From the NCBI GenBank assembly GCA_004193555.1, contig RPGP01000040.1, positions 129,127 through 193,126 on the forward strand: 64,000 bases of DNA. Reading direction: 5' to 3'. The notes below the pieces were generated by a model. The model did not search any database. It worked only from the letters and a program-made list of their open reading frames with translations, and was not told where the DNA came from. This DNA comes from Desulfobacteraceae bacterium Eth-SRB1. GTDB taxonomy: Bacteria > Desulfobacterota > Desulfobacteria > Desulfobacterales > ETH-SRB1. The position numbers and the translations under genes are program-made. This document shows positions 1 through 64,000 of the stretch, in pieces; the stretch's first letter is position 1, and every line of letters begins with the position of its first letter.

Positions 1-126
1 ATCAGGACGTACATTTTTAATTAGTGTCGATTTTCCACATTGCCGTGAACCAATAATGGCAACAACCGGAAACATGTCCAAAAGCCGGTCTATCTTATGC
101 TCGATCAATCTCTTTTTATACGTCAT
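1..126 (-). CDS. DUF4143-type AAA ATPase, N-terminus only
   Basis: The first 42 codons of a protein that continues beyond the left edge of the window. After an initial MTYKKRLIEHKIDRLL it has a hydrophobic strand and a Walker A loop GSRQCGKST (residues 26-34), the order seen at the start of DUF4143 / ATP-binding proteins of the AAA_14 type. The ATG at 124-126 is the only sensible start. Its layout matches the intact ATPase at 3580-4815, so this is one of three such genes in five kilobases. The family is common in accessory regions and its function is not established. Family call is good for so short a piece; nothing can be said about whether the rest is intact. Confidence 0.75.
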   Translation of the reverse strand, partial: MTYKKRLIEHKIDRLLDMFPVVAIIGSRQCGKSTLIKNVRPD

Positions 127-411
127 TTTTAATGATTACCCTTAAAAATGATGGCTGTCAAGCAGAAAGTGCGTTCACAGGGACACTCACCTCTATCCCT
201 TTTTTCCTAATCCGCGCCTGCCCTGCCTGCCCAATTTAGAATTAAGGACAAGTATGGCAATCATGGCTTTTTCATACTTTCTTCGTCATTCCGGTGGAAA
301 CCGGAATCCAGTCTTTAATCTTCTAATCTTTTGTCTTTACTCTTTTCAACCGTCAACCGTGAACTGTAAACCGGTATTCAGCAATAACGACAATAAGGAA
401 AGCCTGGCCCC
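127..411. other. Spacer with repeat fragments
   Basis: No credible gene. It contains short pieces of families found elsewhere in the window: a 'taatccgcgcctgccctgcc' type tail near 210-230, an imperfect hairpin of the 'cattccggtggaaaccggaat' type near 288-310, and the phrase 'aataacgacaataaggaaag' near 383-402, which recurs near 2874 and 12988. Both flanking ATPase genes read leftwards, so any promoter for the first one must lie here; I see no clear one. Confidence 0.5.
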
Positions 412-1752
412 CTATCCCAGCAACCATTTCCACAGAGGAATGATATTGATCTCGCCATGACCACGTGAAAATTCGACAGAAACAGTCGATTCTTCATCAT
501 CGGTAATCACCGTAAGGCGTTCGGCTCTCAGCTCATCTTTTACTTCTATGAGAGCCTGCATCTCCCTTTGTCTGGTTCTTTCATCTTCCAATGAATAACA
601 AACCTGAATAGCTTCGGTGATATTAAGACCCTCCTTGATGATAAAATCAACCTCTCTGCCTTTTTTAGACTTCCAGTAGTAAAGCTCTTTATTTCTTCTC
701 AGCAGCTCCAGAAAAACTATATTTTCATAAATATGTCCCATATTCCTGGAGAATTTAAAGCTGATGGAATTGCTCAGCGCCGCATCGATGCAATAGATCT
801 TAGATGGATTATAAATCTGTCGTTTCAAAGAATAATCAAACAAGTCCATAGGAAAAAACAGATAGACATCATTTAACGCTTCGAGATAATTTTTGACTGT
901 ATTCTGGCTCCTGACACCGATAATTCTCTGCATATTCTTATAGCTTTGAGCTGTGCCCGGATTAGCCGCCAGAAACAGGGTTAGTTCCTTTATCTCTTTA
1001 ATATTTTTAATGCCATACCGGGCAATGACATCACGATAGATGATATCTTTGTAATACTGCTCCAGCAGGGTTGTGTCTCCTGTTTTCAGGACTTCGGGAA
1101 ATCCGCCTGATTCGAGATATTCTCTGAACAACCTTTTTATTTCAACCTTCTTCTGCCTCTTGTATAAGCTTTTAGCATCGATTATCACCCCTTTCATTGT
1201 CAGGAATTCACGCAAAGAAAAGGGCCAGGTCACGATTTGACGATTCCTGCCGGTCAGGGCTGTAGAGATTTCAGAGCTCAACAAAGAGGCATTGGACCCG
1301 GTGGCAAATATCTTTACATTTTCAAACTCATAAAGCCTGTTCAACCATTTTTCCCATCCACCGACATTCTGGATCTCATCGAGAAACAGATAGATTCTCC
1401 CCTGGGGATTTTCCAGTTCAATAAATGTTTCGTAAAGCGGTTCAAAATCTTGAAAGGTAAATGGTATAAATCGTTCATCCTCAAAGTTCAGGTAAAGAAT
1501 GTTGTTCTCCAAAACATCCTTGCTGTTGAGGAGATCATCACACACCAGCTTCATGAGAGATGATTTGCCGCTTCTTCTTACACCGGTAATAATAAGGATC
1601 TCACGCTGCGTAAGATGTCCCGCAAATGTGATTAGTCCAATTAGTTCCCTCGAAGAGGGTTGACACTTTTTGCCTTTCTTCAGGAAAGGCAAAAAATATC
1701 CTGTAATATCCTGTGGATCCTGTCTAACAAATGATTTTAATTCACAATTCAA
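412..1752 (-). CDS. DUF4143-type AAA ATPase with repeat-derived N-terminus
   Basis: A 446-residue ATPase of the AAA_14 plus DUF4143 architecture. Walker A GVRRSGKSS is at residues 57-65, Walker B LFLDEIQN near 121-128, and the C-terminal half carries the WKSKKGREVDFII segment typical of DUF4143, a nuclease-like fold. Molecular function in this family is not settled; they are usually seen in accessory regions. The odd part is the N-terminus: residues 9-40 are translated from a dispersed repeat (1631-1727) whose first 73 bases recur without change at 3067-3139, outside any gene. Normal relatives begin about 20 residues before the P-loop with a short helix, so the original start has probably been replaced. 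Whether the extended product is made is unknown; an internal start near residue 44 is not obvious. Confidence 0.8.
   Translation of the reverse strand: MNCELKSFVRQDPQDITGYFLPFLKKGKKCQPSSRELIGLITFAGHLTQREILIITGVRRSGKSSLMKLVCDDLLNSKDVLENNILYLNFEDERFIPFTFQDFEPLYETFIELENPQGRIYLFLDEIQNVGGWEKWLNRLYEFENVKIFATGSNASLLSSEISTALTGRNRQIVTWPFSLREFLTMKGVIIDAKSLYKRQKKVEIKRLFREYLESGGFPEVLKTGDTTLLEQYYKDIIYRDVIARYGIKNIKEIKELTLFLAANPGTAQSYKNMQRIIGVRSQNTVKNYLEALNDVYLFFPMDLFDYSLKRQIYNPSKIYCIDAALSNSISFKFSRNMGHIYENIVFLELLRRNKELYYWKSKKGREVDFIIKEGLNITEAIQVCYSLEDERTRQREMQALIEVKDELRAERLTVITDDEESTVSVEFSRGHGEINIIPLWKWLLG
1631..1727 (+). repeat. Hairpin plus 'atcctgt' triplet repeat, copy A
   Basis: A 12-bp stem TTTTTGCCTTTC with loop TTCAG and complementary arm GAAAGGCAAAAA (1669-1697) is followed by three 8-mers ending in ATCCTGT that start at 1697, 1707 and 1716, that is, spaced 10 and 9 bases. 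The leading part 1631-1703 is identical over 73 bases to 3067-3139. This copy lies inside the coding sequence of the ATPase at 412-1752. Related copies with other stem sequences are at 2930-2989 (opposite strand), 3067-3157 and 7251-7324. Confidence 0.85.
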
Positions 1753-1779
1753 GCTTTGACACCAGAGTCTCAGACGTTC

Positions 1780-2190
1780 CTATTGTGGTCTGCCGTTGTT
1801 ATGCCTTTCGGTTTTCCTGGTTGCTGTAGTGCTCAGTCCAAACTCAACCTTAAAATCCGTCGCCTTGACAATCGGTTTTACCGTTCGTTTCTGTTTGACC
1901 AAATCAACTATTCCGTATCGAGACATTGTATTTAATGTTCGAGACAGGTTGCTGCGCTTTCTTCCTGATGCCAATTCAAGTTCTTTTAGAGATGTTGGTT
2001 CTTGTTCTTTTATAATCCTAAGCAATTCTTGATTCTCACTACTGAGAATCTGTGCCATTGATTGCACTGATTCAAACCAGACTTTTGGCTCACTTTTCTT
2101 TGGTTTATATTCTCCTTGCGCAATTGCAATGCTTCTTTTTTTATAATTCTCTCGGGAAATAATCCCTATTTTTAATATCCTTTTGGTCAT
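1780..2190 (-). CDS. TumA-like winged-helix antitoxin/regulator
   Basis: A 136-residue protein whose middle (about residues 45-115) looks like a winged helix-turn-helix: a helix around LRIIKEQEPTSLKELELASGRKRSNLSRTLNTMSRY type spacing, then YGIVDLVKQKR as the wing. This is the HVO_A0114-like DNA-binding group that accompanies TumE toxins. It lies 15 bases downstream of the toxin gene on the same strand, so the toxin comes first in the operon. By analogy with the family it should neutralise the toxin and repress the promoter, most likely through the palindrome at 2578-2594. The fold call is good; the antitoxin role is inferred from the neighbour. Confidence 0.65.
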   Translation of the reverse strand: MTKRILKIGIISRENYKKRSIAIAQGEYKPKKSEPKVWFESVQSMAQILSSENQELLRIIKEQEPTSLKELELASGRKRSNLSRTLNTMSRYGIVDLVKQKRTVKPIVKATDFKVEFGLSTTATRKTERHNNGRPQ

Positions 2191-2205
2191 TATATCACCT
2201 TCATT

Positions 2206-2565
2206 TTATTTTAACATTTTCTCAACGGCTTCCCAGAAATTCTCTAATAGCTGGCTTGCTGATTCGAATTCGTAAAGGTAAACTTTTTCCATCTTGTGCT
2301 TATGATCCCAGGTAATCTTACGAGCTCCATACTTCTTTTTCTTTGGTTTAAATGCATGTGCATTGTCAAACCCTAAGATGCGTGTGTTGTTACGGTCATG
2401 CAATGTTAATGAATACCTGATTCCATGAGGAATTTGTTGTGTAGGCGTAACTCTGGATACCTCAAATTTTGTCCAATAGCCACTATTCATTGGAAAAATC
2501 TCACCGTCCAAATCCAATAAAGTGCTAAGTGAAGCATCCTCTCTGGAATATTCTTTCTTAGTCAT
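2206..2565 (-). CDS. TumE-family (DUF6516) toxin
   Basis: A 119-residue protein with the DUF6516 pattern: LDLDGEIFPM near the N-terminus, the core HGIRYSLTLHDRNNTRILGFDNAH (about 46-70), a basic KPKKKKYGARK stretch, WDHKHK, and an acidic C-terminal helix ending in EKMLK. Family members are toxins of type II-like pairs whose partner is a winged-helix protein, which is what follows 15 bases downstream. The target is not known to me. The start is supported by a well-placed promoter directly upstream (2575-2603) and a nine-base leader. A second member of the same broad family, with a different partner, is at 15017-15400. Confidence 0.7.
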   Translation of the reverse strand: MTKKEYSREDASLSTLLDLDGEIFPMNSGYWTKFEVSRVTPTQQIPHGIRYSLTLHDRNNTRILGFDNAHAFKPKKKKYGARKITWDHKHKMEKVYLYEFESASQLLENFWEAVEKMLK

Positions 2566-2574
2566 CTTAATTTT

Positions 2575-2603
2575 AAATTATCATCAGATGATAACTATGT
2601 CAA
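2575..2603 (-). promoter_or_regulatory. TumE-TumA promoter with operator palindrome
   Basis: Reading leftwards, TTGACA (2603-2598), a 17-base spacer, and TAATTT (2580-2575) form a near-consensus sigma-70 promoter. A perfect 8-bp-arm palindrome TTATCATC-A-GATGATAA (2578-2594) fills the spacer and touches the -10 box, the expected place for an autorepressing antitoxin to bind. The toxin start codon follows after nine bases. Confidence 0.75.
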
Positions 2604-2751
2604 GGCCTTTCAGATTTACATTGATTTTTTTCTTGAGTATGATGTCCCCGGATTATTTGTTTTCCCTCCGTCCTCCCGTCTCCGGTCTCCTATCTTTACC
2701 ACTCCGCGTCTTTGTTTACCCCGTTAAATTGCTTTTGCACTTATTTAACTG

Positions 2752-2874
2752 GGGCGTGAGGCCTTCTTTTTCCCTGACCCCTGATCCCTGACCCCTGTTT
2801 CCTGTCTTTTTCCCTTGGCGCCTTCGCGTGAGGCCTTCTTTTTCCCTGACCCCTGGCCCCTGGCCCCTGTTCCC
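2752..2874. repeat. 'cgtgaggccttctttttccctg' array, 2 copies
   Basis: Two copies about 72 bases apart of a unit that begins near 'gcgccttcgcgtgag', continues 'gccttctttttccctga' and ends in runs of CCCTGACCCCTG. Longer arrays of the same unit are at 6340-6545 and 8436-8800. On the minus strand the tail 2874-2844 contains five runs of three or four G separated by 3-4 bases, a canonical G-quadruplex pattern. Confidence 0.8.
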
Positions 2875-2929
2875 AATAACACCAATAAGGAAAGCCCCTA
2901 AAAGGGGCCATATTGAACAATCTTTAGTG

Positions 2930-2989
2930 GTTATCGACAGGATTAACAGGATTTTTTATTTTACTCAGTCTCCAGACGAGACTGAGTAA
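2930..2989 (-). repeat. Hairpin plus 'atcctgt' repeat, inverted copy with new stem
   Basis: A perfect 12-bp stem TTACTCAGTCTC / GAGACTGAGTAA with a 5-base loop (2961-2989) is followed, on the minus strand, by an A-rich step and two AATCCTGT units nine bases apart (2951-2932). The arrangement copies 1669-1727 but the stem sequence is unrelated. It points towards the copy at 1631-1727, so the TumE-TumA operon sits between inverted members of this family. Confidence 0.75.
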
Positions 2990-3066
2990 GTACAATCCCG
3001 CCCAAAGGCGGGAAAAGGGAACCTATCTTCCAACCTTTGCCGTCTTTAAGCTAAACTCTTGCCGCT

Positions 3067-3157
3067 ATTAGTCCAATTAGTTCCCTCGAAGAGGGTTGAC
3101 ACTTTTTGCCTTTCTTCAGGAAAGGCAAAAAATATCCTGAATATCATGTAAATCCTG
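3067..3157 (+). repeat. Hairpin plus 'atcctgt' repeat, copy B
   Basis: Bases 3067-3139 are identical to 1631-1703, including the whole 12-bp stem with loop TTCAG. The tail of ATCCTGT-like units is more degenerate here (tatcctga, tatcatgt, aatcctgc). It lies outside genes, which makes it the reference for judging the copy inside the ATPase gene at 412-1752. Confidence 0.85.
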
Positions 3158-3201
3158 CCTGCCCTGCCGTGCCCCGTTCAATTCCGAAGGACAGCGCAGC
3201 G

Positions 3202-3308
3202 TATTTAACCGGGGCTCGCCCAGTGAAATTGACGAAGTCACAGCGAAGCGTATTTAACCGGGGCTCGCCCAGTGAAATTGACGAAGTCACAGCGAAGCGT
3301 ATTTAACC
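3202..3308. repeat. 49-bp tandem repeat
   Basis: A 49-base unit beginning TATTTAACCGGGGCTCGCCC starts at 3202, 3251 and (partial) 3300. The two full units are the same by eye. Each holds the 'tatttaaccgggg' end of the CCCCGT...GGGG hairpin family. There are no unique spacers, so it is not a CRISPR array. Confidence 0.85.
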
Positions 3309-3544
3309 GGGGTAGCTCCGGCAGATGGTACTGGGGTCTGATTTATACTCTTTTGTTAACTCCTGATCAGGTCAAGTACGTTCATGGTTTTGATTTTTTA
3401 CCCAAAACAGTTTACCCCGTTAAATGATTCTGGTTTTGTATTTATCTGGGGCCTTAAGCGGAAATGGGTAAATCTGAACTGCAGAAATTATTTTATCCGT
3501 CTTGATTGTCAACTATAAGATTAATTTTATAAGAGATAAAATCC

Positions 3545-3573
3545 TTGACTTTTAATAATGCTATCATTAATAT
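3545..3573 (+). promoter_or_regulatory. Candidate promoter for the ATPase at 3580
   Basis: TTGACT (3545-3550), 17 bases, TAATAT (3568-3573), then only six bases to the ATG at 3580. A short inverted repeat TAATG-CTAT-CATTA lies in the spacer (3556-3569). If the promoter is real the transcript would be leaderless or nearly so. Confidence 0.45.
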
Positions 3574-3579
3574 TAAACC

Positions 3580-4815
3580 ATGTATATCAGAAGAATATTA
3601 ACAGAAAAGCTTTATAAGCTGGCTGAGTCCTTTCCTGTGGTTGTTGTCAGTGGAGCCAGGCAAGTCGGAAAGAGCACGCTGCTCCAGAATACATTGGGTA
3701 TGGATGCGGAAATAGTTGTTTTTGATCCAGTTGTTGATATTGAAAACGCCCGACAGGACCCTGAACTTTTTTTAAATAATCATCCCGCGCCTCTGATTCT
3801 TGATGAAATCCAGCATGCTCCAGAGCTGGTTGCTTCGATAAAACGACGTATTGACCTTAATCGCGCTCCTGGTCAATATATTCTTACAGGTTCCCAGCAA
3901 TGGGGTGTAATAAAATCCATGTCGGAAAGCCTTGCCGGCCGAGCCGTTTTTCTGGATCTGGACAGTTTTTGTCTGCTTGAAATCAGCCAAAGCAATTCAA
4001 TTATACCATGGATTGCGAGATGGCTGGACTCGCCGGACAAATTCCTGTCCATGAAACAGTCACGGCTTACACATAAAATAACTCTGTACGAACAGCTCTG
4101 GCGCGGTTTTTTGCCGGAATCACAATTCCTTGCCATTGAAGTCATCCCCGATTTTCTCAATGCTTACCAGCGCACTTATATTGAACGGGATGTAAGGCTG
4201 TTGGCAGAAGTATCAAATTTGCAGCTATTTGGAAGATTTCTTCAACTTGTTTCAGCTTTAACGGCACAGGAAATAAATCATAGCCAGCTGGGCAGAGAAT
4301 TGGGCCTGACGCCTCAAACAGCTCAAAGATGGCTCGATATTTTAAAAGCTACTTTTCAGTGGTTTGAGATTCCCGCATATTCAGGAAATTTAATAAAAAG
4401 GGTCAGCAATAAAGCCAAAGGATATATCGCGGACACAGGCCTTGCCTGCTCGACCCAGGCCATATCCACTCCTAAAGCCATAGGTGGCCATCCTCTCTGG
4501 GGGGCAATGTTTGAAACCGCTGTTGCAGCCGAGCTAAGAAAACAGACTGCTTTTTTATCACCAGCGCCTAATTTTTATCACTGGAGGGCATACAGCGGCG
4601 CTGAAGTCGATATCATACTGGAATATAACGGAATTCTTCACCCAGTTGAAATAAAAGCTAAAACCAACCCTTCCCGCCGAGACACCATGGGAATATCCGC
4701 ATTTCGTAAAAGATATTCACAGATTAATATTGCCCAAGGATTAGTCATTGCTCCATGCCCAAATATCATTCAGCTATCAGAACATGATTATGCCATACCC
4801 TGGGACCTGTTATAG
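3580..4815 (+). CDS. DUF4143-type AAA ATPase
   Basis: An intact 411-residue protein. The N-terminus MYIRRILTEKLYKLAESFPV leads into a Walker A GARQVGKST (25-33) and a Walker B LILDEIQHAP (72-81). A helical middle region with a winged-helix look (ELGLTPQTAQRWLDIL) is followed by a C-terminal DUF4143 domain with YHWRAYSGAEVDIILEY and HPVEIKAKT, which keeps the acidic and lysine residues of a PD-(D/E)xK-like core. Length and order are normal for the family, whose function is unproven. No shine-dalgarno is evident because the promoter is so close to the ATG. Flanking sequence shows 'ttttacccaaaa' on both sides (3397, 4910), perhaps marking the inserted segment. Confidence 0.85.
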   Translation: MYIRRILTEKLYKLAESFPVVVVSGARQVGKSTLLQNTLGMDAEIVVFDPVVDIENARQDPELFLNNHPAPLILDEIQHAPELVASIKRRIDLNRAPGQYILTGSQQWGVIKSMSESLAGRAVFLDLDSFCLLEISQSNSIIPWIARWLDSPDKFLSMKQSRLTHKITLYEQLWRGFLPESQFLAIEVIPDFLNAYQRTYIERDVRLLAEVSNLQLFGRFLQLVSALTAQEINHSQLGRELGLTPQTAQRWLDILKATFQWFEIPAYSGNLIKRVSNKAKGYIADTGLACSTQAISTPKAIGGHPLWGAMFETAVAAELRKQTAFLSPAPNFYHWRAYSGAEVDIILEYNGILHPVEIKAKTNPSRRDTMGISAFRKRYSQINIAQGLVIAPCPNIIQLSEHDYAIPWDLL

Positions 4816-4898
4816 GAGACCTGGTATCCATCAGCCAGCATGCTTTTACATAATACCCTGCCGATAAACCCGTTAGCGCCTGTTATTAATATTTTCAT
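4788..4898 (-). pseudogene. NAD-dependent epimerase, 5' remnant
   Basis: From the ATG at 4898 the frame reads MKILITGANGFIGRVLCKSM, the exact opening of an extended SDR sugar epimerase/dehydratase with its GxxGxxG Rossmann loop, then LADGYQV. It stops making sense after about 27 residues and ends at 4788 inside the 3' end of the ATPase gene. A full gene would need some 300 residues. This looks like the stub left when another segment was joined at about 4815, and it hints that the region once belonged to the glycan locus. Confidence 0.75.
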
Positions 4899-4938
4899 TA
4901 CAAATCAATTTTACCCAAAAGCGCCTTAAGCGGAAATG

Positions 4939-4972
4939 GATCCGCAGATTACGCTGATTTTCGCAGATTAAT
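4939..4972 (+). repeat. CGCAGATT-type inverted repeat, left arm
   Basis: Contains three CGCAGATT-like 8-mers in the same orientation. Read on the minus strand they are AATCTGCG-type units spaced 10 and 9 bases, the same geometry as the 'atcctgt' repeats. It supplies the stop codon of the GxxExxY gene. Confidence 0.85.
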
Positions 4973-5336
4973 AATTATAGACCAACCTTTTATATTCTAA
5001 TGACTTAGCTCCGAAATTGATTAAGAGACCCACTTTTAAACCGGTTGCCTTAAGGTAATTGATAAGTTGCGCTTCCTCAATACCTGACAAACCTGAAATC
5101 GCTTTTATTTCAACAATTACTTCATCATAGCAAATAAAATCAGGTTGATATGTCTTATCCAAAGCCTTTCCTTTGTATGCTATTTGGATGATCGGTTGGG
5201 GCTTGAACGGTATTGCCTGATAAGCGAACTCCTTTCCAAGCGCCTCCTGGTATACAGCCTCAAGGAACCCGCACCCCAGTTCCTTATGAACCTCTATAGC
5301 TGCCCCAATTATTTTATATGTTCTTTTGTCTTTCAT
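4968..5336 (-). CDS. GxxExxY family protein (PDDEXK_3)
   Basis: A 122-residue protein carrying the name-giving motif GFLEAVY (residues 23-29), preceded by IIGAAIEVHKELG, and then YQPDFICYDEVIVEIKAI, which supplies the D...E-x-K residues of a PD-(D/E)xK nuclease-like core. LNYLKATGLKVGLLINFG near the C-terminus is also characteristic. The biochemical role of this widespread family is not known; the fold suggests DNA binding or cleavage. Here the gene is enclosed with no spare sequence by 34-bp inverted repeats whose relatives are dispersed through the neighbourhood, which makes it a candidate for the protein that recognises or spreads them. No shine-dalgarno can be seen because the right repeat arm abuts the ATG. 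Confidence 0.85.
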   Translation of the reverse strand: MKDKRTYKIIGAAIEVHKELGCGFLEAVYQEALGKEFAYQAIPFKPQPIIQIAYKGKALDKTYQPDFICYDEVIVEIKAISGLSGIEEAQLINYLKATGLKVGLLINFGAKSLEYKRLVYNY

Positions 5337-5368
5337 TAATCTGCGGTAATCTGCGTAATCTGCGGATC
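5335..5368 (-). repeat. CGCAGATT-type inverted repeat, right arm
   Basis: Reads on the plus strand as three AATCTGCG units starting at 5338, 5348 and 5357 (spacing 10 and 9), ending in GGATC. It matches the reverse complement of the left arm at 31 of 34 positions and directly borders the start codon of the GxxExxY gene. Confidence 0.85.
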
Positions 5369-5392
5369 TTACTCCGACCTCTGATTTTATCC

Positions 5393-5420
5393 TTGACTTT
5401 TCATGTATTCATGCTATCTT
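5393..5420 (+). promoter_or_regulatory. Promoter of the AbrB-like/RelE-like pair
   Basis: TTGACT (5393-5398), 16 bases, TATCTT (5415-5420). The spacer holds an inverted CATG-TATT-CATG (5402-5413), a possible operator. AGGAGA lies eight bases before the ATG at 5450. Confidence 0.6.
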
Positions 5421-5449
5421 AAATCATAATATTAATTTCAGGAGAACTT

Positions 5450-5704
5450 ATGAACACTATAAAAACAGTCGGCAGCAGCGGCCAAATCTCCTTAGGCAAA
5501 AAATTCGCAGGTCAAACCGTAATGTTGGATGAAATCGACACTGGTGTTTGGATTGTCAAGCTGGGGCGATTCATTCCCGATAATGAGAGGTGGCTTCACA
5601 AGCCGGATGTCCAAACCAAACTCAACGAAGCAATTGCCTGGGCAGAGAAAAATCCGCCCGAAGATACAAACTTTGAGGAATTAGAAGCCCGGATCAAACG
5701 ATGA
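5450..5704 (+). CDS. AbrB/MazE-like antitoxin
   Basis: An 84-residue protein. The first 40 residues, TIKTVGSSGQISLGKKFAGQTVMLDEIDTG in part, look like a swapped-hairpin (AbrB/SpoVT) DNA-binding domain, with the typical 'GQI..G.KFAG..V' rhythm. The rest is an acidic, helical tail (NPPEDTNFEELEARIKR) of the kind that wraps a toxin. The stop overlaps the next gene's start as ATGA. Clear ribosome-binding site AGGAGA. I cannot name the antitoxin subfamily. Confidence 0.65.
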   Translation: MNTIKTVGSSGQISLGKKFAGQTVMLDEIDTGVWIVKLGRFIPDNERWLHKPDVQTKLNEAIAWAEKNPPEDTNFEELEARIKR

Positions 5705-6015
5705 ACCATAAAAGCCGTCAGACCGTGCGTTTGGATTTGAACAATCCTGTCTTTCAACGCATGCTTTTCAATCTATCCAAAAACGGTCAGCACAATATCC
5801 TCAATACTTTGCGGAAATTGGCAAACATGACATGGCAGCAAATATATGCTGACTATGGACTAAAATGGGAGGCCATATTATCTAAGAAAGGCCCGAGTGG
5901 CAAAAAGCTTTACAGTTTTCGAATTGATAAAGGATTTCGGGGAGTAGCGTATCGTGACGGATTATGGCTGCGTCTGTTGTCGTTACATCCTGATCATGAT
6001 TCCACTTATCAGTAG
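5701..6015 (+). CDS. RelE-like toxin of the pair
   Basis: A 104-residue basic protein. The N-terminal half is helical (VFQRMLFNLSKNGQHNILNTLRKLANM, in part); the C-terminal half, KKLYSFRIDKGFRGVAYRDGLWLRLLSLHPDH, has the strand pattern and Y.F.RI....R..Y.DG..L.LL..H signature of RelE/ParE-fold ribonucleases. It begins within the stop codon of the antitoxin gene, which implies translational coupling. The likely action is mRNA cleavage, inferred from fold only. Confidence 0.65.
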   Translation: MNHKSRQTVRLDLNNPVFQRMLFNLSKNGQHNILNTLRKLANMTWQQIYADYGLKWEAILSKKGPSGKKLYSFRIDKGFRGVAYRDGLWLRLLSLHPDHDSTYQ

Positions 6016-6588
6016 GCAATTTAATTGCCCTGAGATTCTGGTAACCCCGATGCTCTGCTGCGGGGTAGTTCATTTCAAAACCCAAAATTCAAAATTAATT
6101 TACCCATTCTCCTATTTCTCCATTCTCCATTCCAAAAGGGGAATTCATCCAGTTTTTAACATCCATACCAAAGAAACCAATAAACCAATGGACATCCCCC
6201 AACGCCCTCTTTTTTCCTCACGCAAAGCCGCAAAGCCGCAAAAAATATTTAAAATTTACTGACAATGCATGCATGATATGCTGTCATTAAGCACCAGCTC
6301 AAAATTCTCCGTCATTCCACATAGTTATATTATATTGTTTTTCCCTTTGCGCCTTTGCGCCTTCGCGTGAGACCTTCTTTTTCCCTGCTCCCTGACCCCT
6401 GATCCCTGACCCCTGTTTCCTGTCTTTTTCCCTTTGCGCCTTCGCGTGAGGCCTTCTTTTTCCCTGATCCCTGATCCCTGTTTCCTGTCTTTTCCCTTTG
6501 CGTGCTTGGCGCCTTCGCGTGAGGCCTTCTTTTTCCCTGACCCCCGAATTGTCCCTGGGGTAATCTGCGGATTAAACCGAAAAAATGC
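6016..6588. other. Repeat-filled spacer
   Basis: No gene supported. Contents: a 'cccaaaattcaaaattaatt' AT-rich piece (6076-6096), a 'cgcaaagccgcaaagccgc' piece (6221-6240), the 'ccttctttttccctg' array at 6340-6545, and one AATCTGCGG unit at 6562. An open frame on the minus strand over the array is a by-product of the repeat. Confidence 0.65.
6340..6545. repeat. 'ccttctttttccctg' array, 3 copies
   Basis: Three copies of the unit, with the ccttct step at about 6373, 6452 and 6525, so about 73-80 bases apart. The first copy is preceded by ctttgcgc in tandem at 8-base spacing. The linkers are runs of CCCTGATCCCTGACCCCTG, giving repeated G-tracts on the minus strand. Confidence 0.8.
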
Positions 6589-6618
6589 TTGACATTTGCG
6601 TACAGAATCAAGTACACT
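6589..6618 (+). promoter_or_regulatory. yefM-yoeB promoter and operator
   Basis: TTGACA (6589-6594), 18 bases, TACACT (6613-6618). Two GTACA cores at 6600-6604 and 6612-6616 are exactly 12 bases apart. YefM of E. coli is known to bind paired TGTACA-type hexamers at this spacing, so this is very probably the autoregulatory operator. GGAGG follows at 6632-6636, eight bases before the ATG at 6644. Confidence 0.8.
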
Positions 6619-6643
6619 TTTTAACCATACAGGAGGAATATAT

Positions 6644-6898
6644 ATGCAATCAATAAACTACACAACGTTTCGAAAGAATTTGGCAAAAACCATTGATCAA
6701 GTCAACGATGATCATTATCCTATCCTCATTACACGCCAGAACGGACGAACAGCCGTGCTTCTATCACTTGATGATTTTAGATCATATGAAGAAACAGCAT
6801 ATCTTATGAAAAGCCCAAAAAATGCTGAACGTCTCAATGCTGCCATTGCTGACCTCGAAGCAGGCAAAGGCATTGATAGGGAACTTATTAAGGGATGA
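6644..6898 (+). CDS. yefM: YefM antitoxin
   Basis: 84 residues from the ATG at 6644, which is preferred over an upstream in-frame ATG at 6596 because GGAGG lies just ahead of it and the upstream ATG lies inside the promoter. The sequence MQSINYTTFRKNLAKTIDQV with later ITRQNGRTAVLLSLDDFRSYEET is classic Phd/YefM. The C-terminal GKGIDRELIKG is the segment that binds YoeB. It neutralises YoeB and represses the operon. The stop overlaps yoeB as ATGA. Confidence 0.95.
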   Translation: MQSINYTTFRKNLAKTIDQVNDDHYPILITRQNGRTAVLLSLDDFRSYEETAYLMKSPKNAERLNAAIADLEAGKGIDRELIKG

Positions 6899-7149
6899 AA
6901 TTGTCATGGGCTGACCAAGCATGGGAAGATTACCTTTACTGGCAGAAGACAGATCAGAAAATCCTCAGGCGAATTAACCGCATTGTCTTAGAAACCAAAC
7001 GAAATCCATTTGAAGGAATAGGTCACCCTGAACCACTACGCTACAACTGGAAAGGATATTGGTCACGCCGTATCAATAAAGAGCATCGGTTTGTTTACAA
7101 GGCGAAAAAGGATGAATTGCTAATTGCCCAGTGCCGGTACCACTATTAA
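6895..7149 (+). CDS. yoeB: YoeB mRNA interferase
   Basis: 84 residues, the same length as E. coli YoeB and clearly homologous throughout (MKLSWADQAWEDYLYWQ, NPFEGIGHPEPL, YWSRRINKEHRFVY, AQCRYHY). The catalytic residues are all in place: Glu46, Arg65, His83 and Tyr84. It is a ribosome-dependent endoribonuclease that cleaves mRNA in the A site and is held inactive by YefM, encoded just upstream with a four-base overlap. Confidence 0.96.
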   Translation: MKLSWADQAWEDYLYWQKTDQKILRRINRIVLETKRNPFEGIGHPEPLRYNWKGYWSRRINKEHRFVYKAKKDELLIAQCRYHY

Positions 7150-7250
7150 AGAATCTGCGTCTGCCTTACCTGCATAATGGAATCAATTTCCTATTTTATT
7201 CCATCGGGGTTAAATTTGTTCTTGCTTTTTTCAGCCGAAGGCTGATTGTA

Positions 7251-7324
7251 TTTTTGTTAGTTTCTTCAGGAAACTGACAAAACAAAAGAATAAACATCCT
7301 GTAAAATCCTGTGAATCCTGTCCA
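7251..7324 (+). repeat. Hairpin plus 'atcctgt' triplet, copy C with new stem
   Basis: Stem TTTTGTTAGTTTC with loop TTCAG and arm GAAACTGACAAAAC (one wobble pair), then AATCCTGT-type units starting at 7295, 7305 and 7314 (spacing 10 and 9). Loop and tail match copy A, but most stem bases differ on both sides in a way that keeps pairing. Confidence 0.8.
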
Positions 7325-7363
7325 CTATTCACTATTCAAGATTTGACACCGATCCCCCACACA

Positions 7364-7413
7364 GATCATCATCCGTCTTAATACACTAATCAAGATGTGA
7401 CACCATAGACACT
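7364..7413. repeat. 'cttaatacactaatcaag' repeat, copy 1
   Basis: Begins gatcatcatccg, continues cttaatacactaatcaaga and ends tgtgacaccatagacac. Two further copies stand side by side at 8847-8931, the last of which forms the 3' end of higA. Confidence 0.85.
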
Positions 7414-7456
7414 AAAAATTACTTGTAATCAAAAAATAGATATTATAATATTTGTT

Positions 7457-7874
<418 letters not shown>

Positions 7875-8079
7875 ATCCACATCCAAGATATTTATGCACC
7901 TCAATGGCACAACCCAAGTTCTTTCATCCCTCATTTTTTATAATCTGCGGATCGCCTTGTCTTCTACCCACTGTCTTCCCTCTGCTGCCATCCGTCTTCC
8001 GTCCCTTTCCGTTTCTAACCCTTTCACCTTCTAATCTTCTCACCTTCTTTCCCTTACGTCTTCCGTCCCTTGCTCTTCC

Positions 8080-8316
8080 CCTTCTGACTTCCGACTTCCG
8101 CCCTCTGTCTTCTGTCATCCGTCCTCTGTCATCCGTCCTCTGTCCTCCGCCCTCTGTCCTCCGTCCTCTGTCCTCCGACTTCTGTCATCCGTCCTCCGAC
8201 CTCTGTCTTCTGTCATCCGTCCTCCGTCATCCGTCCTCCGCCCTCTGCCCTCCGCCCTCTGTCTTCTGTCATCTGACCTCCGACTTCTGTCCTCCGCCCT
8301 CCGTCCTCTGTCCTAT
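8080..8316. repeat. CT-rich 7/14-base satellite
   Basis: About 230 bases of alternating heptamers close to CCTCTGT and CCTCCGT/CATCCGT. Similar tracts occur at 12838-12980 and in shorter form near 14885-14935 and 15830-15885. One strand is almost free of A, the other of T, which gives strong strand asymmetry. Confidence 0.9.
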
Positions 8317-8435
8317 TTTCTCTTTCCTTAATCCGTGTAATCTGCGCCTGCCCTGTTTACCCCGTAGCTTCGGGAAACGGTACTGGGGTTAAATCTGTTT
8401 TTGCTTTTATTTAACCGGGGTAATCTGCGGATTGC

Positions 8436-8800
8436 CTCCAGTCTCCCGTCTTCCTGTCTCCCGTCTCCCTGTCTCCTGTCTCCTGTCTTTTTCCCTTTGC
8501 GTCTTGGCGCCTTCGCGTGAGGCCTTCTTTTTCCCTGATCCCTGTCTCCTGTTTCCTGTCTCCTGTCTCCTGTCTTTTTCCCTTTGCGCCTTTGCGCCTT
8601 CGCGTGAGGCCTTCTTTTTCCCTGACCCCTGATCCCTGGCCCCTGTTTCCTGTCTTTTTCTCTGTATTATTTTGCGTCGTTGCGCCTTCGCGTGAGACCT
8701 TCTTTTTCCCTGACCCCTGATCCCTGACCCCTGTCTCCTGTCTTTTTCCCTTTGCGTCTTTGCGCCTTCGCGTGAGGCCTTCTTTTTCCCTGATCCCCTA
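8436..8800. repeat. 'ccttctttttccctg' array, 4 copies
   Basis: The ccttct step is at about 8523, 8610, 8698 and 8778, giving 80-88 bases per unit. Each unit is introduced by 'gcgccttcgcgtgag' and closed by CCCTGATCCCTGACCCCTG-like runs. The minus strand again shows four or more G-tracts at short spacing in the linkers. Confidence 0.85.
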
Positions 8801-8846
8801 ACTTGTTTTGCGGCAATTCAAAATCGTATCAACAACCCTCTCCAGA

Positions 8847-8931
8847 TCATCATCCGTCTTAATACACTAATCAAGCTGTGACACCATAGACACGTCTTAA
8901 TACACTAATCAAGATGTGACACCATAGACAC
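8847..8931. repeat. 'cttaatacactaatcaag' repeat, copies 2 and 3
   Basis: Two head-to-tail units of about 38-47 bases (first to 8893, second from 8894), differing at one base in ..caag[c/a]tgtgac... The second runs into higA and encodes its last residues. Confidence 0.85.
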
Positions 8932-9222
8932 CGGCTCAATTGCTTCCAACTTGCAAGCGCTTTCCCCACGTATAGCATGCCACACATCCCAGGCTAATTG
9001 ACCGTTCAGCCACAGTTCCGGAGACGTTCTAAGCAGCCTGGACAGGCGCAAAGCTATGTCCGTGCTAATCCCTTTCCTGCCGTTTACTATCTCACTGATG
9101 TGTTTGCGGGATACACCGATTCTTTTGGCAATCTCTGTCTGTGTCATACCATACGGCTTCATAAATTCTTCCAATAATATCTCTCCTGGATGGATAGGAG
9201 GCCGGTTAGTTGGCATTTTCAT
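8905..9222 (-). CDS. higA: HigA antitoxin
   Basis: A 105-residue HigA/VapI-type protein: RPPIHPGEILLEEFMKPYGM, then a helix-turn-helix MTQTEIAKRIGVSRKHISEI (about 26-45), NGRKGISTDIALRLSRLL and the conserved ELWLNGQLAWDVW. It should bind HigB and repress the operon. It follows higB by 12 bases, the usual toxin-first order. The last ten residues, EPVSMVSHLD, are encoded by the dispersed 'cttaatacactaatcaag' repeat, so the natural C-terminus has been replaced; the core is unaffected. Confidence 0.92.
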   Translation of the reverse strand: MKMPTNRPPIHPGEILLEEFMKPYGMTQTEIAKRIGVSRKHISEIVNGRKGISTDIALRLSRLLRTSPELWLNGQLAWDVWHAIRGESACKLEAIEPVSMVSHLD

Positions 9223-9234
9223 AGGTACACCCTC

Positions 9235-9528
9235 TCAATGATAGTCTACGATTTCAACCCGTTTTGGTCCTTTTTCAGACCAGACAAAACAAATGCGGTA
9301 ACGATCGTTAATCCTGATGGAATGCTGCCCTCGACGGTCACCGTGTAAGACCTCCAGGTGGTTACCGGGTGGCATTCTTAAATCTTCGAGATTTACCGCA
9401 TTCTCCAGAAAATAGAATTTACGTAACGCTATGCGTCTCAATTCAACAGGCAGAGTCTTTCTCGCCAGCCTTGAATTAACCCCATTATAAACATCTTCCG
9501 TTCCCTTATCGTCGAAATCAATTATCAT
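9235..9528 (-). CDS. higB: HigB toxin
   Basis: A 97-residue RelE-superfamily HigB: MIIDFDDKGTEDVYNG, then LRRIALRKFYFLENAVNLEDLRMPPGN in part, and HSIRINDRYRICFVW with a final VEIVDYH. The spacing and the INDRYRICF strand are typical of the host-inhibition-of-growth toxin, a ribosome-dependent mRNA endonuclease. The ATG at 9528 is only four bases from the -10 box of the promoter at 9533-9560, so translation is probably leaderless. Confidence 0.92.
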   Translation of the reverse strand: MIIDFDDKGTEDVYNGVNSRLARKTLPVELRRIALRKFYFLENAVNLEDLRMPPGNHLEVLHGDRRGQHSIRINDRYRICFVWSEKGPKRVEIVDYH

Positions 9529-9532
9529 ATTG

Positions 9533-9560
9533 ATTGTAACCTATTAAGTAACATTGTCAA
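9533..9560 (-). promoter_or_regulatory. higBA promoter
   Basis: On the minus strand TTGACA (9560-9555), 16 bases, TACAAT (9538-9533). The spacer holds a direct repeat GTTAC-N7-GTTAC, one helical turn apart, a plausible HigA site. The start codon of higB follows after four bases. Confidence 0.7.
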
Positions 9561-9875
9561 GCAGAATGTATTCACATTCTAAATGCATGGCCACAGTTCC
9601 TGAACTTGAGAAGATACGTTTTGTTAATTTTGAATTATTTCGACTCATTTGAGATTTTCTGACATTGCCTTTCATTCAAAACTTTTCATTCAAAATTAAG
9701 AATTATTTTTAATGCTCATGTGAGGTGGCGAGAGAAAAAGTCGTTTTGATTTCATAAAACCGATTCAATCCAATCTCGTGTCTTTAAAAAATACAGGCAA
9801 GTCTTTGGAAAGAAAGCTTTATAATCTGCGTAATCTGCGTAATCTGCGTATTTACTGATCTATTTTTTTTATATT
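9561..9875. other. Spacer with IS and repeat traces
   Basis: No gene. Contains an AT-rich 'cattcaaaattaagaatta' piece (9688-9706), a 26-base stretch at 9718-9743 that reads CEVAREKV in one frame and resembles the IS3 orfA remnant at 27552-27666, and three perfect TAATCTGCG nonamers at 9822-9848. Confidence 0.5.
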
Positions 9876-9909
9876 CTTAATCTGCGAAAATCAGCGTAAT
9901 CTGCGGATC
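9876..9909 (-). repeat. Solo CGCAGATT repeat arm
   Basis: Matches the reverse complement of the GxxExxY left arm (4939-4972) at 33 of 34 positions, keeping the AATCTGCG-like units at 10 and 9 spacing. No GxxExxY gene is attached. It lies eight bases from the stop of the ATPase remnant at 9917. Confidence 0.85.
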
Positions 9910-9916
9910 ATTTTTT

Positions 9917-11055
9917 TTAACCCTTTGCATTAACAATATAGTACCCCCCTGCCTTCTTGCTCCCACGATATTCGATGCGTCCCTGTTGCTTCAGATCGGC
10001 AATCCATCGTTCAATCGTTTTTGCGGGAATTCCAAGGCGGTCCGCCATTTGTGGAATCCGTCTCCCCTGCGCACTCCGTATATGTTCCAGCAAGAGGTTT
10101 ATTCCCTCACTTATTCCCTCACTTATTCCCTCACTTATTCCCTCAATAGGTATTGATACCGAGGATATCTTTTGTTTCTGGTATCTCAGTGTGACAAGGA
10201 AGCCGTCGCCGCTCTCTTCATATTCAAAAGTCATAGTCGGATATGATTCGATTTCCCCACGAACCCGGATGAAACCACTCCCGTATTTCTCGATATCTCT
10301 GGTCAGATAGAACGCTTCCGCAACCAACTTGTTGCGTGTCCTGGACTGATAATTATCACTCATCAGTTTTTCTACGGTCAGATCACCAAAAAGTTTACCG
10401 GGGTTGAAAAAAGTAATGGCGTTATCGAATATCTTGAGCTGAATATCGACGGGACTGGTATAGTCCCGATGTACCACGGCATTAAGGAGCAATTCACGAA
10501 GAGCAGGCAAAGGATACTCATAAATTTCTCGTCGTTGAATCTCGCCGGTCATTTCAAAGGCAACCTTCAGGTGGGAGAAAATAAACTTCATTGATTCTTC
10601 CACCACCTGAAAAAGCGTGCCGCGAATCATCCGGTCATCGATGATAGTCGCTGCCGTTTTGAAGCGGCCGATATGCAGAGCATAGGGAGGATCGTCCCTG
10701 CCGAACAGCAACATTGCCGCATGCGTGGGCCGACCATCTTTCAGATAGCCTAATTTCCCCAATACTGTTTGCCATTCCCCGACTATTCGGAAGCGGCCAC
10801 CTTCTGTAACACGCTGGAGGAACATCTTGATCTTGTCCCTATTCAGGTCATTGAGCGTTGAATTCACATCCATGTAGGAATCCCAGGAAAGCTGCAGGGA
10901 CTGCAGATGGAATCTTCAACCCCAACAAGTACCACGCCACCTTTGTGATTGGCAAAGGCCGCAAGTGACTCTATTACTTCTTTGCCAAAAGACGCTTTGA
11001 ATTCAAGATCCTCCGACTCCCCTAACGCAATCATCTCCTGTATAGTTTGACTCAT
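9917..11055 (-). pseudogene. AlbA_2 (Schlafen-like) ATP-binding protein, internally deleted
   Basis: The N-terminal piece (from the ATG at 11055) has ESEDLEFKASFGKEVIESL and FANHKGGVVLVGVED, the core of the AlbA_2 domain. After VGVED about 95-100 residues normally present are missing and the frame shifts; the rest resumes at 10873 with LNRDKIKMFLQRV and runs through DGRPTHAAMLLFG, the ATPase-like region with ELLLNAVVHRDY, and a C-terminal helix-turn-helix with KTIERWIADLKQQG. The neighbouring homologue at 11127-12498 shows what is missing. Both pieces are otherwise clean, so the deletion may be recent. Full-length relatives are putative DNA-binding ATPases or regulators of accessory regions. 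Confidence 0.8.
10101..10145 (-). repeat. 12-bp in-frame tandem (ISEG repeats)
   Basis: The unit ATTCCCTCACTT is repeated almost four times and encodes EGIS over and over between the ATPase part and the C-terminal helix-turn-helix. As the unit is a multiple of three, copy-number change would alter linker length without breaking the frame. Confidence 0.9.
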
Positions 11056-11126
11056 ATAGCTACCCCGGCCGCATTAACCACAATAATGCCAAGCCTGACC
11101 CCCACCATTGCGCCTTTACTGCGCCT

Positions 11127-12498
11127 TTACTGCGCCTTTTGCGCCTTCTCCAAAGCATAATATGTGCCCCTTCCAGTAGTCCCAAATTTTTCCAAAACCT
11201 TCTTATCCACCATATCGTTCAATTCAATAGTCGCAAGCCTGTCTTTAATGCCTGTTAATTTTTGATACTCTTTATTTGTGATTTTCGCCTTTTCCTTTAT
11301 ATAAATAATTCCTTTTATCTGCCGTTCATTCAGATCCAATTTACGTAAATATTCTTCTGTAAAAATATCTTTTCTAAATGTAACCATAAACCCGCCAAAT
11401 TTTTCCTCAAAGACAGGCTCTGGCAATCCTACTTCAACACAGGCATTAATCATCCTCTGAATACCACTGCCATATCGTTCGATTAGTCCAAGATCATAAA
11501 ATACCTGAGCAATCAATTTATTTCTGGGTTTGGATGAATGGCTTGGATGATAAAGTTCCTCCAGAGTAATACCAAAAGGCAAAGGCCCGGGGTTCCATGC
11601 CTGGATATATCCATCGAATATTTTGATCTGAATGTCGGAAGTATCACTGTAATCTCTGTGGCATACGGCATTGATCAAGGCTTCACGCAGGGCATCCAAA
11701 GGATAATCCCATATTTCATCTCGACGAGGCCTTCCACTAATAACAAATTCTACATTAATGTGTTTGCGGATAAAATTCATTACCTCGTCAACCTGATCAA
11801 TAATAGAGCCTGAAAACAACCGGTCATCAATGATTTTCACATTTTTTTTAAATCTTCCGCAATGCACCTGTGCCTGTGTTAATGGCGACTGAGGACGTTT
11901 GCCAAAAAGCAGAATAGCTGCCCACGTTGGTTTGCCGTCCTTAACCAGTTCAAGCTTTTCAAGAATTTCCAAAGGATCTTCTGTTGATCTAAATTTTCTT
12001 CTTCCAGTCGCAAAGGATGCTTTGATATAATTCCTTACATTTTCCAGATCTATATCATCAAAGGCAACATCCCTGGCCGGCAAAGCATCCCAACTATTTC
12101 CTGTAGATATCAAATGCATCTGTGCAATTTCCTGTGGAGACATTTGTCGGTTGCTGTTTGCCACCCTTCGGAAACAACGGCCACGCGTAGCAACCGGCTT
12201 TAATGGATATTCCTGGATCCGGATAATGACAATACTTTTCCCATTTACATTCTCTATCCTGATTTCAGGAATAACAGAGGGCTCTGTATTTTGAGAAATG
12301 TTGTTGCTCCAATCTTTTAATGTTTCTTTCCCAATTGATATACCTTTTAGGCCTCCATCATCATTAACACCAATAAAGATGATACCTCCCCGTGTATTGG
12401 AAAAAGCTGCTGCGGTTTCAACTGTTTTTTTTGCTGAAGGTCTCTTTAAATTCAGTTGATTCAGTTTCACCGGATTTTAAAAATTTTTCAATATCCAT
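11127..12498 (-). CDS. AlbA_2 (Schlafen-like) ATP-binding protein with homopolymer frameshift
   Basis: A homologue of the preceding remnant. From the ATG at 12498 one reads MDIEKFLKSGETESTEFKET, the proper AlbA_2 start, but a run of eight A (minus strand, 12432-12425) shifts the frame; with seven A the gene would be a continuous 456 residues. The downstream frame, open from 12470, contains AAFSNTRGGIIFIGVNDDGG, RGRCFRRVANSNRQMS, DGKPTWAAILLFGKRP, and REALINAVCHRDYS, then a C-terminal helix-turn-helix region. As written, only a shortened form (447 residues with an unrelated first 14) is encoded. It could be phase-variable, decaying, or a sequencing error. Confidence 0.8.
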
Positions 12499-12787
12499 TT
12501 TTTTCTGTTCACTTTGTGTAATTCGTGGATCATTTTTTTCTTTAATCTGCGAAAATCTGCGCCTGCCCTGTGAAACTGCTCTTTCTTTTGTTTAACGGTG
12601 GCAACATGAAGATTTTCAACAACACTGTTCACAAAAGATACCAGACATCCTCATGTGTCCCGAAATGTGGATACAATGTTCTTATCAAGTTCTTCCAAAA
12701 TCTCTTGATGTATCATTCTTGCTTACTTCTCCTTTTCACCTTCTTCCCTTCTGCTCTTCTTATCTTCTGCTCTTCTTATCTTATGCT

Positions 12788-12832
12788 CTTCTAATCTTCT
12801 AATCTTCTAATCTTCTAATCTTCTAATCTTCT
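12788..12832. repeat. 8-bp microsatellite CTTCTAAT
   Basis: Five uninterrupted CTTCTAAT units, preceded by looser CTTCTTATCTTCTGCT-like sequence. Not in a gene. Confidence 0.9.
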
Positions 12833-12837
12833 TGCTC

Positions 12838-12980
12838 TCCGTCCTCCGTCCTCCGTCCTATTTTCTCTTTCCTTAATCCGTGTAATCTGCGTAATCTGCG
12901 GATTGCCTCCTGCTTCCGTCCTCCGTCCTCTGTCCTCCGTCCTCTGTCCTCCGACCTCTGTCATCCGTCTCCCGTCTTCT
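12838..12980. repeat. CT-rich satellite, second tract
   Basis: CCTCCGT/CCTCTGT heptamers as in 8080-8316, split by a TAATCCGTG-TAATCTGCG-TAATCTGCG nonamer series at 12876-12902. Confidence 0.8.
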
Positions 12981-13087
12981 ATTCCCAATAACGACAATAA
13001 GGAAAGCCTGACCCCGTTATGATTCGAGGATTTATTTGATCTTTTGTTTTATGAGAATTCATCCTTGCCGTTTACACCATTTTTAAT

Positions 13088-13116
13088 TTGACATGGTGTG
13101 TCACCACTGTTACACT
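13088..13116 (+). promoter_or_regulatory. Promoter and operator of the antitoxin/RelE pair
   Basis: TTGACA (13088-13093), 17 bases, TACACT (13111-13116). An inverted repeat TGGTG-TGT-CACCA (13094-13106) fills the spacer, as expected for autorepression. GGAGG at 13129-13133 precedes the ATG at 13142. Confidence 0.75.
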
Positions 13117-13141
13117 TAAATTTAATTTGGAGGAAAAGATC

Positions 13142-13369
13142 ATGCCATCTCAAAATCCACGCATAAATGTAGTCTTGAACAATTTACTTTACCAGAATGT
13201 CCGACTTCTGGCAGAAAAAGATAATGTCTCATTGTCTGCCAAGGTCAGGGACTTGCTCAAAGAGGCCCTTGAAATTCAAGAGGATATCGCCCTTTCCGCA
13301 TTTGCCGAAAAAAGGGAAAAATCATGGAATGACTCTAAGGCGCTAAGCCATGATGATGTATGGCGTTAA
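13142..13369 (+). CDS. Ribbon-helix-helix-like antitoxin
   Basis: 75 residues from the ATG at 13142, chosen for the GGAGG just upstream; an in-frame extension to 13088 would run through the promoter. PRINVVLNNLLYQNVRLLAE fits a ribbon-helix-helix (a short strand, then LYQNVRLLAEKDNVSLSAKV as two helices). The tail KREKSWNDSKALSHDDVWR is the toxin-binding type ending common to RelB-like antitoxins. It overlaps the toxin gene by ten bases. Confidence 0.8.
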   Translation: MPSQNPRINVVLNNLLYQNVRLLAEKDNVSLSAKVRDLLKEALEIQEDIALSAFAEKREKSWNDSKALSHDDVWR

Positions 13370-13641
13370 AATTCAAATACCATCCGGACGTTAAAAAATC
13401 TGACCTGCCTAAAATTGATGTGAGAAACAGGGGCATGATCAAGAAAGCTATTGAAGACAGGCTTGCCACGCAACCTGAAACCTATGGAAAACCATTGCGA
13501 AAAACCCTCAAAGGATACTGGAAATTGAGAGTCGGAGATTACCGTATTGTTTTCAAAGTTTCCAGTAACAGTATTTTTATCTTTGGTATAATTCATCGAA
13601 AAGAAGTTTACAAGCTCATCAAAAAACGGCTAAAAGCTTAA
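13360..13641 (+). CDS. RelE/ParE-family toxin
   Basis: A 93-residue RelE: ALKFKYHPDVKKSDLPKID, KPLRKTLKGYWKLRVGDYRI, VFKVSSNSIFIFGIIHRKEV, YKLIKKRL. The GYWKLRVGDYRIVF strand and the late HR are typical of the RelE superfamily. Predicted ribosome-dependent mRNA cleavage. Its start codon lies inside the antitoxin gene, giving coupling. Confidence 0.9.
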   Translation: MALKFKYHPDVKKSDLPKIDVRNRGMIKKAIEDRLATQPETYGKPLRKTLKGYWKLRVGDYRIVFKVSSNSIFIFGIIHRKEVYKLIKKRLKA

Positions 13642-13835
13642 GACCCGCTCGTCCCCCTCCTCCGGCAGATTTATCCGCCTCTGGAGGGATGGTACTGGGG
13701 TCAGTCTGTGCCTGCCCCGCCGTGCCCCGTGAAATTCACGCAGTGACAGCGCAACGCATTTAACTGGGGTAGGTTCGGAAAATCGTACTGGGGTCTGTCT
13801 GTGTGCGTCTGTGGCTAATTCAATCCCTTAATCCC
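13642..13835. repeat. CCCCGT...GGGG hairpins and a 'gtctgtggctaa' end
   Basis: Pieces: 'ctccggcagattt...ggtactggggtc', then CCCCGTGAAATT...CATTTAACTGGGG (13726-13767), then 'gtgtgcgtctgtggctaa' (13800-13817), a solo end of the element seen complete at 14739-14950 and 20701-20864. No gene. Confidence 0.7.
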
Positions 13836-14681
13836 TTAATAAGTTATACTCAATCTATAAGTCATCCCCGCGATCACCATAAACACAATCGCATTCGACG
13901 GCAAATAAAACAGGTAGTCAAACTGGCAGTGTATCAAGGCGGCTGACATGGCGGTAATGCCGCCTAATATCAGGGCCTGACTGACCACGTCTCCACTCCT
14001 TTTCAGAGCCTTTACCGCCTTTCTGTATATCATGAACAGAAACGCCGCCACACACGCCAGCCCAGCAAATCCCGTCTCCGCCGTAATCTGGAGTGTATCA
14101 TTATACGCAATAGCTGGCATCCATGTTTCTTTCCCGATTATTGTATTATATTTCATAATGATATCATGCCAATCCCCGAACCCCACGCCGAAGAGGGGAA
14201 AATCCTTTATAATGCTCACAGCGTCCCTGTATGTGACACTCCTTCCCTGCGGCCCCAGATCCTTAAACAAATATTGAAGCTCATTGAGAATAGGCCCCAC
14301 CCCTAACCAGACAAGATAACAGGCCACTCCCACCAGCACAAGTGCAAACAGTGCAAATACGCGTCTGTCATGAAGGCGGTATGACACTATCATAAATACC
14401 AGGACCACAATCATCGTAACCGGAAAAGTCACAAAACCTCCCGTGCAAAGAGAAAGCAAAAGAGCGGAGATCATAAGAACTATGCCGAAAGACATCAGGC
14501 CGGTCTTTGAAAAGAGCGAAGCCACCCACGCAAATCTCACGCCATGGACACGGGACATCCTTCTCACATCGAGATAACTCTGCGCAATCAGCAGCCCTAT
14601 TGCCAGCGGAACCACCATCTCCAGAAACTCGGAAAAGTTGTTAAACGCCTTAAACGTGCCAAGACAGTTTCCGGTAGGGTG
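13836..14681 (-). pseudogene. O-antigen ligase (Wzy_C), C-terminal remnant
   Basis: The frame preserves GTFKAFNNFSEFLEMVVPLA (the conserved 'GTF.N.N.F..YLEM' of WaaL-type ligases), several membrane helices, the periplasmic loop with GFGDWHDIIMKYN, and two closing helices. It lacks the first 200 or so residues and their helices; coding similarity stops at about 14681 and an in-frame stop follows at 14700. A 260-residue product from the ATG at 14618 is possible but would not be a working ligase. It borders the repeat island and was probably cut by it. Confidence 0.75.
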
Positions 14682-15016
14682 CTTTCGTGATACTCTTTTC
14701 TAATTCAACATAACTCAAAACTCATAAAACTCCCTAAGTTAGCCGCAGACCCACGCAGACTCACGCAGACTATTATGCCGACGACTTGTCGGCACAATAA
14801 TTGTCATGGCCTTCGGCCAAATTAAAAACCTGCTCTTTCAATCTCAATGCTTGAATTTATCCCTTTCGCGAAGCGATGACTATTTTTGCCCTCCGACGTC
14901 TGATTTCAGACATCTGACCTCTGTCTTTTCCCGTGTGTGTCTGCGGCTAATTTTATAATCTTTGCGCTTTTTGCGCTTTTTTGCGGCCATTAATCCGTGT
15001 AATCTGCGGACTTGTT
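14682..15016. other. Spacer containing an inverted-repeat element
   Basis: Apart from the element at 14739-14950 it holds only one AATCTGCGG unit (15000-15008) next to the toxin gene. No gene. Confidence 0.6.
14739..14950. mobile_element. MITE-like element with TTAGCCGCAGAC ends
   Basis: 212 bases bounded by TTAGCCGCAGAC and its inverse. The left end continues with CGCAGAC units at 10-base spacing. The interior has small hairpins (GCCGACGACTTGTCGGC, GGCCTTCGGCC) and the phrase 'cgcgaagcgatgact', which recurs inside the related element at 20701-20864. No coding capacity. Confidence 0.75.
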
Positions 15017-15400
15017 TTATGTTGATTGCCCTATTAAATCACTGATCTCGTCTAATACTTGCGCAAAAGCAGGAGCGGATGCCTCAATAACATTATTTGA
15101 ATGAATATGCTTATGATGAGGAAATGTCTTAATTTCCCGGTGATGCGGCGCCATATCATATCTGAAAATCAAGTCGCTATTCCGATCTTGATAATGATAC
15201 GAATATTTATACACTTCGACAGTCTCTTTAACGTTTACGAATTCTATGAAATGAAGTTTGGACTCATCTATGAAGAAAAGCTCACCTTCAATAATACCAA
15301 TGTGCAGCGAACGTTTATCCTTGACAAGACTGGTCTCAACAATATAAATACAATCCGCAATTTGAGATTCAATTTTCTGAAAATATTCACTTATGAGCAC
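15017..15400 (-). CDS. TumE-family (DUF6516) toxin, second type
   Basis: A 127-residue member of the TumE/DUF6516 group: LHIGIIEGELFFIDESKLHF, the strand KYSYHYQDRNSDLIFRYDMA, and the diagnostic PHHREIKTFPHHKH. It starts ten bases inside the antitoxin gene. It is divergent from the toxin at 2206-2565 and has a different sort of partner and gene order (antitoxin first). Expected to be a growth inhibitor; mechanism unknown to me. Confidence 0.8.
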   Translation of the reverse strand: MLISEYFQKIESQIADCIYIVETSLVKDKRSLHIGIIEGELFFIDESKLHFIEFVNVKETVEVYKYSYHYQDRNSDLIFRYDMAPHHREIKTFPHHKHIHSNNVIEASAPAFAQVLDEISDLIGQST

Positions 15401-15681
15401 AATTCAACCCCCTGCAACTCATTACAATCCTTTTGCAATCGCACTAATGTCTCATACTCGCCTGCCCATCTGATAAATTTAAAATCATCTCCAAGTTTTC
15501 CCTTCTGAAATTCCTCATAAAAATATTTGCTATCCATTCCACTCTCTTTTTCCAATTCTCCTAACTTCCTCTTAGTCTTGGCAATCCCAAAATTTATGAC
15601 TATCAACTGATTTTGTACTGCTGCTTTAATTAAATTTTTCAAATTGTCAGCAGCTTGTGCTCGAATAATAACCTGCGCCAT
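15391..15681 (-). CDS. Antitoxin partner of the DUF6516 toxin
   Basis: 96 residues, helical: IRAQAADNLKNLIKAAVQNQ, LGELEKESGMDSKYFYEEFQ, FIRWAGEYETLVRLQKDCNE. It has no visible DNA-binding motif; the EWAGEYE-like segment is common in small proteins encoded before this toxin type. AGGAGGTG lies seven bases before the ATG. The antitoxin role is inferred from position and the ten-base overlap. Confidence 0.65.
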   Translation of the reverse strand: MAQVIIRAQAADNLKNLIKAAVQNQLIVINFGIAKTKRKLGELEKESGMDSKYFYEEFQKGKLGDDFKFIRWAGEYETLVRLQKDCNELQGVELCS

Positions 15682-15933
15682 AACTATTCACCTCCTCAAA
15701 CTTTGATATTTATCCATTCCAAGCATCCCAGCTTCTCAACTTCTGCCCTCAGTCTCATTTTTTCATTCAACGTTGGATGTTCGATGTTCATCCCTTCTAA
15801 CCTTCTCATCTTCTCTCTTCAGGCTGTCCTCCGACATCTGTCGCTCTGTCCCTTCCCGACCTCTGATCTCCGACCTCTGTCCCTTCCCGTCTGTGTGTGT
15901 CTGTGGCTAATTCTTCTTCAGTTCTTTCATCTT
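15682..15933. other. CT-rich spacer
   Basis: Degenerate satellite (about 15770-15890) and a solo 'gtgtgtgtctgtggctaa' end (15892-15909). It separates the toxin pair from the 3' end of the glycan genes. No terminator hairpin recognised. Confidence 0.55.
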
Positions 15934-17505
15934 TCAGCTTCTATCAATCTCTACCAGACCATTTGCTCCTTTTTTATACTGCCTTGAACAAACGGCACAT
16001 TTCAGAACGTTATCAAGTTTTTCTCCACATTCACAAACCCAGCCGATGCTGTTTGCCGGATTACCGACCATTAAGGCATAATCCGGCGCATCCTTCGTCA
16101 CCACCGCGCCGGCGCCAATGAAGGCGTACCGGCCTATGGTAATCCCGCAGATAACTGTGGCATTCGCTCCGATTGTGGCACCTTTTTTTACCAGTGTCAG
16201 TCGCACCTGATCCATTTTTCTGATTTCAGCCCGTGGATTATAAATGTTGGTAAAAACCATGGAAGGGCCGCAGAAAACCCCATCTTCAAGCGTCACCCCT
16301 TTATATACACTAACATTGTTCTGTATTTTGCATTCATTCCCAACCGTTACATCCGACCCGATGACCACATTCTGGCCAATATTGCATCTTTCGCCAATTT
16401 TCGATCCAGAAAGGATGTGCGAAAAGTGCCAGATCTTTGTGTCTTTTTCTATCCTTACATTCTCATCAATAACCGCACTCTCATGAACAAAATATGATTT
16501 CTTAATTTCATCTTTTCCTTTTAATCCTGTATCCCTTAATCCTGAATCCTGCAACAGGCTTTCCGTTGCCTTTTCGAGGATTTCGAGCACCTCCGCTCCG
16601 TTCTGTGCGTCTGCTATCTTGATGGGTTCACCGTTTGTGTGTTTTGCAAAGTATTTCAGCTCTTCTGTCAGGGGCATCTTTTTCTCATAAGGAATCACTT
16701 CTGTAGGGCCGTCACGTTTGATTGGCTCCCCCTGTATCCAGTCTATCCCCTTTTCATAAAAAAGTATGTTTTTATCATCCGACGAGTCCTCATAGGAAAA
16801 CATGCCCTTTGAACCTATCACAACCATTCTGTGTTCCTTGAACGGATGGAGCCAGCTTACGTATATGTGCCCCACTATGTTGTTGGGATAGGTAAGCACC
16901 GTCATTGAGGAATCATGTATGTGCGGTTGCAGAAATGCCCCGCCGCGGGATATCACTTCTACAGGGAGACTTCCGATAAAATATTGAAAGATCGAGATAT
17001 CGTGGGGCGCAAAACTCCAGAGGATATTCTCTTCGGTCCTTACCGTCCCCAGATTCAGCCGGTTGCTGTAGATATATTCAAGCTTGCCTATCTTCCCTTT
17101 TTTAATCAATTTCTTTATCTTTCGGATAGCGGGATGGAATAGAAGAAGATGCCCTACCATCAGGTTTACGTTGTTTTCTTCGGCAAGTTCTTTAAGACGC
17201 CTTGCTTCTGATGCCTTGAGTGTGAGAGGCTTTTCAACGAGGACGTGTCTTTTATGGGTTATAATAAACCCCGCTATTTTAAAATGGGTCTCGGCAGGGG
17301 TTGCCACTGTGAACCCGTCAAAATCCTCTCTTATCGCATCCCTAATATTTGCAAAGGTCATTACATCAGGATACTTCTCTTTGAATTCGGCGCGCACGTC
17401 GGCATTGGCTTCTACGATTCCCGCCAGACAACCAAGTTCGTGCAAGGTTTTTATGTGGTTTTTTCCCCAGCGGCCTGCGCCGACGACACAGATTTTCTTA
17501 TCCAT
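15934..17505 (-). CDS. WbpB-WbpD fusion: UDP-sugar 3-dehydrogenase + N-acetyltransferase
   Basis: A 523-residue two-domain enzyme. Residues 1 to about 325 are a Gfo/Idh/MocA NAD-dependent dehydrogenase ([10 protein letters not shown] at 7-16, then [11 protein letters not shown] and [10 protein letters not shown]-like active-site strands). From about 340 to the end there is a left-handed beta-helix of hexapeptide repeats ([20 protein letters not shown] and similar) with NPRAEIRK and [18 protein letters not shown], the WbpD/WlbB acetyltransferase. Together these oxidise UDP-GlcNAcA at C3 and, after transamination by WbpE (next gene upstream), acetylate the 3-amino group. The fusion is known in some genomes. 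A C-terminal tail with four cysteines ([20 protein letters not shown]) may bind zinc. It overlaps the aminotransferase by eight bases. Confidence 0.88.
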
Positions 17506-18637
17506 AAAACTCTCCTATCTTTTCGACTACGTAGTTTTGCATTTCTGTTGTCAATTCCGGATAGATGGGAAGTGCAACAGTGTGTGTTGCAGCATGCTCA
17601 CTGTGCGGAAAATCACCTGATTTATAGCCCAGGTATTCAAAGCATTTCTGCTCGTGAAACGGCACCGGGTAATACACTTCCGTTCCGACATTATTATCTT
17701 TTAGAAACTCCCTTATTTCATCCCGCCGTTCCGGGACAGAAATAACATACTGATTATAAATATGATACTCTCTTTTATAAGCAATAACGGGCTTCTTTAT
17801 CCCAGCGTCGGCAGCGAGATTCTCATCATAGTACACGGCATTTTCTTGTCGCATCTTGTGCCACGTATCCAGATGATGCAGCTTTACAAGAAGAACCGCC
17901 GCCTGGATGGGATCGAGCCTGAAATTGCCGCCGATCAGCGCGTGATAATATTTAGGCTTCGCGCCATGATTCCTCAGCTTCTTCAACTTCTCATCCAGAG
18001 CCGGATCATTCGTCACAACCATGCCACCGTCGCCCATAGCCCCAAGATTCTTGCTGGGAAAGAATGAAAAACAACCAAATGTTCCCATACTGCCCGCCTT
18101 CAGCTCGCCATTTTTTGAATGATATCTCGCGCCGATCGCCTGCGCCGCATCCTCAACCACCGGAATATCAAACTCCCCGGCAATCTCAAGAATCGGATCC
18201 ATATCCGCGCACTGCCCATACAAATGCACCGGAATAATCGCTTTGACCTTATCTATCTTTCCGGTTTCTCTTTCAAACCACTCCTTCAAAGCATCAGGAC
18301 TGATATTATACGTAAAAGGATCTATATCCACAAACGCGGGAGTTGCCCCCAATCTCGCAATAACGCCCGCCGTGGAAAAAAACGAAAACGGCGTAGTAAT
18401 AACAATATCACCAGGCCCGACATCCAGAGCCATAAGCGAAATCAACAAAGCATCAGTCCCCGACGATACGCCAGTCGCAAACCTCGCCCCCACATACTCC
18501 GCGATCCGCTCCTCCAGCTCCACAACCATCGGCCCCATAATATACCGCGTAGAATCAACAACCCCGTTAACAGCAGCCTTCACATCCTTTTCAATCGTCC
18601 TCAACTGCGCAGACAAATCAAGCAACGGAACATTCAT
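17498..18637 (-). CDS. DegT/DnrJ aminotransferase, WbpE-like
   Basis: 379 residues from the ATG at 18637 ([12 protein letters not shown]), which has GGGGAGAG just upstream; longer in-frame starts overlap the previous gene and add a basic non-conserved stretch. Family hallmarks: [47 protein letters not shown], and the PLP-lysine motif [16 protein letters not shown]. Next to the WbpB-WbpD fusion it should transfer an amino group to the 3-keto UDP-sugar using glutamate. It belongs to the UDP-GlcNAc(3NAc)A branch. Confidence 0.88.
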
Positions 18638-18690
18638 TCTCTCCCCTTTCATTCTAATCCCTTTAATCCTCTTAATCCTTAATCCTTTCT

Positions 18691-20652
18691 TCAACAGCTT
18701 CGAGCTTTTTTCACAACTATATTCCAAGCCGCCTTCCAAAAATACCCCCACTGCGTCCTCACCGGATGCGCCATGTAGGCATTTATATATTTCCTTTCCG
18801 ATTCACAAATCTCATCAAAAGTCTTCGGCAAATCCGCATAAAAGGGCGGCACCAGTCCCGGCACAACTGTCTTTCTGAATTCCTGAAGGTCTGCAGGATA
18901 AAGATTGAAATAATGATCGCTTAAAGGCCGCACCCCGACCAGATTCATTTCCCCCTTTATCCAGTTATATAGCATTGGAAGTTCGTCCAGCCATGCCCTT
19001 CGCATAAACCTGCCCAGGGTTGTAACACGAAAATCATTCTTAAACTTGCCACCCTGCTGCAATTTATTCATTTCGTAGATATATTCCTGGAGATATTCGG
19101 AATAAGGATGCATGGTCCTGAATTTATATACGTCTATCCTATTGCCATTCAATCCCATCCTGCTGAATTTGACGAGAGGGCCGTATGACGGATTTTCATC
19201 AATGGAAGAGGTCTTTACCTTTTGCGCTATGAAATACAGATCATCCCCAATCTTACTTTCCGCGACTATCTTAAAACCGCAGAAACAAAGCCTGCCCAGC
19301 GTCTCCGCCCGGGATATAGCCCGATTTTCACCCTTTGTAATCATAAAATAAAGCTTCCTTGTCACAGAAAGCTTTGGAAACACGCGCCTGAAAATATAAT
19401 TGATAAAATAAAAAATATGCGAAAAATATTTTGGATATTTCTCAAAAAAATGCTTTCTGTACAGGCCTATGGTATTTACCCTCCCTACAAAATAGCCGCC
19501 CGGAAGAAGCATTTTATGAGCCTCTAAAAAAAACCTGTTGACCCAGCGGATATTATTAACCCGTTCCAGATTGATAAGCAACCGAATATAGACAGGATTG
19601 TCTGTTTTTTGATAGTACAATTCATTTTTGTGTATAACGGCTGACTCTATACGTATGATACTGACTAGATCGAGGGTCTGGTCAAGGAAATCAAATACCT
19701 CATGACAATCATTAAACACCTTCAGCAATTTATCTTTTACCGGTCTTGTAAGGCGCAAGCGCAATCCCTCTATATCTATCTCAAAAGGCAGATTCTCCTG
19801 TTTTATTGCAGTCTTTATCTCCTCAATTGATTCAATATCGTGCCCGTTTTTCCCATTAGTTTTCCTGACATAATAGATATAATAAAGTACAGCTTCAGCC
19901 ATGATAAGAACAACAAAAAATCCAAGTACCTGAAACCTTGAATAATGGAAAAGCCCGAACGCGAAAACAAAAACCGCCACTGTCGCGGCCATGAAAACAA
20001 CCGCCTTTGTCCACTGCGCAATTGCATAGTAATAATTGCGAAAACCAGAATCAAACTTTCTTGTAATAAAGGCGGTGACAAACCACAGACCATATATGAC
20101 AAGGAGCAGTTTTTCATATTCAGGGGAAAGGTGAAACGTTCCCCTTTTTAAATAATTCATGATGAAAAATATAAACGTGACCAGGAAAAAATCACTGACA
20201 GATAAAACGAGTAAGTGCTTTGGCTTTGGCTTCGCATAATCCGTGCCTGCATAAGCAACATCCGCCCTGTGAATCATCATATAACAAAACGAAGATACAA
20301 TTACCTCCCAAATAAAAAAAAGACCACACGTCCCGAAAACCTGCAGCCTTGAAAATCCATGCAGCCCCATCACAACCACCATGAGAGCCACGCAATACAC
20401 CACATATATCGTTGACCTTGCAAGCAGAAGCATCAACGCCCCATAACTTTTAGAAAAATCAAACCCAAACTTCTTCGTAAAGAGCGAAACAAACAACCAG
20501 ATAAAATAAAACGCGAATAACAACTTCACATACAGCAAAGAAAGCTCAAAAGACCCCCTCTTCCAATAATTCATCCCGAAGAATGAAACGTTGACCAGAA
20601 AAAAACTTATCAGGCCCAAGATAAAAGGCGAAATAGTGCGAGACCTGTTCAT
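18691..20652 (-). CDS. Sugar transferase with duplicated membrane module and methyltransferase-like insert
   Basis: 653 residues from the ATG at 20652 (an ATG at 20685 is also possible). C-terminal 160 residues are the bacterial sugar transferase (WbaP/WecA-independent PGT) domain: VYKFRTMHPYSE, TTLGRFMRRAWLDELPMLYN, and GEMNLVGVRPLS, the catalytic region that loads a sugar-1-phosphate on undecaprenyl phosphate. The N-terminal half is a four-helix module present twice: residues 38-73 (MNYWKRGSFELS...) align with 176-211 (MNYLKRGTFHLS...), and GLHGFSRLQVFG with GLFHYSRFQVLG at the same offset. Between them and the catalytic part is a region like the end of a methyltransferase (FLEAHKMLLPGGYFVGRVN) without a SAM-binding loop. 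Numbering is from 20685. Confidence 0.8.
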   Translation of the reverse strand: MNRSRTISPFILGLISFFLVNVSFFGMNYWKRGSFELSLLYVKLLFAFYFIWLFVSLFTKKFGFDFSKSYGALMLLLARSTIYVVYCVALMVVVMGLHGFSRLQVFGTCGLFFIWEVIVSSFCYMMIHRADVAYAGTDYAKPKPKHLLVLSVSDFFLVTFIFFIMNYLKRGTFHLSPEYEKLLLVIYGLWFVTAFITRKFDSGFRNYYYAIAQWTKAVVFMAATVAVFVFAFGLFHYSRFQVLGFFVVLIMAEAVLYYIYYVRKTNGKNGHDIESIEEIKTAIKQENLPFEIDIEGLRLRLTRPVKDKLLKVFNDCHEVFDFLDQTLDLVSIIRIESAVIHKNELYYQKTDNPVYIRLLINLERVNNIRWVNRFFLEAHKMLLPGGYFVGRVNTIGLYRKHFFEKYPKYFSHIFYFINYIFRRVFPKLSVTRKLYFMITKGENRAISRAETLGRLCFCGFKIVAESKIGDDLYFIAQKVKTSSIDENPSYGPLVKFSRMGLNGNRIDVYKFRTMHPYSEYLQEYIYEMNKLQQGGKFKNDFRVTTLGRFMRRAWLDELPMLYNWIKGEMNLVGVRPLSDHYFNLYPADLQEFRKTVVPGLVPPFYADLPKTFDEICESERKYINAYMAHPVRTQWGYFWKAAWNIVVKKARSC

Positions 20653-20700
20653 TTCTTTAATACCTGTATGATTATTTTGTAGCATATTAGCAAAACTATC

Positions 20701-20864
20701 TTAGCCACAGACCCACACAGAAACACGCAGACAAAATAACATTAGGTTCTTTTCGCGAAGCGATGACTCTTTTTATCCGGCGAAGCCTGCCCCGTAGCTC
20801 CGGGAGATGGTACTGGGGTCCGCCGGCTAAATGTCTGTGTCAGTCTGTGTGTGTCTGCGGCTAA
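20701..20864. mobile_element. MITE-like element with TTAGCCACAGAC ends
   Basis: 164 bases with 32-base imperfect terminal inverted repeats (26 of 32 match). The right end consists of GTCTGTGT units at 10-base spacing (20833, 20843, 20853). The interior shares 'cgcgaagcgatgact' with the element at 14739-14950 and has absorbed a CCCCGT...ACTGGGGT piece. A further solo end at 20933-20948 lies in the 3' part of the VanZ-like gene. Confidence 0.75.
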
Positions 20865-20880
20865 TCCCAAAAAGTCCCTG

Positions 20881-21303
20881 TCAGTCTGTGCGAGTCTGTG
20901 CCTGCCCCGTAGCTCCGACAGATGGTACTGGGGTGCGTCTGTGGCTAAGAAAAAACGCCCAAACAAAAACAAACGATACGACCCCAACCACATTAGCAAC
21001 AACATCATGCCAATTAAAAGTCCTGGTCGGCATCACATATTGCACACCCTCAAACAAAACCCCCACCAAAACAATCCCCACCAGATATAAACAGGATCGC
21101 TTTTTCTCAAACGCAAAAAAAGCCAGAGCAGTCAAAACAAAATATCCAAAAACATGAAGAAAAAACCCAGATCGAGTAATAGACATTTTTGCTAAAAAAG
21201 ATTGATCCCCAGCGCTATTGGGCACAACCGAAAAAAACACAATCAACCCAAACCATATAAAAAACAAAAGCTTATAAGTAATCCGCACGAATATACATCC
21301 CAA
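20881..21303 (-). CDS. VanZ-like membrane protein with repeat-derived tail
   Basis: About 140 residues with four hydrophobic segments: LLFFIWFGLIVFFSVVPNSA, FGYFVLTALAFFAFE, LVGIVLVGVLFEGVQYVMPT, and VVANVVGVVSFVFVWAFF. The GxxxEGxQ and R(x)nDxxDVxANxxG pattern of VanZ-family proteins is seen as LFEGVQYVMPTRTFNWHDVV. The start is uncertain (TTG at 21303 or GTG at 21288). The final 21 residues after FFLSHRR come from the 'gtctgtggctaa' and CCCCGT repeats. It sits between the sugar transferase and IS66 remnants; role unknown. Confidence 0.65.
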   Translation of the reverse strand: MGCIFVRITYKLLFFIWFGLIVFFSVVPNSAGDQSFLAKMSITRSGFFLHVFGYFVLTALAFFAFEKKRSCLYLVGIVLVGVLFEGVQYVMPTRTFNWHDVVANVVGVVSFVFVWAFFLSHRRTPVPSVGATGQAQTRTD

Positions 21304-21307
21304 AGTT

Positions 21308-21619
21308 TTAACCTTCCCGCCAGCTAATCAGCTTACCAGCTAAAATACTCACAATCCTCCCCGCCGCCTTCCCGCCAACTACCCTTGGGTAACTCATAAG
21401 GTCAGAAGGTAACAGCGTCCCCCATTGGATATTTCTATCCCAGTATAGAATTTTCAGAATATTTCGCCTTCGATTACAAAAAACAAACAGATGACCGGAA
21501 AAAGGATCAAGCTCCATGCTTTCCTGAACCAGGATCGACAGACCGTTGATTGCCTTTCTCATATCCGTATTGCCGAGGGCAAGGTAGACTCTCATTTGGG
21601 ATGACGTCAATAACATCAC
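21308..21619 (-). pseudogene. tnpB: IS66 TnpB, truncated and fused to a foreign tail
   Basis: Residues 1-63 are IS66 Orf2: MRVYLALGNTDMRKAINGLS, FVFCNRRRNILKILYWDRN. At WDRN, where TnpB normally continues GFCLWYKRLE, the sequence switches to IQWGTLLPSDLMSYPRVVGG and KAAGRIVSILAG. That tail is the repeat 21321-21430, found again at 23670-23779, and it resembles the C-terminus of WecB-type epimerases (compare DAAGRIVRILAN in the gene at 22382). So the IS66 element lost the rest of tnpB and all of tnpC at this junction. Confidence 0.8.
21321..21430. repeat. 110-bp direct repeat, copy 1
   Basis: Matches 23670-23779 at 106 of 110 positions in the same orientation, with 79 identical bases at the right side. 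The two copies enclose the IS66 remnant, the orphan XRE gene and the epimerase gene. Confidence 0.9.
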
Positions 21620-21951
21620 TTCTGCTCCAAAGCGTGAACCAGCCTTTGAAGCGTCAAAGGATAAAAATCATCGCTGACTTCAATCCGGTATCGATCATCG
21701 AGCACGATACAAAGGGGCGCTCTCCCAACTTTACTGCCGACATCCATTGGCGGCGCTAATGGAACAGGAACAAACGACACTGGATTAACCTTCGCGCTGT
21801 CTTGCCTTTTCTTCCAGTATCCAAAGGATCTTGAACTCAACCCGTTTAAGCGGCAATATTCTGCCTGGCTTATATCTGTCTTCTCCCAAGATGTTATATG
21901 CGCTTGCCAGAATTTCCTCTTTTGCTTAAGGGTGTGCTTTGATTTTGCCAT
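21616..21951 (-). CDS. tnpA: IS66 TnpA (Orf1)
   Basis: 111 residues from the ATG at 21951 (GGAGG ahead of it). KQKRKFWQAHITSWEKTDIS in part, QAEYCRLNGLSSRSFGYWKK and the late LCIVLDDRYRIEVSDDFYP are typical of IS66 Orf1. It overlaps tnpB by four bases as in complete elements. Without tnpC, the transposase, the element is dead unless helped from elsewhere. Confidence 0.85.
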   Translation of the reverse strand: MAKSKHTLKQKRKFWQAHITSWEKTDISQAEYCRLNGLSSRSFGYWKKRQDSAKVNPVSFVPVPLAPPMDVGSKVGRAPLCIVLDDRYRIEVSDDFYPLTLQRLVHALEQK

Positions 21952-22066
21952 AATAAACCTCCACTTTTTATAAGTTTCGGTCCAATATGACATGGATGCC
22001 TGGTTATGTGAAGATGCGGTTTATTAAGCGCTTACCTTGCTCTGCAAAGAATGAAGGAATTTGATC

Positions 22067-22354
22067 ATGGGTAAAAGATTACAAGATAAGCATAAAAAAT
22101 TGCTAAGTGATCCTAAATATAGAAAAGCCTATATGGAACTTGAAGATGAGTTTATTATTGCAAAGGCGCTTATTCAGGCCAGAACAAACGCAAACCTGAC
22201 CCAGAAACAGATTGCAGAACGTATGGGAACAACCCAATCTGTTGTTGCCAGGATAGAATCGGGTAAACCTTTACCCAGCCTCAAAAGTGTAATCAGATAT
22301 GCTGCGGCTGTAAACAGCAGAATAGATCTAAAACTTGTACAAGCTGACAAATAA
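22067..22354 (+). CDS. Orphan XRE-type antitoxin
   Basis: 95 residues from the ATG at 22067, with GAAGGA upstream. The N-terminal DPKYRKAYMELEDEFIIAKA and the helix-turn-helix LTQKQIAERMGTTQSVVARI with ESGKPLPSLKSVIRYAAAV are those of the HigA-like antitoxins that follow RelE/HigB-type toxins. No toxin gene is found on either side, so it has become a solitary regulator or has lost its partner. It is the only plus-strand gene within the glycan block 15.9-26.6 kb. Confidence 0.85.
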   Translation: MGKRLQDKHKKLLSDPKYRKAYMELEDEFIIAKALIQARTNANLTQKQIAERMGTTQSVVARIESGKPLPSLKSVIRYAAAVNSRIDLKLVQADK

Positions 22355-22381
22355 ATCCCAGCATTTGCTTTTCTAATCTTC

Positions 22382-23575
22382 TCACCTTCTCACCTTCTTC
22401 TCTTCTCGCCTTCCCACCCGCTCACTGTTTGCTAAAATCCTCACAATTCTCCCTGCCGCGTCTCCATCCCACAAATCCGGCACTTTCCCCTTCTTGCCAT
22501 TTCCCTTGAGAATGTCCTCCACCTCATATTCAAGTTCATCAATTCTCACCAACTTATTTGTGCCCTCCAATACAGTAACCGGCCGTTCAGTATTCTCCCG
22601 CAAAGTCAAACATGGCACTCCAAGGGCAGTGGTCTCTTCCTGCATTCCTCCACTGTCGGTAATGACCAATTTCGCATTTTTCCACAGATACAAAGACTCC
22701 TGAAATCCCAGAGGCGGCAATTGATAAATTTTATCTGACAGACTGCAATCATAGTGTTTCAGCATCTTGGCTGTTCTGGGATGAACAGGAAAAACAATCG
22801 GGATATTTTCGGCAATTCTATTCAATGCCCTGACAATGCCTGCGAGTGATTCGCGATTATCCACATTGGATGGGCGATGCAAAGTAAGAAATACATACTG
22901 ATCAAGCTCCTGCTTAAGAGACTGATGCTCAAACCCTGCCGGATCAACTGCTTCGAGTTTTTTGAGCTGGTACAGGAGATTGTCAATCATCACATGGCCG
23001 ACAAAATATATACGATTCTCCGGCTTGCCCTCTTTTCTCAAATTATCAACAGCGCTTTGTTCAGTTACAAAGAAATAATCGGTAATGGCATCTGTTACCA
23101 TGCGATTGATTTCTTCAGGCATGGTCAAATCAAAACTACGCAAACCCGCCTCTACATGGGCAACCTTTATCAAGAGCTTTTTCGCAACTATGCTGCACGC
23201 CAGTGTTGAATTGACATCACCGACAACAATTACAATATCCGGCTTTTCTTTTAAACAGACTTTTTCAAAACCGGTCATAATCCTGGCAGTCTGCTCCGCG
23301 TGACTGCCCGATCCTGCCTCTAAAAAATAGTCCGGCTTAGGAATCTCCAGATCATCAAAAAACGCCTGCGACATCTCATAATCATAATGCTGCCCAGTGT
23401 GCACAAGCTTCCAATCCAATTTTGGATTATTAGCACTCGATGCTTCTTCTGTTACTAATTTAGAATTAAAAATTAATAATTCATCATTGCGGGAACGGAG
23501 TGCTCGCACAATCGGCGCAATCTTCATAAAGTTAGGCCGTGCCCCGGCAACAAGAATCAGTTTATATTTTTTCAA
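22382..23575 (-). CDS. UDP-GlcNAc 2-epimerase family (WecB/WbpI type)
   Basis: 397 residues of non-hydrolysing epimerase: VAGARPNFMKIAPIVRAL, VHTGQHYDYEMSQAFFDDL, HVEAGLRSFDLTMPEEINR, VTDSGGMQEETTALGVPC in modified form, and RENTERPVTVLEGTN. Given WbpB-D and WbpE nearby it may make UDP-ManNAc(3NAc)A as WbpI does, but plain WecB activity is equally possible. Residues 29-55 (RNDELLIFNSKL...NNPKLDW) interrupt the usual loop between the first helix and VHTGQHYD. Their DNA (23411-23491) is an AT-rich 'attaaaaattaataattcat' repeat seen elsewhere, inserted in frame. The C-terminal SERVGRREEKKVRR comes from CT-rich sequence. Confidence 0.88.
   Translation of the reverse strand: MKKYKLILVAGARPNFMKIAPIVRALRSRNDELLIFNSKLVTEEASSANNPKLDWKLVHTGQHYDYEMSQAFFDDLEIPKPDYFLEAGSGSHAEQTARIMTGFEKVCLKEKPDIVIVVGDVNSTLACSIVAKKLLIKVAHVEAGLRSFDLTMPEEINRMVTDAITDYFFVTEQSAVDNLRKEGKPENRIYFVGHVMIDNLLYQLKKLEAVDPAGFEHQSLKQELDQYVFLTLHRPSNVDNRESLAGIVRALNRIAENIPIVFPVHPRTAKMLKHYDCSLSDKIYQLPPLGFQESLYLWKNAKLVITDSGGMQEETTALGVPCLTLRENTERPVTVLEGTNKLVRIDELEYEVEDILKGNGKKGKVPDLWDGDAAGRIVRILANSERVGRREEKKVRR
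23411..23491 (-). repeat. AT-rich repeat inserted in frame in the epimerase gene
   Basis: Contains 'attaaaaattaataattcat', a variant of the ATTCAAAATTCATAATTGAT family also present at 6076-6096, 9688-9706 and 26235-26272. It adds about 27 codons without disturbing the frame. Confidence 0.6.
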
Positions 23576-23669
23576 ATCCAGAAATCCTCATATCCACCTT
23601 CTGACGTTTTTTCCTTTTTCATTTTTGCCTTTCTTATCAGCTCATCAGCTTAAGAGCTTACCAGCTCAC

Positions 23670-23779
23670 CAGCTTATCAGCTCACCAGCTAAAACCCTCA
23701 CAATCCTCCCCGCCGCCTTCCCGCCAACTACCCTTGGGTAACTCATAAGGTCAGAAGGTAACAGCGTCCCCCATTGGAT
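23670..23779. repeat. 110-bp direct repeat, copy 2
   Basis: Second copy of 21321-21430. Read on the minus strand it encodes IQWGTLLPSDLMSYPRVVGG followed by KAAGRIVRVLAGELISW, without an attached gene start. It follows ten bases after the AbiEii stop codon. Confidence 0.9.
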
Positions 23780-23789
23780 CTCTATCAAA

Positions 23790-24701
23790 TCATACATATA
23801 AAATCGTTCTCAATTTTTCAGTTGCAGCAATTTTCTTTTTCGGTTTCATTTTTAAAATGTTTTGAATTTTCCATTTGATTGCAGGGAAGTTTTCAAGACC
23901 GGAAATGGGAAGCAAACTAAAATCAGGAATTCCCATCTTCACAGACAAAAGGAATTCACGTTCATTACTTGATAATTGCTTATGCAGAAGGCTTACCAAA
24001 TCCTGCCTTGTCTTTTCCAACTCTGCATAGCTGACATCCATTGACGTCATACCTTTGAATTCATTTTCAAACAATTGCCTGAAATCCATAAAATTGGGAG
24101 AAAGTAACTCTGACATCGGTCGATTGTGGCTGGCGAGGTATATGACAAAAGCCTGACGAATAGACTCATTTAGATTTCCGGTCTCAAATAGTAATTTAAT
24201 GTCAAACAAATCCCTGGGATGCTGACGGTCCAAAGCAGCGCATATTTTACCACCATAGAGATCCGCCAATGAAAGTATTCGGATTTTCATTTCCATCTTA
24301 AAAACTTCACTGGCTTTTTTGCATAGTGCTTTGTAAACTGGTGGATAACAACTTCCCCTCAATATTAGATTCGGTTCTATTTTGACAAGGCTGTTTTCAT
24401 TGCTGATTATTAATTTGTAGATATAATCAGTACGCTTCAATTTTATTTTTTGAATTTGGGTTTGAGGGAAAAACTTTATTATCTTGTCTGAAATCCTGCT
24501 TAGTGACACTGTGATATCGGTTAAAGTTTCATCTCTTGGTTTTATTGGAAGAAACGTTAAATCAATATCAACTGATAATCGGGGCATGTTAAAATGAAAA
24601 AAATTCAGAGCCGTACCGCCTTTTAAGGCAAAGGCTTCTTCCTGCCCCACGATTGGAAGGATAGTCAGCATTAATTTGACCTGGTCAAAATATTTCATCA
24701 T
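23790..24701 (-). CDS. AbiEii-type nucleotidyltransferase toxin
   Basis: 303 residues of the nucleotidyltransferase AbiEii/AbiGii family. FALKGGTALNFFHFNMPRLS and VDIDLTFLPI contain the GG(T/S) and DxD catalytic motifs; LADLYGGKICAALDRQHPRD, LFDIKLL is the family's conserved region III-IV. Toxins of this family act by transferring nucleotides (to tRNA in studied members) and give abortive phage infection. The partner antitoxin gene is immediately upstream with a two-base gap. Confidence 0.9.
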   Translation of the reverse strand: MMKYFDQVKLMLTILPIVGQEEAFALKGGTALNFFHFNMPRLSVDIDLTFLPIKPRDETLTDITVSLSRISDKIIKFFPQTQIQKIKLKRTDYIYKLIISNENSLVKIEPNLILRGSCYPPVYKALCKKASEVFKMEMKIRILSLADLYGGKICAALDRQHPRDLFDIKLLFETGNLNESIRQAFVIYLASHNRPMSELLSPNFMDFRQLFENEFKGMTSMDVSYAELEKTRQDLVSLLHKQLSSNEREFLLSVKMGIPDFSLLPISGLENFPAIKWKIQNILKMKPKKKIAATEKLRTILYV

Positions 24702-24703
24702 TT

Positions 24704-25498
24704 TTACGGAATATTTTTTATATCCAAATTATTTTTTTCATCAGGGACTGTTATCAGGTATTTTTTATTGAGAACCCCCTTAACGGCAACCCGCCGTTTA
24801 CCTTTTCCTAAATTAATCTTCATCATTTTCAGTTTGTGAAACCAGGGCATGTCGTATAGGTCGGCAAGATAGAGAAATAGCCGCTTTGCTTTTATGGAAT
24901 CGCATATTTCAAGAAGTAATTGTAAGTGTCCTGTTCGCAATGATAAAAGGCTTTCCATAAAATGCCCTGCCTCCTCAAAGGAATGGTAACTGGGAACCAA
25001 AGCACACATTTCAATCATGGCACGCTCCGGCGCAGCCCCTTTAATTGCATAACCGCCAATGTAATAATCAATTAGCCCGATATCCGGTTGTGATTGAAAA
25101 ATATTCAGGTTTTTAAAATTTAATTCATCTCCCCATGGATATTTCACGAACCACGTTGGTAACCGAACTTTTCCAGATGCAAACAGATAGATTATTACTA
25201 TTTGTCCCATTTGAATATTGTGTCCGAATCCGGATAATTCCAAGGCTGTTTTCCCACCTACATGCACGGGAAGGTTCAGTTGATTCTGAACAGCGTATAA
25301 TCCACCTCTCCAGTCTACAGAATCCCCATATTGAATATATGCACCGCTTCCTATTTTTGTGACCCAGGGTGATTTCTGATAATAGTCTATTAACTGCTGA
25401 TACCCGCCATGGTCACGAAACCACTTCAATGTAGCCACTGTTCCTTTGGGCCAATTGAGAAGAATGCGGTTTAATATATTTCTTTTTTTACAAGTCAT
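24704..25498 (-). CDS. AbiEi-type antitoxin (type IV)
   Basis: 264 residues from the ATG at 25498; an upstream TTG is possible. NRILLNWPKGTVATLKWFRD is the N-terminal winged-helix, followed by QQLIDYYQKSPWVTKIGSGA, GGLYAVQNQLNLPVHVGGKT and ALELSGFGHN, the strongly conserved body of AbiEi_3 antitoxins. It should repress the operon and counteract AbiEii. No palindromic operator is obvious upstream. Confidence 0.88.
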   Translation of the reverse strand: MTCKKRNILNRILLNWPKGTVATLKWFRDHGGYQQLIDYYQKSPWVTKIGSGAYIQYGDSVDWRGGLYAVQNQLNLPVHVGGKTALELSGFGHNIQMGQIVIIYLFASGKVRLPTWFVKYPWGDELNFKNLNIFQSQPDIGLIDYYIGGYAIKGAAPERAMIEMCALVPSYHSFEEAGHFMESLLSLRTGHLQLLLEICDSIKAKRLFLYLADLYDMPWFHKLKMMKINLGKGKRRVAVKGVLNKKYLITVPDEKNNLDIKNIP

Positions 25499-25615
25499 AC
25501 TTGTGGTTATAGGATGCAATTAAACCAAAAGCAAGAAAGAAGTTTAAAAATACTACAATTTAACAAATTCAACCCCTCCAACCTCAACCCTCCAACCGGT
25601 GTATCCTATTTATTC

Positions 25616-25745
25616 CTCGCGCAAAGCCGCAAAGTTTTAACTGCAACTACACATTAAATAACAGAATTTTATAGGTTTTTTACACGCAGCGATTTAATAT
25701 TTTATTTTTTATGTCCTTCTCAGCGCCTTAGCGCCTTTGCGCGAG
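25616..25745. repeat. Element with CTCGCGCAAAG inverted ends
   Basis: 130 bases bounded by an 11-base perfect inverted repeat (25616-25626 and 25735-25745), each continued by GCGCAAAG/GCGCC-like 8-mers. The right end provides the last codons of the deacetylase gene (SRKGAKALRRT). The same 8-mers head the 'ccttctttttccctg' arrays. Confidence 0.7.
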
Positions 25746-26605
25746 ACAATAAATTTTTTAGCCAAATTCTTAATATTCTGCCAGACCAACTCTTTCATCC
25801 ATTCCAGCGAATTATCCGTCCATCTCTGCGGATGCGTATTAATCATAACCTTATCCGGCAACACCCCCCTCTCCGCCGCCTCAATAATCTCCCACGTATA
25901 TCGAAACCTTAAATCCTTGAACTCTTTCTTTTTCCTTCCATCCGTTCCCGCCAGAAAACCCATCCTATTCATCCCCGGCAAGAAACTTGCATCCCCTTGT
26001 TTTCTCCTCTGCCCTCCGACTTTATCTCTCACCGAGACGCTATCCCCATCCCATCTCCTCCCTGTATCCGTCAAATAAAACACCTCATCAAAATCCAAGT
26101 CAAAATAAGGCTCGGCAATAATCCCATAATCCCGATAATCATACCTCTTCCACAAATCCCGATTGTCCCATTTTGAAAGCGGACTCCCATGCATACAAAT
26201 AGTCTTCACCGGATACAACTTCCTGAATTTCTCTAAATCTAATTCAAAATTCATAATTGATAATTCATAATTGCCTCGACAGAGGCTAAGGTTCTCATAA
26301 TGATAACCAATCTCATGCCCCATCTCCACTATCTGTCTAATAACATCCTCATCATAACTCTCTTTGACAATTCGAAAATAATAACTGGCTCTTATCCCAA
26401 CTTCTTTCTCGATTTTTGCAATAACAAGCGCATTCTCCGGTTTCCGATCCACATCATGCCTAAGAATCACCAGTGGATGTCTCATACTGTGTAATCCGTC
26501 TGGCGCCCCCAGCATATAATTTTTAAAGGTAACAAAAAAATACCCTTGTTGCTGAAACATTTTTACAAGAATCTTATATTGTTTTAGTATAAAATCTCTT
26601 TTCAT
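25709..26605 (-). CDS. Polysaccharide deacetylase-like protein
   Basis: 298 residues from the ATG at 26605 (longer starts exist up to 26665). VILRHDVDRKPENALVIAKI carries the HDVD metal-binding motif of carbohydrate esterase family 4-like proteins; IVEMGHEIGYHYENL the second (H..H) motif; KTICMHGSPLSKWDN and VMINTHPQRWTDNSLEW complete the set. Proteins of this type are common in glycan loci. Three parts look acquired: NYELSIMNFELD (AT-rich repeat), a basic low-complexity loop VGGQRRKQGDASFLPGMN..GTDGRKKK, and the C-terminus from the CTCGCGCAAAG element. The catalytic core seems complete. Confidence 0.8.
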   Translation of the reverse strand: MKRDFILKQYKILVKMFQQQGYFFVTFKNYMLGAPDGLHSMRHPLVILRHDVDRKPENALVIAKIEKEVGIRASYYFRIVKESYDEDVIRQIVEMGHEIGYHYENLSLCRGNYELSIMNFELDLEKFRKLYPVKTICMHGSPLSKWDNRDLWKRYDYRDYGIIAEPYFDLDFDEVFYLTDTGRRWDGDSVSVRDKVGGQRRKQGDASFLPGMNRMGFLAGTDGRKKKEFKDLRFRYTWEIIEAAERGVLPDKVMINTHPQRWTDNSLEWMKELVWQNIKNLAKKFIVSRKGAKALRRT

Positions 26606-26680
26606 TTTTTCATACAAATAGCATATTTCAGGAAATAGATATCTCGCCCAAAAAAACATCTCCAACGAAAAATATGTTTA

Positions 26681-27287
26681 TTATTTTTTGCCCATTAGTT
26701 TTAGAATTAGATAGACAATCGAAACTAGCGAGACAAGTAAGTCTTTTCTGTGGAGTTCAGCATAGATAACCTTTTCTGCCAAAATGGATTCTTTCCATTT
26801 GGCATAGGACATGTTCCAAGCAGGGAAAGTGCGCTTATAGCGGAATAAACAATTAGCAAAATCTTGATAAATTTTTACATACTTTACTGAACCACTCTCA
26901 TCGTTTCTCGGATTAACCGGACCATTTTTTATGCCAACCATGTCCTTATATGCTATTAAAGGAAGGTTTACGCCACAATAAGGAGTGATACCTATCCAAG
27001 ACCAAGCTCTAGGATTAATTTCAATTAATTTAAATTCTTTTGTTCGACCATCCTGTTTATATTCAAATTCAGCAATTCCTGAATAGTTAAGTTCTTTGAC
27101 TATTCTGAAAGTGTTTTCAATTAGATCATTCGGGACCTTATAATTTTCCCCGACAATGCAATCCCCATATTCGGCAGGATAACCTCTAACCTTTCTTCCG
27201 GTAAAAAAGCCAAGCACTTCGCTTCTTCTATTTGCATAAATTCCTATTGTAAACATCCTATCGGACAAACCCCTCTGTGCCAATATA
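26681..27287 (-). pseudogene. ATP-grasp ligase, C-terminal half
   Basis: Continuous frame with FTIGIYANRRSEVLGFFTGRK in part, ENTFRIVKELNYSGIAEFEY, and KLIEINPRAWSWIGITPYCG, which holds the E-x-N metal/ATP-binding motif of the ATP-grasp fold. It is the direct continuation of 28669-29331, from which it is separated by the insertion 27288-28697. A short fusion start (MGSVSLILAQ) is supplied by sequence at the insertion edge. The frame is clean through its end at KLMGKK. Confidence 0.8.
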
Positions 27288-27404
27288 AGTGAGACACTTC
27301 CCAACCTATAATTTAGTGTATATTATAGAGGGCGGGAAGGAGAAATAAAATGTTAAAGAATGCATCAATAGCAACCCATGTTAGCAAAGCAACAACATAT
27401 TTAG

Positions 27405-27666
27405 GCCCCTCATTTCTTCGCGATAGGGCTTTTAATGTCACTTATATCTCCGGCCGGTGAAATTGGATAAAGTCCTTCTCGACCTTCTTTCGCGCCAATT
27501 TGACCATGTTCACTTACAGATTCCGCTTCCTTGAGAATACGAAGTTTATGCTCTGCGTGAATTTTCGACGAACTGCCTTTTCTCTCGCCACTTCACATCG
27601 CACGGATTCAATACCTTGAACTGTTGCTTTACTAACATGGGTTGCTATTGATGCACTCTTTAACAT
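27405..27666 (-). pseudogene. IS3 orfA remnant, inverted
   Basis: From the ATG at 27666: MLKSASIATHVSKATVQGIE, then SVRCEVAREKAVRRKFTQ; after a frameshift, HAEHKLRILKEAESVSEHGQ and IGAKEGREGLYPISP. That is the IS3-type OrfA ('RRKF.AEHKLRILKEA...HGQIGALLRREGLYSS'). It faces away from the orfB fragment, as a result of the fold-back. Confidence 0.7.
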
Positions 27667-28265
27667 TTTATTCTCTCCCTTGCTCTATAATATACATAGT
27701 ATAGGTTGGAAGTGTGTCTCTCTCTCACTATATTAGTTTGTCCAGATAGGATGTTTTACAATAAGTTACATACCAATAGAAGAGAGCGGCACCGGAAGGT
27801 TAGGTATCTGCGAATAAGGAGGTTGCATTGCCTGTCGAGAATTTGAATGATCTGAGGTGAAGCACTTTCAGAATAGTCAAAGAACTTAACTATTCAGGTG
27901 AATTTGAATACTCGAGCAAGTGATGGTCGAACAAAATTTAGAGTGGGAATTTAATTGATACCAGAGCTTGGTCTTGGATAGGTATCTCCTCCTTTATTGT
28001 GTAAACCTTCCTTTATGGCATATAAGGGACATATGAAGATTTATAAAAATGGTGATTAATCCAAAGGAAACGATGGAGTGGTTCAGTAGAAGTAAAAAAT
28101 TTATCAAGATTTTGCTATTGTTTTACATTCTACTACGCTTCATTTTAAGAAAGATAATGTCTAACCAAATGGAAAAGTCATTTTGGCAGAAAAGGTTATG
28201 CTAGACTCCACAGAAAAGACGCACTTGTCTCACAGTTTCGATTGTCTATCAATTCCAAAACTGGG
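27626..28265 (+). repeat. Degenerate inverted copy of 26690-27393
   Basis: On the plus strand this stretch repeats, with many substitutions and indels, the minus-strand sequence of the IS left end and the ATP-grasp C-terminal half: for example 'ttcagaatagtcaaagaact' (27869), 'agcttggtcttggataggta' (27965) and 'attttggcagaaaaggttat' (28180) all recur inverted in 26760-27125. The copy ends at the last codons of the host gene. No frame stays open. Confidence 0.9.
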
Positions 28266-28270
28266 CACCG

Positions 28271-28672
28271 GTGGCATTGTTATTGGCTGATTTAGGGATT
28301 ACCAAAAGTCATTCAAGACCCTACGTCAGCAATGACAACCCTTATTCAGAATCGCAGTTCAAGACCATGAAATATCGGCCTGAGTTTCCAGAGCGGTTTG
28401 GCGCTATTGAAGATGCCAGATTCTTTTGTCATGGCTTCTTCCTTTGGTACAATACAGGACACTACCATTCAGGTATTGGTTTTGTCACACCGGAAGATGT
28501 ACATTATGGACGGGCTGAACAAATTATCAAAGAGCGTGAAAAGGTATTGAAAATAGCCTTTGAAAAACATCCAAACCGGTTCAAGGGAAAGGTTCCAAAA
28601 CCGATGGCATTACCAAAGGCAGCCTGGATTAATAAACCATCACCGAATGAAAGTGATTCGGTGATACACTAA
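28271..28672 (+). pseudogene. IS3 orfB (integrase core), C-terminal part
   Basis: About 134 codons: LADLGITKSHSRPYVSNDNP, YSESQFKTMKYRPEFPERFG, FFLWYNTGHYHSGIGFVTPE and a tail KPMALPKAAWINKP. This is the second half of an IS3-family rve domain, including the region around the last catalytic acidic residue (the E in SESQFKT). The first half with DDE residues one and two is missing. Confidence 0.88.
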
Positions 28673-29331
28673 ATTACTGATGGAGGTGTCTCATTTTCAT
28701 TGACACATTCCGAACCTTCAACAAATTCTTGAAAAATATATGTGTTTTTGAGTTCTTCATTTTTTAGGATGAATCTATTAAGCTCTGTTTGTTGATGAAT
28801 GACAACAAGTCGCAAATCGCTTTTTGCAACTTTTTTCAGCATCAAATTCCTTTTTTTATTTCCAGAAAGCGCTCTAAATTTTGGCTTTGCTATTACAGGA
28901 TAATCTATGATTTCATTGGCATTTTCCCAAGACCACGTTCTAGGAGTTAAGAAGTTCTTTTCCTTTCCAAGTTCGTAAAATTTATCTTTATTAATTATTA
29001 TATCCATTGCTTTAAAATCAGCAACACAAGGGAAAGAAACTGATTCAAAGGTTTCCTTATGTTTTGAAATTGCATCAGCCCATTCATCATTTGTCGGGAA
29101 TAAGACAGGTTTGATACTACTCTTTCCGCAATAATCATAAAGGAATGAGACAAATTGAGTTTCGTTCGTAAGGGGATCAGGACATTTCACGTATTTCGCA
29201 AACCGTGAGAACGATCCGATACCCCTTATCGAATCCATTGCCACACAATTTATACCCTTCAATGACAATTCCTGTATAATACTTAAGCCATTATAACTAC
29301 AGTTAAAAACTATTGCAGAATTTATGAACAT
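28669..29331 (-). pseudogene. ATP-grasp ligase, N-terminal half
   Basis: MFINSAIVFNCSYNGLSIIQ opens a pre-ATP-grasp domain; KDKFYELGKEKNFLTPRTWS and IIDYPVIAKPKFRALSGNKK carry the ATP-binding lysine region, and YIFQEFVEGSECV the hinge. It runs into the IS3 element after NENE. Without the insertion, 28698 onwards would join 27287 to make a protein of about 400 residues similar to the intact neighbour at 29941-31116. Confidence 0.82.
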
Positions 29332-29453
29332 ATCTTAAAGAATCTTATGCATGATAAATTTCTTTGGTAAACACAGTATAAGCGCAAAGTAATTTAGGAT
29401 AACCAAAGTGATAAGCAAAAGAACAAATAAATTCGTTGGATTGAATTAATTTG

Positions 29454-29954
29454 CTATTTCCTTTTCCCAATGACTTTTGCAGGGATACCTCCAACAATTG
29501 TATTGGAAGAAACATTTTTAGTGACAACAGCTCCAGCAGCTACTATAGCACCTTCTTTAATCATAACGTTTTTTAGTATTGTCACATTTGCACCAATCCA
29601 AACATCATTTTCAATCACTATTTTTTCTATTGAGTGCGGTTGTGAGTTCATTGGAATGCCAAGTTTCATGCCATGATCTCTACCCCAGAAGATTGTTTGG
29701 GGGCCAATCATAACATTATCGCCTATTCTGATATCACCCAATAAATGACAACCAGCATTTAAGTAAAAGTTTTCCCCGATAAGAACTTTAGGCTTTCCTG
29801 ATATCCTACAGCGGTCCTCGATTTGGGCTTGTCCTAAAAATTTTGTATTTTTAATGTAGCAACTGCTTCCTATCGAAACTTTTTTTATTATGAAGATTGA
29901 TAAACGATAAAAAAGCATGTAGATAGGAACAATAAAGGATTTAAGAATTGGCAT
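29454..29954 (-). CDS. Hexapeptide-repeat acyltransferase
   Basis: 166 residues of the WbbJ/LacA-like O-acetyltransferase family. After one N-terminal membrane-like helix (IVPIYMLFYRLSIFIIK) come hexapeptide turns forming a left-handed beta-helix (IGDNVMIGPQTIFWGRDHGM, VIENDVWIGANVTILKNVMI, EGAIVAAGAVVTKNVSSN) and the terminal IVGGIPAKVIG. The WGRDH is the likely acetyl-CoA/catalytic His loop. It probably acetylates a sugar of the repeat unit. It overlaps the ATP-grasp gene upstream by 14 bases. Confidence 0.85.
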   Translation of the reverse strand: MPILKSFIVPIYMLFYRLSIFIIKKVSIGSSCYIKNTKFLGQAQIEDRCRISGKPKVLIGENFYLNAGCHLLGDIRIGDNVMIGPQTIFWGRDHGMKLGIPMNSQPHSIEKIVIENDVWIGANVTILKNVMIKEGAIVAAGAVVTKNVSSNTIVGGIPAKVIGKRK

Positions 29955-31116
29955 TTTTATTCCTGATGCGATATCTTTTATATTTTTTTATAATACCAAT
30001 AAAACCATAAAAAAAGGGTAATAAATCTTTCTTGTCCCACAATGCAAATATTCTCTTATCACCTTTAAACAGATTGTACTTGAAAAATTTGAAATAATGT
30101 TTCCGCCGGAAAAGATTTATTAATTCATGATTAAGGTAAATAAAGTGGATTTTTTTATTTTGCTCTTGTTTAAAATCTGGGATTTTCCGACCTACTGCTT
30201 GAAGATATTGAATATAATTTAATGGTACACCAGATAATGCACCAACACGATGCCACATCATCGGTCTTAAATTAATCTCCATTAATTTAAATAGTCCATC
30301 ACGACTGTCGAATTTAAATTCTGGTTCATTAATACCCCATAAATCCATGCCATGAAGTAATTTTTGTCCTTGTTCTAATACAATATTGGGTGCTTGGTTA
30401 GACGCGCTGGCAAACACACCATAATCATCAGGGAATTGAGACAACTTTTTACCTATCCACTCACCTAATATTTCCCCTTCCTTTGATCTATAACCTGTAT
30501 AGGCATATATATTTGAGCCATCACCTGGTATTACCTCAGATGCGATAAAGCTAACCCCACCCTCAATATATGTAGAAAGATTTGATATATTACTCTCGAC
30601 ATCTTTTTCATTCTGCAATAACAAATTCCTAAAGACATTAGTACATAGATTATCTCTTTTGGTGGGCTTTATTAATATTGGGAAACTCAGGACATTTAAT
30701 CTATTTAAATCTTGAACTTTGTTAATCAAAATTACATTTGGGCATGGTATTCCTAATTTACGACAGAGTTTATGCTGTACCATTTTATCCTGGTATTCAA
30801 TTGCATTGTCAGGATTAAATCCCACAGAACAAAAGTCTTGAATTTTAGGAAAAATACGGCACAAATATTCAACATATATATCCTGATTCGGATAGAGAAT
30901 TAGTGTGTCGTAAGTTGCAGAAAGTTCTTTCAAGACAGAAAAAATAGATTCGGCACTGTGTCCAATTCTTATGAATTTTCTAATCTTTTTGCTATAGGCC
31001 GAAACATCCTTATCAGCATCCATAACAATAATTTCAGGAACACCATTTTCTGATAACTCCTGGATAATTGAGTAACCGTTAACGTATGATCCTAATATAA
31101 TGTTGGCATATTTCAT
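29941..31116 (-). CDS. ATP-grasp ligase (carboxylate-amine)
   Basis: 391 residues. A Rossmann-like pre-domain (IILGSYVNGYSIIQELSENG), central lid (KMVQHKLCRKLGIPCPNVIL; FPILIKPTKRDN with the ATP lysine), and C-terminal catalytic strands (FKLMEINLRPMMWHRVGAL) with the E-x-N motif. Such enzymes form amide or similar bonds from a carboxylate through an acyl phosphate. In a glycan cluster a likely job is to attach an amino acid or amine to a sugar carboxyl group. It is homologous to the broken gene at 26681-29331. The substrate cannot be read from the sequence. Confidence 0.82.
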   Translation of the reverse strand: MKYANIILGSYVNGYSIIQELSENGVPEIIVMDADKDVSAYSKKIRKFIRIGHSAESIFSVLKELSATYDTLILYPNQDIYVEYLCRIFPKIQDFCSVGFNPDNAIEYQDKMVQHKLCRKLGIPCPNVILINKVQDLNRLNVLSFPILIKPTKRDNLCTNVFRNLLLQNEKDVESNISNLSTYIEGGVSFIASEVIPGDGSNIYAYTGYRSKEGEILGEWIGKKLSQFPDDYGVFASASNQAPNIVLEQGQKLLHGMDLWGINEPEFKFDSRDGLFKLMEINLRPMMWHRVGALSGVPLNYIQYLQAVGRKIPDFKQEQNKKIHFIYLNHELINLFRRKHYFKFFKYNLFKGDKRIFALWDKKDLLPFFYGFIGIIKKYKRYRIRNKNANS

Positions 31117-31140
31117 ACTGCAGTTTTTATGTTTTTCTGC

Positions 31141-32268
31141 TTAGAACTTTTTTAGGGCACCGTCTTTTAATAACCCTGCTACTGAAGGTACTTTTCTTTC
31201 CTTAATAACGTAGAAGAAGGAAATGTTCATAAACTTTATAAGTTTGTCAAAAATATTAGCAGATTTCTCTACGGAAGTGTACAAAGACGAGGGGAGCTTA
31301 TAAAAAAGTGATAACAGTCGATACCAACTCTTCATTATCAGCTTTTCAAATCCTTTTAACTCAACCACTACCGGTTGCCGCTTTTTTTGTTTTACAAAAT
31401 ATTCTTTGAATTGTCCCTCTTTTAAGATAACTATCATAGAAACTCTACAGGAATATTTCCATATTTTTTTTGTCAAAGAAAATACAGGATGATATTCTTT
31501 TGTTGTTTTTACTCCTGACGGTATCGGGTCGGGATAAACCATTTTGGATCTTGGCACCATATAAAAATCGGGGAACAAAAAGTTTCCCAGACTAAAAAAA
31601 GCATATTTACCACTATGCTTTATTCTGCCCTGCATGCGGTGAGAATGAGCGCCAATAATTGAGTGAACCTTAGGGTGCTCAAGTAATTGCTTTGCTATTT
31701 TAATATTACCCTTAGGTGGAAACCAGACATTTTCCTTTCCCCAATGAAGGTATAATATAGCCTGTTTACCATCCGGAATTCTTTCAAGATCCTCAATTAC
31801 CTTTTCATAAGAAAAGGGGTTGATACCATATTCTTCGGCTGTTGCGATCTGAATCTTTCTGAGATATGGTTTGTTATTATCGCAATAAGCCATTAAGTAC
31901 AAGTCATCTGTGAGTTGAAGCGCTTTTTCAGCCTGTTGAATATTACTACCTGCACCTGCACATTTAATGTTGTTTTCCGTAAGCAACCTCATGGCATCTT
32001 TAAATCCAGGTTTCCCTTTATCCTGCATATGATTGTTGGCCATGCTTACAATATCTACTTTGTTATTTATGAGAAAGGAAATTCCCTTTTCTGGAGAATA
32101 TACTGTAGACTTATCAAGTATAATGGGGTTGTCGCTTGTTGCCTGTTCGAGGTTACAAATACGTTGGTCGGCATTAATAAAAGAATCTATATCAATACGT
32201 ATTTCTGAATTGCTTTTTTCAAGTAATTGACCTCCTGTGAAAAGGTCTCCTGTAAATAGAATTTTCAT
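31141..32268 (-). CDS. CapA-like metallophosphatase-fold protein
   Basis: 375 residues of the PGA_cap/CapA family: MKILFTGDLFTGGQLLEKSN, ICNLEQATSDN, VDIVSMANNHMQDKG, YLHWGKENVWFPP and IIGAHSHRMQGRI, all metal-ligand motifs of the fold; FFSLGNFLFPDF follows as usual. CapA proteins take part in poly-gamma-glutamate synthesis or attachment in Bacillus, and relatives occur in many polysaccharide clusters with ATP-grasp genes, as here. The last 90 residues are less conserved. It overlaps the next glycosyltransferase gene by four bases. Confidence 0.85.
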   Translation of the reverse strand: MKILFTGDLFTGGQLLEKSNSEIRIDIDSFINADQRICNLEQATSDNPIILDKSTVYSPEKGISFLINNKVDIVSMANNHMQDKGKPGFKDAMRLLTENNIKCAGAGSNIQQAEKALQLTDDLYLMAYCDNNKPYLRKIQIATAEEYGINPFSYEKVIEDLERIPDGKQAILYLHWGKENVWFPPKGNIKIAKQLLEHPKVHSIIGAHSHRMQGRIKHSGKYAFFSLGNFLFPDFYMVPRSKMVYPDPIPSGVKTTKEYHPVFSLTKKIWKYSCRVSMIVILKEGQFKEYFVKQKKRQPVVVELKGFEKLIMKSWYRLLSLFYKLPSSLYTSVEKSANIFDKLIKFMNISFFYVIKERKVPSVAGLLKDGALKKF

Positions 32269-33365
32269 TTAAGAAGAACGCTATAATACAATGTTAAATA
32301 TGAATTTGTTATATTACTCCAGTCATAACTATCAAAAGAGAAAGTTAATGACTTCTCTGATAAATAATTATAGTACTTATGATCAACAGTCAACTTCTTC
32401 ATTTGCTCAAAAAGTGAGTTATAATTATTAGTTTCAAAAAAAGAAATAAAACCATCTGCCATTATTTTAAACTGCTCTAAATCCGAAGCAATAACTACTC
32501 CATTTCTACTTAAAGCTTCCAATAATACCAAACCAAAAGATTCTTTCTCGCTGGGAATAACAACACAAAATGCATTATTATATAATTTCAATAATTCATA
32601 TCCAGTCTTATTGCCACAGAATTGAATTGCTCCACTATCTCCACTCATTATTTTCAATTTTTTTAAATAGTTTTGTGTGTTAACAGGACTGCCGACTATC
32701 TTCAATATTGTGCAAGGGTATGATTTTAAATATTTTAAAAAAGCAGAAATTAAGGTTTCAAGTCCTTTTCCATTTATAATTCTTCCTACAAAAAGAAAGT
32801 ATTTTTCATTTTCTTTTTCTACTAACTTTTCACTAATTTTAATCCCGTTCGGGATAACCTCAACTTCTCGATTATAGATTTTTTCAGTTAGTTCCTTTTG
32901 AGAAAGCGACACAGTTATAATTTTATCTAACGCCCATCTGGTTAAAAGAATAAGAAACTTCACTGCAAAAGTATCAATAACGTTCCATTTTCCATAATGT
33001 TTATGTGCTGATAATATTCCATGTACATGTAACACAGTTTTTTTTCCAAACATTTTTGGAATAACAGAAAGAAAACCAGATACGTGAGAGTGAAATACAA
33101 TAACATCAAAATCACCGAATGTAGCTTGAATGGTTGATAATAGGACATGAGTAATAGTATCAAGACGTTTCGTCTTTATTCCACGAACATTTCTTACTTT
33201 TACTCCTTTATATACGCATCTTTTTTTCTGCGTGTAATAATATCTCCCAAAAACAGTAACTTTATGGCCAAGGGATACCATAATTGGAGCAGTTTCCTGT
33301 ACCACCGTTTGCACCCCGCCATATTTAGCAGGGAGTCCTTTACTTCCTATTATTGCAATTTTCAT
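32265..33365 (-). CDS. Glycosyltransferase family 4
   Basis: 366 residues with a GT-B fold: MKIAIIGSKGLPAKYGGVQT (the GGVQ donor/acceptor loop of GT4), VIPNGI, FVGRIINGKGLETLISAFLK, and VVIPSEKESFGLVLLEALSR, the E-x7-E motif. The opening is that of the WbdH/WcaL-like rhamnosyl/ glucosyl transferases. Donor and linkage cannot be stated. Coupled by four-base overlaps to both neighbours. Confidence 0.88.
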   Translation of the reverse strand: MKIAIIGSKGLPAKYGGVQTVVQETAPIMVSLGHKVTVFGRYYYTQKKRCVYKGVKVRNVRGIKTKRLDTITHVLLSTIQATFGDFDVIVFHSHVSGFLSVIPKMFGKKTVLHVHGILSAHKHYGKWNVIDTFAVKFLILLTRWALDKIITVSLSQKELTEKIYNREVEVIPNGIKISEKLVEKENEKYFLFVGRIINGKGLETLISAFLKYLKSYPCTILKIVGSPVNTQNYLKKLKIMSGDSGAIQFCGNKTGYELLKLYNNAFCVVIPSEKESFGLVLLEALSRNGVVIASDLEQFKIMADGFISFFETNNYNSLFEQMKKLTVDHKYYNYLSEKSLTFSFDSYDWSNITNSYLTLYYSVLLK

Positions 33366-34543
33366 TTGATAATTTCTACTAATTTAGCAAAATCCAAATT
33401 AAAATTATCTTCACTGAATTGGGCCTTATACTTTTTAAAACCTGCGTAACCAAGGTTTTGTCTTCTTTCCTCATCATCTAAAATCCAATTAATATTTTCA
33501 ACCCATGACTCAACAGTCGGATCTGCGATACAGCCATTAATTTTATGCTCTACCAAATAATGACCATAAATATCATCCGAAACGATAACGGGAATTTTTT
33601 GAGTCCATGCTTCAATTACCGGACGCATAAAGTGTGCTACCGTATTGCATGAAACTAAAAGATGAGATTCTGATAAATATGAAATAACGGAATTTGTTTC
33701 ACCAATAATTCTTATTCTATCAACCAAATTATATTTCTCAATATTATTATATACTTTTTTGGCATAATGACTGATATTGGATCGCGATTTATGCGAAGAT
33801 TCTAAACTAATATTATTATTGGGACCAATAAGTAAAAAGATTACATCTTCGCGCAATTGACATAATTTATTCGCAATTTCAATAAAAAGATGTGTGCCCT
33901 TATGTGGATTAAATCCTCCCACAAAAGTAATTATTTTTTCGTTATTTCTTATCTTGAGGTTACGGATTAAATGTGCAGTTTCGATAATCCCCTTTTCATA
34001 AACTATATTATGAATAACCTGATAACTTGTTTTTTTAAAACGTATTGGTTCGAGATGTAACTTTGTGATTGCTATTACGTGGTTAGACTTGTTTAAAATA
34101 AACTCAACAATCTTTCTTTTATAATAATTTTTAGAGCTATCAAATTGCATAAAAAAAATCGATTTTTTAATAGTAATCCAAGCCGGTAAAAAACACTGCA
34201 ACATAGTGTATTCACCAAAGAAAACGATGTCCGGCTTCCTCTTTAAGATTATATATGAGGAGAAGATAATACCATATATAATCTTAAAGAAGTTTTTCAA
34301 AATATAAATTAGTGAAACAATATTATGGTCTTTTGCTGAAGTAAGCGAAAGAGAAAGTGGGTATTTAGAAAAAAGTAAATTACCTCCTAACTTATGAAGG
34401 AATTCACTGCCTTTATCTTTTTTACGGAATACACAGTCAACTTTATAGCCTGATTCAACTAAAGATTTAACATACTGCCCTAAATAGATTGTTGAACCGC
34501 CTAAGCCCCAACTTGGGAAAAACATTAACACTTTTTTTTTCAT
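33362..34543 (-). CDS. Glycosyltransferase family 4
   Basis: 393 residues, GT-B: MFFPSWGLGGSTIYLGQYVK at the start, VIHNIVY, TFVGGFNPHKGTHLFIEIAN, LLVSCNTVAHFMRPVIEAWT with the E-x-W/E region, and IPVIVSDDIYGHYLVEH. The retained 'G.NPHKG' and 'RPV.EAW' are typical GT4 donor-site features. Acts on the cytoplasmic face on a lipid-linked intermediate by analogy. First gene of a tight trio ending with capA. Confidence 0.85.
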   Translation of the reverse strand: MKKKVLMFFPSWGLGGSTIYLGQYVKSLVESGYKVDCVFRKKDKGSEFLHKLGGNLLFSKYPLSLSLTSAKDHNIVSLIYILKNFFKIIYGIIFSSYIILKRKPDIVFFGEYTMLQCFLPAWITIKKSIFFMQFDSSKNYYKRKIVEFILNKSNHVIAITKLHLEPIRFKKTSYQVIHNIVYEKGIIETAHLIRNLKIRNNEKIITFVGGFNPHKGTHLFIEIANKLCQLREDVIFLLIGPNNNISLESSHKSRSNISHYAKKVYNNIEKYNLVDRIRIIGETNSVISYLSESHLLVSCNTVAHFMRPVIEAWTQKIPVIVSDDIYGHYLVEHKINGCIADPTVESWVENINWILDDEERRQNLGYAGFKKYKAQFSEDNFNLDFAKLVEIIK

Positions 34544-34616
34544 AAAATACCTTTTATGTTAGAATAACAATATTGAAATAAATCAAGTTTGCAAAAAATC
34601 AAGCCTGAATTCACTG

Positions 34617-34783
34617 AAAAATTTAGAGATATAATCAAAAGTTGTGTTTAAGGAATTAGGTGGTGTATCCTTCGGGTGATTGTTTACCGGCAATCCCGAT
34701 CATTTTGAAACATCAAAAAGGAAGGATACACACACCATGAGAAAAGATAACTTAAATAAACTACCCCGCCGCAAGCGGCGGGG
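34617..34783. repeat. IS-end-like inverted repeats and GC palindrome
   Basis: GGTGGTGTATCCTTC (34659-34673) pairs with GAAGGATACACACACC (34721-34736); upstream lies 'gatataatcaaaagttgtgt' (34628-34647), which recurs at 38237-38256; downstream is the perfect palindrome CCCCGCCGC-AA-GCGGCGGGG (34764-34783). A short frame (MRKDNLNKLPRRKRRGIQPE) spans the palindrome and is unlikely to be a gene. Possibly the remains of an insertion element. Confidence 0.5.
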
Positions 34784-34802
34784 AATACAACCCGAAAGTT
34801 AT

Positions 34803-36992
34803 TTAAAACATTGCATATATAAAAGGAGAAACATCTTCACTGTGATCTTTTTGTCGTATTTTATTTGCTAAAATAAACAATGGATCAAGAAGGCCAGTTA
34901 ATTCATTTAATCCTTCTTTGCACCACATAGCTTTCAGATGACTCACTATCCCATCAATACTTAATTCCATTATTTTCAATTCATTATTATTTGACGCAAT
35001 GAAATAAGATTCAACATTTTGGTTAGGACGAAGTTCAAAAAAGACAAGTTTTTTCTTTTTCATTATTTTAGCAATTTTTATCAATTTATTATCATAAAAA
35101 CTATCCAAGAGTTCCTTATTAACACTTGGTCTCATTATCTTTTTCTCTATAACAGCACTATCGTTTTCCAATAATTCTTTTAAATTGGATTGACTATATT
35201 TCGGCTGTTCGCTTTTATACAAAACACATTCTTCCAAAACTAAGATATCCATCTCTGTATTCATAAAGCAATTGTATGCATCTTGAGGTGAACAAACAAT
35301 TGGCTCACCACGTACATTGAAAGAAGTGTTCACAATTACACCATAACCTGTTTGTTGTTCAAACTCTTTGATAAGCCCATAATATTCATTATTGTCGTCT
35401 GGGTGAACAGATTGAATTCTTGCACTAAAATCTACATGTGTGATTGCCGGGATATCACTTCTTTTTTGTCTGACAATCTCTATCAGATCCATTTCCTCAT
35501 CTTTTCCTTTAGATAACTTAAAATTACACTGACGATATTTATTTACTTGTGTAACAAGCAACATATAAGGGCTTTCTTTATGTAAATCAAAGTATTCAGA
35601 ACATTTATCGTATATTACTGATGGTGCGAAAGGACGAAACGACTCTCGATATTTGATTTTTAGGTTCATTATAGTTTGTGTTTTAGAGCTTCTAGGATCT
35701 CCAATAATTGATCTTGCACCAAGTGCCCTGGGGCCAAACTCCATACGTCCATTAAAATAACCAACAACCTTACCTTCAGCTATAGATCTTGCAATAAACT
35801 GATTCTGTTCTTTATTATTTTTAAAAACATGATAAGGGTAAGATTCTTTGTGTAAATATGAAACAATTTCGCTTTTTGAAAATTTAGGCCCCAAAAAGCT
35901 TCCTTTTTGAGTATCTCTGCCTTTGATATTCATTTTTCGGGAAACATGAAAATATTCATGTGTTATAAGAAGAGCTGCACCTAATGCCCCTCCAGCGTCT
36001 CCTGCAGCAGGTTGAATCCAAATGTCATCAAAGAGTCCCTCTTTCAACAATACTCCATTTGCAACACAATTAAGAGCAACTCCACCCGCCATAACAAGGT
36101 TATTTGCCATAGTTGTTTCTTTTGTGTGCTTGGCAAGTTTAAGGACAACCTCTTCTGTTACTTTTTGTATAGAGGCTGCTATATCCACATCTTTTTTCGT
36201 AATTCTTTCCTCTGGATCACGTGGCTTACTACGAAACAGAGTATTAAACTTTTCATTTGTCATATAATTGGTTTCTAAAAAACCAAAATAATCCATATTT
36301 AATTGAAAAGAACCGTCAGGTTTAATGTCAATCAAATTTGTTTTGATAATATTCACATATTTGGGTTCGCCATAAGGAGCAAGACCCATTAATTTATATT
36401 CGCCAGAGTTAACTTTAAATCCCGTATAATATGTGAAAGCACTATACAAAAGACCAAGCGAATGAGGGTAATGAATCGTTTTGAAAGTTTTTATGCCTCT
36501 ATCACTTCCTGTACCAATTGTAGTTGTTTCCCACTCTCCTACACCGTCAATGGTAAGAAATGCAGCATCTTTGAAAGGGGATGGATAAAATGCCGAAGCG
36601 GCATGAGCTCGATGATGTTTTGTGAACAATATAGGGGCATCTGTTTTTAGAACATTTCGAATATTATCTTCAATAAAAACCTTAACGCCTAAAATGGATC
36701 CCGCTGCTTTTTCCCACTGTTCTATACTTTTCGGAGCCGTGCTAATTATAGATTTTATTACACGATCAAGTGTCAACACTGGATTATCGTAATATACAAT
36801 AGCATCTATTTCACATACCTCGATAAATGCTTCCTCAAGGCAATAGTTTACTGCATTATGAGGAAACCTTGGGTCAAATTTTTTTCTGGTAAACCTCTCT
36901 TCCTGAGCAGCAGCAATAATCTCTCCGTCTTTAACTAAGGCTGCAGATGAATCATGATAGAATGCAGATATTCCTAAAACATAAATTGACAT
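34803..36992 (-). CDS. Carbamoyltransferase (NodU/CmcH/TobZ family) with C-terminal extension
   Basis: 729 residues. The N-terminal TsaD-like part has YHDSSAALVKDGEIIAAAQE, EERFTRKKFDP, HHRAH (126-130, metal ligands) and VMAGGVALNCVANG (ATP site). The C-terminal YrdC-like half has FGPRALGARSIIGDPR, YRESFRPFAPSV and GYGVIVNTSFNVRGEPIV. It makes carbamoyl-adenylate from carbamoyl phosphate and ATP and transfers the carbamoyl group to a hydroxyl, here presumably of a sugar. Typical members end near residue 600; this one has about 130 extra residues (from LKELLENDS on) of no recognised fold. Confidence 0.9.
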   Translation of the reverse strand: MSIYVLGISAFYHDSSAALVKDGEIIAAAQEERFTRKKFDPRFPHNAVNYCLEEAFIEVCEIDAIVYYDNPVLTLDRVIKSIISTAPKSIEQWEKAAGSILGVKVFIEDNIRNVLKTDAPILFTKHHRAHAASAFYPSPFKDAAFLTIDGVGEWETTTIGTGSDRGIKTFKTIHYPHSLGLLYSAFTYYTGFKVNSGEYKLMGLAPYGEPKYVNIIKTNLIDIKPDGSFQLNMDYFGFLETNYMTNEKFNTLFRSKPRDPEERITKKDVDIAASIQKVTEEVVLKLAKHTKETTMANNLVMAGGVALNCVANGVLLKEGLFDDIWIQPAAGDAGGALGAALLITHEYFHVSRKMNIKGRDTQKGSFLGPKFSKSEIVSYLHKESYPYHVFKNNKEQNQFIARSIAEGKVVGYFNGRMEFGPRALGARSIIGDPRSSKTQTIMNLKIKYRESFRPFAPSVIYDKCSEYFDLHKESPYMLLVTQVNKYRQCNFKLSKGKDEEMDLIEIVRQKRSDIPAITHVDFSARIQSVHPDDNNEYYGLIKEFEQQTGYGVIVNTSFNVRGEPIVCSPQDAYNCFMNTEMDILVLEECVLYKSEQPKYSQSNLKELLENDSAVIEKKIMRPSVNKELLDSFYDNKLIKIAKIMKKKKLVFFELRPNQNVESYFIASNNNELKIMELSIDGIVSHLKAMWCKEGLNELTGLLDPLFILANKIRQKDHSEDVSPFIYAMF

Positions 36993-37023
36993 AATATTAT
37001 CTTCTTTGTTTAATTATTAACTT

Positions 37024-37106
37024 GGCAATTAAATAGGGAAAGGCCTCTGCCAGAAAGCCCTATAAATTAAGGGTTTGCTGACAATTTTGTATTGTATTTA
37101 ATTGCC
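37024..37106. repeat. Inverted repeat GGCAATTAAAT, 83-bp span
   Basis: Perfect 11-base inverted ends (37024-37034, 37096-37106) enclose a second small hairpin AGCCCT-N-AGGGTT around 37057-37074. It fills the gap between the hydrolase and carbamoyltransferase genes. Could be a small mobile repeat or an intra-operon RNA structure. Confidence 0.5.
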
Positions 37107-37130
37107 GGTTTAATAATAAACAAAATGTGA

Positions 37131-38117
37131 TTAAAAATATGAACTGACTATTTTATGTAATGACTGGGATAGTAACTCGTGTTGAAGCTTTGTAGGGTGA
37201 ACATCTGTAGCAAATCGTAAGCTTCTTCTTTTTGATTTTGTCACTTTCAGATAATCATCTAATGGATCATGAATTATAATATGTGGAGGATCATACAATT
37301 CCTGGAAACGCGTTTGATAATAGTTGGCAAAATCCGTTTCTTCGTAATGATAATGTGTAGGTATAGGACATATAATAACCGGGGTTTGAACTTCCTTGGC
37401 CCAGCTTTTAAGTATAGCCTTCATTGTCTGCCAAGAAATATTATTTGGGTTATTGTACTGAGTGTAATGATTATATTTATAAAATTTTTTCAATATATTA
37501 ATTAACTGTTTTCCTCCCAGTTTTTTTAAATAGTAGATGGGCTTATTTTTACCTAATCCGTGCACGTATTTTATCTCATTCTTAGGGATTTCTTTTATGT
37601 TTTTTGGCTCTTTGGAAACTGGATTATGAAATAATTGTATTGGCTTATCTTTTTCAACCATAAAGTAAGGCTTTTCCATAATCATGTTTTCACCTGATGA
37701 TGACTTATATAATTTGTACCTTGACGCCACCCTGGTAATGTTCTCGACCAATACACTAATAATTATTAAGTCATACTCGGCATCTTTAACAAATTCTTTG
37801 AATACCAGATATTGTTGATCTGTTCCAGATGCTGGTAATCCAAAATTATATAGTTCGGGGCCGGATAATGATTGCTCTAGAATCTCTGTATATCGTGAGC
37901 CGTTGCTTACGCCATCACCAGCCGTATAGGAGTCACCAAAAACTAGTATGCGTCCACGGTTACTATTTTTATTAAGCGAAAAATCCCGATTATCCCTAAA
38001 ACCTATATTGTTGGTTTTAATAAGATAACCACCTCCATTATGTTGGATTCTTGCTTTAATGTTTGGTATAAAAGTATACCCTATTACTGGATGATATTGA
38101 AATATTTGTTTTTGCAT
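37131..38117 (-). CDS. SGNH/GDSL-type hydrolase or acetyltransferase-related protein
   Basis: 328 residues. ILVFGDSYTAGDGVSNGSRY carries the catalytic Ser (GDS, 61-63), YDLIIISVLVENITRVASRY the block III region in modified form, and FATDVHPTKLQHELLSQSL the D-x-x-H near the C-terminus. There is no signal peptide or membrane segment, so it would act in the cytoplasm. SGNH proteins in glycan loci remove or add O-acyl groups. The gap of 138 bases to the next gene has only the inverted repeat at 37024-37106. Confidence 0.75.
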   Translation of the reverse strand: MQKQIFQYHPVIGYTFIPNIKARIQHNGGGYLIKTNNIGFRDNRDFSLNKNSNRGRILVFGDSYTAGDGVSNGSRYTEILEQSLSGPELYNFGLPASGTDQQYLVFKEFVKDAEYDLIIISVLVENITRVASRYKLYKSSSGENMIMEKPYFMVEKDKPIQLFHNPVSKEPKNIKEIPKNEIKYVHGLGKNKPIYYLKKLGGKQLINILKKFYKYNHYTQYNNPNNISWQTMKAILKSWAKEVQTPVIICPIPTHYHYEETDFANYYQTRFQELYDPPHIIIHDPLDDYLKVTKSKRRSLRFATDVHPTKLQHELLSQSLHKIVSSYF

Positions 38118-38267
38118 TATAGAATTTTTTTAGGTTATATTTAATGTATCATGATAGTGTCATGTCAATCAGCAAGTGTCGTGTAAAGTTGATTCACCTA
38201 ATCCAACACTTGGTAAAAAAAGTAAATATTTCATGTAAGATATAATCAAAAGTTGTGTTTAAGAGAT
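38118..38267. other. Spacer with a short dispersed repeat
   Basis: No gene. 'agatataatcaaaagttgtg' followed by TTTAAG (38236-38261) repeats 34627-34652, and 'atttcatgtaa' occurs twice (38229, 38269). It may mark an operon boundary since neighbouring genes elsewhere overlap. Confidence 0.5.
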
Positions 38268-39482
38268 TCATTTCATGTAAATTGAATCCACAAGGTATTG
38301 AATGCCTTTTTTTAATGAAAAATGTGTTTCGGCTGTATTTCTTGCAGTTTTTCCAATTCTTTCACGTAGACTACTATCTTCTAATAAATAATTAAGATTA
38401 GAAATATATGTTTCTTTATCACCTGAATCTGACATCATAGCATTGTAATCATGCTGTAAATAATCAGTTAGATTTGAAAAATCAGTAGAAATAATCGCTT
38501 TCCCAGAAGCTAAATATTCTGCTACTTTACCAGGGAATCCGGCATTTGCTACTTCAATCCCCATTTCAGGTAAAACTAATATATCAGATTTTTTATATAT
38601 CGCCGGAATATTATCGCTCATTACATTTTCAATCAATAAAAAATGCTTATTTAAAGCCAATTTATCGATCTTTTGATAAAGTAATTTTATATGCCCTTTA
38701 AAAATAATGAAGATTATTTGAAAGGTGTGTTTTTCTTTTAATTCAGAAGCAGACTCTAAAAAAAAATTAATTCCATTATGAAAGATGTAGCTTCCACAAA
38801 ATACAATATTTAATTTATCGTTCTCAATAATTCTCTTTTGTTCCTGTGTTAGAAAATCCAACAATTTTCTATTAGAGCAAGAATCAAATGCCGGTAAATC
38901 TACAAAACTTGGTGTAGCTCTTATAATACTCAGCTTACTATGCATATTTCTATATTTATCTTCAAGGTATTTTGAAACTACAAATAACCGATCGCATTTT
39001 TTAATAATATATTTATCAAATAGCTCTTCATATATGATTGCAAAATAATCTTTTACACTTTTGATCTTAAGAAACTTTCTTCGATTTTCATCACATCTTT
39101 CTACAAAGAACTTCACTTTGTTTTTCTTACAATAACGGGACAAGAGCATGCCTTCAAGAAAACCACCTGTTATTAATACAAAACTAATTTCGTAATGTTT
39201 CATCCAACGAATAACACGAAATATTCCCTTTAATCTAAGAATAATAGAAAATAAACTTCTCTGGATTTTATTTTCTGTTGTTATTTTTTTTTGTTTTGGT
39301 TTTAAGAAGAAATGTACAAAATCTTCCGATTTTTTAATATCCTCAATTGACATAGCTGGGAAGAAATGTAAAAGCTCGGTCTTGATTCCATGCATTTTCA
39401 AACCATAATGCATCATGCGTTTTCGTAATGCAGATGAACCTAAAGGGTAGTCGCCACCAATTATAAAGACCCCTACTTTCAT
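38268..39482 (-). CDS. Glycosyltransferase family 4
   Basis: 404 residues from the ATG at 39482, chosen because it forms an ATGA overlap with the epimerase stop; upstream in-frame starts would overlap by 37 bases. MKVGVFIIGGDYPLGSSALR begins the GT-B fold; VFCGSYIFHNGINFFLESAS, DILVLPEMGIEVANAGFPGK and VAEYLASGKAIISTDFSNL form the donor site. Related to FucNAc/QuiNAc transferases of the WbuB/Fnl neighbourhood by position (directly after fnlC-like), which is suggestive only. Confidence 0.82.
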   Translation of the reverse strand: MKVGVFIIGGDYPLGSSALRKRMMHYGLKMHGIKTELLHFFPAMSIEDIKKSEDFVHFFLKPKQKKITTENKIQRSLFSIILRLKGIFRVIRWMKHYEISFVLITGGFLEGMLLSRYCKKNKVKFFVERCDENRRKFLKIKSVKDYFAIIYEELFDKYIIKKCDRLFVVSKYLEDKYRNMHSKLSIIRATPSFVDLPAFDSCSNRKLLDFLTQEQKRIIENDKLNIVFCGSYIFHNGINFFLESASELKEKHTFQIIFIIFKGHIKLLYQKIDKLALNKHFLLIENVMSDNIPAIYKKSDILVLPEMGIEVANAGFPGKVAEYLASGKAIISTDFSNLTDYLQHDYNAMMSDSGDKETYISNLNYLLEDSSLRERIGKTARNTAETHFSLKKGIQYLVDSIYMK

Positions 39483-40636
39483 ATTACTTTCCATGAATTT
39501 GTAATTCCCCACCATTTATTACTCAATTTTGCTGTGCCTAAAATTGTTTTTAAAACCCTCCACGATGTATTGTTTACCTGGTATTCTGGAGTTATTTGTG
39601 TGTTTTTACATACTTTGTGTTCATCAACAGCTAATTTAACTGCTTCCAATACAATTTCTGGATTCAGGCCGCTTAATATGATGGTTCCTGCATCAATAGC
39701 TTCCAGACGTTCCATAGATTCACGAATAGTGATAGCCGGAAAATTGAGAATTGCAGATTCTTCACTAATTGTACCACTGTCACTAATTGCACAAATTGCA
39801 TTCTTCTGCAGATATATATAATCCAGAAAACCAAAAGGTTTTAGATACTTTATGCGATTATCTATTGTTATTTCTTCTAATAATTTCAAACGCTTTCTGG
39901 TACGAGGATGTGTGGAAACAATTACAGGAACATCATATTCTTCAGCAAGTTGATTTAAAATTGTAACAATCTTACGTAAGTTATTGGGATCATCTACATT
40001 TTCTTCTCGATGTGTACTAACTATAAAATATTTTTCCTTTTGTAAGCTTAATGTTTTTAATACGTTTGATTTTTCAATCTTATCTTGATACTGTTTCAGC
40101 ACTTCAAACATCGGAGATCCAGTTACATATATTCTGCGATGAGGAAGTCCTTCTGCTAAAAGGTGTCGGCGAGCATTTTCTGTATAAACAAGGTTAAGAT
40201 CTGCGATGTGATCAATGACCCGTCGATTTATTTCTTCCGGAACGTTTAAATCAAAACTCCTGTTACCCGCTTCCATATGATATATTGGAATTCTAAGTCT
40301 CTTGGCGATAATACATGCAATACTACTATTAGTATCTCCAAGAATTAGTACAGCATCAGGTTTTTCTTTATAGAATATTTCCTCACTTTTAATAATTGTT
40401 TCACCATAAACTGTACCTATTGAAGAAGTATTTACATTTAGAAAATAGTTGGGTTTTCTGATACCAAGGTCATTAAAAAAAACAGCATTTAATTCATAAT
40501 CATAATTTTGCCCAGTATGAACCAACACATGGTCAACATAGATATCTAATAACTTTATTATCTCAGATAACCTTATAATCTCTGGCCGTGTTCCCACAAT
40601 AGTAACAACTTTTATAGGTTTGGTGTTTTTCATCAT
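39479..40636 (-). CDS. UDP-GlcNAc/UDP-HexNAc 2-epimerase (FnlC/WbjD/WbvD type)
   Basis: 385 residues: VTIVGTRPEIIRLSEIIKLL, VHTGQNYDYELNAVFFNDLG, HMEAGNRSFDLNVPEEINRR, STHPRTRKRL, and SDSGTISEESAILNFPAITI. The HMEAGNRSFDLNVPEEINR variant and its place behind an FnlA homologue and a reductase indicate the last step of UDP-L-FucNAc or UDP-L-QuiNAc synthesis, epimerisation at C2 of the UDP-6-deoxy-L-talo/rhamno-HexNAc intermediate. Distinct in sequence from the epimerase at 22382-23575. Confidence 0.85.
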   Translation of the reverse strand: MMKNTKPIKVVTIVGTRPEIIRLSEIIKLLDIYVDHVLVHTGQNYDYELNAVFFNDLGIRKPNYFLNVNTSSIGTVYGETIIKSEEIFYKEKPDAVLILGDTNSSIACIIAKRLRIPIYHMEAGNRSFDLNVPEEINRRVIDHIADLNLVYTENARRHLLAEGLPHRRIYVTGSPMFEVLKQYQDKIEKSNVLKTLSLQKEKYFIVSTHREENVDDPNNLRKIVTILNQLAEEYDVPVIVSTHPRTRKRLKLLEEITIDNRIKYLKPFGFLDYIYLQKNAICAISDSGTISEESAILNFPAITIRESMERLEAIDAGTIILSGLNPEIVLEAVKLAVDEHKVCKNTQITPEYQVNNTSWRVLKTILGTAKLSNKWWGITNSWKVI

Positions 40637-40654
40637 AATATGTATGTATTTGAA

Positions 40655-41611
40655 TTAATATTTATATATTGTACTTTCATCAATATATTCCTTTAAATTC
40701 TGAACGGCTGTTTTCATGGATTGTATCTTTAGCGGATAAAGTACTGAGAACAAGGTTCTATCAACAGGTTCTCCAATATCACTTATTTTTTTTATTATAT
40801 AATTTCTATTGAATATTTCTTTAAATATTTTTAACAACTCATATTTATTAACAGATTTGTTTTTTATATAATTAATAGTATGATAGGAATTTCTGATATT
40901 ATCGAATTTGTTTTCTAAAATAATTTCTTCGCAAAACTGTGCGAATTGTAAAGTAGTTATTCCATTCCAGTAGTGGTGGGCAAATCCGTTTAATTCCGAC
41001 CCTGAAGGATGGGATAAAAACCACTCAAGCAGACTCAATCTTCCGTTTATTTCAGGTCCTATTATACTACAGCGGATGTTAAGGAAATTTTTATGTCGAA
41101 CCTCACCTAAGCTTTTGGTTTTACCATAAACATCAATTGGGTCGTGTAGTGCATTTTCATCATAATTACCTATTGTTCCCCTGAATACACAATCGGTTGC
41201 AATTTGGATTATTTTAGTTGAAGTGACAAGATTTTCACAAATATATGTCAATTGATAGGGGAAATATGAATTTACAGCAATGGCTTTGTATACTCCAATC
41301 GGATTTTCATCTTTACAATATGGTTTTATAATTCCGATACAGTTGATAATATAATCTGGCTGAAAAGTTTTAAAAATTTCCAAACACTGTTTTTCAAGAG
41401 CGATATTTGCGTCAAATTTTGAAAAATTGCTTTCTTTATTGCTGGGTTTGTTTTTCTTTTCATTGAAATATGTACCATGCATTTCAAAGTTTTTATTTTT
41501 ACTAAAATAATCAAATACCATTGAGCCTAACATTCCTGTAGCTCCCAACACTAATATTTTATTCCTTCTCTTTTTGATAGTTTTATTCAACTCTTTTATC
41601 CTGTATATCAT
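40655..41611 (-). CDS. RmlD-like NAD(P)-dependent 4-ketoreductase
   Basis: 318 residues of the RmlD substrate-binding family: ILVLGATGMLGSMVFDYFSK (Rossmann GxxGxxG), DYIINCIGIIKPYCKD, QIATDCVFRGTIGNYDENAL, HDPIDVYGKTKSLGE with the catalytic YxxxK. Between FnlA and the 2-epimerase it should reduce the 4-keto group. FnlB/WbjC proteins have an additional C-terminal cupin domain and are longer; this single-domain protein is more like WbvR, which directs the pathway to UDP-L-QuiNAc. The start overlaps fnlA by 29 bases. Confidence 0.82.
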   Translation of the reverse strand: MIYRIKELNKTIKKRRNKILVLGATGMLGSMVFDYFSKNKNFEMHGTYFNEKKNKPSNKESNFSKFDANIALEKQCLEIFKTFQPDYIINCIGIIKPYCKDENPIGVYKAIAVNSYFPYQLTYICENLVTSTKIIQIATDCVFRGTIGNYDENALHDPIDVYGKTKSLGEVRHKNFLNIRCSIIGPEINGRLSLLEWFLSHPSGSELNGFAHHYWNGITTLQFAQFCEEIILENKFDNIRNSYHTINYIKNKSVNKYELLKIFKEIFNRNYIIKKISDIGEPVDRTLFSVLYPLKIQSMKTAVQNLKEYIDESTIYKY

Positions 41612-42602
41612 TTCTTATAAAATCAAGTTTTAATAACAGTTCTTTAGTTTGTTCACAATTTAGCCGGATGGTGTTATGAGAAGTATATTCTTCGACTTCA
41701 GAAATTTTATTCTCTCCTTTTGAGAAATAGAGGTTGTAATTTAAATTACGTACATCTGCAGGTATACGATAAAATTTACCTAAATTTTCTGCTTTCACCA
41801 TCTCTTCTCTATTAACTAAGGATTCAAAAAGCTTTTCACCATGACGAGTACCAATGATTTTTATTTGATTGTTAGCATTATAAAGTTCTTTAAGCGCTTG
41901 AGCAAGAATACCAATAGTACATGCTGGTGCTTTCTGTACAAATATATCTCCTGGATTTCCATGTTCAAAAGCATACATAACCAGATTAACCGAATCATCA
42001 AGCGTCATCATAAATCTTGTCATGCAAGGGTCAGTAATTGTGATCGGGTTTTTATCTTTGATCTGCTGTACAAATAGAGGGATTACCGATCCGCGTGAAG
42101 CCATTACATTTCCATATCTTGTTCCGCACAATATTGTAGAATGATTAGCTTCTCTGGATTTTGCGATCATCACCTTTTCCATCAGGGCTTTAGACATTCC
42201 CATGGCATTAATCGGACAAACAGCTTTGTCTGTGCTAAGTATAATGACTCTTTTTACCTTATTAGCAATCGCAGCCGTCAATACATTTTCAGCCCCCAAT
42301 ATATTTGTTTTTACCGCCTGCATAGGAAAAAATTCGCATGAAGGAACCTGCTTTAACGCGGCCGCATGAAATACATAATCAACTCCATACATTACGCTAT
42401 TGACGCTGTTACAATCCCTCACATCTCCGATATAAAATTTCACTTTGGGATTATCAAGCCTTTTCCTCATATCATCCTGCTTTTTTTCATCACGAGAAAA
42501 TATGCGGATTTCACTTAATTCAGAATCTATAAAGCGGTTTAAAACCGCATTTCCAAAAGAACCGGTTCCACCGGTAATTAGTAAAGTTTTATTTTTAAAC
42601 AC
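41583..42602 (-). CDS. fnlA: UDP-GlcNAc 4,6-dehydratase/5-epimerase (FnlA/WbjB/CapE)
   Basis: 339 residues of extended SDR: LLITGGTGSFGNAVLNRFID, FYIGDVRDCNSVNSVMYGVD, HAAALKQVPSCEFFPMQAVK, TNILGAENVLTA, LSTDKAVCPINAMGMSKALM and GTRYGNVMASRGSVIPLF. The MGMSK in place of YxxxK is normal for this subfamily. It converts UDP-GlcNAc to the 4-keto-6-deoxy L-sugar that starts UDP-L-FucNAc or UDP-L-QuiNAc synthesis. First of the three pathway genes, eight bases overlapping the glycosyltransferase upstream. Confidence 0.92.
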   Translation of the reverse strand: MFKNKTLLITGGTGSFGNAVLNRFIDSELSEIRIFSRDEKKQDDMRKRLDNPKVKFYIGDVRDCNSVNSVMYGVDYVFHAAALKQVPSCEFFPMQAVKTNILGAENVLTAAIANKVKRVIILSTDKAVCPINAMGMSKALMEKVMIAKSREANHSTILCGTRYGNVMASRGSVIPLFVQQIKDKNPITITDPCMTRFMMTLDDSVNLVMYAFEHGNPGDIFVQKAPACTIGILAQALKELYNANNQIKIIGTRHGEKLFESLVNREEMVKAENLGKFYRIPADVRNLNYNLYFSKGENKISEVEEYTSHNTIRLNCEQTKELLLKLDFIRNDIQDKRVE

Positions 42603-43827
42603 AATTTTTCTCCAAAAATGTTTTAGTCAACAAATTTGCATATTTTTTCGCAATATTTTCACGAGAAAACTTTTTTACATATTCATAGGGTAATATTACC
42701 GGATTATGCTCTACTTGAGGACATGCAATAATTCTTTTAAATACATTAATTAAGTCATGAATATTATCAATTAAGATTAATTGACTTTGTGGAAAATATT
42801 GGAGTACCTCTTCGGTAATTTTATTATTATCTATATGAATAACGTTTGGGTTCACTGCCAAATATTCATAAAGCTTTCCAGGTATTGAATATGGCGTTTC
42901 CATATTTAAGCTAAGCAAATAATCGGCACCTTGCAAAACGCTAAAATAATCACTATCATTGTTAATAATATTATCTCTTTTTACAATATCAATCAGCCCA
43001 AAAGACTCTATTAACTTATCCAATGTTTTATTTGATGTATAAAAAATGAAGTTAATTTTATTGGCGAGGTTGTTATCTTTGTTCTGCATTGTCGCCAAAA
43101 CCTGGAATAATTTTTCAATAACTCTTAATCGGGATTCATATAAAGCTCCTGTATATACTATGTTTGAAATCCTTTTTATGGATGTAGAAGTGTATTGCGG
43201 TATTTGAAAATCATTTGGATCATATCCATTAGGAATATATGCGAGCTTTCCTTTATACTGAGGATATTTTTGCTCCAGCTTCTCTTTGGACCCATTTGTA
43301 ACACAAACAATTAAACTTCCATATTTCATCATCCAATTTTCTAATATTCTTATTCCAAAACGATTCCTGAAATTGATCAAATCATCGCGAAGATCAAATA
43401 TAATGGGCATATTTACTCTTTTTTTTATATATCGACCATAAATAATATTTGTTAAAGAAGGTATTTGCAAAAAAACAAAATTAAAATTATCTTTTTTTAG
43501 AATAATTTCTTTACAGGCTTTAAAAGCCCATAAAAAATCTAAGGTGGAATAATAATTTATAAAATACCAAAGAATCTTTTTTACAAAATTACGTATTTGA
43601 AAAAATGTTTTGGTTTTATGATATAATAAATTATCAATTGGAAACACTTTTACATTCTGAAATTTTGAGGTATTGAAAGAGCCTTGCTTTTTATTTTTAA
43701 TAGAAAAAATTGTAAAATCGAAACCCAAAGGAAAATATTGCAACAATTTTATCAATCTAATGTTGTTACCTGCGATATTTTTTTGAGCAATTTCTTCCGA
43801 AATACAGGCAATGTTTATTTTATCCAT
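42595..43827 (-). CDS. Glycosyltransferase (GT4-like)
   Basis: 410 residues from the ATG at 43827, which sits inside the end of the wzy gene (ATGGATAA overlap). MDKINIACISEEIAQKNIAG, MPIIFDLRDDLINFRNRFGI (the acceptor-side domain of WbuB-like transferases), YIPNGYDPNDFQIP, NIVYTGALYESRLRVIEKLF and LSLNMETPYSIPGKLYEYLA. Typical of GT-B enzymes adding HexNAc residues. Coupled to fnlA. Confidence 0.82.
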   Translation of the reverse strand: MDKINIACISEEIAQKNIAGNNIRLIKLLQYFPLGFDFTIFSIKNKKQGSFNTSKFQNVKVFPIDNLLYHKTKTFFQIRNFVKKILWYFINYYSTLDFLWAFKACKEIILKKDNFNFVFLQIPSLTNIIYGRYIKKRVNMPIIFDLRDDLINFRNRFGIRILENWMMKYGSLIVCVTNGSKEKLEQKYPQYKGKLAYIPNGYDPNDFQIPQYTSTSIKRISNIVYTGALYESRLRVIEKLFQVLATMQNKDNNLANKINFIFYTSNKTLDKLIESFGLIDIVKRDNIINNDSDYFSVLQGADYLLSLNMETPYSIPGKLYEYLAVNPNVIHIDNNKITEEVLQYFPQSQLILIDNIHDLINVFKRIIACPQVEHNPVILPYEYVKKFSRENIAKKYANLLTKTFLEKNCV

Positions 43828-45118
43828 TTTTTTGTAATTGATATTCATTTTTCCTGTTTGACAAGGAGATAGAAACGATCATTCCAATAAAAAGCCAGTG
43901 ATAATATTTTGTGTTGTTTAAAAAAGGGCTATTAACTATTGCAATAATCCAGAAGGCTAATAAGCCTGCAAAATAAGGTAATAAATAAGATTTATTTCTC
44001 TCATTAATAAACAATATGGCTCTATAATAGATTAAAAATAAAATAATAACTCCGATTACTCCATATTCAATAAGCTGATTATATAATTCGTTATGAAGTC
44101 CTCTATGACATGAGTATGATGTGTCGCCAGCGTAAAAACCTAAACCATATCCAGTAATTACTTGTGGTGAAAATAAATACTTAGTGGCTCTGTCCCATCT
44201 GTTAATTCGCGCCTCCCAATTTGGAGCATTTTGAATATTGGCAAGTTCCGATAAACGCTTTTGCCTTTTATCTAACGTGTCAAGCTTAGGAATAACAACA
44301 TTAATAAAAATCAGAGGAATCAAAATAATAAGAATAGCAGACAGAAAACGTATGCCTAATTTGCTCTTTCTTGATCCCCAAAGTATAATAACAACCAAAG
44401 GAGCTGTTATCATCGCCGCAAAAGGAGTTCGTTCTAAAACTACAAAAAAGAATAAACATATAATAATAATGTATATATTTTTGTGTTTAACTGTATTATT
44501 ATCTTTTAAAAAAAATAGAACTATTAATACACTAAATAACATTGCAGCAGGAAATGATGCTTCATAGCCGGATGGGTTTTTCCTAAGCATACTTGTCACA
44601 ATTTCGCCTCGCATAGCTGAATATGCATATTCCCAATCAAAGAAACCATAAGCGGATTGGTATGTCTCCCATAAAAGAAGTAATGAAAAACAAACTAAAA
44701 TCAATGAAAACATTTTTTTATAATCCAATTTCATAAACCTTGGAATAAAGTAAAAGTACATTGGCAAAACTGTATTTAAAAAAGCAACGAAAGCAACACT
44801 AATTCTTCCAGAATAAAAACCAACTATCATCATAAAAAGGGACCATAATATATAAGCTAATATTGCCTTATCAATTGCTAATAATTTTGATCGATTCTGG
44901 TAAATTAACTGTAATGAGTAAGCAAAATATATAAAATTTATTATGGTTATAGTACCCGTCAACACATTTCTGTCAGCGTTTTCTGTAAGGGCATACAAAA
45001 AACGAGAAGCTGGTATAATTAATATCATAAATGGAATAATATAATAAAACCCTTTTCTTACGTTTGAAAGAAATAACAACAGTATACTGACTGATAAAAT
45101 AATCCAGATATTACTCAT
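43820..45118 (-). CDS. wzy: O-antigen polymerase (Wzy-like)
   Basis: 432 residues with 10-12 hydrophobic segments (for example IWIILSVSILLLFLSNV, FYYIIPFMILIIPASRFLY, LAYILWSLFMMIVGF). A large periplasmic loop around NWEARINRWDRATKYLFSPQ and GYGLGFYAGDTSYSCHRGLH has the 'GxGxGxx....H..LhNxY' pattern of Wzy_C/O-antigen ligase family. As no other full polymerase is present, this should be the Wzy that links repeat units in the periplasm. Ligase activity cannot be excluded. Confidence 0.8.
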   Translation of the reverse strand: MSNIWIILSVSILLLFLSNVRKGFYYIIPFMILIIPASRFLYALTENADRNVLTGTITIINFIYFAYSLQLIYQNRSKLLAIDKAILAYILWSLFMMIVGFYSGRISVAFVAFLNTVLPMYFYFIPRFMKLDYKKMFSLILVCFSLLLLWETYQSAYGFFDWEYAYSAMRGEIVTSMLRKNPSGYEASFPAAMLFSVLIVLFFLKDNNTVKHKNIYIIIICLFFFVVLERTPFAAMITAPLVVIILWGSRKSKLGIRFLSAILIILIPLIFINVVIPKLDTLDKRQKRLSELANIQNAPNWEARINRWDRATKYLFSPQVITGYGLGFYAGDTSYSCHRGLHNELYNQLIEYGVIGVIILFLIYYRAILFINERNKSYLLPYFAGLLAFWIIAIVNSPFLNNTKYYHWLFIGMIVSISLSNRKNEYQLQKNG

Positions 45119-46929
45119 AAAAATTTTATTTCCGTTTTGCTTTGGTTGTTATAATTAGATTCTATCAAAATAAATTCTGATTTCTTAAAACGATCATAAT
45201 TTTCAGAATATAGATAGTCCTCTTTTTTTACATCTCCACAATTAGCTGCCACTAAATATAAGTGTTCAGATAATAACACTTGTTTCTCATTTATTATGGG
45301 ATTTAAATCCGGTGAGAGATGAATATAAGATAAAAAAGCACTGGCAGCACTGTCTTCTATATATATACATTCTTGATTTAATATAAATGTCCTTTTCATT
45401 TTTTGTTTCAAGATTAAATCTGATATGCACAATTCTATTTTATTATCTGAAAACACAATAATATTGCATTCATGTTTTTTATCCATTCCCCATATAATAA
45501 AGATTGAATTCTCATCTTCCTTGTCTCTACCTATTATACAATTATGCAACTGAGGTGATCTAAATAGCTCTCTCTTTTTATAATCTCTTGTATACGTATA
45601 TGTCCCTGGATCAACAACAACTGGCTGTCCTCTATACGATAATGTGATACTACCCGTATCGTAATGATTGTGACCGCCCACTCCATTTTGCCCAATTGGA
45701 AAACATGCAACCATTAATGAAAATTTTTCATTTTTGAGAAAATATGCCCCACCCTTTTCAAACGCGATACTTTTGCCAGTTTCTCTTGGCTTTACATTAA
45801 GTTTATCAATACATATTTTTTGTATTTTGGGTAACCATTGCGAAAATACATGATTCCTTTTTGTGCACTGCGATTTAAATTTATAATCAAAAATACACTC
45901 ACCCAGATCTAATAAGTAAGAATGATCATGCTCATATGATTCGTGAAATATCAAAATCCTGCCGCTGTCATTATCTCCCACTTGAGGAGCATTTCCATTA
46001 TGATCCATATAGGCGGCGGAATATTCAAACATCTTAAAAAGCAATTCGTAATACTTTTTCGATAACTCTATATCATTAGATTTACAAGCAACTGCAGAAT
46101 AAGCAAACATTTCCAGCACTAAACGATGATATGGGATAGACGCTTCAAAATTAACGCCGTCTTCATAAGTCTGGTACCTTATACAACTTTCTAAACCTTC
46201 AATTGCCTGATTAATCCATTTCTCAGCTTTAGGATTATTTTTTAGTGCTAATGAGAGGAACAATAATCCTGTATAATCTGCAGTAGTGTGATTTGTGGTA
46301 TGACTAACTTCATATATTTCAGGAAATGCAGAGATATATTCCGCATGCTGAACAAGGGAATTAGATAATACATTAACAAAATCACAATTTTTACTGAGCA
46401 TCTGTCCAAAGATATTCGCGGCCACAATCCAATTAATCGCACGAATCGCAACTTCCATTGTGCAATTCCAATTAACTCCATAGCAAAATGGATTCTTATC
46501 AATCCAATCGATAACTAATCTTCTGAATTCATCATAAGATTGATTATCTGTATTTGTTTGGTAATTCTGCGCCAAACAAATAGCAAAATAAAAACGTGAT
46601 AATTCCCACGGAAACTTTACATCAATTCCCTTATCAAACCATTTGGATATTTTTAGTTTGCCAAATCGTTTTTGAGGATATTCAAAGCCTGAAACATAAT
46701 CTTTATGCCAATTGATATTCTTTAAATCTACAGACTTACCAAATATTTTGTAGTTTGACACATCGACAGGAAATCTTCTTAATGACCTGTGATTATCGAT
46801 AACCCAAATATTCGTTAGATTAACAACAGGGAAGTCAATTTTTACCAATTTCCCTATGGTAATTGACTTTTTAATCGATTTGATTTTGTTTCTGTAATTT
46901 CTTGGCTTGAAAAGACTATTTATTCTCAT
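45115..46929 (-). CDS. Heparinase II/III-family protein
   Basis: 604 residues. An alpha/alpha toroid half (WDKNPFCYGVNWNCTMEVAIR-like segment, HTTNHTTADYTGLLFLSLAL, EASIPYHRLVLEMFAYSAVA) and a beta-sandwich half with GQNGVGGHNHYDTGSITLSY and VVDPGTYTYTRDYKKRELFR, including the conserved His and Tyr of heparinase-like lyases. No signal peptide is visible. Such genes are found inside O-antigen clusters beside a bi-domain oxidoreductase, as here (47098-49245); the true role is not established and cleavage of or editing of a uronate-containing glycan is only a guess. Overlaps wzy by four bases. Confidence 0.85.
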   Translation of the reverse strand: MRINSLFKPRNYRNKIKSIKKSITIGKLVKIDFPVVNLTNIWVIDNHRSLRRFPVDVSNYKIFGKSVDLKNINWHKDYVSGFEYPQKRFGKLKISKWFDKGIDVKFPWELSRFYFAICLAQNYQTNTDNQSYDEFRRLVIDWIDKNPFCYGVNWNCTMEVAIRAINWIVAANIFGQMLSKNCDFVNVLSNSLVQHAEYISAFPEIYEVSHTTNHTTADYTGLLFLSLALKNNPKAEKWINQAIEGLESCIRYQTYEDGVNFEASIPYHRLVLEMFAYSAVACKSNDIELSKKYYELLFKMFEYSAAYMDHNGNAPQVGDNDSGRILIFHESYEHDHSYLLDLGECIFDYKFKSQCTKRNHVFSQWLPKIQKICIDKLNVKPRETGKSIAFEKGGAYFLKNEKFSLMVACFPIGQNGVGGHNHYDTGSITLSYRGQPVVVDPGTYTYTRDYKKRELFRSPQLHNCIIGRDKEDENSIFIIWGMDKKHECNIIVFSDNKIELCISDLILKQKMKRTFILNQECIYIEDSAASAFLSYIHLSPDLNPIINEKQVLLSEHLYLVAANCGDVKKEDYLYSENYDRFKKSEFILIESNYNNQSKTEIKFL

Positions 46930-47097
46930 TTACGCTGGATAAAAGTGATTAGATGCTACAAATTATTGGTGGAATGTGTTTCATTCCCATCGACATGCTT
47001 CTCATTTCATAGATGCTCTTATCTTATATGAACATAAATATTCTCTTTAGGGTGGGATTTCGATGTCGAATATAGGCTTAGGCTTAACATCAAGGAA
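46930..47097. other. Spacer, nothing recognised
   Basis: 168 bases, AT-rich, between the heparinase-like gene and the bi-domain oxidoreductase. No gene, no clear promoter or terminator seen. Confidence 0.5.
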
Positions 47098-49245
47098 TCA
47101 AGGAAATTCTCTCATACGTTTCTCTACTTCAAATGAAATCTCTGTAGCCTGTATCTGCTGCCATAATGGATTTGACCATTCACCGCCTTGTTGAATTGCC
47201 CTGGCAAAAGCAATGAGTTCTTCTTTATGACCCTTTTCCACCTTCTTATTATTGATATTTTTAGATTTTGATCCGAATATACTCAATTTCCTATAATCTT
47301 CTAACAGGAAAACATTCCCATCAGTATATATTTCAAGGAGTTCCTTTGGATATTTGTTTGTTCCTAAGGCTGTATAGGTAAGCGTTGCAACGGAACCATC
47401 ATCAAAAGAGATCGTTGCAACAAAATTATCAGTGCGGCTATAGTAGTTTGTTTGGGGAGCAAGACATTGCGCTTCAATTTTTGCTGGATGAGCGTTTGTT
47501 AGATATGTAAAAAGATCATAAATATGACATGCTTCGCCGATATTTCTTCCACCGCCTTCTTTACCGTGTACCCAATGGTCAAGCGGGATGTAACCCGCAT
47601 TCATCCGGTAATTCATGATTATGGGATTACTTCGATCCTCTAACAGTTCATGGATGCGAGACATAATTGGAGAAAACCTCCGGTTAAAACCTGTCAGCAG
47701 GATTGGGAAATCTTTTGATGTTTGCGAATAAAATGCTTTTATTTTTTCTAATTCTTCAGACGTAAGCGCCAATGGTTTTTCAACCAGAACATGCTTGCCG
47801 GCTTCAAGCGCTTCCAGCGTCAGCAATGAATGCAAATCGTGCCGTGTTGAAATGATCACCGCTTCTACTTCCGGGTCGCTTAATATCCGATGATAATCTG
47901 TTGTTGCATAATCCGCGTTGAACTGTTCTGCGATCTGTTTAGCCGTATGTCCATGGCGATTCATAATCGCGTAAAGATGGAAATACTTGGGAAGAGAACT
48001 TATATTAGGCAGATGTGTTGATTGAGCAAAATTTCCGGCGCCTATTACAGCAATTTTGATCTGATTTGTTCCTGCCGGTTTAGCTTTGGGATTTTTTACA
48101 GTATAATTTAAATCTGTATTTCCATTGAACTCAGGATAGCTCAGCAAAACGATAAGGGGCGTGGGCACATCTTTTCCCAGAGAAATATAAGCGTCAGAAA
48201 CTTGATCAATAGGATATGTCTGAGAAATGAGCGGTGACAGTTCAATCTTGTTTTCGTTTATCAAGCGAAGATATTCGGCCATATTACGGTTTTCGGTCCA
48301 TCGCACATAACCCACCGGATAATCCAACCCCTCCTCCTCATAGGCTCGATCATACCTACCCGGTCCGTACGAAGTAGAAATAAACAAATCAAGCTCTTTC
48401 TGATAAAAATCAGCCCGATTGAGATTGAGCCCGACATCCCCAACCAATACCACACGCCCCTTTTTTCGGCACATCTGGAATGCAGTGGAAATCACGCTGT
48501 CTGAAGGGGTCGCTGCTGTAATAATCACCCCGTCAGCACCCAAACCGTCTGTTAACCGAATAACCTGGTCAATATCATTATTGTCCTCAGGATGAATAGT
48601 GGCATGTGCTCCCATCTCTTTTGCTATCTGGATTCGAGAACGGTCAATATCTGTTCCAATTACCCGGCAGCCGTTTACTCTTAGAATTTGAACTGTCAGT
48701 TGCCCCAAAATTCCCAGGCCGATTACAACAAAAGTTTCACCTAACGTTGGCTGTGCCCGGCGAACGCCCTGGAGTGCAATTGCTCCTAATGTAACTGTAC
48801 TCGCATAAGCTACATCCAGATTTTCAGGAATCGGCACTACCAGATTTCGAGGAACATTTATAATCTCAGCATGATACGCACATTGCGCGCCTGCACAGGC
48901 AACCTTATCACCCTTTTGGATATCAGCAATACCTTCTCCTACCTCCAAAACAATCCCCGCTGCGGAATACCCCGTGGGCTGCGTGGTTGAAACTTTTCTG
49001 GACACCACCCCAGCAGTATTTCTAAGTCCCTGGCTCAAAGCTATATCAACCACTTTTTTAACTTTTTCAGGTTGCTTTAAAGCACGTTTCCATAAAGGTA
49101 TTCCACTGGCTTTGACGCCACTCATTTCCGTACCAACGGAAATACAGGAATACTGAACCTGTACCAGAAGTTTTCCGGCTTCCACTTTAGGTGCCGGTAT
49201 ATCTTCAAGGATAACCTGGCCTTGTTTGATTAATACCTGTTTCAC
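47098..49245 (-). CDS. Bi-domain oxidoreductase: alcohol dehydrogenase + Gfo/Idh/MocA
   Basis: 715 residues. Residues 1 to about 355 are a zinc-type medium-chain dehydrogenase (GYSAAGIVLEVGEGIADIQK, GDKVACAGAQCAYHAEIINV, FVVIGLGILGQLTVQILRVN nucleotide fold, LGADGVIITAAT). From about 375 a Gfo/Idh/MocA dehydrogenase follows ([47 protein letters not shown]). The fusion is a known architecture in polysaccharide loci, regularly next to a heparinase-like gene. Substrate unknown; a two-step redox change on a sugar is likely. It directly abuts the next gene upstream. Confidence 0.88.
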   Translation of the reverse strand: MKQVLIKQGQVILEDIPAPKVEAGKLLVQVQYSCISVGTEMSGVKASGIPLWKRALKQPEKVKKVVDIALSQGLRNTAGVVSRKVSTTQPTGYSAAGIVLEVGEGIADIQKGDKVACAGAQCAYHAEIINVPRNLVVPIPENLDVAYASTVTLGAIALQGVRRAQPTLGETFVVIGLGILGQLTVQILRVNGCRVIGTDIDRSRIQIAKEMGAHATIHPEDNNDIDQVIRLTDGLGADGVIITAATPSDSVISTAFQMCRKKGRVVLVGDVGLNLNRADFYQKELDLFISTSYGPGRYDRAYEEEGLDYPVGYVRWTENRNMAEYLRLINENKIELSPLISQTYPIDQVSDAYISLGKDVPTPLIVLLSYPEFNGNTDLNYTVKNPKAKPAGTNQIKIAVIGAGNFAQSTHLPNISSLPKYFHLYAIMNRHGHTAKQIAEQFNADYATTDYHRILSDPEVEAVIISTRHDLHSLLTLEALEAGKHVLVEKPLALTSEELEKIKAFYSQTSKDFPILLTGFNRRFSPIMSRIHELLEDRSNPIIMNYRMNAGYIPLDHWVHGKEGGGRNIGEACHIYDLFTYLTNAHPAKIEAQCLAPQTNYYSRTDNFVATISFDDGSVATLTYTALGTNKYPKELLEIYTDGNVFLLEDYRKLSIFGSKSKNINNKKVEKGHKEELIAFARAIQQGGEWSNPLWQQIQATEISFEVEKRMREFP

Positions 49246-50457
49246 TTATAGGACCCTTTCAAGAATATTAAGATACTTCTGGATAGTTTGATCATTAGTA
49301 AAAAGCTTTAGCACTTTTTGCCTTCCCATCTTTCCCCTTATTATTTGCAATGATTGATCATTTATAAGCTGCCTCGCCCGATTGATAAAAATGTCCGCAT
49401 CTAACTTACCATCTTTAAAGGGAATTAAATATCCATTCACATCATCTTCTACAGCCTCTGGAATACCACCTGAATTAGAAGCAAGAATAGGTTTCCCACA
49501 TGCCATAGCCTCTTTGATTGATACTCCCATACACGCACGTTTTGCAAGGGTAGGGGCTAAGAAAACATTACACGAAGCATAATAATCAATCTTCCTTTCG
49601 AATGGAATATCAGGACAATAGTGAACACGTGGTTCTAATTTCGACAATCTTTCTACATCGTTGCTAAAATCACCGTAAGCCCCTGCAACAACTAAATGCA
49701 CATTTGAATGAATGTGTAAAAGCTGATCGGAAACCTCCAATATAAAATCTACCCCCATATCTCTAATCATTCTTCCAAAAAACAAAAAAACTGGTGCATC
49801 AAATGGTATTTTCATTTCATTTCGTAAATTATCTCCTTGAATAGAAGGTAAATATTTCTTATCATCGATTCCTATATAGATAACTTCTACAGGAAAATTA
49901 AACCCAAGAATTATTGATATTGAATCTGCGCAATATCGGCTTGAAGCTAAAATTACATCAGTCTGCGAAAAAGCATTTTTTAAGTATCGAGAAATCCCTC
50001 TGTACTTTTCCGGGGTTACATAACATTCGCCGAAAATCATCCATATATGTGCGCATGAAGAATCAAAACACTTTTTCAAAATTGGTATTATCAATCCCTC
50101 TTCTATATGATAGTAAAAAAATGTATTGATATTCTCCTTTTTTGCCACTTGTCTGACCAACAGAGTAAAATTTACAACTTTTATGAAATTTTTCCATGAT
50201 AAATCTCTCTTATACCTCAGATAAACAACGACGTAAGCTGACACCATAAGTATATTTTTGAAAAAGTATTTCCTTGAATTAATGAATAGATTCTTCATTC
50301 CAGAACATTGCAAAGTTTGTTCATGCGATCGCGTATCTGTAAGAGAGATAACATCATATCCATTCTTAACCAACTCAGGAAGCAACTCATATAAATGAGT
50401 TGCTATTCCACCATACGGTGGAGGATAGGCGCCAATGAATAATAATTTCTTTTTCAA
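49246..50457 (-). CDS. Glycosyltransferase family 4
   Basis: 403 residues: LFIGAYPPPYGGIATHLYEL (GGIA/GGV loop), VIYIGIDDKKYLPS, FLFFGRMIRDMGVDFILEVS, APTLAKRACMGVSIKEAMAC with the E-x-M-x-C-GKPI donor motif, and LASNSGGIPEAVEDDVNGYL. Clearly a retaining GT-B enzyme. Its end touches the start of the bi-domain oxidoreductase and its start overlaps the aminotransferase-like gene by four bases. Confidence 0.88.
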   Translation of the reverse strand: MKKKLLFIGAYPPPYGGIATHLYELLPELVKNGYDVISLTDTRSHEQTLQCSGMKNLFINSRKYFFKNILMVSAYVVVYLRYKRDLSWKNFIKVVNFTLLVRQVAKKENINTFFYYHIEEGLIIPILKKCFDSSCAHIWMIFGECYVTPEKYRGISRYLKNAFSQTDVILASSRYCADSISIILGFNFPVEVIYIGIDDKKYLPSIQGDNLRNEMKIPFDAPVFLFFGRMIRDMGVDFILEVSDQLLHIHSNVHLVVAGAYGDFSNDVERLSKLEPRVHYCPDIPFERKIDYYASCNVFLAPTLAKRACMGVSIKEAMACGKPILASNSGGIPEAVEDDVNGYLIPFKDGKLDADIFINRARQLINDQSLQIIRGKMGRQKVLKLFTNDQTIQKYLNILERVL

Positions 50458-51764
50458 TCTGTCCTCCTTGCATTTTCACTCAACATGCTAATAATCCTAT
50501 CCATATCACTAATCTTTATTTTATAATGTATAGGTAGGTTACATATTTTCGCTGATACTTTCTCTGCTTCGGGACATGTTCCGCTCACATATCCGAACAC
50601 TTTATGATTAGTCCGAGGTGAAGATATTGGAGCAGTAAACCACAATCCCAATTCGACATTATGTTTTCTAAACACTTCAAGTAAATCCTCCCGATTCTTA
50701 ACAATAAGGGGATATCGAATAAGATTTAATGACATATCTTTTCGAACGAGGAAAGAAATTATACTTGGGATGTTTTTCAGATTTCCGTAAAAATAGTTAC
50801 ATGCATCTTGACTTCTTTTTTTTATCTGTTTCAATCTTTTCCATTGACGACTTAGCAAGGCGGCTTGTTGATTGGATAATTTAATCAGATAATTATCTGC
50901 TATCTTAGCTTCTTTTTCAGGATAAGGCGTGCTGATTTTAAATATTCCAGTCTTAAACATTATGGCTGCGACATATTTACCCACATTATAAATAATAGGG
51001 CGATACAATAAACCAGAAAGACCAAACTGGAATAAAATATTACCGGCATATCTCCTGCTTTGTTCAGGGACGGATTGGTAAAATTTCTCACACCTTGTTT
51101 TACCTTGACACTTATTTGTGTTGATTAACAACAACCCGCCCCGACATGAGGTTATTGTCTTAGACAATTCAAACGAAAAAATTGCAGCATCACCGAATGT
51201 TCCCGTAAGTTGACCTTTATAACGAGAACCTAATGATACAGCGCAATCCTCAATTACATATAAGGAATGTTCATCGGCAAGCTTCATTAAGGCATCTATA
51301 TCAGCGGGAATTCCAAATGTATGCTGTATGATAATCGCTCTCGTTTTTTCAGTTATACACTGGGCGGCAGATAAGGACGACATACAGAATGTTTCCTGGT
51401 CAATATCCGCATAAACAGGCCTGCATCCTGCCTGGATGACAGCATTTGGAACAACATCGCAGGTAAAGCCGGTGACAATGACTTCGGCACCGTCTTCGAA
51501 AGCTAAGGCTTTTAACAGCGAATACAAACCAGACCGGGCACTTCCGAACAAGTAGGCACCCTGAAAATCAAATGTTTTATTGACCTCACGTAAAAATTCC
51601 TCTCGACCATTTTTGGCTAATGGCAGTCCAATCAGTTCCGCGAAACTGTACCAGAGTGCCAGTAGTGCATCCGAAAATCTTACAGTCTGAAAATAAAACG
51701 TGATCTCACGTTTTCCACAAATAAAATCAAATAAACTTTTGAATATTTTTTTTAACTTTCGCAT
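50454..51764 (-). CDS. DegT/DnrJ/EryC1 aminotransferase-like protein
   Basis: 436 residues of fold-type I PLP enzyme: LFGSARSGLYSLLKALAFED, GAEVIVTGFTCDVVPNAVIQ, IIQHTFGIPADIDALMKLAD, YVIEDCAVSLGSRYKGQLTG, FSFELSKTITSCRGGLLLIN with the Schiff-base Lys. The N-terminal 50 residues are longer than usual and the general sequence is divergent (FTCDVVPN rather than FTFVAT), so it belongs to the less characterised branch seen in polysaccharide clusters next to GT4 genes. It probably aminates a nucleotide-linked keto sugar. Confidence 0.78.
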   Translation of the reverse strand: MRKLKKIFKSLFDFICGKREITFYFQTVRFSDALLALWYSFAELIGLPLAKNGREEFLREVNKTFDFQGAYLFGSARSGLYSLLKALAFEDGAEVIVTGFTCDVVPNAVIQAGCRPVYADIDQETFCMSSLSAAQCITEKTRAIIIQHTFGIPADIDALMKLADEHSLYVIEDCAVSLGSRYKGQLTGTFGDAAIFSFELSKTITSCRGGLLLINTNKCQGKTRCEKFYQSVPEQSRRYAGNILFQFGLSGLLYRPIIYNVGKYVAAIMFKTGIFKISTPYPEKEAKIADNYLIKLSNQQAALLSRQWKRLKQIKKRSQDACNYFYGNLKNIPSIISFLVRKDMSLNLIRYPLIVKNREDLLEVFRKHNVELGLWFTAPISSPRTNHKVFGYVSGTCPEAEKVSAKICNLPIHYKIKISDMDRIISMLSENARRTD

Positions 51765-51772
51765 ATTGCCAT

Positions 51773-52903
51773 CTAAAATTTGATTGTTAGCAGATCTCTG
51801 ACCACATCAGCAATGTAGGTTATATCTTCTTCCTTCAAAGAAGGATACAAGGGTAGATTTATACCTGACATTCCAAAGAATTCGGCATTTATGAGACTGG
51901 AAATTCTCTTCAAATTCACATAGGGCGTCATTAAATGAAGCGGATAAAATGTCGGACGAGCATCAATATTGTACTCTTTTAACCCTGCCAGCAGTTCATC
52001 TCGTGATACAGAGGAAAACTCATCAAGGAAAAGACAGTACATCCAATTAATTTTTTTGCCAAACGGACTTTGCAACGGAGGTTTCACTCCAGTCAGATTC
52101 TTAAAGCGGAAATCATAAATACCTGCCAGATAAGCCCGCCGATCAAGAAATTGCTCTATCTGTTCCAGTTGAGCAAGACCAACAGCAGCATTTAAATTGG
52201 TCATTCTAAAATTATAACCGATTTCGTCATGCCAGTATCGCTTATCCTTATTCATGCCATGATCTCGAAGTTTTCTTATGCGCTCATCCAGCAATGCGTC
52301 ATTGGTGACGCACATTCCCCCTTCGCCAGAGGTCATGACTTTGTTCCCATAAAAGCTGAAACAACCAATTGTTCCCACCGAGCCTGTTTTTTTCCCCATA
52401 CATTCCGCATTGTGGGCCTCGGCTGCATCTTCTATAACAAACAGCTTGTGTTTTTTGGCAATTTCTAAAATAGCCGGCATGTCACAGGGATGCCCGTAAA
52501 GATGCACAGGAATAATCGCTTTTGTAGATGAAGACACAGCCTTTTCAACATCCACAGGGTTAAGGTTCCAGTGATTAGGCAGACAGTCCACCAATACCGG
52601 TTCAGCGCCGGCATGTAAAATGGCATTCACCGTTGCAGCAAATGTAAACGAGGGTACAATCACTTCATCACCCGGGCCGATGTCAAGCGCTTTCAGGGCA
52701 AGCAGCAAGGCGCAAGTTCCATTGTTCACACTCACCGCATGAGACGTGCCGATAAACTGTGCAAAGCTGCGCTCAAATTGACTGATATACTTGCCTAATG
52801 ACGACACCCAGGTGGAATGTACAGCATCCAACACATAGCGTTCCTCGTTACCTGTAAAAGTCAAGTTTGAGATCGGTATCGGTGTTTGACGTTTTGCAAT
52901 CAT
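51773..52903 (-). CDS. DegT/DnrJ aminotransferase, perosamine-synthase-like
   Basis: 376 residues: GNEERYVLDAVHSTWVSSLG, KYISQFERSFAQFIGTSHAV, SVNNGTCALLLALKALDIGP, PVHLYGHPCDMPAILEIAKK, FVIEDAAEAHNAECMGKKTG, and FSFYGNKVMTSGEGGMCVTN with the PLP Lys. This is the RfbE/Per/FdtB-like group that installs a 4-amino group on 4-keto-6-deoxy sugars. GGGAGGG precedes the ATG. An acetyltransferase for the new amine is not adjacent. Confidence 0.85.
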   Translation of the reverse strand: MIAKRQTPIPISNLTFTGNEERYVLDAVHSTWVSSLGKYISQFERSFAQFIGTSHAVSVNNGTCALLLALKALDIGPGDEVIVPSFTFAATVNAILHAGAEPVLVDCLPNHWNLNPVDVEKAVSSSTKAIIPVHLYGHPCDMPAILEIAKKHKLFVIEDAAEAHNAECMGKKTGSVGTIGCFSFYGNKVMTSGEGGMCVTNDALLDERIRKLRDHGMNKDKRYWHDEIGYNFRMTNLNAAVGLAQLEQIEQFLDRRAYLAGIYDFRFKNLTGVKPPLQSPFGKKINWMYCLFLDEFSSVSRDELLAGLKEYNIDARPTFYPLHLMTPYVNLKRISSLINAEFFGMSGINLPLYPSLKEEDITYIADVVRDLLTIKF

Positions 52904-52949
52904 TAGCCCTCCCTGCCAATCTTTCCGAGTAGATTAGACCTTACTATGA

Positions 52950-53654
52950 TTAAAAACTTACAAAAAAAGATTTTCCAAAACCAGAATAATTTTTCCATTC
53001 AGAAAATTTAAAATGAGGATATTTTTGCATAAACTCTTGTAATGCTCTTTTCTCTCCCATTTCTTTACCGGGCGGAAAGCAGTACCAATCATCGAAAAGA
53101 ACAACAGTTCCGTTAGACAAGTGATCCTTTATAAACTCAAGCACAGTGACTGTCGAACTGTACAAATCAACGTCAATATGAACAAATCCGACTTTCCTTG
53201 GCAGCCCCTGCGCAAGCTGTTTACTTAAGCTTCGTTCATAAAAGCCTTTGATCATATTCTTTTCGGGCAGATCAACCTTCGTGCGTTTCTTGATAATCTC
53301 CCGGAATTCACCAAGCTTTGTACAATAGCTTCCGGCTTGAAATATGCCGTCCTCAGTTTTATTTGTTTCGGGCAAACCTTCAAATGAATCAAAGGCATAG
53401 GCATCTAAAGGCATACTGAAATATTTGGCAGCCAGAAGCGCAGCAGAAAAAGTTCTTCCCGAACTGCACCCAAATTCAAAAAAAACCGTTGGCAGTTCCG
53501 CAACACGCACATAGTTTACTGCCTCACTTATATGCTGAAACTTATCTGTTTCATCACTTTTTATATACCATTGCCGAGGTTTCAACAATATCGGATTAAG
53601 TATATAGTAGATGATAGCTTGTTTGATTTTATATTTCATTTCTTTATATTTCAT
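52950..53654 (-). CDS. TylF/MycF-type methyltransferase
   Basis: 234 residues from the ATG at 53654, which has AGGAGA seven bases ahead and overlaps the flippase gene by 11 bases. TVFFEFGCSSGRTFSAALLA is the SAM-binding loop; AYAFDSFEGLPETNKTEDGI, GFVHIDVDLYSSTVTVLEFI (metal-binding D-x-D) and VVLFDDWYCFPPGKEMGEKR match macrocin-O-methyltransferase-like enzymes. It likely methylates a sugar hydroxyl and could cap or decorate the chain. Confidence 0.82.
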   Translation of the reverse strand: MKYKEMKYKIKQAIIYYILNPILLKPRQWYIKSDETDKFQHISEAVNYVRVAELPTVFFEFGCSSGRTFSAALLAAKYFSMPLDAYAFDSFEGLPETNKTEDGIFQAGSYCTKLGEFREIIKKRTKVDLPEKNMIKGFYERSLSKQLAQGLPRKVGFVHIDVDLYSSTVTVLEFIKDHLSNGTVVLFDDWYCFPPGKEMGEKRALQEFMQKYPHFKFSEWKNYSGFGKSFFVSF

Positions 53655-55011
53655 TCTTTCTCCTACTAATTTTTCCATGATAAAGTGTAGATAATCTACT
53701 GGTAAATTTAACAACTTGCGACAAAATAAATTTAGTGACTGTATTGTAATCATCTTTTGTTATCAATAAATCAGTCATAGTACATGTAGATATTCTTATA
53801 AACACGCCTATCTGAATTAAACCAAACAAAAGACTGGAAACTGAAAATGCAATTGATGCTCCAATGACATTTAAATTCTGAATAAGATAATATGCCAATA
53901 TCGCCTGAATAATCATAGGGAAGAAATTAATTTTGGGCCCTAGATCCGCTCGCCCAACACCGCTAAAGTATTGTCCAATCACTGTTGTTGACTGAAAAAA
54001 AACAATTCCGGGCAGAATAATCCAGAATGGTGTCGTCATTGGCAAGAATGCTTTTCCGTAAAGAATATATACCCATGGTTTAATCAAAATCGCAAGGATT
54101 ATACCCATGAAGAAAAGCATTATAAATGTGACACGGAACGCGCGTGCAGCTAAATGTGAAGACTCTTCCTTATTGGTACTTTTAGATATTTTTGGAAAAA
54201 GCAACGTACTTAGGGCATTGGGTATTTTACTTACTATCTGACTTCTGTTTTTAGCCATACTATAAAAAGCAACCTGAGCTGGAGATAGAAATAGTGCTAC
54301 AAGCAGGTTTGTAATATACCCGTTCAAATGGCCGATAATTCCTCCTATATAAGAATAAAAACAGTACATAGTCATCTTTTTCATTAAATGTGGATTCCAG
54401 TTGGGCTTCATTTTCTCAACCCGTGCAATTTTAATAGCACCATAACAAAGGCTGGTAGTTACCCCCAAAATTGATCCTGTAAGCATCGCAAAAATACCCA
54501 AATCAAATACAAGCAATAAAAAAATCCCAAATCCTGAAGATAATAAAGCACTAAGCACAATCATCTTATTATAGGTTTTGATGTCTTCGAGAAAGATGAT
54601 CAAATAATTATAATTTGTTAATAGAAAACTCAAAGGAATAATAGCCAAGGTATAATAAGCTAACAGGCGCATGTTTACAGGACTGTTCTTGAACAAATAG
54701 CTGTAAAACCACTCAAATTGCCACACAAAAACCGAAACAATCAATACACCGGTGATTAACGCCAGCAGATTCAGCGTAAAAACCATTTCACCCAACGTAG
54801 TTTTTTTCTGTCCCAGAAAATATACAGCGGCAATATCAAATTTAAATCTGCCAAAAGCCTCTGCATATCCTGGGATAAGTTGTAAAATCGCCCACAGGCC
54901 CAGTAATTCAGGGCCCAATTTGCGGGCAATAACAACCCCACTTATCATACGGCATAGAAAAAGAAATATATCTCGCTGGAGAATAGAAAAAGATTTTGAA
55001 GTAAGGCTCAT
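53644..55011 (-). CDS. wzx: Oligosaccharide flippase (Wzx)
   Basis: 455 residues with about 12 hydrophobic segments. FSILQRDIFLFLCRMISGVV, IARKLGPELLGLWAILQLIP (the 'ARxLGpexyGl' motif near helix 2) and later ARAFRVTFIMLFFMGIILAI, LIKPWVYILYGKAFLPM and YFSGVGRADLGPKINFF are typical of the polysaccharide transporter family. It would move the lipid-linked repeat unit across the inner membrane for Wzy. Confidence 0.88.
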   Translation of the reverse strand: MSLTSKSFSILQRDIFLFLCRMISGVVIARKLGPELLGLWAILQLIPGYAEAFGRFKFDIAAVYFLGQKKTTLGEMVFTLNLLALITGVLIVSVFVWQFEWFYSYLFKNSPVNMRLLAYYTLAIIPLSFLLTNYNYLIIFLEDIKTYNKMIVLSALLSSGFGIFLLLVFDLGIFAMLTGSILGVTTSLCYGAIKIARVEKMKPNWNPHLMKKMTMYCFYSYIGGIIGHLNGYITNLLVALFLSPAQVAFYSMAKNRSQIVSKIPNALSTLLFPKISKSTNKEESSHLAARAFRVTFIMLFFMGIILAILIKPWVYILYGKAFLPMTTPFWIILPGIVFFQSTTVIGQYFSGVGRADLGPKINFFPMIIQAILAYYLIQNLNVIGASIAFSVSSLLFGLIQIGVFIRISTCTMTDLLITKDDYNTVTKFILSQVVKFTSRLSTLYHGKISRRKNEI

Positions 55012-55033
55012 AGGTTTTCAGGCAACAAAGACA

Positions 55034-56692
55034 CTATTCCCACCCTTCGACGATGGTGTTTTCGGGATCTAAAATGCAGTTGCAGATATGATCCAGATAC
55101 TTGTCTTTACCAGGCATAATATCGTCCAGCGAATCAAAGGTAAAACCTTTAAAATTATCAGAATATGCCTGCATAGTCAGCGTCCAGGGAATCAATGACT
55201 TGATAAAATAGAAATAGGCAAATAAGTTTACCTCATCAATAGAAGGTTCTAATGGCAAAACTTTACCAAGTAGAATGTTCTTATATTCTTCAAGACTTTC
55301 AGGTTCATGAACCAAGCCGACCCCACCATAGGGTGACAATCCAGTAATGACTACAGGTATGTTATGAAGCAGCATTTCTAATCCTAATGTTCCATTAAAC
55401 AAGATTCCCAGATCGATATGTGGAAACAATTGATATGGACTAATTTTATATTCGGGAAGTATTAACGTCACATTTTTAGGAAGCACTGGGTACTTTTCAT
55501 GTATGAAATCATCAATTCCTTTAGAAGAAGGGGATGAATCATACTTTTCCCAAGGATGCGTTTTAATATACAAATGGCACTTATTATCATTTTTTACCAA
55601 ATTAATGGTTCCAAGAACCCATTCTATTACATTGCCAAAGAGCTTTCCTTTTTCTGTTAGACCAACATCCCAATAAATATTGGAAAATAGAAATATATTT
55701 CTTTTATTAGGATCAATTGACAGTTCTGCGCTAATATCCTGGTTACCTTGGAAACAATTTGCATTTTTAAAAATGTTTGTCTTTAAAGAAATTCTGTTAT
55801 TGACAAATTTTATCAACTCATCTTTTTCATCATCATTTAGAAAATAATTATCCCTATTTCCCCTAAATTTTTCATAACGGCTATTTGAGATGAAAAGTTC
55901 CATGCTATTCAACACGATTGCTTTAAAATTAAATGCACTGATAGAACAAGTAAACAAACTCTTCTTTTCTTTCTGGAAATAGATAGAGTAAGGTGCCCAT
56001 GCAGAATATGAGTACAACATATTATTAAAAATAATATCGGGACAAAAACTTCTATTGATTCTTTTTGCCACCTCACAAGAAATCATTGCTGAAGTAAGAT
56101 GTTGGCTCCTGACCGATTTTATCTTTTGAGTATTATCAGGGAGCTTTCCATAAAAAAATCTAACGACAGAATCGTTTACTATCGGAATTAAATCAATCCC
56201 CTCATAATCATACTTTTCAGGGTAGAAATCGGCTATTTTATATGCTGAGGTTCGCAATGATCTTACTTCAGAATCAGATATAAAATCAGCCAAATATAAA
56301 GTATCAAGTTGAAAGAGAGGAACCACCTCTTTTGCGTTAAACCGGCAATTTAAGCAAGGGTCTTTGGATTGTGTTCTCGAATTTTTGATTTCACAACCAT
56401 CCAGCCGCGAACCACAGAGAAGAACTTTTACGTCTGCACCCCTTAGTTGAAGCGCTTTCGCCACAATTAATATCTGCAAATATTGATAATGAGACGTTTC
56501 AATAAGAGGAACAAGTATTTTTTTTGAGGATAAATTTGAAGGCAGAGTTATATTACTTTTAAATTCCAATTGTTTTCTCAGCTTAGGTTTCAAATTTTTC
56601 TCAAAATCTACCTTTTTCTTGATCCACATTAATTGTGGATGCTTATTCAAAAAGTTTCTTACCTTTTTCTTCCATTTCTTCGTGCTATTCAT
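55034..56692 (-). CDS. Putative GT-B glycosyltransferase, capsule-synthesis-like
   Basis: 552 residues, no trusted family name. A Rossmann-like start (KKILVPLIETSHYQYLQILI, VAKALQLRGADVKVLLCGSR) and a second domain with LYIKTHPWEKYDSSP, VTLILPEYKISPYQLFPHID and GILFNGTLGLEMLLHNIPVV, the 'HP.E....SP..L...D.....GT.G.E....G.P.I' pattern of KpsS/KpsC-like and Cps polysaccharide synthesis proteins. Between them is a cysteine group (CEIKNSRTQSKDPCLNC). Probably a cytoplasmic glycosyltransferase. Confidence 0.6.
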   Translation of the reverse strand: MNSTKKWKKKVRNFLNKHPQLMWIKKKVDFEKNLKPKLRKQLEFKSNITLPSNLSSKKILVPLIETSHYQYLQILIVAKALQLRGADVKVLLCGSRLDGCEIKNSRTQSKDPCLNCRFNAKEVVPLFQLDTLYLADFISDSEVRSLRTSAYKIADFYPEKYDYEGIDLIPIVNDSVVRFFYGKLPDNTQKIKSVRSQHLTSAMISCEVAKRINRSFCPDIIFNNMLYSYSAWAPYSIYFQKEKKSLFTCSISAFNFKAIVLNSMELFISNSRYEKFRGNRDNYFLNDDEKDELIKFVNNRISLKTNIFKNANCFQGNQDISAELSIDPNKRNIFLFSNIYWDVGLTEKGKLFGNVIEWVLGTINLVKNDNKCHLYIKTHPWEKYDSSPSSKGIDDFIHEKYPVLPKNVTLILPEYKISPYQLFPHIDLGILFNGTLGLEMLLHNIPVVITGLSPYGGVGLVHEPESLEEYKNILLGKVLPLEPSIDEVNLFAYFYFIKSLIPWTLTMQAYSDNFKGFTFDSLDDIMPGKDKYLDHICNCILDPENTIVEGWE

Positions 56693-56881
56693 TAAAGAGG
56701 CTCCCGACGAACCAATAATGATCTCAAGCTAATAATTGCACTATGCGGCAGGCTATCCAGCTTAAAGCTTACATTAAAAACAGTATTGCTGATAAATAAT
56801 TCTCTGTTGGATTTTTTCATTTAGATATGCTTGGTGATTATGGAGTAATGCTAAAAAGACGACCTATTGAAAAACAAAGCA
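56693..56881. other. Spacer, nothing recognised
   Basis: 189 AT-rich bases between the nucleotidyltransferase and the putative glycosyltransferase. I looked for an ops/JUMPstart element, a hairpin with a T-run and a strong promoter on the minus strand and found none that is convincing. Confidence 0.45.
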
Positions 56882-57946
56882 TTAATCGTCGAACAACAAC
56901 TTAAGGGTCTTTTTATATTCCCCCAATTGCCCTACATCAATATAAGACTTCTCAGAAATGGGATAAACACCGACACTCAATCCTGCTTTCTGGGCTTTCA
57001 TTATCAGATCCGTCATATCAAAATATTCATCTATTGGGATAAGTTTATAAGCTGATGGCTCAAGCAAGTACATCCCTGCATTGACCAGAAAATCATATTC
57101 CGGTTTTTCTCTTATTTCCTTAAGATGCCCCTCATTTTCAATTTCGCAAACTCCATAAGGAACTGTATGATGTTGCATTGATGCAACCAATGTTAGATCA
57201 AATTTTCCATCTTTATGAAATTTATGAATTTTACAGTAATCTTCCTTTATAATGATATCACAATTGGATACAAAAAACGTTGAATCTATCTTATCCTCTA
57301 AAAACTTCAATGCTCCGGCCGTGCCAAGGGGTTGGCTTTCATCAATATATTTTATGTTATAATCAATATCTTGATCATCAAAATAGGCCTTGATCATCTT
57401 CGCCTTATGATTCACAGAAATGTAAAAATTGCTCAACCCATATTTTGTGTACTCATCCATAATGATTTCTATCATTGTTTTATCACCTATGGGAATAAGT
57501 GGTTTGGGTAAAATACGAGTAAATGGATCTAATCTTGTACCTTTACCTCCTGCCATTATAACAACAGGTATGTTAAGAACATTTTTGCTTTTTCCCTTAC
57601 CCCTAATATCATAAAAATCCTCTTCCGTAATAATTTCTATCAATTTGCCATTTTCTAAGATAGGAAGATGCTGTGCAACCGTTTCACGAAAAAGTTCTAA
57701 TACATCTTCCTTTAAATAACCTGTCTTGAGATATTTAAAGTTTTTATTTGTGATTCTTAATACATTTTCATTGAGAGACATTCCATTTAAAACTGCCCTT
57801 CTAAAATCACCATCTGAAATTACACCAATCACATTTTCGTTCTCACCGACACACACAGCGAAGCCAATACCACCTTCATCCATTTTCTTAATAGCATCTC
57901 GTATATTTTCGTTTTGGCATATAATATATTTATTAAGATTTTCCAT
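56882..57946 (-). CDS. Sugar-1-phosphate nucleotidyltransferase with CBS pair (PtmE-like)
   Basis: 354 residues. Residues 1-120 are two CBS motifs (NIRDAIKKMDEGGIGFAVCV, VIGVISDGDFRRAVLNGMSL; HLPILENGKLIEIITEEDFY). Residues 125-354 are a nucleotidyltransferase with VVIMAGGKGTRLDPFTRILP, KPLIPIGDKTMIEIIMDEYT and FFVSNCDIIIKEDY (metal-binding D). The same architecture in Campylobacter PtmE is a GlcN-1-P guanylyltransferase that begins the GDP-sugar route to legionaminic acid. With neuA and neuB homologues directly upstream the same role is likely here. It overlaps neuA by 14 bases. Confidence 0.85.
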   Translation of the reverse strand: MENLNKYIICQNENIRDAIKKMDEGGIGFAVCVGENENVIGVISDGDFRRAVLNGMSLNENVLRITNKNFKYLKTGYLKEDVLELFRETVAQHLPILENGKLIEIITEEDFYDIRGKGKSKNVLNIPVVIMAGGKGTRLDPFTRILPKPLIPIGDKTMIEIIMDEYTKYGLSNFYISVNHKAKMIKAYFDDQDIDYNIKYIDESQPLGTAGALKFLEDKIDSTFFVSNCDIIIKEDYCKIHKFHKDGKFDLTLVASMQHHTVPYGVCEIENEGHLKEIREKPEYDFLVNAGMYLLEPSAYKLIPIDEYFDMTDLIMKAQKAGLSVGVYPISEKSYIDVGQLGEYKKTLKLLFDD

Positions 57947-58625
57947 GTTTCCTCATCAAAAACTCCGCAAATTCAAAATCAAGGGGTGTGTCTATATCGA
58001 GAGACCTTTCTGAAGGCATGACATAGGCGTAAGTATTATCTGAATAGTAGGAGTCCCGGCTTTTTAACAGTGATAGTTTTAAAATAAATATTGCGCCATT
58101 GGGCATAAAGGCAGGCACCAGCTCCTGCCTGTTCTTATTGCCAATATCAATATTGAAATAATCTTTCAACACACCGGAATGGTCAATTTTTTTTGCCCAC
58201 ATGGGTGGATGGGAAGCCTCGCAAACAGAAATTACCGAGTCGGCATTTTTTTCGTGGAATAATTTGATAGCATTATCGATATCAGCCGCTGTCCTGAAAG
58301 GTGAAGTGGGTTGAAGAACAACGAATTCATCATACTGCGTGGGATTGCTGGTATTCAAGCGGTCAATTGTATAAATATAATTATCAATTGCCAATGAATC
58401 ATCCTTCGCCAGATGTGCAGGCCGCATGAAAGGAATTTCAACGTCATATTTACCGGCTATTTTTGCAATTTCCGGATCATCTGTGGACAATATAATCCGA
58501 TCAACCGACTTTGCGGCCACTGCGGCTTCAATCGTATAAACAATCAGCGGCTTGCCGCACAACAGTTTTATATTTTTCCCCGAAATCCCCTTGGATCCGC
58601 CGCGTGCTGGAATAATAGCTAACAT
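57933..58625 (-). CDS. neuA: CMP-nonulosonate cytidylyltransferase (NeuA/LegF type)
   Basis: 230 residues: LAIIPARGGSKGISGKNIKL (CTP-binding loop), VDRIILSTDDPEIAKIAGKY, VVLQPTSPFRTAADIDNAIK, NGAIFILK, and SLDIDTPLDFEFAEFLM with the metal Asp. It activates a 9-carbon sugar as the CMP derivative. It sits between the PtmE-like gene and the NeuB-like synthase; the exact sugar (legionaminic, sialic, or another) cannot be read from this gene. Confidence 0.9.
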   Translation of the reverse strand: MLAIIPARGGSKGISGKNIKLLCGKPLIVYTIEAAVAAKSVDRIILSTDDPEIAKIAGKYDVEIPFMRPAHLAKDDSLAIDNYIYTIDRLNTSNPTQYDEFVVLQPTSPFRTAADIDNAIKLFHEKNADSVISVCEASHPPMWAKKIDHSGVLKDYFNIDIGNKNRQELVPAFMPNGAIFILKLSLLKSRDSYYSDNTYAYVMPSERSLDIDTPLDFEFAEFLMRKHGKS

Positions 58626-58669
58626 AGGTTACCTTTCAAAAATATCACCTAAATAAATCAAATGACATT

Positions 58670-59734
58670 TCAATCGGCCAAATCCCCCAAAAAAATAGTC
58701 TTGTCTTTTTCAATATCCCGATTCAATATCTTACCAAGAGCTTTATTTAATTGATCAGGCTGTATTCCTGTTCCCGGTCTTTTAAACACCAAGTCTTCTC
58801 GTTTTAATACTTCTTCTTTTTTCATATCTCTTGCCGTAACCAAGCTTCTTCTGAACTTCAAGCGTTTATCCAACTCTTCTTGTGTCAAGTCCTTTTTTTC
58901 TGTACCCAACGCATTCCATATTCTTTTAGACTCTTTGCAGATAATTTCCATTTCAAAAGGATCAGCAGATACCTTATGGTCCCATCCTGGCATTTCCTTG
59001 TCGAGTGTGAAATGTTTTTCAACCACGCTTGCCCCAAGCGCCACCGCGGCTAATGCAACTGAATAACCCAAGGTATGGTCTGAATAACCTATTTCGACAT
59101 CGCACATATTTTTAAGGGTATTTATAAACCGAAGATTCACTATTTCGTCTCTTGGCGGGTAAAGAGACACTGTATGAAGTAAGGCAACCTGCTTCTTTTG
59201 TTTACTTGGAATGAGTTTAACAACATTTTCGATTTCACCCACAGATGCCAATCCAAGCGAAATGACCGTAGGAAAATCTTTTGAAAGGACATACTCTATG
59301 AATTCCGGATTATTCACATCCATGGAAGCCACTTTAAGAAAATCCACTTTCTGCTCCACTAAAAAATCTACGCCTTCTTTTGTTACAGGAGTGGATGCAT
59401 AGCCTATCCCCTTTTTCCTCGCATATTGAAAAAGTTCGATATGCTCTTCGTATCCAATTACAAATTTCTCAATCTGTTCAGTGATATTGCGCAAGCCCAG
59501 TTCTTTTGTTTCCCACTTGTCAATATTTTCAAGCTTTACGTCCCCTCTATCAAGCTCTTGCAAATGATCTTCTGTAATCAGGGTTTCTTTGCTGAACAAC
59601 TGTAGCTTTATAGCGTCCACACCACATTTTTTTGCCTCAACAATCATTCTTTTGGCAAGGTCTATATCGCCGTTATGATTACATCCAATCTCAGCTATTA
59701 TGTAAGGTTTAGTCAAGTTCTTGAAATTTAGCAT
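58670..59734 (-). CDS. neuB: Nonulosonic acid synthase (NeuB/LegI type)
   Basis: 354 residues: YIIAEIGCNHNGDIDLAKRM, DAIKLQLFSKETLITEDHLQ in part, YASTPVTKEGVDFLVEQKVD, EIGYSDHTLGYSVALAAVAL, GASVVEKHFTLDKEMPGWDH form the TIM barrel with its metal His; the last 65 residues, RRSLVTARDMKKEEVLKRED and GTGIQPDQLNKALG, are the SAF antifreeze-like domain. Condenses phosphoenolpyruvate with an N-acyl hexosamine. Overlaps the GT2-like gene upstream by 26 bases. Confidence 0.92.
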   Translation of the reverse strand: MLNFKNLTKPYIIAEIGCNHNGDIDLAKRMIVEAKKCGVDAIKLQLFSKETLITEDHLQELDRGDVKLENIDKWETKELGLRNITEQIEKFVIGYEEHIELFQYARKKGIGYASTPVTKEGVDFLVEQKVDFLKVASMDVNNPEFIEYVLSKDFPTVISLGLASVGEIENVVKLIPSKQKKQVALLHTVSLYPPRDEIVNLRFINTLKNMCDVEIGYSDHTLGYSVALAAVALGASVVEKHFTLDKEMPGWDHKVSADPFEMEIICKESKRIWNALGTEKKDLTQEELDKRLKFRRSLVTARDMKKEEVLKREDLVFKRPGTGIQPDQLNKALGKILNRDIEKDKTIFLGDLAD

Positions 59735-60650
59735 TTTTATTCTCCAACTGTTCTAATAGCTTTATGTTTTCCCACCAAGTAAATTTTTGCGTATCAAAAA
59801 ATGTGTTTACAGCCGTTATATAATTTGACCTTCTCTTGGGATCTGCCACATACTTCTCAACCGACTTTATGTCATTCAAATATTTCCTATATTGGTTTTG
59901 CTGGCTGGAATGAATTTGAGAAAAATATTCATAATGAGTCTTTTTCACTCTCAATCCTTGAAACAATTTTTTTTCATCAAGTCGAAAATCAAAGCCAACC
60001 AACGAATTATTGTATTGTCTATAATATGCAAATGTATTTTTAATTTGTATTCCTTTTCCGCCCTTAAGCAAAATCCAGGTAAATAAGAACCAGTCGAATG
60101 CGATGACATTATCCGGAACAAGAAATTTTGAATAATCAAGTTTCGTTAAATTGATTGTGCTACTTCCAAGCCCACAAAAGTTGCGATGAAACAAATTTTG
60201 CACGTTGCTTAAAACCTTTGGAATATCACGCGTTGAGTAGCACGAGTTTTCTGATAAAAGACGATTCTTAAAATCAACTAAATAAAAATCATTGAAAGCA
60301 AATTCGTAATCGCCAATCTGATTAACAACCGATGAAACCCGATTTTCAGTTACAGTTTCGTCAAAATCAGAAAAAATTAAAACTTCCCCATCCATCTCAC
60401 AAGCCTTTCGAATTAAAAGCTCTCTGAGTTTTGATGGCGAAAATCCTCCTTCGGTTTGTACAATTTCAACATCACATTCAAAGGAATACTTACTTAATTC
60501 AGCAGACAATCTAAATCCGCTCAAATCATCATTCACAATCAGCAAAGTAAAGTTGTTGTGATCTTGCTTTTCTATTGTGTTGATATACTCTTTAAGAAAT
60601 AAATCAAAAAAAGGGCAATCGTAAACAACTGTAGCATAAATTACTTTCAT
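59709..60650 (-). CDS. GT2-like glycosyltransferase
   Basis: 313 residues from the ATG at 60650 (GTGGATGGA before it; another ATG at 60659). MKVIYATVVYDCPFFDLFLK, NNFTLLIVNDDLSGF (GT-A NDD), GEVLIFSDFDETVTENRVSS (the D-x-D-like region), FDWFLFTWILLKGGKGIQIK. The fold is that of inverting GT2 enzymes, but the motifs are weak. Located with neuB/neuA it may belong to nonulosonic acid transfer or to a different linkage; unclear. Confidence 0.65.
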   Translation of the reverse strand: MKVIYATVVYDCPFFDLFLKEYINTIEKQDHNNFTLLIVNDDLSGFRLSAELSKYSFECDVEIVQTEGGFSPSKLRELLIRKACEMDGEVLIFSDFDETVTENRVSSVVNQIGDYEFAFNDFYLVDFKNRLLSENSCYSTRDIPKVLSNVQNLFHRNFCGLGSSTINLTKLDYSKFLVPDNVIAFDWFLFTWILLKGGKGIQIKNTFAYYRQYNNSLVGFDFRLDEKKLFQGLRVKKTHYEYFSQIHSSQQNQYRKYLNDIKSVEKYVADPKRRSNYITAVNTFFDTQKFTWWENIKLLEQLENKNAKFQELD

Positions 60651-60720
60651 TCCATCCACTAATAGACGTCAGGGTTACCCATTGAATATACATAAAGGGG
60701 CCATATCCTTTTTTCATTTT

Positions 60721-61605
60721 TCAAAACACATCCGAATCTATCATTTCTATGAAAAAATCTTCTTCAAAATTAATTGAACTGGCATTTAATGTTTTATAAC
60801 AAAGATGACGCTCATAATTTTCGTTTTGATACTCAAAATATTTTTGAATTAATTTAAACATTTTTTGGGTAGAAAAGATTAGACTAATTTTTTTACTAAT
60901 CCCATTATCTTGTAGATAATTATAAACTTTATTCAAAATATCTATATACTCAAATTGATCTTTACAATTTAATATAGAAATCAAATCTACCTGATCACCA
61001 TATTTTTTAAAAATGACAAAAATATTATTATATTTTAATATTTTGTAATCTGTATTAGGTTTGCTTAAACGCCACAAAATCCAATCATCTCTACGTTTCA
61101 TAAAATTATTTTTCGAATTGTTTAGATAAACAAAATTCTTAAATGAAATTCTTTCAATTGTTTCTTTATTAATTTTAACTGGTTGTTTAGATTTTGTAAG
61201 TATCAAGTGCTTATAATTAGGATTATATTTCCATCTAAATAATTTACTATTAAAAATTGGAAATGAATTTTTATTGCAAAACGCATAGAGCAGAATACAT
61301 TTTTTTTTTAAATAATTTTCAATAGTTATAAAAAATGGTATGAACAAACCAGTGTAATTTCTGTCAACCATTGACCCACCTGACAAATATATAACCTCAC
61401 CGTTATAATGTTGTGGAAAAATATAATTATATGCAATTAATTGATTATCATGAAATTCACCAAATTCTATAATTTTCCCCGAAGGATTATCTGAATACCA
61501 ATTTCTAAAAGATGATATATCAATAGCTTTCTTGAAAGCCTGCAAAAATAGCGATTGAATACTATTATCAATATGTTGAGACCTTTCTAATATCTTCAAA
61601 CTCAC
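60721..61605 (-). CDS. GNAT-like acyltransferase (putative)
   Basis: 294 residues. FRNWYSDNPSGKIIEFGEFH, DNQLIAYNYIFPQHYNGEVI, YLSGGSMVDRNYTGLFIPFF and ITIENYLKKKCILLYAFCN have the strand-helix order of an N-terminal GNAT fold (the 'V...YRG.GLF' acyl-CoA/ACP-binding step reads VDRNYTGLFIPFF); the second half looks like another degenerate GNAT domain with WRLSKPNTDYKIL. It is the last gene of the ACP-reductase-adenylase set (four-base overlap), so it may transfer the acyl group from the carrier to a sugar amine. AT-rich. Family call moderate, role inferred. Confidence 0.6.
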   Translation of the reverse strand: MSLKILERSQHIDNSIQSLFLQAFKKAIDISSFRNWYSDNPSGKIIEFGEFHDNQLIAYNYIFPQHYNGEVIYLSGGSMVDRNYTGLFIPFFITIENYLKKKCILLYAFCNKNSFPIFNSKLFRWKYNPNYKHLILTKSKQPVKINKETIERISFKNFVYLNNSKNNFMKRRDDWILWRLSKPNTDYKILKYNNIFVIFKKYGDQVDLISILNCKDQFEYIDILNKVYNYLQDNGISKKISLIFSTQKMFKLIQKYFEYQNENYERHLCYKTLNASSINFEEDFFIEMIDSDVF

Positions 61606-62933
61606 TTTCTTACCTTTTTAAATCTATCAGAAACCTGTTTTTCTTTGGTGATTTTAATATAAGCAGGAATTTTAAACGATTCCAATCTGCTTTTACAGTA
61701 TTTTCTAATCCTTTTTTTTAAGGAATTAACCGGCTCGTCATCTTCAAGATTGATCTTGGCTGCAACGATCTTTCCCATAATTGGATTATCTTTTGAAAAT
61801 ACCGATACATCATTAATATTATCCATTTCTAATAAAACAGATTCAACTTCCGCAGGATATACTTTTTGCCCACCAACATTAATAATATCAGTGGTTCTCC
61901 CAAGAATTTTTATCCATTCTCCGTCAACTTCTACTTTGTCTTGAGTATTAAACCAACCGTTAAATTCTTCACATCTGTCAGGGTATATATATCCGAGCAT
62001 TGAAGTAGAAGCTTTTAAAAAGAGCACGCCATTTTCAATTTTATAATCGGTGGTTCGCCTATCAATACTTATCCAAAGCGGATCGTTTGGTTTACTTTTT
62101 ACAATTGGGCTTCCCATTTCAGTAATCCCGTATTTTTGGATTGCTCTTACTTCAGTTCCAAGCATGATTTTGGTTTTTTTCAGAGTTTCGTCTGCCATTC
62201 GTTCAGAACCAAAAGTGATAATTTTGAAATTCGGTAATTCGGAAGAATTCCATAGAGATCTGATAATTAACATAGTTAAGAAACTTGGTGACGTTGGAAA
62301 TACTTCTACATGGTTCTCACGCAAGGTTTCATAAACATTATCAGGTGATCTGTCTGTAATCCTGACAAGAGCACCATGAGCAAAAAGAGTATATAATAAC
62401 GTGTCAATTCCGGCAATATGATCAAAAAGCAAGAAACCTAATGTTATGTAAGACTTTTTACTAAATTCATATTTTTTTAACAACTTTGTTGCCGAATGCA
62501 GGATGGCCTTTGGTTTTCCTGTAGTGCCAGAGGTGAAAAATATTATACCACTTTCATTTTGATGGAATAATTTTGCGGTTAATGAAGGAAGTTTATTATC
62601 AGCTAATTTTATGATATTTTCAGTAACATGATCGAAAATAAAATTGGCACCTATTGTTTTTTGAAGCTCAGAGTTTTCTCTGTTATCATTATTCATTAAA
62701 GTAACTACATTTCCTGTTATTAACAAAGCCAGAAACATAGTGACAGAATTAATATCGAAATCTCCATATATAATTACGGTTTTTTTTTCAATTCCATTAT
62801 TCAGTAAAAGTTTCTCATAATCGTTTACTTTTTGTAGAAGATCACGATAAGTATATTGGTAATTATTGTCTACCAAAGCAGTCTTCTTCTGAAAAGCGTG
62901 GTTTTGCAACATCTGCTTAATGAACTTCCTCAT
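61602..62933 (-). CDS. Acyl/aryl adenylating enzyme (ANL superfamily)
   Basis: 443 residues, short for the superfamily. A3 loop IFFTSGTTGKPKAILH (131-146), A5-like IQKYGITEMGSPIV, A7 GWFNTQDKVEVDGEWIKILG, A8 hinge GRTTDIINVGGQKVYPAEVE, and a C-terminal Lys (A10) in KEKQVSDRFKKVRK. It should activate a carboxylic acid with ATP and load it on a carrier, most plausibly the ACP encoded two genes upstream. N-terminal shortening suggests a small substrate, but specificity cannot be read by eye. Abuts the reductase gene (one-base overlap) and overlaps the GNAT gene by four bases. Confidence 0.88.
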   Translation of the reverse strand: MRKFIKQMLQNHAFQKKTALVDNNYQYTYRDLLQKVNDYEKLLLNNGIEKKTVIIYGDFDINSVTMFLALLITGNVVTLMNNDNRENSELQKTIGANFIFDHVTENIIKLADNKLPSLTAKLFHQNESGIIFFTSGTTGKPKAILHSATKLLKKYEFSKKSYITLGFLLFDHIAGIDTLLYTLFAHGALVRITDRSPDNVYETLRENHVEVFPTSPSFLTMLIIRSLWNSSELPNFKIITFGSERMADETLKKTKIMLGTEVRAIQKYGITEMGSPIVKSKPNDPLWISIDRRTTDYKIENGVLFLKASTSMLGYIYPDRCEEFNGWFNTQDKVEVDGEWIKILGRTTDIINVGGQKVYPAEVESVLLEMDNINDVSVFSKDNPIMGKIVAAKINLEDDEPVNSLKKRIRKYCKSRLESFKIPAYIKITKEKQVSDRFKKVRK

Positions 62934-63640
62934 CAGTAACTAACTCCGCCTAAAAAAATTACTTGTCCAGTTATAAAATTACTTTTATCAGAAATAAAGA
63001 AATCAATTACATTGGAAATATCATCAAACTCTCCATATCTATTAATCGTTTGCATATTTAACAAAGAATCCATTTTTTCCTTTGGAACATTCTTTATTAA
63101 ATCAGTATAAATTGGTGTGGGGCCAATTGCGTTTACTGTAATATTATACGTAGAAAATTCTTTTGCTAAAATTTTAGTAATTGATTCGATGGCTGATTTA
63201 GATGCAGCATAAACAGATTCCCCCTCCATTTTTAGCGGTGTAGCTATAGTTGCAAAATTAATAATTCTGCCGAATTTATTTTTAGCCATTATTTTACCTG
63301 CTTCACGGCAAAAGACAAAAGTACCAAACACATTTGTTTTGAAAACTTTTTCCACAACAGAAAGAGGGGTAAGCAAACTATGATTCATTGATGCAATGCC
63401 AGCGTTGTTTATCAGATAATCAATTTTGCCATATTTTTTTGAGATTGCAGAGATCATTTTATTCACAGCTTTTTCATCAGCAACATCCAAACAAAAATGT
63501 TCATATTTTTCGTGTTTTAAATCAGATTCAGACCTTGAGCAACCGATTACAATAAAATTTTTACCAAGATAATATTCAGATAAGTATCTTCCAATACCTT
63601 TCCGTGTGCCTGTTATTACCATTACTTTTTTATTCATCAA
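62933..63640 (-). CDS. SDR-family reductase (FabG-like)
   Basis: 235 residues of classical SDR: VMVITGTRKGIGRYLSEYYL (TGxxxGIG), DYLINNAGIASM (NNAG), YAASKSAIESITKILAKEFS (YxxxK), VNAIGPTPIYTDL and a final FITGQVIFLGGVSY. The Ser of the catalytic tetrad is replaced by a Thr/Ala context (NFATIATP). Between an ACP and an adenylating enzyme it is probably a beta-ketoacyl-ACP or hydroxyacyl-ACP oxidoreductase; a sugar reductase is the alternative. It overlaps the ACP gene by 11 bases. Confidence 0.85.
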   Translation of the reverse strand: MMNKKVMVITGTRKGIGRYLSEYYLGKNFIVIGCSRSESDLKHEKYEHFCLDVADEKAVNKMISAISKKYGKIDYLINNAGIASMNHSLLTPLSVVEKVFKTNVFGTFVFCREAGKIMAKNKFGRIINFATIATPLKMEGESVYAASKSAIESITKILAKEFSTYNITVNAIGPTPIYTDLIKNVPKEKMDSLLNMQTINRYGEFDDISNVIDFFISDKSNFITGQVIFLGGVSY

Positions 63641-63932
63641 TTTCCTCGTTTTCTGTTACTTGTTCTCCAATAAAATCCGCTAAAGTTGAAATAGTTCTAA
63701 AAGGACTATTACGACGAGACATTGCCTTTTCAGATGTAAGCGAGATTTCGTAATCTTCATCTAAAAATCTTGATTCTATATCAATTATAACATTTACCAA
63801 ACCCATGGAATCAAGAACAGATTCTTTGCCAAATAAGACAGTATCTTCATTAGCTTTCTCATTAAAATCTTGAGACTCAAAATATTCATTAACTGTTTTA
63901 TTTAAAATTTCCTTTATTCTATGTTTTTCCAT
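63630..63932 (-). CDS. Acyl carrier protein
   Basis: 100 residues, acidic, with the 4'-phosphopantetheine attachment site in VLDSMGLVNVIIDIE (Ser42, DSMGL instead of the commoner DSLD/E). The first 38 residues and the helix after the Ser follow the PP-binding fold; an inserted RRNSPFRTIST precedes the last helix. As a dedicated carrier it starts the module ACP-SDR-ANL-GNAT. GAGGG lies six bases before the ATG, so it is likely well translated. Confidence 0.87.
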   Translation of the reverse strand: MEKHRIKEILNKTVNEYFESQDFNEKANEDTVLFGKESVLDSMGLVNVIIDIESRFLDEDYEISLTSEKAMSRRNSPFRTISTLADFIGEQVTENEEIDE

Positions 63933-63960
63933 TATTTCCCTCTTTTAGAATTTTCTTTGT

Positions 63961-64000
63961 TCAATTTTTGCTCCAAATTTTATTTTTAGATTTCTTCAAA
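63961..64000 (-). CDS. Possible 3' end of an upstream gene
   Basis: On the minus strand one frame reads LKKSKNKIWSKN and stops at 63961. It could be the end of a gene lying outside the window, in line with the close spacing in this operon. Only 12 codons, so weak. Confidence 0.2.
   Translation of the reverse strand, partial: LKKSKNKIWSKN

What the first reader, a model, noticed from the sequence alone, without database searches (positions are those of the whole stretch)
60721..63932. ACP-reductase-adenylase-GNAT module: possible new sugar acylation system
Four overlapping genes encode a dedicated acyl carrier protein, an SDR, a short ANL enzyme and a GNAT-like protein just upstream of nonulosonic acid genes. 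The order suggests activation of an acid, loading on the carrier, reduction or oxidation there, and transfer to an amino sugar. Sugars with unusual N-acyl groups (for example hydroxybutyryl) are known, but a complete dedicated module of this type is not one I recognise.
Basis: inference. Interest (0 to 1): 0.7.

Follow-up and report, generated by a model that had tools for sequence, protein, structure and literature searches.

The report
Acyl-supply cassette in sialic-like sugar operon
A bacterium seems to have placed a portable three-gene kit, related to one that makes hydroxy-acid building blocks for antibiotics, inside the genes for a sialic-acid-like surface sugar, probably to put an unusual acyl group on that sugar; the kit is real and recurs, but which acid it makes and which enzyme attaches it are not shown.

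Summary
The four genes are there, overlapping and on one strand, inside a legionaminic-type nonulosonic acid (NulO) operon that continues beyond the window (LegB, LegC, NeuD, a PIG-L deacetylase). ACP, SDR and ANL form a real, portable cassette: the order ACP-SDR-ANL recurs in 33 of 44 loci examined. The ANL shares one clade, and family-specific residues absent from outgroups, with the adenylating enzyme of the thiomarinol "priming cassette" (MupQ/TmlQ type), a kind of cassette that makes 3-hydroxypropionyl or 4-hydroxybutyryl starter units. The ACP and SDR, however, are not the thiomarinol types, so this is a sister version, not a member. The cassette is not glycan-specific: by a loose criterion 10 of the 33 lie beside giant (8 of 10 NRPS/PKS-like) ORFs and 16 beside glycan-type genes, and only this one was seen beside neuB. 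The "GNAT-like" fourth protein is an orphan; its GNAT identity could not be verified. Best reading: hydroxyacyl-ACP supply for re-acylating an amino sugar after PIG-L deacetylation. Carrier-linked acid activation for sugar N-acylation is already proposed for Vibrio cholerae O1. New variant of a known kind.

The parts
63630..63932 (-). dedicated acyl carrier protein, 100 aa, carrier Ser42 (DSMG), C-terminal AMSxxxSPFR motif
   Evidence: 62% to G017 ACP, 18% to thiomarinol-cassette ACP; no Pfam match
62933..63640 (-). SDR, window-type clade; Asn103, Tyr144, Lys148 conserved; Thr131 aligns with the usual catalytic Ser (my reading of the column)
   Evidence: 72% to G017 SDR, 26% to the thiomarinol-cassette SDR
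61602..62933 (-). short ANL (adenylating) enzyme, MupQ/TmlQ-type clade, C-terminal RFK in place of the usual GK
   Evidence: 35% to the pTML1 ANL
60721..61605 (-). orphan 294-aa protein, candidate acyl-ACP:amino-sugar N-acyltransferase (GNAT label unverified)
   Evidence: position only
59709..60659 (-). family-2 glycosyltransferase-like gene between the cassette and neuB
   Evidence: PF00535, 23.4 bits, cut-off 23.3
58670..59734 (-). NeuB-family nonulosonic acid synthase
   Evidence: PF03102 235 bits; below every equivalog cut-off
57933..58625 (-). CMP-nonulosonic acid synthetase-like cytidylyltransferase
   Evidence: PF02348; PseF 166 bits, cut-off 205.7
56882..57946 (-). CBS-domain sugar nucleotidyltransferase, PtmE-like architecture (PtmE label recalled)
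   Evidence: PF00483 plus PF00571, two stretches

Best explanation
A legionaminic-type NulO operon has gained a portable acyl-supply cassette. The ANL adenylates a free carboxylate and loads it onto the phosphopantetheine of the dedicated ACP. The SDR reduces the bound acyl group to a short hydroxyacyl-ACP, most likely an omega-hydroxy acid such as 3-hydroxypropionyl or 4-hydroxybutyryl made from a dicarboxylyl-CoA, as in the mupirocin/thiomarinol cassette. PIG-L removes an N-acetyl from the NulO precursor, and a transferase (best candidate the orphan fourth protein) moves the hydroxyacyl group from the ACP to the freed amine before NeuB makes the nonulosonic acid. Shown: gene content, operon layout, recurrence of the trio, clade and residue signature of the ANL, LegB/LegC/NeuD identity. 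Inferred: every catalytic step, the acyl group, the acceptor amine and the transferase. Sub-estimates: acyl supply for N-acylation in this operon 0.6; short omega-hydroxyacyl 0.35; fourth protein as transferase 0.5.
For: ANL clade with the pTML1 ANL, 100/100 support against four outgroups (order inside the clade unresolved). Seven residues (G129, D171, R195, F218, M246, R437, F438) 19 of 19 in a chosen set of clade ANLs and 0 of 8 outgroups; no position separates thiomarinol-type from window-type ANLs. Over all 44 loci G129, D171, F218, M246 and R437 hold in 41 of 42, 42 of 44, 43 of 44, 43 of 44 and 43 of 43 readable rows. Priming cassette chemistry from passages of PMC10098928. Trio order 33 of 44. 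LegB 521.8 bits (cut-off 475), LegC 558.4 (420), NeuD 191.3 (160.8) and PIG-L PF02585 87.8 (28.2), just upstream of the ACP. GNAT PF13302 just before the ACP in G930. The 287-aa protein after the ANL in G379, G419 and G420, followed in G379 and G419 by a polysaccharide deacetylase. Sugars with N-4-hydroxybutyryl and NulOs with N-3-hydroxybutyryl exist (PMC3210612).
Against: SDR and ACP are not the MupS/TmlS and MacpD/TacpD types (26% and 18%; separate SDR clades; alignments), so the chemistry may differ. R195 and F438 are not invariant over all loci (37 of 43 and 36 of 42). The fourth protein has no verified fold or relative. The cassette often serves other pathways (10 of 33 beside ORFs of 1500 aa or more). 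No hydrolysing 2-epimerase (LegG/NeuC) over its cut-off in the genome, so the NulO route itself is incomplete on paper. No other cassette was seen near neuB (0 of 43).
Confidence: 0.5

Rival explanations
1. Same logic, other acid: the ANL loads a free short acid (acetoacetate, 3-hydroxybutyrate, glycerate or 2,4-dihydroxybutyrate) and the SDR works as an ordinary 3-oxoacyl-ACP reductase or acyl dehydrogenase, giving for example N-3-hydroxybutyryl sugars.
For: Best SDR profile is 3-oxoacyl-ACP reductase (158.6 bits, below the cut-off 297.75), and FabG structures top the PDB list. NulOs with (S)-3-hydroxybutyryl are known. V. cholerae RfbL is described as activating 2,4-dihydroxybutanoate.
Against: In the 19-member set no ANL position separates the window type from the thiomarinol type.
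Confidence: 0.27
2. The cassette serves O-acylation or another modification of the polysaccharide (or of a lipid) and not the NulO amine; the fourth gene is unrelated to transfer.
For: Elsewhere the trio lies by acyltransferase-3 genes (G311 by Pfam; G907 and G640 by blastp to it) and MBOAT genes (G839).
Against: PIG-L sits directly beside the ACP, and the trio sits between LegB/LegC/NeuD and NeuB in one run of same-strand genes; none of the nine window genes examined is an O-acyltransferase of those kinds.
Confidence: 0.13
3. The trio is a leftover or mobile natural-product starter module that happens to sit in the glycan locus and has no role there.
For: Low G+C of the trio and fourth gene (0.24-0.33 against 0.44-0.46 for LegB, LegC and NeuD); no relative of the ANL at E 1e-30 in the 16 other family genomes.
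Against: All four frames intact and overlapping; no KS or very large synthase gene near it. Low G+C is not peculiar to the trio: PtmE 0.33, GT2 0.33 and several 3.2-kb bins of the window at 0.30-0.34.
Confidence: 0.07
4. The SDR is a sugar-pathway enzyme (PtmA-like) and only ACP and ANL form the acyl unit.
For: SDRs of this kind occur in Campylobacter NulO loci (recalled).
Against: The window-type SDR travels with ACP and ANL in 33 of 44 loci, including loci with giant synthase-like ORFs and no sugar gene detected.
Confidence: 0.03

Closest known systems
Mupirocin/thiomarinol priming cassette (MupQ/MupS/MacpD; TmlQ/TmlS/TacpD, the latter names recalled)
   Same: ANL of the same clade with the same family-specific residues; an SDR and a discrete ACP in the same gene set
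   Different: Gene order reversed (ANL-SDR-ACP there), SDR and ACP of other types, TmpF/MmpF-type ketosynthase absent here; polyketide starter, not sugar
Vibrio cholerae O1 tetronate genes rfbK/rfbL (wbeL)
   Same: ACP plus adenylating ligase in an O-antigen locus supplying an acid to acylate an amino sugar
   Different: Other redox enzymes (recalled), perosamine not NulO; sequences not compared
Enterobacterial flagellin glycosylation islands with Acp, CaiC, FabG, LuxE, LuxC
   Same: ACP, ligase and 3-ketoacyl reductase genes in glycan loci (PMC4875605 section 9)
   Different: LuxE/LuxC also present; authors suggest a liposugar; sequences not compared
Legionaminic acid pathway (LegB, LegC, NeuD/LegH, LegI, LegF, PtmE)
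   Same: LegB, LegC and NeuD over NCBIfam cut-offs, plus a NeuB-family synthase
   Different: No LegG over cut-off in the genome; extra PIG-L and acyl cassette

Membership tests
MupQ/TmlQ priming cassette | ANL of the MupQ/TmlQ clade | tested here: met
   clade 100/100; signature 19 of 19 against 0 of 8, five of the seven residues near-invariant over 44 loci. The pTML1 gene's name TmlQ is recalled; MupQ itself was not compared
MupQ/TmlQ priming cassette | SDR of the MupS/TmlS clade | tested here: not met
   window SDR in another clade (100/99) from pTML1/Burkholderia/Bradyrhizobium SDRs (100/98)
MupQ/TmlQ priming cassette | ACP of the MacpD/TacpD kind | tested here: not met
   18% identity; best match is the window-type model
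MupQ/TmlQ priming cassette | MmpF/TmpF-type ketosynthase beside it | tested here: not met
   none near; 5 of 5 ANL-SDRt-ACPt loci have one
MupQ/TmlQ priming cassette | makes 3-hydroxypropionyl- or 4-hydroxybutyryl-ACP | not testable with these tools
   needs enzyme assay
Legionaminic acid pathway | LegB and LegC | tested here: met
   521.8 (cut-off 475) and 558.4 (cut-off 420) bits
Legionaminic acid pathway | hydrolysing 2-epimerase LegG/NeuC | tested here: not met
   best 89.7 bits, cut-off 235.9; the two window candidates are over the WecB cut-off
Legionaminic acid pathway | NulO synthase (LegI) | tested here: inconclusive
   NeuB family PF03102, below equivalog cut-offs
GNAT N-acyltransferase (fourth gene) | profile match to a GNAT family | tested here: not met
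   no Pfam/NCBIfam match
GNAT N-acyltransferase (fourth gene) | GNAT fold | tested here: inconclusive
   pLDDT 42.0 and 39.5; no alignment partners
V. cholerae rfbKL system | homologous ACP and ligase | not tested
   no V. cholerae sequence was compared here

The most novel reading that the evidence does not exclude
A polyketide-type starter-unit cassette (MupQ-family ANL with its own ACP and SDR) has been recruited into nonulosonic acid biosynthesis. PIG-L strips an N-acetyl and an unrecognised acyl-ACP:amino-sugar N-acyltransferase family (the orphan gene) installs an omega-hydroxyacyl group, giving a new acyl-NulO. The same portable cassette, paired with different transferases, decorates glycans and primes NRPS/PKS lines across a phylum.
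Probability: 0.3. Interest if true: 0.68.

Novelty: new variant of a known kind. Interest (0 to 1): 0.48.

Why it matters
Hydroxyacylated amino sugars are known chemically, but I found no paper linking a priming-type ACP cassette to them (searches, listings only beyond the papers named here, within an open-licence library). The ANL signature and the ACP-SDR-ANL order give a handle for predicting such sugars, and for separating two sister versions of a starter-unit cassette, from sequence alone.

Tried and rejected
Structure of the fourth protein: AlphaFold2 on the whole protein and on residues 1-165, no alignment, pLDDT 42.0 and 39.5; fold search not run because the models are meaningless. Homology of the fourth protein to the 287-289-aa proteins of G379, G419, G420 and Rhizobium T1470: not detectable by blastp, phmmer or hhalign against G379 and Rhizobium singly, nor by hmmsearch or hhalign against a profile of all four. 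Those proteins look GNAT-like by eye, but the only GNAT score seen is E 0.021 for the G420 protein, under the cut-off (G379 had none at 0.01, and the other two were not run against Pfam), and their profile finds no GNAT in the PDB.

A viral 'relative' of the fourth protein lies in a 2326-aa ORF, tape-measure-like by its look, and is a chance match. The G012 match (E 0.0045) was not reproduced by tblastn. Scan of genome contigs with the ANL found only a 21% match, inside a 7.5-kb frame. A Tistrella plasmid holds a window-type ACP (38%) with no match to the reference SDR or ANL in 18 kb; it was not counted. DNA search of the four genes in E. coli genomes: no match.

Yersinia ruckeri O1 (recalled to carry a 4-hydroxybutyryl NulO) as a test: the passages read say its O1 cluster makes nonulosonic acid but not which acyl genes; its genome could not be addressed by name. 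Walker et al. 2020 is not held.

Rows dropped before counting: four weak ANL matches (G734, G835, G839:C42, G894; E between 1e-50 and 1e-56) and two G713 fragments. Of 1661 plasmid records matched (30 listed), four representatives were taken as cassettes and four as outgroups. The ANL of G092 (26%) was left out of the 19-member residue test but kept in the locus count and. 13 of the 40 genome loci are of the G385 class and many are near kin, so counts are not independent events. The glycan label is loose: one blastp match (E 1e-6) to any of 14 reference proteins within 8 kb on either strand was enough. Among the 7 'neither' loci, G347 has the start of a condensation-domain (NRPS) gene and G419 a polysaccharide deacetylase that the script did not look for.
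Full report
What is there. Four minus-strand ORFs occupy 60721-63932, in transcription order ACP (63630-63932), SDR (62933-63640), ANL (61602-62933) and a 294-aa protein (60721-61605), overlapping by 11, 1 and 4 bases. SDR and ANL are over Pfam cut-offs; the ACP and the fourth protein match no Pfam family over its cut-off and no NCBIfam family near its cut-off. The ACP has the carrier serine (DSMG, Ser42, invariant in an alignment of 14 cassette ACPs).

Surroundings. Downstream on the same strand come a family-2 glycosyltransferase-like gene, a NeuB-family synthase, a CMP-NulO-synthetase-like gene and a CBS-domain sugar nucleotidyltransferase with PtmE-like architecture. Upstream, beyond the window end (L008), come a PIG-L deacetylase (PF02585), a NeuD-type acetyltransferase, a LegC-family aminotransferase and LegB, the last three over their NCBIfam cut-offs (191.3 against 160.8; 558.4 against 420; 521.8 against 475). 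So the four genes sit inside a legionaminic-type NulO operon. LegG/NeuC is missing: the best match in the genome has 89.7 bits against a cut-off of 235.9, and the two 2-epimerases in the window are over the WecB cut-off. The four genes have G+C of 0.24-0.33, against 0.44-0.46 for LegB, LegC and NeuD, but PtmE and the glycosyltransferase gene are also at 0.33 and several stretches of the window at 0.30-0.34. None of the 16 other genomes of the family has the ANL at E 1e-30 or better. Both facts are compatible with a later insertion; neither proves it.

The trio is a real unit. With the ANL as query, 9 of 394 other genomes in a sample of the phylum match at E 1e-25 or better. An ANL profile then found matches in 6 of 46, 2 of 3, 14 of 297, 2 of 17 and 18 of 291 genomes of single classes (these overlap with each other and, and the last includes the own genome). 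I took 40 genome loci (own included) and four plasmid loci. The exact order ACP(window-type)-SDR(window-type)-ANL is found in 33 of 44, ANL-SDR(thiomarinol-type)-ACP(thiomarinol-type) in 5 of 44, other or broken arrangements in 6 of 44. As a control, 0 of 12 loci holding ANLs outside the clade show a cassette-type ACP (over 60 bits) or window-type SDR (over 200 bits), though 9 of the 12 carry only about 1.5 kb or less of flank.

Closest characterised relative. The best-placed plasmid relatives of the ANL (34.7-35.5% identity over 96-97%) lie in Burkholderia, Bradyrhizobium and on pTML1, a plasmid of the thiomarinol producer Pseudoalteromonas SANK 73390, each with SDR and ACP next to it and a TmpF-like ketosynthase-type gene after these. 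Passages of PMC10098928 say that MupQ (an adenylation domain), MupS (a malonyl-CoA/ACP reductase) and MacpD make the 3-hydroxypropionate starter of mupirocin from malonyl-CoA, that thiomarinol is primed from 4-hydroxybutanoyl, and that MmpF lies immediately downstream of these genes, with a homologue TmpF in thiomarinol. The names TmlQ/TmlS/TacpD and the bis-thioester mechanism are recalled (Walker et al. 2020, not held); the plasmid table gives no such gene names. In the tree the window ANL, its phylum relatives and the pTML1-type ANLs form one clade against four outgroups (100/100), with the order inside the clade unresolved. In a set of 19 clade ANLs seven residues (G129, D171, R195, F218, M246, R437, F438, window numbering) are invariant and absent in 8 of 8 outgroups, and no column separates the two types. 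Over the ANLs of all 44 loci the counts are G129 41 of 42, D171 42 of 44, F218 43 of 44, M246 43 of 44, R437 43 of 43, but R195 only 37 of 43 and F438 36 of 42, the exceptions being mostly in the G385 class. This makes a shared kind of substrate plausible for the window and thiomarinol types.

But the other two parts differ. The window SDR lies in a separate clade (100/99) from the pTML1, Burkholderia and Bradyrhizobium SDRs (100/98), with 26% identity to the pTML1 SDR and 72% to its G017 relative. The ACP has 18% identity to the pTML1 ACP and 62% to G017. ACP type, SDR type and gene order go together in 38 of 44 loci. So this is a sister version, not a member, of the priming cassette. In the SDR alignment Asn103, Tyr144 and Lys148 are invariant, and Thr131 stands where FabG-type enzymes have the catalytic serine (the reading of that column is mine).

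Is it a glycan system? Of the 33 exact window-type loci, 10 have an ORF of at least 1500 aa within 8 kb (in 8 of these it matches adenylation-enzyme references as NRPS/PKS proteins would); 16, own included, have no such ORF but at least one glycan-type neighbour by a loose test (single hexapeptide, acyltransferase-3 or DegT genes count); 7 have neither. NeuB was seen near 0 of the 43 other loci, 9 of which are on stretches of 6.5 kb or less. Informative cases: G930, a deoxysugar locus with a GNAT (PF13302, 42.2 bits against 25.4) directly before the ACP; G379, G419 and G420, with a 287-aa protein directly after the ANL, followed in G379 and G419 by a polysaccharide deacetylase, a parallel to the PIG-L here; G385 and kin, with a DegT aminotransferase carrying a GNAT-like tail (below Pfam cut-offs in G385) and a KASIII gene beside the trio on the other strand; G017 and G839 with a methyltransferase between ACP and SDR. 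The cassette is thus a general short-acyl supply unit used by several pathways, glycan loci among them.

The fourth gene. It has no recognisable relative: none but itself in 395 genomes of the phylum sample and one chance match besides itself in 389 of the class, none in plasmids or phages. It is not detectably related to the G379-type protein. Its GNAT label rests on a residue pattern read by eye. Its position, overlapping the ANL stop, makes it the best transferase candidate, nothing more.

How it probably works, and how sure. ANL activates a carboxylate and loads the ACP; SDR reduces the bound acyl to a hydroxyacyl; PIG-L frees an amine; a transferase moves the hydroxyacyl to it; NeuB and the CMP-transferase finish. 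All steps are inferred. I give 0.6 to acyl supply for N-acylation in this operon, 0.35 to an omega-hydroxyacyl such as 3-hydroxypropionyl or 4-hydroxybutyryl, 0.5 to the fourth protein as transferase.

What is known. ACP-linked activation for sugar N-acylation is not new in kind. V. cholerae RfbL is described as activating 2,4-dihydroxybutanoate and putatively attaching it to CoA or the carrier RfbK (PMC12208996, passages), and deletion of wbeL removes the O1 antigen, whose perosamine is acylated with tetronate (PMC3441752, passages). Enterobacterial flagellin islands carry ACP, CaiC-type ligase and FabG genes, which their authors read as a liposugar component (PMC4875605, passages and section 9). 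Sugars with N-4-hydroxybutyryl and NulOs with N-3-hydroxybutyryl are reported (PMC3210612, passages; a 3-N-(4-hydroxybutanoyl) sugar appears in a reference title in PMC8707391). I found no paper on a MupQ-type cassette in a NulO locus (searches; listings), but the library holds only open-licence papers. Verdict: real, partly as described, a new variant of a known kind, of moderate interest.

Noticed in passing
whole genome G000; window 39479-40636 and 22382-23575: The legionaminic-type operon has no LegG/NeuC hydrolysing 2-epimerase over its cut-off anywhere in a 98% complete genome; the two 2-epimerases in the window are over the WecB cut-off. How the NeuB substrate is released and epimerised is unexplained.
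   Followed up: partly
window 60721-63932: G+C of the four genes is 0.24-0.33 against 0.44-0.46 in LegB/LegC/NeuD, as if inserted between NeuD and NeuB, though other parts of the window are also low.
   Followed up: partly
L100 (G980:C267) and L102 (G795:C314): Thiomarinol-type cassettes (ANL-SDRt-ACPt plus TmpF-like ketosynthase) occur in the window's own class, outside the producers named in the paper passages read.
   Followed up: no
L030 (G092) 6740-11167: One locus holds a thiomarinol-type SDR beside a divergent ANL, and a methyltransferase, a window-type ACP and a window-type SDR: a possible hybrid of the two cassette types.
   Followed up: partly
L027, L108, L109, L110 (G385, G460, G449, G462): Trio next to KASIII, a long DegT aminotransferase (GNAT-like tail in G385) and a second ACP on the other strand, and a 1368-1398-aa protein; the G449 copy and the 1379-aa one of G385 have no Pfam match.
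   Followed up: partly
L088-L091, L093, L098, L101: KASIII-like gene directly or closely before ACP-SDR-ANL with very large NRPS/PKS-like ORFs: the cassette probably primes unknown natural products in this class.
   Followed up: no
window 39479-42602: FnlA-like and RmlD-like genes (below their equivalog cut-offs) and WecB in a row, the layout of a UDP-N-acetyl-L-fucosamine-type pathway, in the same glycan region.
   Followed up: partly
L013 (Rhizobium sp. T1470 plasmid): A window-type cassette with a 289-aa GNAT-looking protein between ACP and SDR, a NeuD-like protein and a CmlS-annotated halogenase, on a plasmid typed as conjugative.
   Followed up: partly
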